Positions 1 through 36,535 of a stretch of 36,535 nucleotides of DNA are shown here, piece after piece. Within the stretch, counting starts at the first letter, position 1. Each line of letters starts with the position of its first letter. The translations under genes and the position numbers were made by a program. Origin of the DNA: Oscillospiraceae bacterium (lineage in GTDB: Bacteria > Bacillota > Clostridia > Oscillospirales > Oscillospiraceae). The DNA lies in the NCBI GenBank assembly GCA_017452605.1, contig JAFTMB010000073.1:1-36535 (forward strand). The letters run 5' to 3'. The notes beneath the pieces are model-generated. The model did not search any database. It was not told where the DNA came from and saw only the letters and a list, made by a program, of their open reading frames with translations.

Positions 1-54
1 CACTTGGTGCAAAAAAGTATTGAAGAAGTAAATTCCAATATGTCGAACAGATAA
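1..54 (+). CDS. 3' end of an unidentified gene (partial)
   Basis: An open frame enters the window at base 1 and ends at a TAA at 52-54. Only the last 17 residues are present (ending in NSNMSNR). A strong intrinsic terminator begins two bases later, which fits a real gene end on this strand. Too little remains to assign a family, and the codon pattern is not diagnostic, so the reading frame itself is only likely. Confidence 0.45.
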   Translation, partial: HLVQKSIEEVNSNMSNR

Positions 55-55
55 A

Positions 56-80
56 GACGGCACCCGTAGTGGGTGCCGTC
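56..80. terminator. bidirectional intrinsic terminator
   Basis: Perfect 10-bp stem, GACGGCACCC (56-65) with GGGTGCCGTC (71-80), loop GTAGT, followed by TTTT on the plus strand. It sits between the 3' ends of the convergent partial gene (+) and rlmD (-, stop at 84-86), so it probably ends both transcripts. Confidence 0.85.
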
Positions 81-83
81 TTT

Positions 84-1565
84 TCATATAAGTCCGTAAT
101 ATTGAAATGCTTCCCGAATGGCAGCTTCCCGTTCGGGGGTTAAGTTTGTGGGAGAGACTTTTGCGGTGATGGTGTTCAGTTCCTCAGGGTCAATCTCCAT
201 TTCGATGTGAGTGTCTGCGAGTTTGGACAAACACACTATCGTCTCGATATGGGCGCAGCGGGGGAAGAGGTCTACGGCCAGGGCGTTTTGCAGGCGGTAG
301 CCTTTTTCTTTCAGCAGCGCAACATCCCGGGCCAGGGTGGCGGGGTCGCAGGATACATACACAATGCGCCGGGGGGACATCCGGTGAAGGGCCTCGATGG
401 TGTCGGCGTTCAAGCCCTTTCTCGGGGGATCTACCACCGCCACATCCGCCCGGATTCCCTTGGCTTCCAGCTCCAAAGCGGCCTTTCCCGCGTCGCCGCA
501 GAAAAATTCCGCGTTTTCGATGCCGTTGCGCCGGGCGTTATCCTTGGCATCCTCCACCGCCTGGGGAATGACCTCCACGCCGATGACCTTTCCGGCGGCC
601 GCGGCCATGGCCAGGGAAATGGTGCCTACGCCGCAGTACAGATCCAGAACCGTATCCGCTTTGGTAATCTGAGCCTGCTCAATGGCGGCCTGATACAGCC
701 GCTGGGCCTGATGGTGATTGATTTGGTAAAAAGACCGGGGGGAAAGACGGAAATTCAGGTTACACAAGGTGTCCTCGATATATCCCGGGCCGAAAAGGGT
801 GATGAATTCCTCCCCAAGCACGGCGTTGCCCTGCTTTTGATTCACCGTCAGCACCAGGGTGGTAAAGCCGGGGATTTTCTGCAGCCGATTAAGCAGCTCC
901 GGCACATGGGGGAGCTTTCTGCCGTTGACGGACAGACACACCAGTATTTGTCCGCTGACCACGCCCTTGCGGACATAAATGTGGCGCAGCAGACCTTTCC
1001 CGGTGGTTTCATCGTAAACGCTGACCCGGAATTGGTCTACATAATCTATTACCGCGTCCTTGACCTGATCCATTTCCTCCGGCAGAATCAGACACCGGCG
1101 GTTTTCCACCACCTGATGGGTGCCTGCCCTAAAAAATCCGGCGTAGGCCTTGCCCTTGCGTTGGGCCACGGGGTACTGGGCCTTGTTGCGGTAGCTTTGG
1201 CAGGTGGGGGCGGGCAAAATGGGCACTTCCTCCAGGTTTTCGCCGCCGATGCGGTTCAGCGCCTGGCGCACCCGGTCGGCTTTCAGCCGGGATTCCTCGG
1301 CGTAGTCCATGTGCCAAAAGTCGCAGCCGCCGCACAGCTTGGCAACCTCGCATTCCCGGTTCACCCGGTGGGGGGATTTTTCCAAAATCTCCACAATTTT
1401 TCCCGCCGCCCAGGTTTTCTGGGCTCTTTCGATGCGGATGCGGCAGCGCTCGCCGAAAATGGCGTTGGGAACGAACACGGCGCAGCCTTCAACCTTGGCG
1501 ATTCCCTGCCCCTCGGCGGTGTAATCGCAAACGGTTGCTTCGTAGATTTCGCTCTTGGTCAGCAT
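84..1565 (-). CDS. rlmD: 23S rRNA (uracil-C5)-methyltransferase, RlmD/RumA family
   Basis: Methylates a uracil at C5 in 23S rRNA using S-adenosylmethionine; cytoplasmic. The protein is 493 aa. It has an N-terminal TRAM-like domain (about residues 5-62), the iron-sulfur cysteines C72, C78, C81 and C158, the SAM loop DLYCGVGT (308-315), DPPRKG (379-384) and the catalytic C406 in VSCDPAT. After the usual end (HIETIVCLSK) there is a tail of about 45 residues. Many clostridial RlmD proteins carry a longer tail here; this one looks like a shortened version. The open frame runs further upstream, but the ATG at 1565 is chosen: GGAGG lies 7 nt before it and the ATG overlaps the stop of the upstream aminotransferase as ATGCTGA, indicating translational coupling. 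Whether the target is U1939, U747 or both cannot be told from sequence. It is the last gene of the dapL-patA-rlmD operon. Confidence 0.93.
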   Translation of the reverse strand: MLTKSEIYEATVCDYTAEGQGIAKVEGCAVFVPNAIFGERCRIRIERAQKTWAAGKIVEILEKSPHRVNRECEVAKLCGGCDFWHMDYAEESRLKADRVRQALNRIGGENLEEVPILPAPTCQSYRNKAQYPVAQRKGKAYAGFFRAGTHQVVENRRCLILPEEMDQVKDAVIDYVDQFRVSVYDETTGKGLLRHIYVRKGVVSGQILVCLSVNGRKLPHVPELLNRLQKIPGFTTLVLTVNQKQGNAVLGEEFITLFGPGYIEDTLCNLNFRLSPRSFYQINHHQAQRLYQAAIEQAQITKADTVLDLYCGVGTISLAMAAAAGKVIGVEVIPQAVEDAKDNARRNGIENAEFFCGDAGKAALELEAKGIRADVAVVDPPRKGLNADTIEALHRMSPRRIVYVSCDPATLARDVALLKEKGYRLQNALAVDLFPRCAHIETIVCLSKLADTHIEMEIDPEELNTITAKVSPTNLTPEREAAIREAFQYYGLI

Positions 1566-2701
1566 ACAGAGGCCTCCAGGCTCTTCAAAAAGGCTTCCAC
1601 GCGGTTTAGGCCCTCTGCCAGCAGTTCGTCGCTGCAGCAGTAGGAAATGCGGATGTGGCCGGGGCAGCCAAAGCAGCTGCCGGGGACGGCGGCCACCCGG
1701 GCGGATTGAATCATCTGGGTACAGAAATCCTCGTCGGAAAGGCCGAACCGGGAAATATCCGGGAAAATGTAGAACGCGCCCTTGGGCTGGGGATAGGAAA
1801 GGCCCATTTCTGTCAGCCTGCGGCACACAAATTCCCGGCGGCGGGCGTAGGTGTCAGCCATTTCGGTGGTAGCCACGCCCAGAGCTTCCACGCAGGCATC
1901 CTGCAAAAAGGTAGGAATGGCGGCAACCTGGGCGGCGTGGAGCAGCAAAAGCTTTTCCATTACATATTCCGGCCCCCGCAGGTAACCTACACGCCAGCCG
2001 GTCATGGCATAGGGCTTGGAAAAGCTCTGGCACACCAGAGTCTGCTCCCGCAAATCCCCATCCAGACTCAAATCCGGGCAGCTTTCCCGGGAAAGACCCT
2101 GGTAAACATTGTCGCAAATCAGGAAAATATCCTTGCCGAGGATAGCTTTTTTCACCGCGGAAAGGGACTTCTCCGACAAAATCGCGCCGGTGGGGTTGTT
2201 GGGGGAATTGAGGACAATTGCCTTGGTTTTTGGGGTGATGGCAGCGGCAAGGGCCTCCTCTGTCAGCTGAAAAACAAGGGGCTTGGTGTCCAGAAACACC
2301 GGCTTTGCTCCTGCCATAAGGACGATGGATTCATAAAGTGGAAAGGCGGGGGTGGGAATGATGACCTCCTCGCCGGGATTGAGAATGCCCAGAAGCGCGG
2401 TAAACAGCGCCTCGGTTGCGCCGGCGGTGACCAGCACCTCCTCCGCCTTGGTGGGAAGACCCCGGCGGCTTTCAAAGGCGGCAATTTCCCGGCACAGCTC
2501 CGCCGTGCCCTGGTTGGGGGCGTAGTGGGTTCTGTTTTGGGACAGAGCAGCCCCGGCGGCAGCCTTGATGGGGGCGGGGGTGTCGAAATCCGGCTCCCCG
2601 ATGGTTAACATAACGCAGCCACCCACAGCCCTTGCCAGGTTGGTATACCGGCGGATGCCGCTGCGGCGGAGGTTATAGATATTGTGGTTCAAAGAAATCA
2701 T
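1559..2701 (-). CDS. patA: PLP aminotransferase, class I/II; probable N-acetyl-LL-diaminopimelate aminotransferase
   Basis: Cytoplasmic fold-type I aminotransferase of 380 aa. Seen: NSPNNPTG at 165-172, the cofactor contacts D197 and Y200 (CDNVY), the PLP lysine K229 in SFSK, and the substrate-carboxylate arginine in GWRVGY (R237). Subfamily I-gamma members use several substrates, so the specific role rests on context. The gene overlaps the M20 deacetylase gene by ATGA, and dapH is divergent next door. These are the three steps of the acetylase lysine branch, in which PatA converts N-acetyl-2-amino-6-oxopimelate to N-acetyl-LL-diaminopimelate. GGAGA lies 7 nt before the ATG. A general aspartate or aromatic aminotransferase is the alternative. 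Confidence 0.8.
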   Translation of the reverse strand: MISLNHNIYNLRRSGIRRYTNLARAVGGCVMLTIGEPDFDTPAPIKAAAGAALSQNRTHYAPNQGTAELCREIAAFESRRGLPTKAEEVLVTAGATEALFTALLGILNPGEEVIIPTPAFPLYESIVLMAGAKPVFLDTKPLVFQLTEEALAAAITPKTKAIVLNSPNNPTGAILSEKSLSAVKKAILGKDIFLICDNVYQGLSRESCPDLSLDGDLREQTLVCQSFSKPYAMTGWRVGYLRGPEYVMEKLLLLHAAQVAAIPTFLQDACVEALGVATTEMADTYARRREFVCRRLTEMGLSYPQPKGAFYIFPDISRFGLSDEDFCTQMIQSARVAAVPGSCFGCPGHIRISYCCSDELLAEGLNRVEAFLKSLEASVC

Positions 2702-3786
2702 TGGAAATTCTCCGCCAGTTTCTCAAAGAAATCGGCGCCTTTCACTAAAATGTTTTCGTCGAAGTTAAAATCGTCGGCATGGAGGGCGGGGGTGTCGCCG
2801 GTGCCCAGAAAGAAGAACAGACCCGGCAGCTGCTTTTGGTACCAGGAAAAGTCCTCGGTAATCATGCTGGGAAGCTCCAGCTCCCGGAAAGGCGCGGCGC
2901 GCATGGCCTTGTCGTAAAGGCCGGCAGGGTTCATCACCGCGGGGTAGCCGTCGTTCATGAAAATGGAAACGGAGCAGCCGGTAGCGCGCTCAATATCCTT
3001 GCCGATGGACACGATGCCCGCCCGGAGGGTGTAGAACACATCGTCCTGAAATGCCCGGAGGCTTCCTTCCATGTGGGTGTGGCCGGAAATGGCGTTGCAC
3101 ACAGTGCCGCTTTCAAATTTGCCGAATTTCAGCAGGCGGAATACCTTTTTTGGAAGGGCGCTTTCCATGGCCATGACCCGGCGGTAAAATTCGCAGCCGG
3201 CGGCCATGGCGTCGATGCCCTCTTTTGCCTTGGCGATGTGGGCGGATTTGCCGTAAATATCCACCTTTACCTCGCAGGAGCGGCTCATCATCTCTTCCTT
3301 GCGGCTGGCGATGACGCCGGCGGTAAGGCCGGGCCAAAGGTGCAGACCGAAAATAGCGCATACCTTGTATTTCTTAAAAATGCCGGAAGCGCACAAATCC
3401 CGGGCGCCGCCGGTGGTTTCCTCTGCGGGCTGGAACACCAGCAGCACATTGTGGGCAAGGGACTGCTTTTTGTCAAGGCGGCGGGCAAGCTCCAGCGCGA
3501 TTGCCATGTGCCCGTCGTGACCGCAGGCGTGCATTCTGCCCGGGTGGCCGGAGGCGAATTCCAGGCGGGTGTTTTCCTGAATAGGCAGGGCGTCCATGTC
3601 GCTGCGGAAAGCGATTGCGCTGCTTTTTCCAAAGTCAAAAAAGGCGCACACTGCCCCCTCGGCAGGAGAGAATACCTGACACTTCAGCGCTTCCAGGCTG
3701 GTCTTCAAATATTCCATTGTTTTGGGCAGCGCCCGGTCAAGCTCAGGAATCCGGTGCAGCGCCCGACGGTCGGAAATGATTTGCAT
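2698..3786 (-). CDS. dapL: M20D amidohydrolase; probable N-acetyldiaminopimelate deacetylase
   Basis: Metal-dependent amidohydrolase of 362 aa. Metal-site motifs are visible: ACGHDGHM (87-94; C88 and H90), the general-base pair E122-E123 and H149 in GLHLWP. There is no signal peptide, so it acts in the cytoplasm. M20D enzymes hydrolyse N-acyl amino acids. Here the operon partners (patA, and dapH in divergence) point to removal of acetyl from N-acetyl-LL-diaminopimelate, giving LL-DAP for lysine and peptidoglycan. The frame is open to 3894, but the ATG at 3786 is preferred because GGAGGCGG lies just upstream and family members start at this point (arginine-rich first helix with HRIPEL). A hippurate hydrolase or other aminoacylase role is the alternative. 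Confidence 0.82.
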   Translation of the reverse strand: MQIISDRRALHRIPELDRALPKTMEYLKTSLEALKCQVFSPAEGAVCAFFDFGKSSAIAFRSDMDALPIQENTRLEFASGHPGRMHACGHDGHMAIALELARRLDKKQSLAHNVLLVFQPAEETTGGARDLCASGIFKKYKVCAIFGLHLWPGLTAGVIASRKEEMMSRSCEVKVDIYGKSAHIAKAKEGIDAMAAGCEFYRRVMAMESALPKKVFRLLKFGKFESGTVCNAISGHTHMEGSLRAFQDDVFYTLRAGIVSIGKDIERATGCSVSIFMNDGYPAVMNPAGLYDKAMRAAPFRELELPSMITEDFSWYQKQLPGLFFFLGTGDTPALHADDFNFDENILVKGADFFEKLAENFQ

Positions 3787-3814
3787 AAAAAACCGCCTCC
3801 ATTCATTTGGGTTC

Positions 3815-3843
3815 ATTATAAGGGATTTTTCAGGGGATGTCAA
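3815..3843 (-). promoter_or_regulatory. consensus sigma-A promoter for dapL-patA-rlmD
   Basis: Read on the minus strand: TTGACA (3838-3843), a 17-bp spacer, TATAAT (3815-3820). Both hexamers match consensus exactly. The predicted start lies about 20 bp before the dapL ribosome site. No operator-like symmetry is seen. For divergent dapH I see no good -35/-10 pair; TTGTGT at 3853 and CATAAT at 3879 are 20 bp apart. Confidence 0.85.
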
Positions 3844-3911
3844 TTTCTCCACTTGTGTTTTTGCTGAAAAGGTGATACCATAATTGAAAAGCAACCAAAG
3901 GAGAAACAGAT

Positions 3912-4604
3912 ATGAATGCTCAGGAAATTATTGAATATATCCGCAGCTCTGAAAAGAAGACTCCGGTAAAGGTGTATGTGTGGGAAAAAGAGCAGGTTTT
4001 GTTCCCCAATTGCCGGGAATTTCCTGCAGGGGAAGGCTGCAAAATCGTGTTTGGTGACTGGGCCGATGTGGCTCCCGTGCTGCAAAACAACGAATTTATT
4101 CATGTAGAGGTGGAAAATGACCGCCGCAATTCCGGCGTGCCCATGCTGGACATGAAGGATGTGCCGGCAAGAATTGAGCCCGGCGCAATCATCCGGGAGC
4201 GGGTGGAAATCGGCAAAAATGCGGTGATTATGATGGGCGCAGTGATTAACATCGGCGCAATCATCGGCGACGGAACCATGATTGACATGGGCGCCATTCT
4301 GGGCGGCCGGGCAACGGTGGGCAAAAACTGCCATGTTGGTGCCGGCGCGGTGCTGGCAGGCGTGATTGAGCCGGCCTCCGCTACCCCGGTGGTTGTGGAA
4401 GACAATGTGCTTATCGGCGCAAACGCCGTTGTGATTGAAGGCTGCCGCATCGGTCACGATGCGGTGGTGGCTGCCGGTGCTGTGGTGGTTTCCGATGTTG
4501 CGCCCAACACAGTGGTGGCAGGCTGCCCCGCAAGGGTCATTAAGGTCAAGGATGAAAAGACCGCATCCAAAACCGCGCTGGTAGACGCGCTGCGGGAACT
4601 GTAA
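3912..4604 (+). CDS. dapH: 2,3,4,5-tetrahydropyridine-2,6-dicarboxylate N-acetyltransferase
   Basis: Transfers acetyl from acetyl-CoA to tetrahydrodipicolinate, opening the acetylase branch of lysine/DAP synthesis. The protein is 230 aa, close to the usual length of about 235. The N-terminal alpha/beta cap (1-85) carries the typical [17 protein letters not shown] start. A left-handed beta helix of hexapeptide repeats follows (about 88-205: [36 protein letters not shown]) and ends in AGCPARVIK, the CoA-binding end. [11 protein letters not shown] is a DapH signature loop. AAGGAG lies 9 nt before the ATG. It is divergent from dapL-patA, which encode the following steps. Confidence 0.96.
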
Positions 4605-4675
4605 CCTTTTTTACGCCATGGGAATACCTTGGAATGAGCGGCTCATCGCTCTAAAATTTCGAGGAGGTATTCGTT

Positions 4676-4798
4676 ATGTGTAACAATGGTTTTGGTGGGA
4701 ACAACTGCTGGTGGATTATCATCCTGGTTCTGCTGTTCACCTGCTGCGGCTGCGGCAACGGCAGCTACAACACTGGCTGCGGCTGCGATCGCTGCTAA
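4676..4798 (+). CDS. small Cys/Gly/Asn-rich membrane peptide (40 aa)
   Basis: A 40-residue frame with an excellent ribosome site (GAGGAGGT at 4661-4668, 7 nt before the ATG). The peptide has a Cys/Asn/Gly-rich head, one hydrophobic segment (WWIIILVLLF, about 12-21) and a tail with six cysteines among the last 18 residues. It is too short for routine gene callers. It resembles the small high-cysteine peptides of Firmicutes often annotated as chorion class high-cysteine protein, and more loosely the YjcZ-type sporulation peptides; the exact family is not certain. It lies 71 bp after dapH and just before a strong terminator, so it may be expressed from the dapH transcript. Function unknown; a membrane or spore-coat role is a guess. 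Confidence 0.7.
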   Translation: MCNNGFGGNNCWWIIILVLLFTCCGCGNGSYNTGCGCDRC

Positions 4799-4808
4799 AA
4801 AACAAAAG

Positions 4809-4830
4809 GGGCACCCCAATCGGGGTGCCC
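4809..4830 (+). terminator. intrinsic terminator after dapH and the small Cys-rich gene
   Basis: Perfect 9-bp stem, GGGCACCCC (4809-4817) with GGGGTGCCC (4822-4830), loop AATC, followed by ATATTTTTT on the plus strand. Confidence 0.92.
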
Positions 4831-4972
4831 ATATTTTTTGAAAAATCGACATATTTTGTTCATACTGCCCTGATAAAATAAGCCCCGTTTGAGAAATAAA
4901 AGCGCCCTTTATAAAGCCCTTGTTTTCAGCTTAGAAAAGTGCTGGAAACCCTGGTGAAAAGCGGAAAAAGGG

Positions 4973-5001
4973 TTGCGATACACAGCGGGGTATGCTATAA
5001 T
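4973..5001 (+). promoter_or_regulatory. promoter of the surface-polysaccharide operon
   Basis: TTGCGA (4973-4978), a 17-bp spacer, TATAAT (4996-5001), with the extended -10 dinucleotide TG at 4993-4994. The predicted start is near 5008, leaving a leader of about 60 nt before the first gene. The 4840-4970 stretch upstream is AT-rich with no other element seen. Confidence 0.85.
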
Positions 5002-5070
5002 ACAAGATGAACTATTATGTAATGTGGTTTACTACGCCCTTAAAAAAATAGAGATTAGGGAGTGACAGAT

Positions 5071-6948
5071 ATGTTATCGGGAAAGAACATGCCCGGGCTG
5101 AGAGCGAAAGCTTTGCCCAGAGCAATTTTAATAGGCGTTTTGGATGTATTTTCCATCGCGGTGGCGTTTTTTCTGGCGCTGTGGGTTCGGTTTGATTTTC
5201 GGTTTGTTTCCATTCCTGTCCAGTACCTGCAAGGCTATCAGGAATCCATCATCATCTGGTGCGCTGTGTGCGTATTTGTGTTTTTGCTGTTCCGCTTGTA
5301 CAGCAGTGTGTGGAGCTTCGCCAGTGTCAATGAGCTGTTCTTGATTCTGGGCGCTTACTGCGTGCTGTGTGTGGCAGGCGTGGCGCTGAAAGCGGTTCTG
5401 GATCTGGATATGCCCCGGTCTTATTATGTGCTGGGCATGGTATTCAGCGGTATCTCCACCGTGTTTATCCGCTTTGCTTACCGCCTGCTGACAAGCCTTC
5501 GCAATCAGCTTGCCCATGTTCAGCGGGCAGGCCAGAACAACATCATGATCATCGGCGCAGGCGAGGCCGGTAAGAACCTGATTCATGAATTTGCCACCAG
5601 TGAGTTTGTCAAGGGAAATGTGATGTGCGTCATTGACGACAATCCCTCCAAGCGCAACAAGCGGCTGTGCGGTATTCCCGTGGTGGGCGACCGCAACGAC
5701 ATTCCCGAAATGGCAAAAAAATACCACATCGACATCATCATGTATGCCATTCCCTCCAGCTCCGCCGCGGAGCGCAAGGAGATTCTGAACATCTGCTCCA
5801 CCACCGGCTGCAAGGTGCAGGTTTTGCCGGGTATCTATCAGCTGGCAAACGAGGAAGTCAGCGTCAGCCAGCTGCGGCAGGTCAATCCCCAGGATTTGCT
5901 GGGCCGCGACCCCATTAAGGTCAATGTGGATGAGATTCTCGGCTACATTTCCGGCAAGGTGGTTATGGTCACCGGCGGCGGCGGATCCATCGGCAGCGAG
6001 CTGTGCCGCCAGATTGCCCGGGCGAAGCCCAAGCAGCTGGTGATTTTCGACATCTACGAAAACAACGCCTACGACATTCAAATGGAACTGAAAAGAACCC
6101 ACCCGGAGCTGAATCTGGAGGTTTTGATCGGTTCTGTAAGAAACACCGCCCGGCTGGACTATGTGCTGGGAACTTACCGCCCGGAGCTGATTTTCCACGC
6201 GGCTGCCCACAAGCATGTGCCGCTGATGGAAGACAGTCCCACAGAAGCCATTAAAAACAATGTCTTCGGCACATATAAGCTTGCCCAGGCTGCGGCAAAA
6301 TATGATGTAAAGCGCTTTGTTCTGATTTCTACGGACAAGGCTGTCAATCCCACCAATATCATGGGCGCGTCCAAGCGGCTGTGTGAAATGGTGGTGCAGA
6401 TGATGAACCGGGAATCCAAGACGGAGTTCGTCGCGGTGCGATTCGGCAATGTTTTGGGCTCCAACGGCTCGGTTATCCCCCTGTTTACCAAGCAGATTGC
6501 CGAGGGCGGCCCGGTAACGGTCACCCACCCCGACATTATCCGCTATTTTATGACCATTCCCGAGGCGGTCAGTCTGGTGCTCCAGGCGGGTTACTACGCC
6601 AAGGGTGGCGAAATTTTCGTGCTGGATATGGGCGAGCCGGTGAAAATTGACACCATGGCCAGAAACCTGATTCGCCTTTCCGGTTACGAGCCGGATGTGG
6701 ACATCAAGGTGGAATACACCGGCCTGCGTCCCGGCGAAAAGCTCTACGAGGAGCTGCTGATGAAGGAAGAGGGCCTGCAGGACACTGCCAACAAGCTCAT
6801 TCACATCGGCAAGCCCATCGAAATGGACGACGAAAGCTTCAAAAAGCAGCTGCAGCAGCTGGATGAGGCGTATCGGGTGGAAGACCCCAACATCAAGGAG
6901 CTGGTGGCGAAAATCGTGCCCACCTACAAGCTCACTACAAAAGTTTAA
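5071..6948 (+). CDS. membrane-anchored UDP-GlcNAc 4,6-dehydratase, PglF/WbpM/CapD type
   Basis: First enzyme of an aminosugar pathway: converts UDP-GlcNAc to the 4-keto-6-deoxy sugar. The protein is 625 aa. Four predicted membrane helices fill about residues 15-135. A CoA-binding-like Rossmann domain follows (IIGAGEAGKN). The catalytic extended-SDR domain has the NAD loop TGGGGSIGSE (301-310) and MGASK (431-435), where Met replaces the usual Tyr of YxxxK, as is typical of this dehydratase family. STDKAVNP and RFGNVLGSNGS are also family signatures. The ATG at 5071 is chosen over an in-frame GTG at 5062 because the ribosome site AGGGAG ends at the GTG. It opens the operon and is followed 14 bp later by the matching aminotransferase. 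Confidence 0.92.
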   Translation: MLSGKNMPGLRAKALPRAILIGVLDVFSIAVAFFLALWVRFDFRFVSIPVQYLQGYQESIIIWCAVCVFVFLLFRLYSSVWSFASVNELFLILGAYCVLCVAGVALKAVLDLDMPRSYYVLGMVFSGISTVFIRFAYRLLTSLRNQLAHVQRAGQNNIMIIGAGEAGKNLIHEFATSEFVKGNVMCVIDDNPSKRNKRLCGIPVVGDRNDIPEMAKKYHIDIIMYAIPSSSAAERKEILNICSTTGCKVQVLPGIYQLANEEVSVSQLRQVNPQDLLGRDPIKVNVDEILGYISGKVVMVTGGGGSIGSELCRQIARAKPKQLVIFDIYENNAYDIQMELKRTHPELNLEVLIGSVRNTARLDYVLGTYRPELIFHAAAHKHVPLMEDSPTEAIKNNVFGTYKLAQAAAKYDVKRFVLISTDKAVNPTNIMGASKRLCEMVVQMMNRESKTEFVAVRFGNVLGSNGSVIPLFTKQIAEGGPVTVTHPDIIRYFMTIPEAVSLVLQAGYYAKGGEIFVLDMGEPVKIDTMARNLIRLSGYEPDVDIKVEYTGLRPGEKLYEELLMKEEGLQDTANKLIHIGKPIEMDDESFKKQLQQLDEAYRVEDPNIKELVAKIVPTYKLTTKV

Positions 6949-6962
6949 AGAAGGTAGCTACC

Positions 6963-8216
6963 ATGGAAATGAAACCGTTTGAAAAGAAGGTTTGGCTCTC
7001 CACCCCCACCATGCACGGCGAGGAGCTGAAGTATGTCACCGAGGCCTACGAAACCAACTGGATGTCCACCGTCGGTAAGAATATCAACGAGGTGGAGCGG
7101 CTGGTTTGCGAGAAAATCGGCTGTAAGTACGCGGTGGCTCTGTCCGCCGGCACGGCCGCGCTGCACATGGCAGTGAAGCTGGCGGGTGTCAAGCCGGGTC
7201 AGAAGGTGTTCTGCTCCGACATGACCTTTGCCGCCACGGTCAACCCCGTGGTTTACGAGGGCGGCGTTCCCGTGTTCATCGACACGGAGTACGACACCTG
7301 GAATATGGACCCAGTGGCGCTGGAAAAGGCATTTGAACTTCACCCCGAAGTCAAAGTTGTGGTGGTTGCCCATTTGTACGGCACCCCCGGCAAGGTGGAT
7401 GAAATCCGGGAAATCTGCCGCCGTCACGGCGCGGTCATCATCGAAGACGCCGCCGAATCCATGGGCGCAACCTACAAGGGCGTTCAGACCGGCACCTTTG
7501 GCGACTATAACGCCATCAGCTTTAACGGCAACAAAATTATCACCGGTTCTTCCGGCGGCATGCTGCTGACAGACAGTTTGGAAGCTGCCAACAAGGTCAG
7601 AAAGTGGTCTACCCAGTCCCGGGAAAATGCTCCCTGGTATCAGCACGAAGAGGTTGGCTACAACTACCGCATGAGCAATGTGATTGCAGGCGTGGTTCGG
7701 GGACAGTTCCCTTATCTTGAGGAGCATATTGCCCAGAAAAAGGCGATTTACGAAAGATACCGGGAAGGCTTCAAGGACCTGCCGGTTTCCATGAACCCGG
7801 TGGACTTTGCCAACAGCGAGCCTAACTACTGGCTTTCCTGCATGATGATCGAGCCCCAGGCTATGTGCAAGCAGGTTCGGGGCGAGGCGGAAGCGTTGTA
7901 CATCCATGAGCCGGGCAAGACCTGTCCTACGGAAATCCTGGAAAAGCTGGCATGGCTGAATGCCGAAGGCAGACCCATTTGGAAGCCCATGCACATGCAG
8001 CCCATTTACCGTATGCACAGCTTTGTCACCCGGGAGGGCGACGGCCGGGCAAAGACCAATGCCTACATTGCCGGCGGCGCAGTGGGCGCAGATGGCAAGC
8101 CCCTGGATGTGGGTATGGATATTTTCCAGAGAGGTCTGTGCCTGCCCAGCGACAACAAGATGACGGAAAAGGAGCAGGAAATCATCATTCAGGTGATTCG
8201 CAGCTGCTTTGACTGA
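6963..8216 (+). CDS. DegT/DnrJ/EryC1 aminotransferase, PglE-like (UDP-4-keto sugar)
   Basis: PLP-dependent sugar aminotransferase of 417 aa. It probably aminates C4 of the 4-keto-6-deoxy UDP-GlcNAc made by the preceding gene, giving UDP-4-amino-4,6-dideoxy-GlcNAc. Seen: SAGTAALHMA near the N-terminus (phosphate contact), EDAAESMG (PLP-ring Asp) and the PLP lysine K191 in FNGNK. It is about 30 residues longer than typical PglE because of a segment around 300-345 before the conserved WKPMHMQP. It lies 14 bp after the dehydratase and 24 bp before a PglC-type transferase, the F-E-C set of bacillosamine pathways. The N-acetyltransferase of that pathway (PglD) is not in this operon. Confidence 0.9.
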   Translation: MEMKPFEKKVWLSTPTMHGEELKYVTEAYETNWMSTVGKNINEVERLVCEKIGCKYAVALSAGTAALHMAVKLAGVKPGQKVFCSDMTFAATVNPVVYEGGVPVFIDTEYDTWNMDPVALEKAFELHPEVKVVVVAHLYGTPGKVDEIREICRRHGAVIIEDAAESMGATYKGVQTGTFGDYNAISFNGNKIITGSSGGMLLTDSLEAANKVRKWSTQSRENAPWYQHEEVGYNYRMSNVIAGVVRGQFPYLEEHIAQKKAIYERYREGFKDLPVSMNPVDFANSEPNYWLSCMMIEPQAMCKQVRGEAEALYIHEPGKTCPTEILEKLAWLNAEGRPIWKPMHMQPIYRMHSFVTREGDGRAKTNAYIAGGAVGADGKPLDVGMDIFQRGLCLPSDNKMTEKEQEIIIQVIRSCFD

Positions 8217-8240
8217 GAGATAGACTAGAGGAGAAAAAGA

Positions 8241-8858
8241 ATGTACGCCAAATGTTTCAAACGGGTGCTGGATTTTACCCTTTCTCTTTGCGGTATTACG
8301 GTGCTGTTTCCGGTTTTGCTGGTGCTTACCGTGGTGGGCGCAATCAAAATGCAGGGAAATCCTTTCTTTACCCAGGAGCGTCCGGGTAAGAATGAAAAGA
8401 TTTTTAAGCTGATTAAATTCCGCACCATGTCCAACGCAAAGGACAAAGACGGAAACCTGCTGCCCGACGATGTGCGGCTCAACAGCTATGGAAGATTCCT
8501 GCGCTCCACCAGCCTGGATGAGCTGCCGGAGCTGTGGAACATTTTGGTTGGCGATATGAGCATCGTAGGGCCCAGACCCCTGCTGGTGCGCTACCTGCCC
8601 CGGTACAATGCCCAGCAGCGCCGCCGTCATGAGGTGCGGCCGGGTCTGACCGGTTACGCCCAGGTCAACGGACGAAACGCCCTTACCTGGGAGGATAAAT
8701 TCCGCATGGATGTGGAATATGTGGACAATATCACCTTCCTGGGGGATGTGAAAATCATTCTCGGAACGGTGAAGGCTGTGGTGAAGCGGGAGGGCATCAG
8801 CTCCGAATCCGCGGCAACCATGGAAGAATTTATGGGCACAAAGGAAGTGTCCGGCTGA
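8241..8858 (+). CDS. monotopic phosphoglycosyl transferase, PglC-like
   Basis: Initiating enzyme of glycan assembly: moves a sugar-1-phosphate from a UDP-sugar onto undecaprenyl phosphate at the inner face of the membrane. At 205 aa it is the short PglC form, without the extra membrane region of WcaJ/WbaP. Seen: an N-terminal hydrophobic re-entrant helix with a central proline (about 10-35, P24), FKLIKFRTM, the catalytic Asp-Glu pair D93-E94 in TSLDELPEL, and VGPRPLL. GLTGYAQVNGRN follows. Its position after PglF/PglE-like genes suggests a diacetamido- or 4-amino-4,6-dideoxy-hexose donor. The ribosome site is GAGGAG. Confidence 0.92.
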   Translation: MYAKCFKRVLDFTLSLCGITVLFPVLLVLTVVGAIKMQGNPFFTQERPGKNEKIFKLIKFRTMSNAKDKDGNLLPDDVRLNSYGRFLRSTSLDELPELWNILVGDMSIVGPRPLLVRYLPRYNAQQRRRHEVRPGLTGYAQVNGRNALTWEDKFRMDVEYVDNITFLGDVKIILGTVKAVVKREGISSESAATMEEFMGTKEVSG

Positions 8859-8889
8859 CAGGCGAAAAAAGGGAAAGGTCGAAAGAGAA

Positions 8890-10008
8890 ATGAGCAAAAA
8901 GGCGGTATGCATCAGCTGCTTTCATGAATACGACAACCGGATTCGGTTTGTGATTGCCCAGCTGGAAGAAATGGGCTATGAATGCACCTATATCACCTCG
9001 GATTTTGCCCATATCCAAAAGGAGCATTTTGAAATTTCCCTGCCCAACGCCATGCAAATCCCCACCAAACCCTATTACAAGAATCTTTCGGTGGAGCGAC
9101 TGAGCTCTCACCACTTTTTTGCCCGGGACGCTTTCCGTCAGGTGGAGAAAATTGACCCGGATCTGCTGTTTACTATGGTTCCGCCCAACTCGGTGGCCCA
9201 GTATGCCGCCCGGTACAAGAAAAAGCACCCCAAGTGCAAGCTGATTCTGGACATTTTTGACCTGTGGCCGGAAACCTTTCCCAGCAACCGCATTAAAAAG
9301 CTGCTGGCGCTGCCCTTCTCCCTTTGGGGAAGCCTGCGAAATAAGGCGCTGAAGGCGGCGGATTTGGTGACAACGGAGTGCAGCCTTTACCACAAGACCC
9401 TGGAAAAATACTGCGGCAAGGAAAAGCTGTGTACCCTGCACCCTGCCAAGGAGCTGCCCCAATTAGAACCGGCGGTTTGCCTGCCGGAAGACAGCATTTC
9501 CCTTTGCTATCTGGGTTCTATCAACAACATCATCGACATTCCCCGAATCGGTCAGGTGATTGCGGCCATCGGTGGGCCTGTGCAGCTGCACATCATCGGT
9601 GACGGCGAGCGGCGGCAGGAGCTGATTGACACCGCCGAGGCTGCCGGGGCAGAGGTGACCTTCCACGGAAAGATTTACGACGCGGCGGAAAAACAGAAAA
9701 TTTTTGACCACTGCCACTTCGGCCTGAACATTATGAAAGACAGCGTCTGTGTGGGCCTGACCCTGAAAAGCATGGACTATCTTGCAGGCGGTCTTCCCAT
9801 CATCAATAACATTCCCGGCGACACCTGGGAGTTGGTGGAAAGTCAGGGCATCGGCATCAATTTTGAAAATGACAGCGCCTTGCCGGAGCAAGCGCTTTTG
9901 AAGCCCCAGGAAACAAGAGCCGGCATCCGGGAATTCTTCCGGGAGCGGTTTTCCCAGGAGGCGTTTTTGAAAAACGTCGGCGAAATTCTTCGTCGGCTGG
10001 AGAAATAA
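8890..10008 (+). CDS. glycosyltransferase, GT4-like (GT-B fold)
   Basis: Cytoplasmic glycosyltransferase of 372 aa, expected to extend the lipid-linked repeat unit. The N-terminal half begins with a CISCFHEYDNRIR segment and contains DIFDLWPE. The C-terminal half has the donor-site features of GT4: LGSINNIIDIP, HIIGDGERR, VTFHGKI, and a glycine-rich segment (DYLAGGLPIINN). Donor and acceptor cannot be predicted. The ribosome site is weak (AAAGG, 14 nt upstream). It lies 31 bp after the phosphoglycosyl transferase, so it may add the second sugar. Confidence 0.83.
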   Translation: MSKKAVCISCFHEYDNRIRFVIAQLEEMGYECTYITSDFAHIQKEHFEISLPNAMQIPTKPYYKNLSVERLSSHHFFARDAFRQVEKIDPDLLFTMVPPNSVAQYAARYKKKHPKCKLILDIFDLWPETFPSNRIKKLLALPFSLWGSLRNKALKAADLVTTECSLYHKTLEKYCGKEKLCTLHPAKELPQLEPAVCLPEDSISLCYLGSINNIIDIPRIGQVIAAIGGPVQLHIIGDGERRQELIDTAEAAGAEVTFHGKIYDAAEKQKIFDHCHFGLNIMKDSVCVGLTLKSMDYLAGGLPIINNIPGDTWELVESQGIGINFENDSALPEQALLKPQETRAGIREFFRERFSQEAFLKNVGEILRRLEK

Positions 10009-10041
10009 AGCTGCGGGGGCTTTTCCCGCAAAGGAGATTTT

Positions 10042-10971
10042 ATGGACACTATCAATGTGCTTCTGGCGGCGTACAACGGAGAAAAATTTGTGGGCCAGAT
10101 GATCGATTCCATCATTGCCCAGGACTGCGACAATTGGCAGCTGATTTTGTCGGATGACGGCTCTACCGATTCCACCCCGGAAATTCTGCAGGCCTACGCG
10201 GATAAAATGCCGGAAAAAATTCAGTTCTATCGCTCCGGCATCCGTTTTGGAAGACCTGAGCAGCACTTTATGCACCTGCTTCAGAAATTCTGCGACGCGC
10301 CGTATATCATGTTCTGCGACCAGGACGATATCTGGCACGCCGACAAAATTCGCAAAACCTACGAGAAGATGAAGGAAATTGAAAAGAAGCCGGAAATCCC
10401 CGCCATGGTACATACCGACCTGCGGGTGGTGGACGGCCAGCTGAATGAAATTCATCCTTCCTTTATGTACCTTTCCGGCATCTCCGGTGACCGTATGGAA
10501 ACCCGGCAGCTGCTGGCGCAAAATGTAGTCACCGGCTGCACCATGATGGTCAACCGCGCTTTGGCGGCGCTGGGAAGCGGGGTCATTCCCCAGGGTATTC
10601 CCATGCACGACTGGTGGCTGGCGCTGCTGGCCTCTGCCTGTGGCGTGACCGGATTTTTGAATGAAGCCACCATTGATTACCGCCAGCACGGCAACAACTC
10701 CGTGGGCGCGAAAAATGTGCGCTCTGTCAGCCATATTCTCAAAAATCTGAAGAGCCGGCAGATGGCGGAGCATATTAAGGCTACCTATGGCCACGCGGCG
10801 GTGTTTGCCAAGTGCTACGGCGCGATTTTGCCGGAGGATAAACGCCGTCAGGTAGAAGCCTACGCGGCGCTGGCCCAGAAGAACGGACTGAGCCGCAGAG
10901 CTGCGTACATCCGTTACGGCTTCTGGAAAGCAGGCGCTTTGAGAAAAATCGGCCAGCTTTTGCTGGGATAA
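10042..10971 (+). CDS. glycosyltransferase family 2, rhamnosyltransferase-like
   Basis: GT-A fold transferase of 309 aa. Seen: the N-terminal nucleotide-binding strand (VLLAAYNGEKF), SDDGSTDST, the metal-binding region FCDQDDIW, and MHDWW in the acceptor half. The DQDDIW plus HDWW pair is typical of the GT2 group that includes rhamnosyltransferases, and the same operon makes dTDP-L-rhamnose; this donor is therefore likely but not proven. AAAGGAG lies 9 nt before the ATG. A small GCGGG/CCCGC hairpin (10012-10030) precedes the ribosome site. Confidence 0.85.
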   Translation: MDTINVLLAAYNGEKFVGQMIDSIIAQDCDNWQLILSDDGSTDSTPEILQAYADKMPEKIQFYRSGIRFGRPEQHFMHLLQKFCDAPYIMFCDQDDIWHADKIRKTYEKMKEIEKKPEIPAMVHTDLRVVDGQLNEIHPSFMYLSGISGDRMETRQLLAQNVVTGCTMMVNRALAALGSGVIPQGIPMHDWWLALLASACGVTGFLNEATIDYRQHGNNSVGAKNVRSVSHILKNLKSRQMAEHIKATYGHAAVFAKCYGAILPEDKRRQVEAYAALAQKNGLSRRAAYIRYGFWKAGALRKIGQLLLG

Positions 10972-10999
10972 GAATGATTGAACCAACCGGAAAGAAAGG

Positions 11000-12427
11000 G
11001 TGAGGAGAATCAAAACCAAGAACAAGCTGGATACAATCGACCGATTTGGGTTTGTTATGCTCTGCGCTTTGATGGCGGATTGCTGCATCACCGGCGCGGG
11101 AAGACTTGTGCTGTTTGGCGGCATCAGCCTGCGTATGATTCTGCTGGCCCTGACTCTGGTGGCGGCTGCGCCGCTGATGCTTTCCGATTGGCGCGCTTTG
11201 TTGAAAAACAAGCTGATTTGGGCTTTGGGGCTGTGGGTGTTCTGGCTGGCGGTCACAACGGTGATCGGCGTTGCCGGAGGAAACAACCGTTCCCTCATCA
11301 TCACAGATCTGAAAGGCTTTGCCTACTTCTCTCTGGTTCCGGCGGCGATTTGTCTCTTGCGAACCAAAGAGCGGGTGCTTACCCTGATGAAGGTGATGAT
11401 ATACGCCAGCGGCGTGTTGGGTATTCTGGTGCTGATCCACTTTGCGCTGTATCTTTGGAACGGCGAAGTGTTCATGAAGCTGTATATCTTCGGGCTGGAG
11501 CGAGGATTTTCCGGAATTTCCCCCATCAGCGCTACCATGCCCCGGCTGTTTTTTAAGAGCTCCAACTATTTTCTGGTAGGCTGCGCCTTTGCCACCTATC
11601 TGCAGGCGGCGGAGGGTAAATTCCGGCTGGATTACACCCTGATTACGGGCATTAGCCTGGTGTGCCTGCTGATGACCTACACACGCTCTGTGTATCTGGC
11701 GGTGGGCATCGCGGCGGTGATTTTGATTGTGGCGCTGGTAATCTTCATGCCGGCTCAGACCAAAAAGCGGGTATGGAAGCATATCGGGCTTTCTGTGCTG
11801 GTGTTTTGCCTGATTTTGTCGGTGTTTGGAATCGCCACCAAAACAGACTATGTCAGCTACGCCATTGAGAGAACCTTGCTGTCGCTGGAGTCCGGCGTAC
11901 TGCCGCCGGGGCCCGGTGATCCCTCGGATCCCACGGATCCTTCCGTCACCCTTCCCACCCTCCCGGGCGAAGACAGCTACCTGCAGGATACGGTAAGCTC
12001 CGATCAGCTCAGAGCCAAAATTCAGGTGGCGCTGCGGCAGATGATCCGCAAATCCCCCATCTGGGGCAACGGCCTGGGCGCGGCTGTGGAATGGCGCCAT
12101 GTCAATGAATATTTCTACATGGATTTAACCGCCAAAACCGGCTTTATCGGCCTGATCCTCTATTTGCTGCCGGCGGCGCTGGCGGTGTGGATGGCCCTGA
12201 AAAACCGGAAAGCCTTGGGTGAAAACAAGGCCATCGCCTGCTCCTGGCTGTGCGTTTTGGCAGGATTTTTGGCATTCTCTTACTTTAACCCCTATATGAA
12301 CGCGGCTCTGGGCGTGCTGTTTTACAGCTGTACCTTGGGAGCAGTTCACGCGGTGGCGGGAGAAAAGACCCCGCAGAAAACCCTTGAAACAGAAGATGTG
12401 ATTCAGAAAAAGGAGGACATATTATGA
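11000..12427 (+). CDS. O-antigen polymerase/ligase-like membrane protein (Wzy-like)
   Basis: Polytopic membrane protein of 475 aa with about 10-12 predicted helices, expected to join repeat units on the outer face of the membrane. A large loop of about 60 residues sits before the last helices and begins with a Pro/Asp-rich stretch ([13 protein letters not shown]). It leads to IWGNGLG and [18 protein letters not shown], a Wzy_C-type pattern. The start is uncertain. A GTG at 11000 is the first in-frame start, with GGAAAG upstream; the next ATG is at 11057 without a good ribosome site. A 9-codon mini-frame (ATG 10974) ends in a TGA that overlaps this GTG, suggesting coupling. The 3' end overlaps rmlA by ATGA. 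Confidence 0.8.
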
Positions 12428-13320
12428 AAGGTATTATCTTAGCCGGCGGCAGCGGCACCCGGCTGTATCCCCTGACCCTGGTTACTTCCAAGCAGCTGCT
12501 TCCCGTATATGACAAACCTATGATTTACTACCCCATGTCCACACTGATGCTGGCGGGTATTCGGGATATTCTGATTATCTCCACTCCCAGCGATACCCCT
12601 CGTTTCCAGGAGCTGCTGGGCGATGGCAGCCGCTACGGCGTGAATTTGAGCTATGCCGTGCAGCCCTCTCCCGACGGTCTTGACCAGGCATTCTTAATCG
12701 GCAAGGAGTTCATTGGCGACGATGCCAGCGCCATGGTGCTGGGCGATAACATCTTCTACGGCAACGGCTTCAGCAAGATCCTGAGCCGGGCCTGCGACAA
12801 TGCGGAAAACGGCAGAGCCACAGTGTTCGGCTACCATGTTCACGACCCCGAGCGTTTCGGCGTTGTGGAATTTGATGACGAGGGCAAGGCCATTTCCATC
12901 GAGGAAAAGCCTGCAAAGCCCAAGTCCAACTACGCCGTTACCGGTCTTTACTTCTACCCCAAGGGCGTTTCCGCCAAGGCCGAGCAGGTCAAGCCCTCTG
13001 CCCGGGGCGAGCTGGAAATCACCACGCTCAACGATATGTACCTGCAGGAAGGCACCCTCAGCGTAGAGCTGCTGGGCCGGGGCTTTGCCTGGCTGGACAC
13101 CGGCACATTCAAGAGCCTGCTGGAAGCTGCCGAGTTTGTGGAAATGAACCAGAGCCGGCAGAATGTTCAGATTTCCGCCCCTGAGGAAATCGCCTTTGTC
13201 AAGGGCTGGATCAATAGAGAGCAGCTGCTTCAGGCTGCCGCCGCCTACGGCAAATCCCCCTACGGCGAGCATCTGCGCCGGGTGGCAGACGATAAGCTTC
13301 GTTTTATTCACAAAGATTAA
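12424..13320 (+). CDS. rmlA: glucose-1-phosphate thymidylyltransferase
   Basis: Makes dTDP-glucose from dTTP and glucose-1-phosphate, the first step to dTDP-L-rhamnose; cytoplasmic tetramer in the family. The protein is 298 aa, full length. Seen: [13 protein letters not shown] near the N-terminus with the [16 protein letters not shown] segment (nucleotide binding and catalytic Arg/Lys), VLGDNIFYG (metal Asp) and [17 protein letters not shown] lies 6 nt upstream. The ATG overlaps the wzy-like stop. dTDP-glucose also feeds the VioA-type aminotransferase at the end of the operon through RmlB. Confidence 0.97.
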
Positions 13321-13332
13321 AGGAGAGAGAAT

Positions 13333-14352
13333 ATGACCATTATTGTTACCGGCGGCGCCGGATTTATCGGAAGCAACTTTGTATTCCACATGCTGGGCAA
13401 GTACCCCGACTATCGGATCGTCTGCCTGGACAAGCTGACCTATGCAGGCAACCTTTCTACATTGGAGCCTGTGATGAACAATCCCAACTTCCGTTTCGTG
13501 AAGCTGGACATCTGCGACCGGGAAGGCGTTTATAAGCTGTTTGAAGAAGAAAAGCCCGATATCGTAGTGAACTTCGCCGCGGAAAGCCATGTGGACCGCT
13601 CCATCGAAAATCCCGAAATCTTCCTGCAGACCAATATTCTGGGCACCCAGGTGCTGATGGATGCCTGCCGGAAGTATGGCATCACCCGCTACCATCAGGT
13701 TTCCACCGACGAAGTCTACGGCGATCTGCCCTTAGACCGTCCCGACCTGCTGTTTACCGAGGAGACCCCCATCCACACCAGCTCTCCTTACTCCTCCTCC
13801 AAGGCAGGCGCTGACCTGCTGGTGCTGGCCTATCACCGCACCTACGGTCTGCCGGTTACCATTTCCCGCTGCTCCAACAACTACGGCCCCTATCACTTCC
13901 CTGAGAAGCTGATTCCCCTGATGATTGCCAACGCCCTTAACGACAAGCCCCTGCCCGTTTACGGCGAAGGCCTGAATGTCCGGGATTGGCTGTATGTAGA
14001 GGACCACTGCAAGGCCATCGACCTGATTATCCACAAGGGCCGGGTAGGTGAAGTGTATAACATCGGCGGACACAACGAAATGGCAAACATCGACATCGTC
14101 AAGCTGATCTGCAAGGCGCTGGGCAAGCCCGAAAGCCTGATTGTATACGTTACCGACCGGAAGGGTCATGATATGCGCTACGCCATTGACCCCACCAAGA
14201 TTCACAACGAGCTGGGCTGGCTGCCGGAGACCATGTTCGCCGAGGGCATCCAGAAGACCATTCAGTGGTACCTGGACAACAAGCAGTGGTGGGAAACCAT
14301 TATTTCCGGCGAGTATCAGAATTACTACGAAAAAATGTACGGCAACCGCTGA
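13333..14352 (+). CDS. rmlB: dTDP-glucose 4,6-dehydratase
   Basis: Converts dTDP-glucose to dTDP-4-keto-6-deoxyglucose with bound NAD. The protein is 339 aa. Seen: the NAD loop TGGAGFIGSN, STDEVYGDL (catalytic T-D-E), YSSSK (Tyr-x-x-x-Lys), NNYGPYHFPEK and RDWLYVEDHC, all RmlB signatures. It lies 12 bp after rmlA with an AAAGGAG ribosome site. Its product is a branch point: to rhamnose through RmlC/RmlD, and to a 4-amino sugar through the aminotransferase at 18354. Confidence 0.97.
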   Translation: MTIIVTGGAGFIGSNFVFHMLGKYPDYRIVCLDKLTYAGNLSTLEPVMNNPNFRFVKLDICDREGVYKLFEEEKPDIVVNFAAESHVDRSIENPEIFLQTNILGTQVLMDACRKYGITRYHQVSTDEVYGDLPLDRPDLLFTEETPIHTSSPYSSSKAGADLLVLAYHRTYGLPVTISRCSNNYGPYHFPEKLIPLMIANALNDKPLPVYGEGLNVRDWLYVEDHCKAIDLIIHKGRVGEVYNIGGHNEMANIDIVKLICKALGKPESLIVYVTDRKGHDMRYAIDPTKIHNELGWLPETMFAEGIQKTIQWYLDNKQWWETIISGEYQNYYEKMYGNR

Positions 14353-14365
14353 GGAGTGAAAGGCG

Positions 14366-15280
14366 ATGAAAGTATTTGTAACCGGCGTAGCCGGTCAGCT
14401 GGGTCATGATGTGGTAAATGAGCTTTGCCGCCGGGGTTATGAGGCCGTCGGCAGCGACATTGCCGAAAGCTATTCCGGCGTGCAGGATGGCTCTGCGGTT
14501 ACCGCCTGCCCCTATGTCAGTCTGGACATTACCGACAAGGCCGCAGTGAATGCGGCGCTGTCCCGGTTTGCCCCCGACGCGGTGGTTCACTGCGCCGCAT
14601 GGACGGCAGTGGATCTGGCCGAGGATGAAGACAAGCAGGAGAAAGTCCGCGCTATCAATGCAGGCGGCACGAAAAATATTGCGGAAGAGTGCAAGGCGCT
14701 GGACTGCAAAATGGTGTATATCTCCACCGACTATGTGTTCGACGGTCAGGGAGAAACCCCCTGGCAGCCGGACTGCAAGGACTATAAGCCCCTGAATGTC
14801 TATGGCCAGACCAAGCTGGAGGGAGAGCTGGCAGTGGCGGGCACCCTGGAAAAGTACTTCATCGTCCGTATCGCATGGGTATTCGGCAAGAACGGCAACA
14901 ACTTTATTAAAACCATGCTCAACCTCAGCAAAAAATACGACACCCTGCGGGTGGTGTGTGACCAAATCGGCACTCCCACCTATACCCTGGATCTGAGCCG
15001 CCTGCTGGTGGACATGATTGAAACGGAAAAGTATGGCTATTACCACGCCACCAACGAGGGCGGCTACATCAGCTGGCACGAATTCGCCTGCGAGATTTTC
15101 AGGCAGGCCGGCGTGAAAATGACCGTCAATCCCGTAACCACCGCCGAGTATGGCCTTTCCAAGGCTGCCCGGCCCTTTAACAGCCGGCTGGACAAGAGCA
15201 AGCTGACAGAAAACGGCTTTACCCCCCTGCCCACCTGGCAGGATGCCCTGGCAAGATATTTGAAGGAAATTGAGGAGTAA
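14366..15280 (+). CDS. rmlD: dTDP-4-dehydrorhamnose reductase
   Basis: Last step of dTDP-L-rhamnose synthesis, an NAD(P)H-dependent reduction at C4. The protein is 304 aa. Seen: the cofactor loop TGVAGQLGHDV, STDYVFDGQ, YGQTKLEGE (catalytic YxxxK), IVRIAWVFG and RPFNSRLDKSKL near the C-terminus. In this operon rmlD precedes rmlC, so the gene order is A-B-D-C. It lies 13 bp after rmlB with a GAGGAG ribosome site. Confidence 0.96.
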   Translation: MKVFVTGVAGQLGHDVVNELCRRGYEAVGSDIAESYSGVQDGSAVTACPYVSLDITDKAAVNAALSRFAPDAVVHCAAWTAVDLAEDEDKQEKVRAINAGGTKNIAEECKALDCKMVYISTDYVFDGQGETPWQPDCKDYKPLNVYGQTKLEGELAVAGTLEKYFIVRIAWVFGKNGNNFIKTMLNLSKKYDTLRVVCDQIGTPTYTLDLSRLLVDMIETEKYGYYHATNEGGYISWHEFACEIFRQAGVKMTVNPVTTAEYGLSKAARPFNSRLDKSKLTENGFTPLPTWQDALARYLKEIEE

Positions 15281-15283
15281 ACC

Positions 15284-15892
15284 ATGGGACAGATTACGGT
15301 TGAAAAGAATGTAGGCGGCATTGAGGGCCTATGCGTCATTACCCCCGCCGTCCACGGCGACAATCGGGGCTATTTCATGGAAACCTACAGCCAGCGGGAT
15401 ATGGCAGAAGCCGGCCTTGACATTCCTTTTGTGCAGGACAACCAGTCCATGTCCGTCAAGGGCGTGCTGCGGGGCCTGCATTTCCAGAAGCAGTATCCTC
15501 AGACCAAGCTGGTTCGCGCCATTAAGGGAAGAGTTTTCGATGTGGCGGTGGACCTGCGCTCCGACTCCAAGACCTTTGGAAAATGGTACGGCGTGGAGCT
15601 GACTGAGGAGAACAAAAAGCAGTTTCTCATTCCCAAGGGCTTTGCCCACGGCTTTTTGGTGCTGTCGGAAACCGCGGAATTTTGCTATAAGTGCGACGAT
15701 TTTTACCACGCCAATGACGAGGGCGGTCTTGCCTGGAACGACCCTGCCATCGGCATTATCTGGCCGGAATTAACCGGCGCGTATCAAGGAAACGCCAGCG
15801 CCGAGGGCTACGCCTTGCCCGACGGCACCCCTTTGAAGCTCAGCGAAAAGGACCAGAATTGGCTGGCATTAAAGGATACCTTCCGGTTTTAA
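15284..15892 (+). CDS. rmlC: dTDP-4-dehydrorhamnose 3,5-epimerase
   Basis: Double epimerase acting between RmlB and RmlD; cupin fold. At 202 aa it is slightly longer than the usual 180-190. Seen: RGYFMETY, VKGVLRGLHFQ with the catalytic His region, GRVFDVAVDLR, and PKGFAHGFLVLSE. The gene starts 3 bp after the rmlD stop, with GAGGAG inside the rmlD end, so it is coupled to rmlD. Confidence 0.96.
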   Translation: MGQITVEKNVGGIEGLCVITPAVHGDNRGYFMETYSQRDMAEAGLDIPFVQDNQSMSVKGVLRGLHFQKQYPQTKLVRAIKGRVFDVAVDLRSDSKTFGKWYGVELTEENKKQFLIPKGFAHGFLVLSETAEFCYKCDDFYHANDEGGLAWNDPAIGIIWPELTGAYQGNASAEGYALPDGTPLKLSEKDQNWLALKDTFRF

Positions 15893-15902
15893 GGAGAGAA
15901 AA

Positions 15903-16892
15903 ATGACACAGAATAACCGGCCCATGTTGAGCGTAATCTGTCCGACCTACAACCATGAGCATTACATTCGCCAGGCGTTGGACGGAATCTTGATGCAGAA
16001 GGTCAATTTCTCCATGGAGATTATTGTGGGCGAGGACTGCTCCAAAGACGGCACCCGCCAAATCCTCCGGGAATACGAAGAAAAGTACCCCGGCGTGTTT
16101 ACCATGCTGTATCGGGAAAAGAACATGGGCATGAACGGTAACTGCACCGACCTTTACGAGCGCAGTACCGGAAAATATATCGCCTATCTGGAGTGCGACG
16201 ATTTCTGGATTGACCCCAACAAGCTGCAAAAGCAGGTGGATTATCTGGAAGCCCATCCGGATGTGGTGGTGTGCTATCACAATGTGGTGGTGGTGGGACA
16301 CGACGGAAAGCCCAATGGGGAAGTATATCCGGAAAGCCCCACCGAGGACTACACCCTGCGCCAGTACCGCAGCGAATGTATGCCTGGACAGACCTCCACC
16401 TTGATGATGCGCAACTGCTATGTTGACAAGCAGTACAAATTTACAAACATCTGCAAAGACCTTGCCCTGACCCCGGGAGACCGGGTGCAAGTGTTCTCCT
16501 TTGTGGCTTACGCAAAGGTGCATTGTATCAAGGAGCCTTTGGGCGCTTACCGCCATGTTATCAGTCAGGGCTCCAGCTACAGCGCCACGGTGCGCAGAAA
16601 TTTCTATCAGGAATCTGTGTTTATGGCAGATTTCTACAGAAAAATGATGGAGTACGCCCGAAAGGACAATGCTCCCGCGCCGGCAAGAAAGACCCTGGAG
16701 CAGATGTATCTGTGGCGGCTGACCGCCGCTGTGGTCAGAGGCCGGAAAGAGGCAGACAGACCCAGCTGGACGAAGGCTGTTAAGAATCTGGAATTCAAAA
16801 CTGCCGCAGTGGGCTATTGTGCCGGAAGGCTCATTTGCCTGCCGCTGAAGAAAATCTATCATAAGATCGCGGGAAAGAGTTTAGAGCGCTGA
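15903..16892 (+). CDS. glycosyltransferase family 2
   Basis: GT-A fold transferase of 329 aa, third glycosyltransferase of the operon. Seen: SVICPTYNHEHYIRQ at the N-terminus, VGEDCSKDGTR, and the metal-binding region ECDDFWIDP followed by KLQKQVDYL. The C-terminal third has a basic helix region that may touch the membrane. It resembles capsule and O-antigen GT2 enzymes of the CpsI/WfaN sort, but donor and linkage cannot be predicted. AAGGAGAG is the ribosome site. It sits between rmlC and the flippase. Confidence 0.87.
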   Translation: MTQNNRPMLSVICPTYNHEHYIRQALDGILMQKVNFSMEIIVGEDCSKDGTRQILREYEEKYPGVFTMLYREKNMGMNGNCTDLYERSTGKYIAYLECDDFWIDPNKLQKQVDYLEAHPDVVVCYHNVVVVGHDGKPNGEVYPESPTEDYTLRQYRSECMPGQTSTLMMRNCYVDKQYKFTNICKDLALTPGDRVQVFSFVAYAKVHCIKEPLGAYRHVISQGSSYSATVRRNFYQESVFMADFYRKMMEYARKDNAPAPARKTLEQMYLWRLTAAVVRGRKEADRPSWTKAVKNLEFKTAAVGYCAGRLICLPLKKIYHKIAGKSLER

Positions 16893-16893
16893 T

Positions 16894-18336
16894 ATGGACG
16901 AACACAATGTATCATCAAAAAAGCAGATTGTAGCCTCCCTCGTCTGGAAGGTGCTGGAGCGCTTCGGCGTGCAGGGCGTGCAGTTTGTGGTTCAGATTGT
17001 TCTGGCTCGGATTTTGGAGCCGGACGATTTCGGCGTCATCACCCTGCTGACAATCTTTATTAGTCTGGCAAATGTATTTGTCCAGACGGGCCTCAACACC
17101 GCCCTGATTCAGAAAAAAGAAGTGGACGATGTGGACTACTCCTCGGTGTTCTATGTGTCCATGGTGGTGGCGGGCGTTTTATATGCGGTGCTTTATTTCT
17201 GCGCCCCGCTGATTGCGGCGTTTTATGGCGTGCCTGAGCTGGTGGCTATTCTGCGGGTAACTTCCCTGACGCTGTTCTTTGGCGCGCTCAACTCTATTCA
17301 GGGCGCTGTGATTGCCCGGAAAATGGAGTTTCACAAGGCGTTTATCTGCGGCTTGTGCGCGTCTGTCATCTCCGGCGTGGTGGGTATTGCCATGGCCTAC
17401 GGCGGCTACGGCTTCTGGGCACTGGTGGGCCAGCAGCTGAGCAATGTAATAAGCGTCTGCGCCATCATGTGGTTCGTGGTGAAGTGGAGACCGAAGCTGC
17501 TGTTTTCCCTGGAACGGGTAAAAAATTTGCTGCGGTTCGGCTGGAAACTGCTGGCATCGGGTCTTCTCAACACCCTTTACACCCACTTAAGCGGCCTGAT
17601 TATCGGCAAAAAATACAGCACCGAATCCCTGGCGTTTTATAACAGAGGCCAGCAATTCCCCTCGCTGCTGGCAACCAACATGGATTCTGCCATTCAATCT
17701 GTGATGCTGCCGGCCTATTCCCAGCATCAGGACAGCCCGGAAACCGTGCGGGCCATGATGAGAAGATCCATTCGGCTGAGCACTTATCTGGTATTTCCGC
17801 TGCTGTTTGGCCTTTCCGCGGTGGCTGAGCCGCTGGTTGTCCTGCTGTTGACAGAAAAGTGGCTTCCCTGCGTGCCTTACATGCAGGTTTTGTGCCTTTC
17901 CTTTGCCTTTTACCCGGTGCATTCCACCAACCTGCAGGCGGTGAATGCCATGGGTCACAGTGAAATTTTCTTAAAGCTGGAGCTGATTAAAAAGCTGTAC
18001 GGCACGGTGATTTTGCTGATCGCGGTGCAGTTTGGCCCCATGGCCATGGCGGCGTCCGCTATTATTGGTGACCTGATCGGCACCTTTGTCAATGCTTCCC
18101 CCAACAAAAAGCTGCTCGGCTACAGCTATCTGGAGCAGTGGAGGGACATCGTTCCGGCGCTGGCGCTGTCGGCGGCGATGATGGTCCTGGTGCGCTTGGT
18201 AGGCCTGCTGGAAATGCCGGCGCTGCCTTTGCTGATTTTACAGATTGTGACCGGAATGGCGGTGTATATCGCAGGCTCGGTGATTTTTAAACTGGAGAGT
18301 TTTTCCTATCTGATCCGTCAGATTCGGAAGAAATAG
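16894..18336 (+). CDS. oligosaccharide flippase, Wzx/TuaB-like (MOP superfamily)
   Basis: Integral membrane protein of 480 aa with about 12-14 predicted helices. It is expected to move the undecaprenyl-linked repeat unit across the membrane for polymerisation by the Wzy-like protein of the same operon. Seen: a cytoplasmic N-terminus with KKQIVASLVWKVLERFGVQG, a typical WzxC/TuaB start, then ARILEPDDFGV and TGLNTALIQKKEVDD, both common in this subgroup. It begins 1 bp after the preceding stop, so translation is coupled. Confidence 0.9.
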   Translation: MDEHNVSSKKQIVASLVWKVLERFGVQGVQFVVQIVLARILEPDDFGVITLLTIFISLANVFVQTGLNTALIQKKEVDDVDYSSVFYVSMVVAGVLYAVLYFCAPLIAAFYGVPELVAILRVTSLTLFFGALNSIQGAVIARKMEFHKAFICGLCASVISGVVGIAMAYGGYGFWALVGQQLSNVISVCAIMWFVVKWRPKLLFSLERVKNLLRFGWKLLASGLLNTLYTHLSGLIIGKKYSTESLAFYNRGQQFPSLLATNMDSAIQSVMLPAYSQHQDSPETVRAMMRRSIRLSTYLVFPLLFGLSAVAEPLVVLLLTEKWLPCVPYMQVLCLSFAFYPVHSTNLQAVNAMGHSEIFLKLELIKKLYGTVILLIAVQFGPMAMAASAIIGDLIGTFVNASPNKKLLGYSYLEQWRDIVPALALSAAMMVLVRLVGLLEMPALPLLILQIVTGMAVYIAGSVIFKLESFSYLIRQIRKK

Positions 18337-18353
18337 ACACGGAGGCGTTATTT

Positions 18354-19454
18354 ATGGCAAATTTGATCAATGTTACCCGTTCTTCCATGCCCTCTTTCGA
18401 GGAGTATTGCGAGGAAATTAAAGAGCTTTGGGACAGCCACTGGCTGACTAACATGGGCGTTAAGCATGTGCAGCTTCAGGCGGAGCTGGAAAAATATCTG
18501 GATACGCCCCATGTGGTTCTGTATACCAACGGTCACCTGGCCCTGGAAAATGTGATTGCGGCGCTGGATCTGCCCAAGGGCGGAGAGGTCATCACCACGC
18601 CCTTTACCTTTATCTCCACCACCCACGCCATTGTGCGCAACGGCCTTGTGCCGGTGTTCTGCGACATCAACGATGTGGACTACACCATGGATGCAACCAA
18701 GATTGAATCGCTGATTACCGAAAAAACCGTGGCCATTGTGCCGGTGCATGTTTACGGAAACCTGTGCGATGTGGATGCCATTCAGGCAATCGCTGACAAG
18801 CACGGCCTGAAGGTGATTTATGATGCTGCACATGCCTTTGGCGTGTCCCGCAACGGCGTCAATGCCGCGAACTTCGGCGATGCTTCCATGTTCAGCTTCC
18901 ACGCCACCAAGGTGTATAACACCATTGAGGGCGGCGCTGTCACCTTCCGGGAGGATTTGGTGCAGAAGATGAACGACCTGAAAAACTTCGGCATCCGGGG
19001 CCCTGAAAGCGTGGCTTATGTGGGCGGCAACGCCAAGATGAACGAGTTCCAAGCGGCCATGGGCATCTGCAATCTGCGCCATGTGGACGAAGAAATCCAA
19101 AAGCGCAAGGCGGTTGTAGAGCGTTACCGCAGCCGTTTGTCCGGCGTTCCCGGAATCAAGCTGTGCAGCGACCAGCCCGGCGTAAAGCATAATTATGCCT
19201 ATTTCCCGGTGGTGTTTGACGGCGAATTGAGCCGGGAAACTGTGTTTGCAAGGCTTGCTGAGCATAACATTATCGCCCGGAAGTACTTCTTCCCCCTGAC
19301 CAATTCGGTGGAATGTTATCAAGACCTGCCCACCGCCGGCGTGGAGAAGACACCCGTGGCAAACCGGATGGCAAATCAGGTTTTGACCCTGCCGCTGTAT
19401 GCTGACCTTTCTTTGGAGGATGTAGACCGCATCTGCGACATTATTCTGGCTTAA
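18354..19454 (+). CDS. DegT/DnrJ/EryC1 aminotransferase, VioA-like (dTDP-4-keto sugar)
   Basis: PLP sugar aminotransferase of 366 aa, distinct from the PglE-like enzyme of the same operon. The start (INVTRSSMPSFEEY, then WLTNMG) and LYTNGHLALENVI match the VioA subgroup, which makes dTDP-4-amino-4,6-dideoxyglucose (Qui4N) from the RmlB product. The PLP lysine is K186 in FHATK; YDAAHAFG holds the ring-contact Asp. Specificity for C4 rather than C3 is inferred from this resemblance. It is the last gene before the terminator. A VioB-type N-acyltransferase would normally follow; none is present on this strand. Confidence 0.86.
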   Translation: MANLINVTRSSMPSFEEYCEEIKELWDSHWLTNMGVKHVQLQAELEKYLDTPHVVLYTNGHLALENVIAALDLPKGGEVITTPFTFISTTHAIVRNGLVPVFCDINDVDYTMDATKIESLITEKTVAIVPVHVYGNLCDVDAIQAIADKHGLKVIYDAAHAFGVSRNGVNAANFGDASMFSFHATKVYNTIEGGAVTFREDLVQKMNDLKNFGIRGPESVAYVGGNAKMNEFQAAMGICNLRHVDEEIQKRKAVVERYRSRLSGVPGIKLCSDQPGVKHNYAYFPVVFDGELSRETVFARLAEHNIIARKYFFPLTNSVECYQDLPTAGVEKTPVANRMANQVLTLPLYADLSLEDVDRICDIILA

Positions 19455-19465
19455 ATAAAGTAATA

Positions 19466-19497
19466 ATCCCGGCCTGCGTTTTAACGCAGGCCGGGAT
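19466..19497. terminator. shared terminator of the polysaccharide operon and the convergent acyltransferase gene
   Basis: Long perfect stem, ATCCCGGCCTGCG (19466-19478) with CGCAGGCCGGGAT (19485-19497), loop of about 6 nt, followed by TTTTTTG on the plus strand. The minus strand has a looser T-rich tail (TTATTACTTTATTT), so it can serve both converging units. Confidence 0.9.
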
Positions 19498-19506
19498 TTT
19501 TTGTTG

Positions 19507-20631
19507 TTATTTTACCCCCAGCTTTTCAAAAACGGCGGCTTCCGCCTTTTTGAATTTGACAAGGAATTTATCATAGTGGCGATCCCACAGCCGGAAAAAG
19601 GGCGTTTCCAGGAAACGAATCCGAAGATAGTCAATGCCGGTGCAGACCGCGTAAATTGCCAAAACACTGCCGATGGCGTGCAGGGGCATCCAGGCTTTGC
19701 TGTATGTGCCTACATTGTCCAGGGTGTCAACCCACAGCCAGTGGCGCATCAGGTCGCTGTTGGTGTGAATGAGCAGCACGCCAAAAGAGGATGCGGCCAG
19801 GGTGTTGATAAACCGGCTGTTGGGAATGGACACATTTTTGAAGAACATGAACGCGCAGAAGCCGGTGACAAGGGCTAAAATGGCGTTGGAATCGGATACA
19901 AAGTAATAAGTAAGATTCTTGCCGATTTTGCTCATCAGCCATGCGCCTGCCACAACGCTCAGGGCGCTCAGCGCCACCGAGCACAGGGTCATAATGCCCC
20001 AGACCTTGGTGTTTTCAAACAGCTTGTTGGGATACAGCCGCACATAGGAAGAGAACAGATACAGCACGGCGAACCAGGAAACATAGTTCATGTACAGGGT
20101 GAAGATCATTTTCAGCGTGCCGGTGAGCACATACATGAAGCTCATCAGCAAAAGAAGATAGATGTGCTGCCGCTGGGTCATGTGGTTTACCAGCACATTC
20201 AGGAAAGGAATGGTCAGGAAAAATACCAGATACGCCCCGGTAAAGCCAACGCCGATTTCCGTGACAGGGAAGAAAATGCTTATCAGGCTGCCCAGAGAGA
20301 AGCTGCCGTAGCCGAAGATAAAGAACAGGAAATTGATGACGATGTTGTAAAACACCACTTCCAGGAACAGCTTGGCGAATTTCTTTGCGGAAATGGAGGA
20401 CTTGCACATAAAATAGCCGGAAATGAGGACAAAGCAGTTGATGCCGGTCTTTCCCCAGGCGCCGAACAGCAAAAGAAACAGCGACGGCGCGGCGGTGGGA
20501 TTTGCCAGAACCGGGCCGCCGGCATATAGGCCGGAGTTGACCACATAGTGGTGGGCGATGACCAGAAGCATTACCAAAATGCGAAAAAGCTCCAGATTGG
20601 AGTTTCTCGCAGGTTTGGGTTGGGTAGACAT
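19507..20631 (-). CDS. acyltransferase family 3 membrane protein (O-antigen O-acetylase-like)
   Basis: Polytopic membrane protein of 374 aa with about 10 helices. It probably O-acetylates a surface glycan. Seen: the family N-terminal motif SNLELFRILVMLLVIAHHY with the essential His pair (H27-H28), GINCFVLISGYF and LETPFFRLWDR at the end. The frame is open to 20727, but the ATG at 20631 is chosen: AGGAGGAAC lies just upstream and the protein then begins where family members do. It has its own promoter and faces the polysaccharide operon, so it is a likely decoration enzyme for that polymer. Confidence 0.88.
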   Translation of the reverse strand: MSTQPKPARNSNLELFRILVMLLVIAHHYVVNSGLYAGGPVLANPTAAPSLFLLLFGAWGKTGINCFVLISGYFMCKSSISAKKFAKLFLEVVFYNIVINFLFFIFGYGSFSLGSLISIFFPVTEIGVGFTGAYLVFFLTIPFLNVLVNHMTQRQHIYLLLLMSFMYVLTGTLKMIFTLYMNYVSWFAVLYLFSSYVRLYPNKLFENTKVWGIMTLCSVALSALSVVAGAWLMSKIGKNLTYYFVSDSNAILALVTGFCAFMFFKNVSIPNSRFINTLAASSFGVLLIHTNSDLMRHWLWVDTLDNVGTYSKAWMPLHAIGSVLAIYAVCTGIDYLRIRFLETPFFRLWDRHYDKFLVKFKKAEAAVFEKLGVK

Positions 20632-20665
20632 GGACAGTTCCTCCTGAAAAAGGATATATATGTCG

Positions 20666-20694
20666 AGTTTAGCAAAAAAGGGGGGAGGTGTCAA
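20666..20694 (-). promoter_or_regulatory. promoter of the acyltransferase-3 gene
   Basis: Minus strand: TTGACA (20689-20694), a 17-bp spacer, TAAACT (20666-20671). It lies just beyond the terminator of the liv/CoA-transferase operon, so the acyltransferase gene is a separate transcription unit. Confidence 0.8.
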
Positions 20695-20718
20695 GAGCGG
20701 GGGAAGATCATAAAGAAA

Positions 20719-20750
20719 CGCTGCCACCGAAAGGAAATTCAGTGGCAGCG
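20719..20750 (-). terminator. terminator of the liv/NeuD/CoA-transferase operon
   Basis: Stem CGCTGCCAC (20719-20727 on the plus strand) with GTGGCAGCG (20742-20750), loop 14 nt, followed on the minus strand by TTTCTTTA. Begins 14 bp after the CoA-transferase stop. Confidence 0.75.
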
Positions 20751-20763
20751 GAGAGAAATGTTT

Positions 20764-21975
20764 TTACTTAACAGCGCCGACTTCGTGCATGTGACGAATG
20801 GTTTCCTCGTCGTAGCCAAAGCTGCGCAGGACATCGTCGGTCTGCTCGCCCATTTTCGGGGCGGGAACGGCGGGGTCTTTCACATAAGTGCCCAGATGGA
20901 TGGGAGGGCAGGACATAATGCTCTTTTCGCCGTTGCGGTTGGTCAGCTCCTCAATGAAGCCGTTGGCCCATGCCTGCTCGTCAACCAGTACATCGGTCAT
21001 GTGGGGCAGCTTGCCGATGACCAGGTCGTTATCCCGGAATTCCTTCATCCACTGGTCGGAGGTCTTTTTCTTCATGGCCTTGCGGATCATGGGGATCAGG
21101 GTTTCGGACATGTTGTAGTAGGTTTCCACGGTGACATTGCCGATGGCGTCGATCTCCTTGTCAATGCCCAGCAGCTTGTACATGAGGGGTGCGTCCTTGT
21201 CGTAAGCCCGGACGGAAATGTTGCACCACTCGCCGTCGGCGCACTCGTAGTTGTTGGTTAGAGGATCGCCGTGGCTGGGAGAAAAGGGGAACTTTTCGCC
21301 GTACTTGGGGTTTGCCCGCAGCAGCATGGAGCTCATTGCCCAGATGGCTGCGCCGTACAGGGAAACATTGACGATGTCACCCTTGCCGGTGCGCTCCCGG
21401 TTATAAAGCGCGGTCATGATGCCTGCCACCAAAAAGCCGCCGCTGACGCAGTCGCCAATGCCGGAGGTGGGGGGCAGGGGGAAGGAGTTTTCCGCCTTGT
21501 AGGGAATGTCCATGCTGAAGCCGGAGCGGGCCCAGAAGGAGATGTTGTCAAATCCGGGGCTGTCGGCGTCGGGACCCTTGGAGCCGAAGCCGTCAATGCT
21601 GGCGTGAATCAGACGGGGGAAGCGGGCGGTGAGGGTTTCGGCGTCCAGACCCAGCTTGCGAAGAGAGCGGGCCCGGGTGTTGGTGACGAAAATGTCGGCA
21701 GATTCCAGAAGCTTCATGGTAAATGCCAGACCTTCTTCGGTCTTGATATTGACGCAGATGCTCTTCTTGCCGGTGTTGTACACATCGAACACGGGGTTCT
21801 CGTCGTCGTTGGTGCTGAGCATTTTCTTGCCGGTTTCACGCCACTGGTCGCCGGTGAAGCTTTCAATCTTGATGACCTCGGCGCCCATATCGCACAGCAT
21901 TCTGGCAGCGCCGGGGGCGGCAACATAGGTGCTCAGTTCCACGACCTTTATGCCGGCCAAAGGCTTGTTGTTCAT
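20764..21975 (-). CDS. CoA-transferase family III (CaiB/BaiF)
   Basis: Moves CoA between carboxylic acids; cytoplasmic. The protein is 403 aa, typical length. Seen: VVELSTYVAAPGAARMLCDMGAEVIKIE at the N-terminus (split: VVELSTYVAAPG, then GAEVIKIE), the catalytic aspartate D175 in GIGDCVSGG, and RERTGKGDIVNVSL. It resembles the 2-hydroxyacyl/aryl-acyl group (HadA, FldA) more than formyl-CoA transferase, but no dehydratase genes are nearby, so the substrate is unknown. The ATG at 21975 has GGAGGAAT 6-8 nt upstream; an in-frame TTG at 21993 is less likely. It is the last gene of the operon, 18 bp after a NeuD-type acyltransferase, which suggests it supplies an acyl-CoA to that enzyme or handles an acid imported by the Liv system. 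Confidence 0.88.
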   Translation of the reverse strand: MNNKPLAGIKVVELSTYVAAPGAARMLCDMGAEVIKIESFTGDQWRETGKKMLSTNDDENPVFDVYNTGKKSICVNIKTEEGLAFTMKLLESADIFVTNTRARSLRKLGLDAETLTARFPRLIHASIDGFGSKGPDADSPGFDNISFWARSGFSMDIPYKAENSFPLPPTSGIGDCVSGGFLVAGIMTALYNRERTGKGDIVNVSLYGAAIWAMSSMLLRANPKYGEKFPFSPSHGDPLTNNYECADGEWCNISVRAYDKDAPLMYKLLGIDKEIDAIGNVTVETYYNMSETLIPMIRKAMKKKTSDQWMKEFRDNDLVIGKLPHMTDVLVDEQAWANGFIEELTNRNGEKSIMSCPPIHLGTYVKDPAVPAPKMGEQTDDVLRSFGYDEETIRHMHEVGAVK

Positions 21976-21993
21976 AATGTATTCCTCCGTCAA

Positions 21994-22638
21994 TCAGTTC
22001 TGCAGGGGCTTGATCAGCTTGGCAGGAACACCCACATAGGTGCCGGGAACGGTGGCGTCCTTGACAACCACGGCAGCTGCGCCGAAGGTGCAGTTTTCCG
22101 TGATGTTGATTTTGTTGATGATGGTGCAGCGCAGGCCAAAGTAGCAGCCCTTGCCGATGTAGGTGTCGCCGCCGGTGATGGTTTCGGACATCATGCTGAC
22201 ATAGTCAGCAATTACGGTGTCGTGACCCAGGCCGCACTCCATGTTCATGATGCAGTGCTTGCCCACATGGGAGTTGACAGCCAGGATAACGCCCTCGCAC
22301 AGAATGCTGCCTTCGCCAACGGTGCAAAGCTTGCCCTTCATGCGGACAGTGGGGTGGATCAGGGTGGCGAAGGGAATGCCGGCCTCCTCGCAGATGCCAG
22401 CCAGTCGCTCTCTGGCGGCGGCGTTGGCAATGGCGATGACGACATGAGGCTTGGGATTCATATTCTTCAAATATTCCATATCGCCCAGGACGCTGTAACC
22501 CTCGGGAGATTCACCGGTGGAATAGTCGGCGATGAAGCCTACAAAGTTCCAGGTGGGGGTCACTTCGTTGATTTCTTCTACAAGGGCCAGGGTTTCTCTG
22601 CCGAAGCCGCCGGCGCCGATAATGACAAGATCTTTCAT
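21994..22638 (-). CDS. NeuD/PglD/VioB-family N-acyltransferase (hexapeptide repeat)
   Basis: Sugar-nucleotide acyltransferase of 214 aa. An N-terminal Rossmann-like domain (VIIGAGGFGRET, residues 5-16) binds the nucleotide sugar in PglD. A left-handed beta helix follows (about 95-205) with the catalytic histidine H139 in LGHD, and the C-terminal GVPAKLIK of the CoA site. It is complete by PglD standards. In PglD and VioB the substrate is a UDP- or dTDP-4-amino-4,6-dideoxyhexose; the nearby polysaccharide operon makes both kinds and lacks such an enzyme. It lies between livF (26 bp gap) and the CoA-transferase, an unusual setting. Sialic-acid O-acetylation (NeuD) is unlikely because no sialate genes are present. 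Confidence 0.87.
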   Translation of the reverse strand: MKDLVIIGAGGFGRETLALVEEINEVTPTWNFVGFIADYSTGESPEGYSVLGDMEYLKNMNPKPHVVIAIANAAARERLAGICEEAGIPFATLIHPTVRMKGKLCTVGEGSILCEGVILAVNSHVGKHCIMNMECGLGHDTVIADYVSMMSETITGGDTYIGKGCYFGLRCTIINKINITENCTFGAAAVVVKDATVPGTYVGVPAKLIKPLQN

Positions 22639-22664
22639 ATCTATTTTCCTTTCCGGGTGGAGGG

Positions 22665-23387
22665 TTATTCCATACCCATATAGCTTTTACGAATCAGGTC
22701 GTCCTTCAGCAGGTTTTCTGCGGTGTCGGAGCCTACAATGCTGCCGGTTTCCAGAACATAGCCCCGGTTGGCAACCTCCAGAGCGGCGTTGACATTCTGC
22801 TCAACCAGCAAAATGGGAAGACCGCTTTCGTTGATCTTTTTGATGGCGGCGAAAATGCCTTCAACAATGATGGGAGCAAGACCCAGGCTGGGCTCGTCCA
22901 GCATCAGCAGCTTGGGCTTTTGCATCAGCGCCCGGCCCAGAGCCAGCATCTGCTGCTCGCCGCCGGAAAGGGTGCCGCCGGCCTGCTTTTCCCGCTCTTT
23001 CAGCCGGGGGAACAGGTCAAACACGTATTCCAGATCGTCGGCAACCTCTTTGGACTTGGCAGAGCGCAGGTAAGCGCCCATCATCAGATTCTCCTTAACA
23101 GAAAGCTGGGAGAAGATGCGTCTGCCCTCAAAGCAGTGGGCGATGCCCATGCCTGCAATCTTGTGGGGAGCAGTGCCGTTGATTTTTTCGCCCATGAAGT
23201 AGATTTCACCGGCGGTGATGCCTTTATACAGGCCGGAAATGGCGGTCAGCGTGGTGGTCTTGCCTGCGCCGTTGCCGCCCAGCAGGGTGACGATCTCGCC
23301 CTCGCCGATAGAGAGGGAGATGCCGTGAAGAGCGACGATTTCGCCGTACTGGAAGTGCAGGTCTTTGATTTCAAGAATGTTTTCCAT
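22665..23387 (-). CDS. livF: branched-chain amino acid-type ABC transporter ATPase LivF
   Basis: One of two ATPases of a HAAT-family importer. The protein is 240 aa. Walker A is GGNGAGKTT (37-45), the signature is LSGGEQQ (140-146), and Walker B is KLLMLDEP (159-166), followed by the LivF-typical SLGLAPIIVE. ILLVEQN contains the H-loop region with Gln in place of His, normal for LivF. Its start overlaps the livG stop by one base (TAATG), so the two ATPases are made together. Confidence 0.95.
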   Translation of the reverse strand: MENILEIKDLHFQYGEIVALHGISLSIGEGEIVTLLGGNGAGKTTTLTAISGLYKGITAGEIYFMGEKINGTAPHKIAGMGIAHCFEGRRIFSQLSVKENLMMGAYLRSAKSKEVADDLEYVFDLFPRLKEREKQAGGTLSGGEQQMLALGRALMQKPKLLMLDEPSLGLAPIIVEGIFAAIKKINESGLPILLVEQNVNAALEVANRGYVLETGSIVGSDTAENLLKDDLIRKSYMGME

Positions 23388-24142
23388 TACTTTGCCCCTC
23401 CCAGATAAGCTTTGATAACATCGGGGTTGTTCTGAATTTCCTCGGGCGTACCCTCGGCCAGCTTGTTGCCGTGGTTAAGCACGCAGATGCGGTCACATAC
23501 CTTCATAACCAGCTTCATGTTGTGCTCGACGATGAGGACGGTGTAGCCCAGATCCCGGATTTTCAGAATGGTGTCGGTGAGAATGTCCTTTTCCGTCAGG
23601 TTCATGCCTGCGGCAGGCTCGTCCAGCAGCAACAGCTTGGGATTGCTGACCAGAGCTCTGGCAATTTCCAGACGGCGCTGGTCGCCGTAGGGCAGGCTGC
23701 CTGCCAGGGAATCTTCCAGATGGCCGATGCCCATAAATTCCAGCACCTCGCGGCAGCGGCGGATGGCCTCTTCGTGCTCTGCGCGGGAGCGCTTGGTGTT
23801 AAAAATCGCGTCGAAAATGTTGGCCCGGGTTTGGGTGTGGCAGCCGACGAGAACATTTTCCAGCACGGTCATTTTCTTAAACAGGTTGATGTTCTGGTAG
23901 GTGCGGGCGATGCCCTTTTGGGCGATCTGGTTGGACAGCTTACCCTGGATTTCCTCGCCGTTGAAGATAACTTTGCCGGCGGTGGGCTTGTAAAAGCCGC
24001 TGATGACATTGAAAAGGGTGGTTTTACCGGCGCCGTTAGGACCGATCAGACCGAAGATTTCGCCCTTGTGAACCTCGGCGCAAACATCGTTGTTGGCAGT
24101 CAGACCGCCAAAAACCATGGAAACGTGATCAATTTTCAGCAT
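23387..24142 (-). CDS. livG: branched-chain amino acid-type ABC transporter ATPase LivG
   Basis: Second ATPase of the importer, 251 aa from the preferred ATG at 24142. GGAGGTG precedes that ATG; an in-frame GTG at 24151 would add three residues. Walker A is GPNGAGKTT (34-42). The signature is the LivG form LPYGDQRRLEIARAL. Walker B is LLLLDEPAAGMN. IVEHNM gives the H-loop His. The C-terminal extension (GTPEEIQNNPDVIKAYLG) is typical of LivG. It overlaps the livM 3' end by 14 bp. Confidence 0.95.
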   Translation of the reverse strand: MLKIDHVSMVFGGLTANNDVCAEVHKGEIFGLIGPNGAGKTTLFNVISGFYKPTAGKVIFNGEEIQGKLSNQIAQKGIARTYQNINLFKKMTVLENVLVGCHTQTRANIFDAIFNTKRSRAEHEEAIRRCREVLEFMGIGHLEDSLAGSLPYGDQRRLEIARALVSNPKLLLLDEPAAGMNLTEKDILTDTILKIRDLGYTVLIVEHNMKLVMKVCDRICVLNHGNKLAEGTPEEIQNNPDVIKAYLGGAK

Positions 24143-25133
24143 TTTCCGCACCTCCGTTCCGGGTAGCTTCGGCCCGCTTGCTCAGAAGCTTCATAACGGC
24201 GGTTTTGCCGCTTTTGTAAAGGCCGATGATGCCGTTGGGGAAGAAGAACAGAACCAGCAGCATAAACAGAGCATAAATCAGGCCCTGATAGGTGGAGAAG
24301 GTCTGGAACACTTCCTTGAACAAAAGCAGAACAATGGCGCCGATGACAGGGCCGGCCAGGGTGGTGATGCCGCCAAAGAGCAGCATGGTCATAAACAGCA
24401 CAGATTGCGTGCCGTTAAAGGTTTCGGGGCTGATAAAGCCGCGCAGGAAAGCGTACAGACCGCCTGCAAGGCCGGTCATGGCAGCGCTGACGGCGAAGGC
24501 CAAAACCTTGTATTTTTGAACGTCAATACCGAGGCCTCTTGCGGCCACGGTGTTTTCCCGAATGGCAATAAAGGCGTTGCCTACCCGGGAGCGGATGATC
24601 CGGTGCTTCACCAGCAGTACAATTGCCAGAATCACCCAGATCACGATGGCGCCTTTGAGGTTGGAGTTAACCTCAAAACCAAACACATTCAGATAGGGAA
24701 TGTTCATAATTCCCAGGCTGCCGCCGGTGACTTCTGTCCAGGAGTTGATAATCAGGTAGATGATCTGGCCAAAGGCGATCATCAAAAGGGACAGAAAGTG
24801 CTTCACCAGCTTGGATGCAGGGATAGCGATCAGCGCGCCGATCAGGGCGGTGATGGCAGAGCCCAGCACCAGCGACAGCAGAGAGGGCACGCCGAACTTA
24901 ATGGTAAGCAGGGCGGAAGAATAAGCGCCGATGGCGAAAAGACCTGCATGACCCAGAGAAATCTGGCCGGTATAGCCGAACAGAACGTCAAGGGATGTAG
25001 CCACAATGGCATAGATGCCAAACAGAGCGATAATCAGCGCGTAGTATGTCTTTTGGGCCAGCACCAGCATGAGAGCCGTTGCGGCAATCAGCAGGAGCAG
25101 CGTCCATTTGTTTTTCGAAATAAAAGCTTTCAT
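24129..25133 (-). CDS. livM: branched-chain amino acid-type ABC transporter permease LivM
   Basis: Membrane subunit of 334 aa with about 8-10 helices. Seen: the LivM pattern DVLFGYTGQISLGHAGLFAIGAY, the cytoplasmic coupling segment with SRVGNAFIAIRENTVAARGLGIDVQKYK, and GGITTLAGPVIGA. It is preceded by GGAGGAGG and lies 13 bp after livH. Confidence 0.95.
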   Translation of the reverse strand: MKAFISKNKWTLLLLIAATALMLVLAQKTYYALIIALFGIYAIVATSLDVLFGYTGQISLGHAGLFAIGAYSSALLTIKFGVPSLLSLVLGSAITALIGALIAIPASKLVKHFLSLLMIAFGQIIYLIINSWTEVTGGSLGIMNIPYLNVFGFEVNSNLKGAIVIWVILAIVLLVKHRIIRSRVGNAFIAIRENTVAARGLGIDVQKYKVLAFAVSAAMTGLAGGLYAFLRGFISPETFNGTQSVLFMTMLLFGGITTLAGPVIGAIVLLLFKEVFQTFSTYQGLIYALFMLLVLFFFPNGIIGLYKSGKTAVMKLLSKRAEATRNGGAENAEN

Positions 25134-25146
25134 TCTTTTCCTCCTC

Positions 25147-26031
25147 CTATTCGATAACCTTTTCCTTGAAAAGGCCGGTGGGGGAGATCGCCAGAATGAT
25201 AATCAGCATAGCGAAGGTGATGGCGTCTTTGTAGGTGGTGGTCAGGTAAGCGGAAACAAAGGTCTCCATAAAGCCGTAGAACAGACCGCCGATGACCGCG
25301 CCGTAGATGTTGCCATAGCCGCCGGTAACAGCACCTGCAAAGGCCTTTTGGGCGATCATGGCGCCCATGGTGGAGTAAACGCCGTAAACGGGGCCCAGAG
25401 CCATGCCAACAACGCCGGCAAGACCCGCAGATAAGCCCCAGGTGATGCCCTTGGTCAGCTGCACATTGATACCCACGGAGCTGGCGGCGGTTTGATCCAG
25501 CGCGGAAGCTCTCATGGCAGTGCCCAGCTTGGTTTTGTTGATGAACAGGAACAGGCCGATTGCGCCGAATGCGGCGATAAACAGAACCAGAAGATTTTCA
25601 GGAGCCACCTTGGCGCCGAAAATATCCACGGCGCCGGTGTCAAAAATTGCGGGGAAGGGCAGGGTGTAGGGAGACCAGATAATCTGGGAGCCATTCTGGA
25701 AAGCCAAAGAAAGGGCAGAGGTGCAAAGAATAATAAAGGAGAAGCTGGCGCCCTTATTTAAAAGCGATGTGATCAGGTATCGCTGGACCACATAGCCCAA
25801 TGCGAACATGACGATAAAGGTGAGAATAAAACTCAAAACGATATTCAGCCCCAGGGTCTTGTAGAAGGTAAGACCGACAAAGGCGCCCAGCATCAGAAAA
25901 TCGCCCTGAGCCAGGTTCATCAGACCGGTTGCCTTGTAGATCAGGCTGTAGCTCATGCCCATAACGGCATAAACCGAGCCGATCATGAGCGCGCCGATCA
26001 CCAGTCGGATAATGGTGGATTCAGTCGTCAT
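25147..26031 (-). CDS. livH: branched-chain amino acid-type ABC transporter permease LivH
   Basis: Membrane subunit of 294 aa with about 8 helices. Seen: GSVYAVMGMSYSLIYKATGLMNLAQGDFLMLGAF (LivH signature), the coupling segment TKLGTAMRASALDQTAASSVGI, and GGYGNIYGAVIGG. The frame is open to 26112, but the ATG at 26031 has AGAAAGGA about 8 nt upstream, and the extra N-terminal residues would run through the inverted repeat that follows livJ. Confidence 0.95.
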   Translation of the reverse strand: MTTESTIIRLVIGALMIGSVYAVMGMSYSLIYKATGLMNLAQGDFLMLGAFVGLTFYKTLGLNIVLSFILTFIVMFALGYVVQRYLITSLLNKGASFSFIILCTSALSLAFQNGSQIIWSPYTLPFPAIFDTGAVDIFGAKVAPENLLVLFIAAFGAIGLFLFINKTKLGTAMRASALDQTAASSVGINVQLTKGITWGLSAGLAGVVGMALGPVYGVYSTMGAMIAQKAFAGAVTGGYGNIYGAVIGGLFYGFMETFVSAYLTTTYKDAITFAMLIIILAISPTGLFKEKVIE

Positions 26032-26080
26032 AATGGTGTTCCTTTCTGTAATGGCTTTCTGGTGGCCCTTACTGTACAGA

Positions 26081-26118
26081 AAATATGTGCTGTTAAATTG
26101 CTTTAACAGCACATATTT
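26081..26118 (-). promoter_or_regulatory. long perfect inverted repeat between livJ and livH
   Basis: Perfect 17-bp stem, 26081-26097 with 26102-26118, loop of 4 nt. On the minus strand the right arm is followed by TCTGTAC, so the U-tract is short. It begins 16 bp after the livJ stop and ends 50 bp before livH. This is the usual place for a hairpin that protects the binding-protein message or partly terminates, so that more LivJ than permease is made. Confidence 0.8.
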
Positions 26119-26133
26119 ACCTTTGGAGTCAGA

Positions 26134-27288
26134 TTATTTCAGCAGAGCGGCCTTGTCGTAAACCTGAATCTTGCCGTCCATGATCATCCACTTGTTAGCG
26201 GAGGTCAGGCCGTCGCCGGTGCCGTTGGTGAAGTCGAAGGTGCCGCCCAGCAGCTCAATGCCGGACAGAGCCTTGAAGGCCTTCATGATGGATTCGCCGT
26301 CTTCCACGTTCTCACAGTTCTTCAGAGCCTCAACAATCAGGCGGCCCTGGTCGTAGCCACGGTAGAAGCAGTCGCTGTAAGGCATTTCGCCGAAGTCCTT
26401 AACATAGCGCTTCAGAACATCCTGAATCTGAGCGGTAGCGCCCTCTTCAGCGGTAGCGGGAACAACATAAGCAGCGGAGAAAACAACGTTGTTGGAAGCA
26501 TCGCCTGCAACGCTGAACATTTCGGAGTTGGCGCCGCCTTCGATGGTAAAGATCAGATCCTCGTAGCCGTTCTGACGCAGCTGCTTGGTGATCAGAGCCA
26601 GCTCGGTGCCCAGGCCGTAAACAACCAGGGTGTCAGCGTTGGCAGACAGAGCGTTGGAGATAACGCCGGTGTAGTCGGTTTCAGCGGACTGGTAGATAAC
26701 GTCAGCCTTGACTTCGATGTTGTTGGCAGCGCAGGCAGCCACAACAGCATCATGGCCACTCTGGCCGTACTCGGAAGCAACGGAGATCAGGGCGATGGAC
26801 TTCATGCCGCAGTCAACCAGCTGCTCAACCATGGTAGCAACGGGCAGGTTGCCGTTGGCGGTAGCGCGGTAGGTGTAGTTCAGGCCGATGTTGGTCCAGG
26901 TGGCGCCGGTGCCGGTGCCGACATGCAGAACCTTGGCTCTCTCGGTCAGAGCGGAAACAGCCAGAACGCTGGAGCTGAGGAAGGAACCTGCGATAACCTT
27001 AACGCCGTCCTGCTCGATCAGACGGGTAGCGGCCTTGGTTGCGCCCTCGGTGGTTCCGGCGGAGTCATAGGTGACCAGCTTCAGCTGCTTGCCGTCGATG
27101 CCGCCGGCGGCGTTGATTTCCGCCAGGGCCATTTCAATACCCCGAACTTCGCAGATACCGCTGCCGGCGTTGGAACCGGTCAGGGGCATGTAGCAGCCGA
27201 TCAGGATTTCATTGGTCTTTTCAGCGCTGCAGGCGCACAGAGTGGCCAGCATAGTCAGAAGAAGTACGATAGAAATAAGCTTTTTCAT
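26134..27288 (-). CDS. livJ: ABC importer substrate-binding lipoprotein, LivJ-like
   Basis: Extracytoplasmic ligand-binding protein of 384 aa (Peripla_BP_6 type). A lipoprotein signal peptide is present: MKKLISIVLLL then TLCAC, with C20 as the lipidated residue. The mature part starts ILIGCYMPLTGSNAG and contains GIEMALAEINAAGGIDGKQLKLV, both typical of the family. HAAT binding proteins take branched-chain or aromatic amino acids, amides, and aromatic or other hydrophobic acids, so leucine is not certain. The ATG at 27288 is preferred to a TTG at 27300 because the signal peptide then starts correctly; its ribosome site is weak (AAAGG, 12 nt). It lies 55 bp after the fusion gene, with no terminator between. 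Confidence 0.93.
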   Translation of the reverse strand: MKKLISIVLLLTMLATLCACSAEKTNEILIGCYMPLTGSNAGSGICEVRGIEMALAEINAAGGIDGKQLKLVTYDSAGTTEGATKAATRLIEQDGVKVIAGSFLSSSVLAVSALTERAKVLHVGTGTGATWTNIGLNYTYRATANGNLPVATMVEQLVDCGMKSIALISVASEYGQSGHDAVVAACAANNIEVKADVIYQSAETDYTGVISNALSANADTLVVYGLGTELALITKQLRQNGYEDLIFTIEGGANSEMFSVAGDASNNVVFSAAYVVPATAEEGATAQIQDVLKRYVKDFGEMPYSDCFYRGYDQGRLIVEALKNCENVEDGESIMKAFKALSGIELLGGTFDFTNGTGDGLTSANKWMIMDGKIQVYDKAALLK

Positions 27289-27343
27289 TTTGTTTTCCAA
27301 CCTTTACAAAGTTATAGTGTAGCCCCGGTCGGGGAGTGCGCTC

Positions 27344-27991
27344 TTAAAGAGAACTTGCCTTGCGGAGAGTTTGGGGATTGACGATTTCGCCGCAATCCAC
27401 ATAGCTCCAATCCGGCAAAACCACATTTCGGTCGATGGTGGCGCCGCTGGAAATGATGCAGCCCTTGCCGATCACCGCGCCGGTTCCGATGGTGGCGCGG
27501 GCGCAGACAACGGTTCCGCCGCCGATTTGGGCGCTGTGGGAAACCACTGCGGTAGGGTGAATCAATGTGGGGATCAGGAAGCCGGCGTCAATCAGCTCCT
27601 GAGTCCACCGCCGCCGCAGGAGGGTATCTCCCACCGCGGGAATGGCCACGGGGAATTCATTCCGATACTGGGATAAGTTCCTGCAAGGGCCGATGGCTCC
27701 CTTTTTGCCGGGGTCGTCGTCGAGAAAGCAGATTTTGCGGGAAATGCGAAGATCCTGCGCCAGTTCCATCACTTCTTCACCGTGACTTCCGGCGCCGAGA
27801 ATCAGCAAGGAAAGCTCCCGCATGACAGGCTTGTCTGCCCGGAGCACCTCTTCCCGCTTTGCGCTGGCCTCTTCCAGGGAACGACCGTAGCAATATCCGT
27901 AGATAATGCGGCCCTGCTCGTCCCGCTCTTTCATATAACGGGCCTCGTAGCGGCCGTCTTTTCTCAGTCGAATATTATTACCAGTTCTCAT
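27344..27991 (-). CDS. fusion: integrase-type Arm DNA-binding domain + truncated NeuD/PglD-like domains
   Basis: Protein of 215 aa with an unexpected layout. Residues 1-50 (RKDGRYEARY at 10-19, GRIIYGYCYG at 27-36) read like the three-stranded Arm DNA-binding domain at the N-terminus of Tn916-type tyrosine integrases. Residues 60-125 are a NeuD/PglD Rossmann domain (LLILGAGSHGEEV). Residues 145-205 are hexapeptide repeats. The position of the catalytic His of PglD (EHDC) reads IDRN, and the beta helix stops right after it, so the later coils that bind acetyl-CoA are absent. I infer a DNA-binding, perhaps nucleotide-sugar-sensing protein without acyltransferase activity. No recombinase domain is present. 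The ATG at 27991 has GAGGG upstream; the internal Met57 has no ribosome site. It is the first gene of the liv/NeuD/CoA-transferase operon. A decayed chimera is the alternative. Confidence 0.78.
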   Translation of the reverse strand: MRTGNNIRLRKDGRYEARYMKERDEQGRIIYGYCYGRSLEEASAKREEVLRADKPVMRELSLLILGAGSHGEEVMELAQDLRISRKICFLDDDPGKKGAIGPCRNLSQYRNEFPVAIPAVGDTLLRRRWTQELIDAGFLIPTLIHPTAVVSHSAQIGGGTVVCARATIGTGAVIGKGCIISSGATIDRNVVLPDWSYVDCGEIVNPQTLRKASSL

Positions 27992-28004
27992 AATCCCTCA
28001 TTCG

Positions 28005-28016
28005 TGGTCATGACCA
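28005..28016. promoter_or_regulatory. palindrome TGGTCATGACCA, candidate operator
   Basis: Perfect 12-bp palindrome lying between the predicted transcription start (near 28025) and the ribosome site of the fusion gene, at about +10 to +20. It is the same two hexamers as in the two upstream inverted repeats, here without a spacer. A factor bound here would block transcription. Confidence 0.7.
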
Positions 28017-28031
28017 TTTGCTTTCCCTTAA

Positions 28032-28059
28032 ATTATACCGTAAAATTGGGGAAAGTCAA
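28032..28059 (-). promoter_or_regulatory. promoter of the Arm-NeuD/liv/CoA-transferase operon
   Basis: Minus strand: TTGACT (28054-28059), a 16-bp spacer, TATAAT (28032-28037). The predicted start is near 28025. It is the only good promoter between the upstream terminator (28151-28176) and livJ, so it probably serves the whole operon down to 20764. Confidence 0.85.
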
Positions 28060-28078
28060 CAACTATTTTCGTTTTTTA

Positions 28079-28101
28079 TGGTCATTTTGCCATTCTGACC
28101 A
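28079..28101. promoter_or_regulatory. inverted repeat TGGTCA-N11-TGACCA, candidate operator (proximal)
   Basis: TGGTCA at 28079-28084 and TGACCA at 28096-28101. The centre is about 65 bp upstream of the predicted start, a usual position for an activator site next to the -35. Confidence 0.7.
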
Positions 28102-28120
28102 CTTATAAAGCTTTTAATAG

Positions 28121-28143
28121 TGGTCAAATTGGGCTTATGACCA
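28121..28143. promoter_or_regulatory. inverted repeat TGGTCA-N11-TGACCA, candidate operator (distal)
   Basis: TGGTCA at 28121-28126 and TGACCA at 28138-28143. Same half-sites and same 11-bp spacer as the proximal site, exactly 42 bp (about four helical turns) further upstream. The spacer bases differ, so only the half-sites are conserved. Confidence 0.7.
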
Positions 28144-28150
28144 AAAGAAA

Positions 28151-28176
28151 AAGCGAAGTGAAAAATCACTTCGCTT
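28151..28176. terminator. terminator of the PlsC-like/TVP38/YfcC operon
   Basis: Perfect 11-bp stem, AAGCGAAGTGA (28151-28161) with TCACTTCGCTT (28166-28176), A/T-rich loop, T-run on both strands. It begins 14 bp after the YfcC-type stop (28191) and separates this operon from the next. Confidence 0.88.
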
Positions 28177-28190
28177 TTTTAAGGTAATTT

Positions 28191-29609
28191 TTACAGGCCG
28201 ATGTACACCGCCAACAGCAAAAATGCGATGGAAAGCACAAACAGCATTCCCTGCAGCAGCGCGGTTTTCTTCAGCCACTGGGTGTAGCTGACCTCCGCAA
28301 GACCCAGGCCCACAACCAGCGTTCCGCAGGTGGGGTAGAGGACATTGGTATAGCCGTCGCCGAACAAAAATGCCAGGATAATGATGTTGGTGCTGATGCC
28401 CGGCAGGGGCGCCAGGGTCAGCAGGGGAATCAGAAGCAACGCCTTTGCAAGAGAGCCGGGAATAAAGAACTCAATCACCAGCACCAGCAGGTAAAGGAGA
28501 ATCACCGCAAAATAGGGGGATTGGGCGCTGATATACTGATGGCAGTAGTAGAAGATGGTGTGCAGAATGTTTCCGCACTCAGCGATGTATTTTACGCTGA
28601 AGGCCAGCAGGATAATCACAATGGAGGGGGACAAATCCTTGGCGCCCTTGAGAAACTGCTTCAAGGTTTCCCTAAAGCTGCCCAGCTCCTTTTTGCCGAT
28701 GCAGCAGGCGCCGATGATAAAGGCCAGAGTCATGAACACCATACCCATGCCAAGGTCAGCGATGGCGGGAATGACGGATGCCAGAACAATCACCGCCAGC
28801 ACCGCAAGAAACAGGGCAAATACCGCGCTGGCTTTTTTGGCATTGCGCGTTTTGTCTTCTTCCGAGGCTTCGGCGGGGAAAGCCTCCCGCGCAAGGTTTC
28901 CGCTGTCCTTTTCATCCTTTTTCGCCATGTACACCAGGTACAGCGAGGTAAGTACATACAGAAGCAGGAAAATAGCCACCCGATACCAAATGCCGTCTAA
29001 AATGCTGACGCCTGCCAGCTCCGTGGCAACGCCTACGGTAAAGGGGTTGAAAATGGCGGTGGTAAAGCCGACGCCGGTGGTAACCAAAATCAGGCTGACC
29101 GCCAGAGTGTTGCTCCAGTTCATGGCTGCGGAAAAGGTAAGGAAAATGGGGAACAGAATCAGCAGCTCCTCCTGTAGACCAAAGCAGGAAGCCAGGAGCA
29201 TCATCAGCAGGGTGATCATCCAAATCAGCTGAAAGCGCTTGTTGTAGAACCTGGCGATAATCACCTGCACAACGGCGTACAGACCGCCGCTGGCGTCCAG
29301 AATCTTAAAGCTGCCGCCCAAAATCAAAAGCACGGCGATAATCTGAATTACCTGAAGATTGCCGCTGCCGAGAATCAGAGATTCAACCGGTGCGGTAATC
29401 CAGCGGTAAACCGGCAGCCGGGTGGCGTTTTCCAGTAAGGAAAAGGAATCCACAATCACATTGCCGTCGCTGTCAAGCTGATAGCTGCCGGCGGGAATCA
29501 CAAAGGTCAGCACGCCGACAAAGATAATCACGCCGATTAAGATGCCGCAAATGGTAAGAAAGCTTTTTAGCCCGATTTTAACATCCTGGTTTAATTGTTT
29601 ATTCTCCAT
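28191..29609 (-). CDS. YfcC/DcuC-type membrane carrier
   Basis: Polytopic membrane protein of 472 aa with about 12 helices, of the C4-dicarboxylate anaerobic carrier (DcuC) superfamily, YfcC group. Seen: an N-terminal helix followed by VLTFVIPAGSYQLDSDG (the conserved PAG-Y element), FGLQEELLILFPIFL in the middle, and FFIPGSLAKALLLIPLLTLAP with PTCGTLVVGLGLAEVSYTQWLK near the end, all common to YfcC proteins. Members are thought to move dicarboxylates, amino acids or peptides; the substrate here is unknown. The frame is open to 29651; the ATG at 29609 follows GAGGAG and overlaps the end of the preceding gene by 11 bp. Confidence 0.88.
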   Translation of the reverse strand: MENKQLNQDVKIGLKSFLTICGILIGVIIFVGVLTFVIPAGSYQLDSDGNVIVDSFSLLENATRLPVYRWITAPVESLILGSGNLQVIQIIAVLLILGGSFKILDASGGLYAVVQVIIARFYNKRFQLIWMITLLMMLLASCFGLQEELLILFPIFLTFSAAMNWSNTLAVSLILVTTGVGFTTAIFNPFTVGVATELAGVSILDGIWYRVAIFLLLYVLTSLYLVYMAKKDEKDSGNLAREAFPAEASEEDKTRNAKKASAVFALFLAVLAVIVLASVIPAIADLGMGMVFMTLAFIIGACCIGKKELGSFRETLKQFLKGAKDLSPSIVIILLAFSVKYIAECGNILHTIFYYCHQYISAQSPYFAVILLYLLVLVIEFFIPGSLAKALLLIPLLTLAPLPGISTNIIILAFLFGDGYTNVLYPTCGTLVVGLGLAEVSYTQWLKKTALLQGMLFVLSIAFLLLAVYIGL

Positions 29610-30321
29610 CTTTCTTTTTCTCCTCTTTTCGGGGCTGGAAAATCCAATCAATCAGCTTTTCTCTGTAAATCATGGAAAGGGCCACGCACACCACAATCAG
29701 CAAAAGCATTCCGTAGGAAACAATGGGGTTGGGGGCGTGAACCACCTTTTCTCCCAGCCAAAGGGTGACAATTACGTCCGGCATGGGGCCAAGCAGGGTG
29801 ACCAGAGAGTATTTCCACCATTTCATTCCGCTGTTGGCGGCCACCATGTGAATCAGGAAAAAGGGCACAAAAGGGGCAAGGTAGGCCAAGAATAAAAAGT
29901 AGAGAATACTTCTGCGGCTGCCCCGGATTTTCTCTTCCATTTCCAGCTGCTTTTGCCGCTGCCTGGGGCTTTGGAACACCCGGAAGGTTCTGGTGAACAG
30001 AAACGCCAGCTGGCTTGCCAAAAATATGGAAATCACCACATGCAAAAAGCCAAAGGGCAGGCCGTAGGTGATGGAAGATGCCAGCTGGATGGGAACAGAG
30101 GAAACCACCGGGAAGAAAAAGCAGACAATGATAATCAGGGACATGGCCAGAATGCCCATAAGCCCCAAAGACTGCACGTATTCTTTCACAATGGAAACGC
30201 CCGTCACCATTTGCTTAAATAAGTACACAATGGTTTCCCGGTTCAAATAAGAAAATACCGCAACTATGAGCAAAATCAAAAAGGTGAGCAGCACCAATAA
30301 GCGTTCTTTTTTGTTTTTCAT
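29599..30321 (-). CDS. TVP38/TMEM64 (DedA/VTT-type) membrane protein
   Basis: Membrane protein of 240 aa with about six hydrophobic segments. Seen: a basic start, FFFPVVSSVPIQLASSITYGLPFG (a re-entrant loop feature of VTT proteins), FLASQLAFLFTR, and LAYLAPFVPFFLIHMVAANSGMKWWKY in the second half. DedA/VTT relatives include lipid scramblases and undecaprenyl-phosphate flippases, but the role of this subgroup is not settled. The ATG overlaps the stop of the PlsC-like gene (ATGA). Its place after a lipid acyltransferase gene suggests a membrane-lipid task. Confidence 0.85.
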   Translation of the reverse strand: MKNKKERLLVLLTFLILLIVAVFSYLNRETIVYLFKQMVTGVSIVKEYVQSLGLMGILAMSLIIIVCFFFPVVSSVPIQLASSITYGLPFGFLHVVISIFLASQLAFLFTRTFRVFQSPRQRQKQLEMEEKIRGSRRSILYFLFLAYLAPFVPFFLIHMVAANSGMKWWKYSLVTLLGPMPDVIVTLWLGEKVVHAPNPIVSYGMLLLIVVCVALSMIYREKLIDWIFQPRKEEKKKDGE

Positions 30322-31589
30322 TGGTACACCTCACAGCTGACATCGCTCCACGCCTTGTCGTAAAGATTGTGGATTTCCTCGGCGGCAATCATCCACTTTG
30401 CAACCTGCTTTTCGTTTTCCAGCAGCTTAAAGTTATGGTACTGTCCTTCGTAATACAAATCCAAATCGTACTGAAGCGACATGGTCAGGGAGAACACCAG
30501 CTCGGGCTTAAAGAAAAGCTCCGTTTCCTCGCCCGCCTTGGTTCCCCGGTAGGTAAGGCCCTTGTTGGTAAGGGTAAGGATGCCTTCGCCAAGGCTTTCC
30601 AGAGAATCCGACCAGCCAAGCCTGGTTTTGCTCATCCGGTTCAGACGCACCTTGGTGGACAGGATAAAGCCGTCGTCTTCCACCTCTTTGCGTAAGACCT
30701 TTCTTTGCCACTTGTACCACAGGTCTATGTTTTCAAAGGGCAGCTGACCCTGAAGTGCGTGGATGTCGTAATATTCGTCCATGGATACAGCAAAACCGCA
30801 CTCATCGCAGCGCATTTGGTCGCCCTGGACGGTGAAACGGTACTCTGCAAGGCAGTGGGGACATTTATAGATAATGTTATCCAGGCCGTAAATGTTGGGC
30901 TTTTTGCCCCGGAAGGGGATCTTCTCCCCCTTATGCTCTTCAAATTCGTTGTAGCGGAAGCGGCGCAAAAATCTGATGTACAGTTCTTCTTTGGAGTAAT
31001 TTTTGAAATCCTCGGGGGTGAACAGCATGGAGTATCTGGCGGTGATTTTTCCCTTTTTAATGTCAGCGCAGTACCGGGTTCTAGTGAAATAAGCGCCTTT
31101 CAGGGTTACCAGCGCCACCGGCAGCTTCAGCTTCATAATCAGCTTCATGGTGGCGGGGTTGATGGGGTGGGCAGAACCGCTGGTAGACTGGATTCCCTCC
31201 GGGAACACCACCAGAGAGCCGCCCTGCCGAGCCGCGTGCATCATTTGAATGGTGGCGTGCATATCCGGCTGGTACAGCATTTTGGAAATCACACCCAGCC
31301 GCTTCAGAAGGGGATAAAGACCCTTGATAAAAATGTTTTGATAGCCGCAAAGGAAATGCACATCCGTTCGTTTCATGCCGGCAAAGGTGTAAATATAGTC
31401 TTCCCGTGACCGATGCTGGCACAGATAAAGCATTTGCTGACCCTGGCAGGCCAGGTAATCCTCGTCGTATACAAATTCGGTGTTTCGCATTTTGCTGATA
31501 ATACGGAAGGCAAACCAAACAGGCCAAGCAATCCATTTGCTTGGCTTGGTTATTTTTCTGTATACAAACGCTTCGTGTAAATCTTTCAT
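30318..31589 (-). CDS. PlsC-like acyltransferase with internal zinc ribbon
   Basis: Protein of 423 aa. The N-terminal half is a PlsC-type glycerolipid acyltransferase: the HX4D motif is H59-RSRE-D64, and FPEGIQST (129-136) is the acyl-acceptor motif. Typical PlsC proteins are near 200-260 aa. Here a four-Cys zinc ribbon follows (C243, C246, C261, C264; CPHC and CDEC), then about 150 more residues with short strands (ILTLTNKGLTYRG), similar in feel to a PH-like or beta-sandwich domain. I do not recognise the C-terminal part. No signal peptide. The substrate may be lysophosphatidate, but the fusion suggests a special acceptor. It heads a coupled trio with the TVP38-like and YfcC-like genes. AGGAGA is the ribosome site. 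Confidence 0.83.
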   Translation of the reverse strand: MKDLHEAFVYRKITKPSKWIAWPVWFAFRIISKMRNTEFVYDEDYLACQGQQMLYLCQHRSREDYIYTFAGMKRTDVHFLCGYQNIFIKGLYPLLKRLGVISKMLYQPDMHATIQMMHAARQGGSLVVFPEGIQSTSGSAHPINPATMKLIMKLKLPVALVTLKGAYFTRTRYCADIKKGKITARYSMLFTPEDFKNYSKEELYIRFLRRFRYNEFEEHKGEKIPFRGKKPNIYGLDNIIYKCPHCLAEYRFTVQGDQMRCDECGFAVSMDEYYDIHALQGQLPFENIDLWYKWQRKVLRKEVEDDGFILSTKVRLNRMSKTRLGWSDSLESLGEGILTLTNKGLTYRGTKAGEETELFFKPELVFSLTMSLQYDLDLYYEGQYHNFKLLENEKQVAKWMIAAEEIHNLYDKAWSDVSCEVYQ

Positions 31590-31612
31590 AAGTTCTCTCC
31601 TCTGATTTTTGT

Positions 31613-31641
31613 ATTATATCATAAGTTCTGACTTTCTGCAA
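31613..31641 (-). promoter_or_regulatory. promoter of the PlsC-like/TVP38/YfcC operon
   Basis: Minus strand: TTGCAG (31636-31641), a 17-bp spacer, TATAAT (31613-31618) with an extended TG motif just before it. Confidence 0.85.
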
Positions 31642-31701
31642 TCGTTTTCCACGCATTGCCAGAAAGGGGCAATCGCCCCGGCGCCCCAGGGAGAGAAAAA
31701 C

Positions 31702-31725
31702 GCCGGCAGCCTATTGGCTGCCGGC
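31702..31725 (-). terminator. terminator of the purine permease gene
   Basis: Perfect 10-bp stem, GCCGGCAGCC (31702-31711) with GGCTGCCGGC (31716-31725), loop TATT; the minus strand continues GTTTTTCTC. It lies 17 bp after the permease stop. Confidence 0.9.
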
Positions 31726-31741
31726 GGCAGGAGATGAAAAT

Positions 31742-33097
31742 TTAGATCAGAGCCAACAGAACAAAGTTCAGAATGAACAGTCCGGTGCACACCCACAGAA
31801 TGGGGTGGATTTCCTTGATCTTGCCCTTGCAGATCTTGATGATGCAGTAGAAGATAAAGCCGGCGGCGATGCCGTAGGAAATGCTGTAGCACAGACCCAT
31901 GAAGATGCTGGCGAAGAATGCGGGAATGGCCTCGTCCAGATCGCTCCAGTCAATGTCCTTGAAGGAGGACATCATCATGATACCAACGGCAACCAGAGCG
32001 GGAGCGGTGGCAGCAGAGGGAACAGCGCTGACGAAGGTGGCCAGGAAAGCGGACAGAGCGAAGCACAGAGCAACCACAACGCTGGTCAGACCGGTGCGGC
32101 CGCCTGCGCCGATGCCGGCTGCGCTTTCCACGAAGGTGGTGGTGTTGGAGGTGCCGAAGATAGCGCCGATAGAGGTGGCGGTTGCGTCGGCGAACAGAGC
32201 CTTGTCCAGGCGGGACTTGAAGCCGGAGCTGGATTCCATAGCCTCTTCATCTTCCTTGCTGAAGATGCCGCTGCGGCGGCCGGTGCCGATGAAGGTGCCG
32301 ATGGTGTCGAAGGTGTCGGTGATGCTGAAGGAGAAGATGGTGATCAGCACCAGGGGCAGCTTGCTCATGTCGTTAAACAGGCTGGGAAGACCGGCCTCAG
32401 TGAAGATAGCGCCGAAGGTGGTGGGCAGAGCGTTGCAGGCCTCGGTGAAGCTGACGGTGTCGCCGGTCTGGGTAACGCCAAAGGGAATGCCAATCAGAGT
32501 GGTGGCGATGATGGCGATGAGGATTGCGCCCTTAACCTTCAGAGTAAGCAGCACGAAGGTGAGAGCCAGACCGATGAGGAACACCCAAAGCACAGGGGTG
32601 TTCAGGGTGGCCATAGCGGGAACGCCGGAGCCGAAATTAATAAAGCCAACATTGAGCATGCCGATGTAAGCAACGAAAATGCCGATGCCGCCGCCGATGG
32701 CGTTCTGCAGGCTCAGGGGAATGGCCTTGATAATGAATTTACGAATCTTGGTAACAGTGATGAAGATGTTCAGCAGGCCGCAGATGAAGACCATGGACAG
32801 AGCCTGCTGCCAGGTGAAGCCCAGGGTAAAGCAGACGGTGAACACAAAAAATGCGTTCAGACCCATACCGGGAGCCTGGGCGTAGGGAACGTTAGCCACC
32901 AAGCCCATAACCAGAGTGCCGATAATGGCGGAAATGATGGTAGCCAGGAACACGGCGCCCCATTCCATACCGGCCTGGGACAAAATGCTGGGGTTGACCA
33001 CGATGATGTAGGACATTGCAAAGAAGGTGGTGAGACCGGCTACCAATTCAGTCATAAAGGTAGTGCCGTTCTCTTTCAGACGAAAGAAATTTTTCAT
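31742..33097 (-). CDS. NCS2 purine permease, AzgA/PbuG/PbuO type
   Basis: Proton-coupled nucleobase importer of 451 aa with about 12-14 helices. Seen: TTFFAMSYIIVVNPSIL, PGMGLNAFFVFTVC, FSFSITDTFDTIGTFIGTGRRSG, and ATATSIGAIFGTSNTTTFVESAAGIGAGGRTGL, which are hallmarks of the adenine/guanine/hypoxanthine subgroup. Two ATGs compete: the first (33103) has AGGAG only 1 nt away, whereas the ATG at 33097 is 7 nt from it, so 33097 is chosen. No purine riboswitch is apparent in the short leader. It stands alone between its own promoter and terminator. Confidence 0.94.
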   Translation of the reverse strand: MKNFFRLKENGTTFMTELVAGLTTFFAMSYIIVVNPSILSQAGMEWGAVFLATIISAIIGTLVMGLVANVPYAQAPGMGLNAFFVFTVCFTLGFTWQQALSMVFICGLLNIFITVTKIRKFIIKAIPLSLQNAIGGGIGIFVAYIGMLNVGFINFGSGVPAMATLNTPVLWVFLIGLALTFVLLTLKVKGAILIAIIATTLIGIPFGVTQTGDTVSFTEACNALPTTFGAIFTEAGLPSLFNDMSKLPLVLITIFSFSITDTFDTIGTFIGTGRRSGIFSKEDEEAMESSSGFKSRLDKALFADATATSIGAIFGTSNTTTFVESAAGIGAGGRTGLTSVVVALCFALSAFLATFVSAVPSAATAPALVAVGIMMMSSFKDIDWSDLDEAIPAFFASIFMGLCYSISYGIAAGFIFYCIIKICKGKIKEIHPILWVCTGLFILNFVLLALI

Positions 33098-33138
33098 AGA
33101 CATACTCCTTTGAAATTTTTTGGGGTCCTCTAAAATTT

Positions 33139-33167
33139 ATCCTATCACAAGATGCAAAGGATGTCAC
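33139..33167 (-). promoter_or_regulatory. promoter of the purine permease gene
   Basis: Minus strand: GTGACA (33162-33167), a 17-bp spacer, TAGGAT (33139-33144) with TG one base before it. The leader is about 35 nt, too short for a purine riboswitch. Confidence 0.7.
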
Positions 33168-33285
33168 CAATTTTATGCCCGGAAACGACTTTTTTTAACA
33201 CTTGCACAAAAACCTGCTGAAAAAGAACCGCCCTACCGTAAAAATTCCCACTTAAAGGCGGTTTCGGCGTGCAAACAAAGAAAAA

Positions 33286-33308
33286 AGCGGAGTGAATTTC
33301 ACTCCGCT
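33286..33308 (-). terminator. terminator overlapping the end of the M20 peptidase gene
   Basis: Stem AGCGGAGTG (33286-33294) with CACTCCGCT (33300-33308), loop AATTT; the minus strand continues TTTTTT. The TGA stop (33299-33301) of the peptidase lies inside the hairpin. A second, weaker GC hairpin (AACCGCC 33226-33232 with GGCGGTT 33257-33263) followed by CTTTTT could act as backup. The rest of 33098-33298 holds only the permease promoter. Confidence 0.88.
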
Positions 33309-34459
33309 AAGAATGCCGAAAGAATTTTAGAGCGCAGGGGGATGGACTTTGTAAGCACATATTCTGCATTTGTGTGGCAAAATCCGCCGCAGCCGCCCAT
33401 TCCGCAGATGGAGGGGATTCCGGCTGCCTGGGTGTAGCAGGAGTCGGAGCCGCCGCCGGATTCCACCGGCGTCAGGCTGCCCAAGCCGTAACGGCGGCAG
33501 ACAGATAAAAGCGCGTCAAACAGCGCCATGGTTTCCGGGGTTTTTTCCATGGGCGGGCGCCTGCTGAGGATGGTAACAGCGGCAGAAGTACCGGGGATAA
33601 AGGAGGTGTTTGCAACCTGCCGCAAGGCGGCTTCTGCGGCGGACATATCCGCGTGGCGGGGAACACGGATATCCACAGTGACACTGCAGCTACCCGGAAT
33701 GATGTTGGGCAGGCTGCCGCCCTGGATCATATTGCAGCTGAATGTGATTCCACCCGGCTGACTTTGGCTTTCCAGAGCGAGGATTTTGTGAGCCGCTTCC
33801 GCGATGGGATTTTTGCAGGCAAAATAGTGGATGCCGGAATGGCCGCCAACCCCGGTGATGTCAATGCGGCATTTTATAATGCCTTTTCGGGAGACCACAA
33901 CCTCGTCCTTTTCCGAGGTTTCGCAGTTGATGGCGCAGGGGAAGCCCGCGCAGCTTTGGCGGAAATAATCCATTTCTTCCTGACCGCCCAGGACATTGGA
34001 AACCTCCTCGTCCGAGGTCAGCAGCAGGCGCAGATGCTTGGTGTAACCGTGCTGCTGCAAGGCTTTCATGGTCAGCAGGGCGATGGCGATGCCGCTTTTG
34101 CAATCAATGGCGCCGGGGGCGATGATGCGGTCTTCCAGACGCGTTACGGGATTCTCGCCAAAAACGCCTTTTTCGTGGACGGTGTCCATGTGAGCCAGAA
34201 AAACGCAGCCCTTTTCTTTGCCGCTGTTTAGGTCAATGGTGAGAAAATCGCCGCAGGAAGTCATTTTGGTGCGGCTTACAGAAAAGCCTTCGACCCGGGC
34301 AAATTCAGTGATGTAATCTGCCATGCGGTTCAGAACCTGCTTGTCGTAAGCCCTTGCTTCGTAGGCGCAAAGCTGACAAAGAAAATCCATGTATTTTTGC
34401 TCGTTGGCATCCACGGTTTGAAACATTTGCGCCGGGACGCTCTGGGGATTTTGCTGCAT
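33299..34459 (-). CDS. M20 family metallopeptidase (carboxypeptidase/dipeptidase-like)
   Basis: Zinc peptidase of 386 aa, cytoplasmic (no signal peptide). Metal and catalytic motifs: LAHMDTVHEKG (His and catalytic Asp), GAIDCKSGIA (bridging Asp), SDEEVS (Glu pair) and CHTNAEYV (final His). GVGGHSGIHYF and SGGGSDSCY belong to the dimerisation and substrate regions. It is nearest the CPG2/ArgE/PepT-like branch, distinct from the M20D enzyme at 2698; the substrate (a peptide or N-acyl amino acid) is not predictable. It is a single-gene unit with its own promoter; the last three codons form the left arm of its terminator. Confidence 0.88.
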   Translation of the reverse strand: MQQNPQSVPAQMFQTVDANEQKYMDFLCQLCAYEARAYDKQVLNRMADYITEFARVEGFSVSRTKMTSCGDFLTIDLNSGKEKGCVFLAHMDTVHEKGVFGENPVTRLEDRIIAPGAIDCKSGIAIALLTMKALQQHGYTKHLRLLLTSDEEVSNVLGGQEEMDYFRQSCAGFPCAINCETSEKDEVVVSRKGIIKCRIDITGVGGHSGIHYFACKNPIAEAAHKILALESQSQPGGITFSCNMIQGGSLPNIIPGSCSVTVDIRVPRHADMSAAEAALRQVANTSFIPGTSAAVTILSRRPPMEKTPETMALFDALLSVCRRYGLGSLTPVESGGGSDSCYTQAAGIPSICGMGGCGGFCHTNAEYVLTKSIPLRSKILSAFLAE

Positions 34460-34480
34460 AAAATCACCGCCTTTTGGCCT

Positions 34481-34509
34481 ATTATATCACCGGGAATTCA
34501 AAATGTAAA
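34481..34509 (-). promoter_or_regulatory. promoter of the M20 peptidase gene
   Basis: Minus strand: TTTACA (34504-34509), a 17-bp spacer, TATAAT (34481-34486) with an extended TG motif. Confidence 0.82.
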
Positions 34510-34563
34510 TCCTGGGGTGGCGATGACCGCTGTTTGCGGATAGGCGCAGCGAAGCATGCAGGC

Positions 34564-34681
34564 GCAAAGCCGTCCCCTTTGGGGAAGATGGCCGAGCGAA
34601 AGCGAGGACGGATGAGGTTACCTCACCCGCCTCCTGCGGAGGCACCCTCCCCAGAGGGGAGGACAGTGGGGCAGGCTTTGC
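34564..34681. repeat. GC-rich foldback intergenic repeat, MITE-like
   Basis: A stretch of about 118 bp between the M20 peptidase promoter and the next gene. Ends are inverted: GCAAAGCC (34564-34571) and GGCTTTGC (34674-34681), with CATGCA/TGCATG just outside. Inside are several hairpins, for example CCTCCCC-AGA-GGGGAGG (34646-34662) and GAGGTTACCTC. No coding frame is convincing. The composition and motifs (GGATGAGG, CCCTCCCC) resemble interspersed repeats I associate with gut Oscillospirales genomes; that link is from memory, not a search. Confidence 0.65.
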
Positions 34682-34711
34682 ATGGCGATACATAGTCTTG
34701 CGCAAAGAATA

Positions 34712-34737
34712 ACAGCGCAGTGAAGTCACTGCGCTGT
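34712..34737 (-). terminator. terminator of the DUF898-like gene
   Basis: Perfect 12-bp inverted repeat, ACAGCGCAGTGA (34712-34723) with TCACTGCGCTGT (34726-34737); the minus strand continues TATTCTTTG. It begins 7 bp after the gene's stop. Confidence 0.78.
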
Positions 34738-34743
34738 GTTTAT

Positions 34744-35061
34744 TTAATCTGCAAATACGGTATGCTTTGTTTTCCATTGAATCAGCTTGATATTCAGCCA
34801 GAAACCATAAATGCCCAGGGTTATGATCGTCAGAAGAATCCACTTGATCCAGTTGCCAAAGAGTTGCATTGCTGTGCCGTCAAATCTAAGTCTGCGACCG
34901 TTAATAACGGTGTGCTTTGCTTCCCAGCGGTAAATCATGCAAATTGCCCACGGATAGCAAATTCCGAAAGTAAGAGCGGTAATCAAGCCACCAAGGATTT
35001 GCCAGCCGATCAACTGCAGCAGACCACCGTCAAAATAGGACTTTTCGGTTTGGACTTCCAT
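34744..35061 (-). CDS. small membrane protein, DUF898/YjgN-like
   Basis: Protein of 105 aa with two hydrophobic segments (about 15-40 and 65-92). Two similar halves are visible: FDGGLLQLIGW..ITLGI-type turns before each helix end (TFGICYPWA and TLGIYGFWL), and HTVINGRRLRFDG, a pattern of the DUF898 family. The family is often longer with more helices, so this is a minimal form. Function unknown. GGAGGT lies 7 nt before the ATG. It is divergent from spoVT and has its own perfect promoter. Confidence 0.78.
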   Translation of the reverse strand: MEVQTEKSYFDGGLLQLIGWQILGGLITALTFGICYPWAICMIYRWEAKHTVINGRRLRFDGTAMQLFGNWIKWILLTIITLGIYGFWLNIKLIQWKTKHTVFAD

Positions 35062-35100
35062 ATGTATACCTCCAGTATATTATTTGCGGGGGTTGATAAT

Positions 35101-35129
35101 ATTATATCAGGAGTCAATGTGACTGTCAA
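35101..35129 (-). promoter_or_regulatory. consensus promoter of the DUF898-like gene
   Basis: Minus strand: TTGACA (35124-35129), a 17-bp spacer, TATAAT (35101-35106) with an extended TG motif. As good as a sigma-A promoter gets, which implies strong expression unless repressed. Confidence 0.85.
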
Positions 35130-35190
35130 CGAGATGTTCATAGTTTGTTCATAATTTTACACTTGTTAAAAGCGAAATGTAAATCCTGCG

Positions 35191-35219
35191 GTATAATCTC
35201 CTGCCTTTTACAGATACTA
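35191..35219 (+). promoter_or_regulatory. candidate sigma-G type promoter of spoVT
   Basis: GTATA (35191-35195), a 17-bp spacer, GATACTA (35213-35219). This fits the forespore sigma-G pattern (GHATR, then CATnHTA) with one mismatch at the first base of the -10. In Bacillus subtilis spoVT is under sigma-G. A TATAAT at 35192-35197 lacks a -35 partner. The predicted leader before AAGGAG (35239-35244) is short. Confidence 0.45.
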
Positions 35220-35254
35220 ACAGCGTAATTTGTAAAATAAGGAGATAGATATAT

Positions 35255-35797
35255 ATGAAAGCAACTGGTATTGTACGCCGTGTTGACGACCTCGGGCGTA
35301 TTGTGATTCCCAAGGAAATTCGGAGAACCCTTCGCATCCGCGAGGGAGACCCGCTGGAGATTTACACCGAAAAAGACGGCGGCGTGATTTTCCGCAAGTA
35401 CTCTCCCATGGGGGATTTGCAGGATTTTGCCGCCCAGATGTGTGACTCCATCGGCGCGAACACCGGGCGGATTGCCGCGGTTTCTGACCGGGACGCCATC
35501 ATCGCCCTGTCCGGCGCACCCAAGCGGGAGCTGCTGGATAAGCCCAATTCTGACGCCCTAAGCCGCCTGATGGAGCAGCGCAGAAACTACCGCTACGAAA
35601 CCGGCGCCCAGATGCTTCACGCTGCCGACGGCGCAGAAAAGTTCCACCTGGGCGTGGCGGCGCCCATTCTCTCCCAGGGGGATTTGATGGGCTGCGTGAT
35701 GCTGCTGCTGTCCGACGGGGACACCCCCATGAGCGAGCACGAGCAAAAGCTGGCCCAAACCGCTGCGGATTTTCTGGGAAAACAGCTGGAAAACTGA
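35255..35797 (+). CDS. spoVT: stage V sporulation transcription factor SpoVT
   Basis: Forespore transcription regulator of 180 aa, the normal SpoVT length. The N-terminal swapped-hairpin AbrB domain (1-50) reads ATGIVRRVDDLGRIVIPKEIRR then REGDPLEIYTEKDGGVIFRKY. The C-terminal half (about 55-178) is a GAF-like domain (VAAPILSQGDLMGCVMLL). AAGGAG lies 10 nt before the ATG. Its presence supports an endospore-forming lineage. It converges with rpsR at a shared terminator. Confidence 0.95.
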   Translation: MKATGIVRRVDDLGRIVIPKEIRRTLRIREGDPLEIYTEKDGGVIFRKYSPMGDLQDFAAQMCDSIGANTGRIAAVSDRDAIIALSGAPKRELLDKPNSDALSRLMEQRRNYRYETGAQMLHAADGAEKFHLGVAAPILSQGDLMGCVMLLLSDGDTPMSEHEQKLAQTAADFLGKQLEN

Positions 35798-35824
35798 CAA
35801 AAAAGCCCTTCGTCTGCAAAAAAC

Positions 35825-35850
35825 ACCCCCGAGGGTTGTCCCTCGGGGGT
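35825..35850. terminator. shared terminator of spoVT and rpsR
   Basis: Perfect 11-bp stem, ACCCCCGAGGG (35825-35835) with CCCTCGGGGGT (35840-35850), loop TTGT. Flanked by A-rich sequence on the left and GTGTTTTTAT on the right, so it works for both converging genes. Confidence 0.9.
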
Positions 35851-35862
35851 ATGGTGTTTTTA

Positions 35863-36099
35863 TCAGTCAGCGATATAGGGCAGCAGAGCGATCTGACGGG
35901 CGCGCTTGATAGCGGTGGTCAGGTCACGCTGGTGGGCAGCGCAGGTACCGGTGGTACGGCGGGGCAGGATCTTGCCGCGCTCGGACAGGTAACGGCGAAG
36001 CTTGCCGGTGTCCTTGTAATCGATGCTGGTCACCTTATCCACGCAGAATGCGCAAACCTTCTTGCGCTTGCGGGGGCGAACACGCTGTTCGTTAGCCAT
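35863..36099 (-). CDS. rpsR: 30S ribosomal protein S18
   Basis: Ribosomal protein of 78 aa, complete. Seen: the basic start [12 protein letters not shown] with a CxxC pair as in zinc-type S18 proteins, then [23 protein letters not shown] and [12 protein letters not shown], all conserved in S18. AAGGAGGT lies before the ATG. It follows ssb by 44 bp in the usual rpsF-ssb-rpsR order. Confidence 0.97.
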
Positions 36100-36143
36100 G
36101 AAGATTACCTCCTTCGTAGAATGTGAAAAAAGTTCAAAATAAA

Positions 36144-36535
36144 TCAGAAGGGCAGCTGAGCGTCGTCATCTTCCAGCATCGCAAAGTCGGATGTGGGAGC
36201 GGGCGCGGTGGCGCCGTAGCCGCCGAAGCTCTGAGAAGCGGGAGCGGAGTAGCTGTTGCCGCCGTAGGAGGAATTGCCCTCGCTGGAACGCTTGCTCTCA
36301 CCGAAGTAGACATTGTCTGCCACGACTTCAGCGGTGCGGCGCTTGTTGCCTTCCTTGTCGGTCCAGTCGCGCATTTCCAGTCGGCCGTCTACAACAATCA
36401 TGCGACCCTTGGTGAAGTACTTGGAGATGAACTCTCCGGTCTGACGCCAGGCCACACAGTTGATGAAATCGGCTTTTCTTTCGCCGCCGTCCTTGGGAGC
36501 GAAGTCCCGGTCGACAGCTACGCAGAAGCTTGCCA
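36144..36535 (-). CDS. ssb: single-stranded DNA-binding protein (5' end beyond the window)
   Basis: The 3' part of ssb, about 130 codons; the start lies outside. The OB-fold part is visible ([39 protein letters not shown]), then a Gly/Ser/Pro-rich linker (about 45 residues) and the acidic tip DDDAQLPF that binds partner proteins. The reading frame continues to the edge of the window, so a GTG at 36455 is internal and not the start. Gene order with rpsR is the common Firmicutes arrangement. Confidence 0.96.

Follow-up and report, generated by a model that had tools for sequence, protein, structure and literature searches.

What could a protein do that carries the DNA-binding head of an integrase on the body of a nucleotide-sugar enzyme? 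A gene with this layout lies in the window, by which we mean the whole stretch of 36,535 nucleotides analysed here from contig JAFTMB010000073.1 of an Oscillospiraceae bacterium. A first-pass annotation had described its product as an integrase-type Arm domain fused to a NeuD/PglD-like protein, and had suggested that it might act as a transcription factor with a nucleotide sugar as its signal and its own operon as its target. The evidence gathered here favours that function, as a prediction. We assign a probability of roughly 0.6 to the reading that the protein, called Arm-NeuD below, is a one-component transcription factor predicted to bind TGACCA repeats around its own promoter and to sense a nucleotide-amino-sugar. 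It is likely best described as a repressor that controls its own operon, which would serve to modify a nucleotide-amino-sugar.

The fused layout was confirmed by the open reading frame, by the Pfam domains and by an integrase-type N-terminus (Table 1). In Pfam, the window protein matches PglD_N (PF17836) at residues 62-133 and Hexapep (PF00132) at residues 154-187, each at E 1.1e-9 and above cut-off, and residues 1-58 match no family. Residues 62-198 align with the NCBIfam model NeuD_NnaD (TIGR03570), which is covered from position 2 to 144 of 202; the NeuD part is therefore missing its C-terminal portion, and at 100.8 bits the match falls short of the curated cut-off of 160.8. The full-length model has a mean pLDDT of 91.7, and the structure closest to it is 4m98, the acetyltransferase domain of Neisseria PglB (E 3.3e-12). 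The annotated homology of this half to NeuD/PglD was borne out, but as a shortened NeuD (residues 62-205) that lacks the catalytic His. Neither the window protein nor any of 40 family members shows the PF00589 recombinase catalytic domain in Pfam. Arm-NeuD is thus no recombinase, and both the curated cut-off and the residue at the catalytic position set it apart from NeuD proteins.

Table 1. Features of the window discussed in the text, in order of position
Feature	Position	Strand	Basis or remark
Pgl-like row: Polysacc_synt_2 dehydratase, DegT aminotransferase, bacterial sugar transferase	5062..8858	+	Pgl-like roles by reading
Acyltransferase family 3 membrane protein, last of same-strand run	19507..20727	-	PF01757 E 2.1e-14 for 19507-20634
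CoA-transferase family III	20764..21993	-	PF02515 E 2.2e-80
Intact NeuD	21994..22638	-	TIGR03570 170.4 bits, above cut-off 160.8
Importer genes, branched-chain amino acid type	22665..27300	-	close behind Arm-NeuD gene
Importer ATPases	22665-23387 and 23387-24151	-	by sequence reading only
Importer second permease	24129-25133	-	by sequence reading only
Importer first permease	25147-26112	-	Pfam and NCBIfam
Importer binding protein	26134-27300	-	Pfam and NCBIfam
Arm-NeuD gene	27344..27991	-	215 aa, ATG start; ORF and translation, 430 protein matches, full-length model
Shortened left-handed β-helix, residues 139-205; Arg188 at catalytic His position	27377..27577	-	PF00132, model strands
PglD_N Rossmann-like domain, residues 62-133, with Asp pair D91-D92	27593..27808	-	PF17836
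Arm-like DNA-binding domain (candidate), residues 1-58	27818..27991	-	integrase ORF N-termini match; predicted β-β-β-α
Proximal palindrome TGGTCATGACCA	28005..28016	-	-25 to -14
Promoter-like TTGACT-16-TATAAT	28032..28059	-	consensus match, candidate only; between distal and proximal sites
Distal half-sites TGGTCA-N11-TGACCA	28079..28101	-	-110 and -93
Inverted pair TGACCA-N19-TGGTCA	28096..28126	-	-135 and -110, 25 bp apart; arrangement common to other loci
Distal half-sites TGGTCA-N11-TGACCA	28121..28143	-	-152 and -135

A search of about 5.8 billion proteins returned 430 matches to Arm-NeuD at E <= 0.001, and the best 120 of the 430 cover 93-100% of the query at 60-97% identity. In an alignment of 40 members, 45 columns are invariant and 18 of these fall in the first 45 residues; every one of the 40 members has both PF17836 and PF00132 at E <= 10. 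Relatives are encoded at 56 loci of named genome contigs, of which 22 (L004-L025) match over most of the length and 34 solely within residues 1-63. Labels of the fusion loci include Clostridia, Oscillibacter, Oscillospiraceae, Lachnospiraceae, Hungatella, Eubacterium, Ruminococcus, Erysipelotrichia, Bacillota, Longibaculum muris and a Neobacillus MAG whose label is unreliable. A random fusion in this one genome had been considered in the annotation; the fusion recurs in many genomes, and recurrence of the layout rules out a chance fusion or an assembly fault. Beyond that of the genome itself, no full-length fusion was found in 60 relatives (E <= 0.001) or in 391 genomes of the class (E <= 1e-30). 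Viral contigs yielded one locus, matching Arm-NeuD residues 2-51 only, and plasmid records no match covering 80% of the query. In Longibaculum muris (L025) a broken reading frame splits the fusion gene and the upstream half-sites remain; this locus was counted as found in the operator tally and left out of the residue counts. Seven fusions (L018-L024) are divergent, with Tyr8, Ile23, Ser at residue 145 and Ser, Thr or Glu at 188, no TGACCA sites (0 of 7 within 200 bp), no Pgl-like neighbours and different gene neighbours. The regulator model does not cover them.

The loci that match only the first 63 residues bear out the assignment of this part to an Arm domain: 29 of the 34 have ORFs over 300 aa, and of five that were scanned, all match phage-integrase profiles and four match PF00589 above cut-off. 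The N-terminus is predicted to fold into the three-stranded Arm-like sheet that the annotation expected, with strands at residues 7-9, 15-23 and 29-36, followed by a helix at 39-53. The integrase Arm family PF02920 appears in one of the 40 Arm-NeuD members, at E 0.018 and short of its threshold, and AP2 domain matches are sub-threshold only, in L030 and L018. A fold search with the Arm model did return the anticipated AP2 and Tn916 integrase structures, but at weak scores and together with other folds. In Foldseek the best E was 0.19, with no Tn916 integrase among the 50 matches listed; VIA-align placed Tn916 integrase at ranks 22 and 30, a weak structural match, and the ranks above were held by AP2, ribosomal and dsRNA-binding chains. 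A sequence profile run against the PDB reached 1b69 and 1bb8 at E 2.9 and 3.1 only, and its best match, a pilin at E 0.0032, was judged spurious. Four Arm-bearing integrase-like proteins of about 436 aa (L045, with ORF 9995-11302, L048, L050 and L051) form a separate case, in that L045 matches PF00589 below cut-off and a helix-turn-helix at residues 356-399. They are possibly another integrase turned regulator.

In PglD-type enzymes, according to one published account, an Asp pair holds the uridine, the likely base is a His (His125 of PglD, His142 of Pcryo_0637), and the β-helix makes them trimers (PMC8040287). These positions were counted in a 143-row alignment made up of 121 database proteins including the query, the 21 loci L004-L024 and the NeuD of the window as reference. 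His stands at the catalytic position in none of the 142 family rows, which may include near-identical proteins; Arg or Lys occupies it in 135 and Ser, Thr or Glu in 7. The uridine-site Asp pair is kept in 142 of 142. The intact NeuD of the window has the catalytic His, and Ala-Asp in place of Asp-Asp at the uridine site. A working acetyltransferase is not favoured for Arm-NeuD, given the lost His, the TIGR03570 score and the missing C-terminal part. Two loci (L061 and L084) encode short stand-alone NeuD-like ORFs of 172 and 169 aa without an Arm, with Asp-His-Asp and Asn-His-Asn, respectively, near the catalytic position, and these may resemble the ancestor of the enzyme half of the fusion.

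The neighbouring genes are those that had been annotated: an ABC importer, an intact NeuD and a family III CoA-transferase follow the Arm-NeuD gene, with the acyltransferase behind them, all closely spaced on the same strand. A polysaccharide cluster (5062-19454, plus strand) converges on this run. The dehydratase, aminotransferase and sugar transferase at its start are read as PglF-, PglE- and PglC-like; behind them come glycosyltransferases, a Wzy-like ligase, a flippase and a second DegT aminotransferase, and the cluster also holds four genes that, by sequence reading only, appear to be RmlA, B, D and C. The Pgl-like row has no acetyltransferase gene of its own. That step could be performed by the NeuD encoded in the Arm-NeuD run, though this NeuD might instead serve a dTDP-sugar. 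PglE-like genes occur at 8 and PglC-like genes at 9 of 15 related loci (E <= 1e-10), and at the same threshold neither occurs at the 34 integrase loci or the seven divergent fusions. Two loci (L008 and L012) have the order Arm-NeuD, aminotransferase, sugar transferase, NeuD, and two others (L006 and L007) have a NeuD, a peptide-type importer and a CoA-transferase homologue. A BCCT transporter comes next after the fusion in L011 (PF02028), L013 and L015, in the latter two by membership of the same cluster; close to it, L011 and L013 have what appear to be genes for a sugar kinase and a nucleotidyltransferase. The DapH-type acetyltransferase at 3912-4604 (plus strand; PF08503, E 6.7e-26) in the window is unrelated to Arm-NeuD.

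The repeated inverted half-sites that had been noticed around the promoter are real, since six exact TGACCA/TGGTCA hexamers lie within the 152 bp upstream of the Arm-NeuD start codon. The 300-bp upstream regions of 16 loci (the window, L004-L017 and L025) contain 49 exact TGACCA sites, where the remainder of these loci would predict 2.67, and 15 of the 16 have two or more. The hexamer was taken from the window and can thus be tested on the other 15 loci, which contain 43 of the 49 sites, with two or more in 14 of them. Dinucleotide shuffles of the upstream regions gave a mean of 1.9 sites and a maximum of 7 in 300. TGACCA is also the most frequent hexamer, with 45 occurrences in 15 upstream regions (L007 left out), and the next, GACCAC, overlaps it. 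The upstream regions seldom align with one another (7 of 120 pairs at E < 1e-3); L006 and L007 are close relatives, with 73% over 302 bp of upstream sequence. In L017 the exact hexamer is missing and shortened GACCA cores are seen. With a slightly relaxed core, direct repeats spaced by 10 bp occur in six loci, in every case no more than 60 bp from the start codon; L012 has a spacing of 11 bp. TGACCA-then-TGGTCA inverted pairs are 14-15 bp apart in six loci and 24-26 bp in five (25 in the window), a difference of about one helical turn; other spacings also occur, such as 17 bp in the opposite sense, found twice in the window. The promoter scan gave poor matches in some other loci (L005, L010, L025). 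An RNA element upstream was rejected, because a search of 27800-28400 against Rfam at E <= 0.5 gave six matches, all far below gathering scores.

The Arm-like sequence, its predicted fold, the recurring motif and the related repeats beside integrases with the same Arm together make Arm-NeuD a candidate DNA-binding protein. That it would control its own operon is suggested by the incomplete draft genome (1.46 Mb, 83.8% complete), in which the other inverted pairs listed are all inside ORFs. Two pattern searches for inverted pairs gave 10 and 11 places, with 1 and 0 for reversed-pattern controls. Three of these 21 places are the cluster before the Arm-NeuD gene, and the other 18, in 15 stretches, each lie inside an ORF of 80 aa or more; a wider regulon marked by such inverted pairs was rejected on this ground. 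Codon usage may account for the surplus relative to the controls, and two single intergenic sites were seen within the same 15 stretches. A nucleotide sugar would be the ligand, as the Asp pair is kept, the His is lost and Pgl-like genes lie nearby.

In the mechanism that we propose, the β-helix would make a trimer and thus a particle with three Arms, which could link distal to proximal sites on either side of the promoter and would thereby repress it. The inducer would be the 4-amino-sugar nucleotide of the Pgl-like pathway, most likely a UDP-sugar, which the dehydratase and aminotransferase would make. On accumulating, it would occupy the retained pocket, the Arms would move, the DNA would be released and the operon would open. 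The importer and CoA-transferase may then supply an acyl-CoA, and the intact NeuD may attach the acyl group to the 4-amino-sugar, consuming that sugar. The sign of regulation, the ligand and the trimer are the least certain of these steps.

A first alternative keeps the DNA-binding factor and changes its sign or its ligand: Arm-NeuD could be an activator, or could respond to a dTDP-sugar, an imported acid or the CoA ester of that acid. Activators often bind upstream of the promoter, and the distal sites are so placed, but in most loci the proximal sites are near the start codon (no more than 60 bp away in the six loci with 10-bp direct repeats), which suits a repressor. Importers of three types stand behind the gene in different loci and the NeuD of the window lacks the first Asp of the uridine pair, both of which are consistent with another ligand; against this, Arm-NeuD itself keeps the pair. 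We consider this alternative unlikely.

That another regulator binds the TGACCA sites, and Arm-NeuD has a different function, is a very unlikely alternative. It would be consistent with the 12-bp palindrome TGGTCATGACCA, which resembles GntR-type operators, notably those of the FadR type. However, no gene cluster other than the fusion is common to all loci in crude ORF calls over about 9-10 kb, in which the fusion was displaced by a longer overlapping ORF in L004 and L014. Fusions with a divergent Arm have no sites, and integrases that share only the Arm have related repeats beside them. GGTCA direct repeats lie on both sides of four of 29 integrase loci (L052, L053, L054, L057), and AGTCA repeats follow five (L026, L036, L042, L043, L044). 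The flanks of the 29 hold 8 GGTCA and 8 AGTCA direct repeats where 0.04 would be expected for each, values that overstate the surprise because these counts and the residue-8 table were set up after the flanks had been inspected. Both counts leave out five integrase loci whose ORFs are shorter than 300 aa. In L026, L036 and L044, tandem GCAGTCA repeats about 11-12 bp apart stand just after the integrase stop codon and are likely arm-type sites.

The core of the site also goes with residue 8 of the Arm in most rows. GGTCA is found within 200 bp of 15 of 16 Arg8 fusions and beside five of five Arg8 integrases. Phe8 integrases have AGTCA in eight of eight (and GGTCA also in two), Thr8 or Ser8 integrases have AGTCA in seven of eight and GGTCA in none of eight, and the seven Tyr8 fusions have neither core. 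Counter to a clean code, seven Tyr8 integrases are mixed (L055 has four GGTCA), one Lys8 integrase has both cores, and AGTCA lies near 7 of the 16 Arg8 fusions, within the TTGACT promoter box. Because the proteins in the table are related, the pattern is a lead and not proof. Taken with the repeats beside same-Arm integrases and with the lack of any other cluster common to all loci in the crude calls, it makes the Arm the likely reader of the sites.

More doubtful still is a role as a recombination partner that occupies arm-type sites and steers or blocks a tyrosine recombinase acting on these promoters. The Arm and the site core are indeed common to integrases, but the draft genome, at 83.8% completeness, has no second protein with the same Arm at E <= 0.001, and the sites frame a promoter with no visible invertible segment. 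Least probable of all is that the protein is still an enzyme, a nucleotide-sugar acyltransferase of altered chemistry whose Arm-like part serves oligomerisation or RNA binding. In favour, the fold is like that of active PglB/PglD and the Arm model also resembles dsRNA-binding domains; against it, none of the 142 rows has a His at the catalytic position, the NeuD profile lacks its C-terminal part and an intact NeuD sits in the same gene run.

Returning to the autoregulatory repressor, a more ambitious version would describe a new class of bacterial transcription factor, in which the head of a mobile-element integrase, with an AP2-like fold, was captured by a dead nucleotide-sugar enzyme and still reads arm-type sites at surface-glycan promoters, with Arg8 specifying GGTCA, Phe8 or Thr8 specifying AGTCA, and a trimer looping the promoter. 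We regard this version as close to an even bet, a shade on the doubtful side; its odds were slightly lowered by the NeuD of the window, which is without the first Asp of the pair. If true, it would reveal a bacterial route from the DNA-binding domain of a mobile element to a gene switch, a direct sensor of nucleotide-amino-sugars in these bacteria, and a one-residue DNA specificity code common to integrases and regulators. It would also mark out operons for surface-glycan modification and give a clue to their inducers in uncultured bacteria, and it makes three points directly testable, namely the operator, the ligand and the one-residue code. To our knowledge, an Arm-type head occurs in no other bacterial regulator, and we know of few transcriptional sensors for nucleotide-amino-sugars. 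No earlier description of an Arm-NeuD protein was found among the papers listed from the full-text literature covered, which excludes most subscription journals.

Among known systems, the N-acetyltransferases NeuD, PglD and PglB (TIGR03570; 4m98, 3bsy, 7l7z) have in common with Arm-NeuD the PglD_N domain, the hexapeptide β-helix and the Asp pair, whereas Arm-NeuD has an additional N-terminal Arm-like domain, a replaced His and no C-terminus of the profile. Compared with the Arm of Tn916-type integrases (1b69, 1bb8), that of Arm-NeuD falls below Pfam thresholds and is followed by no recombinase catalytic domain. The AP2 domains of plant transcription factors (7wq5, 7et4, 1gcc) match with weak scores, and they work in plants with a different sensor. 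ROK-type repressors such as NagC and Mlc combine a helix-turn-helix with a kinase fold, for which the window protein has no Pfam match, and no homology is claimed. They are nevertheless alike in working, as in these repressors, too, a DNA-binding domain stands before the fold of a sugar enzyme that is used as the sensor.
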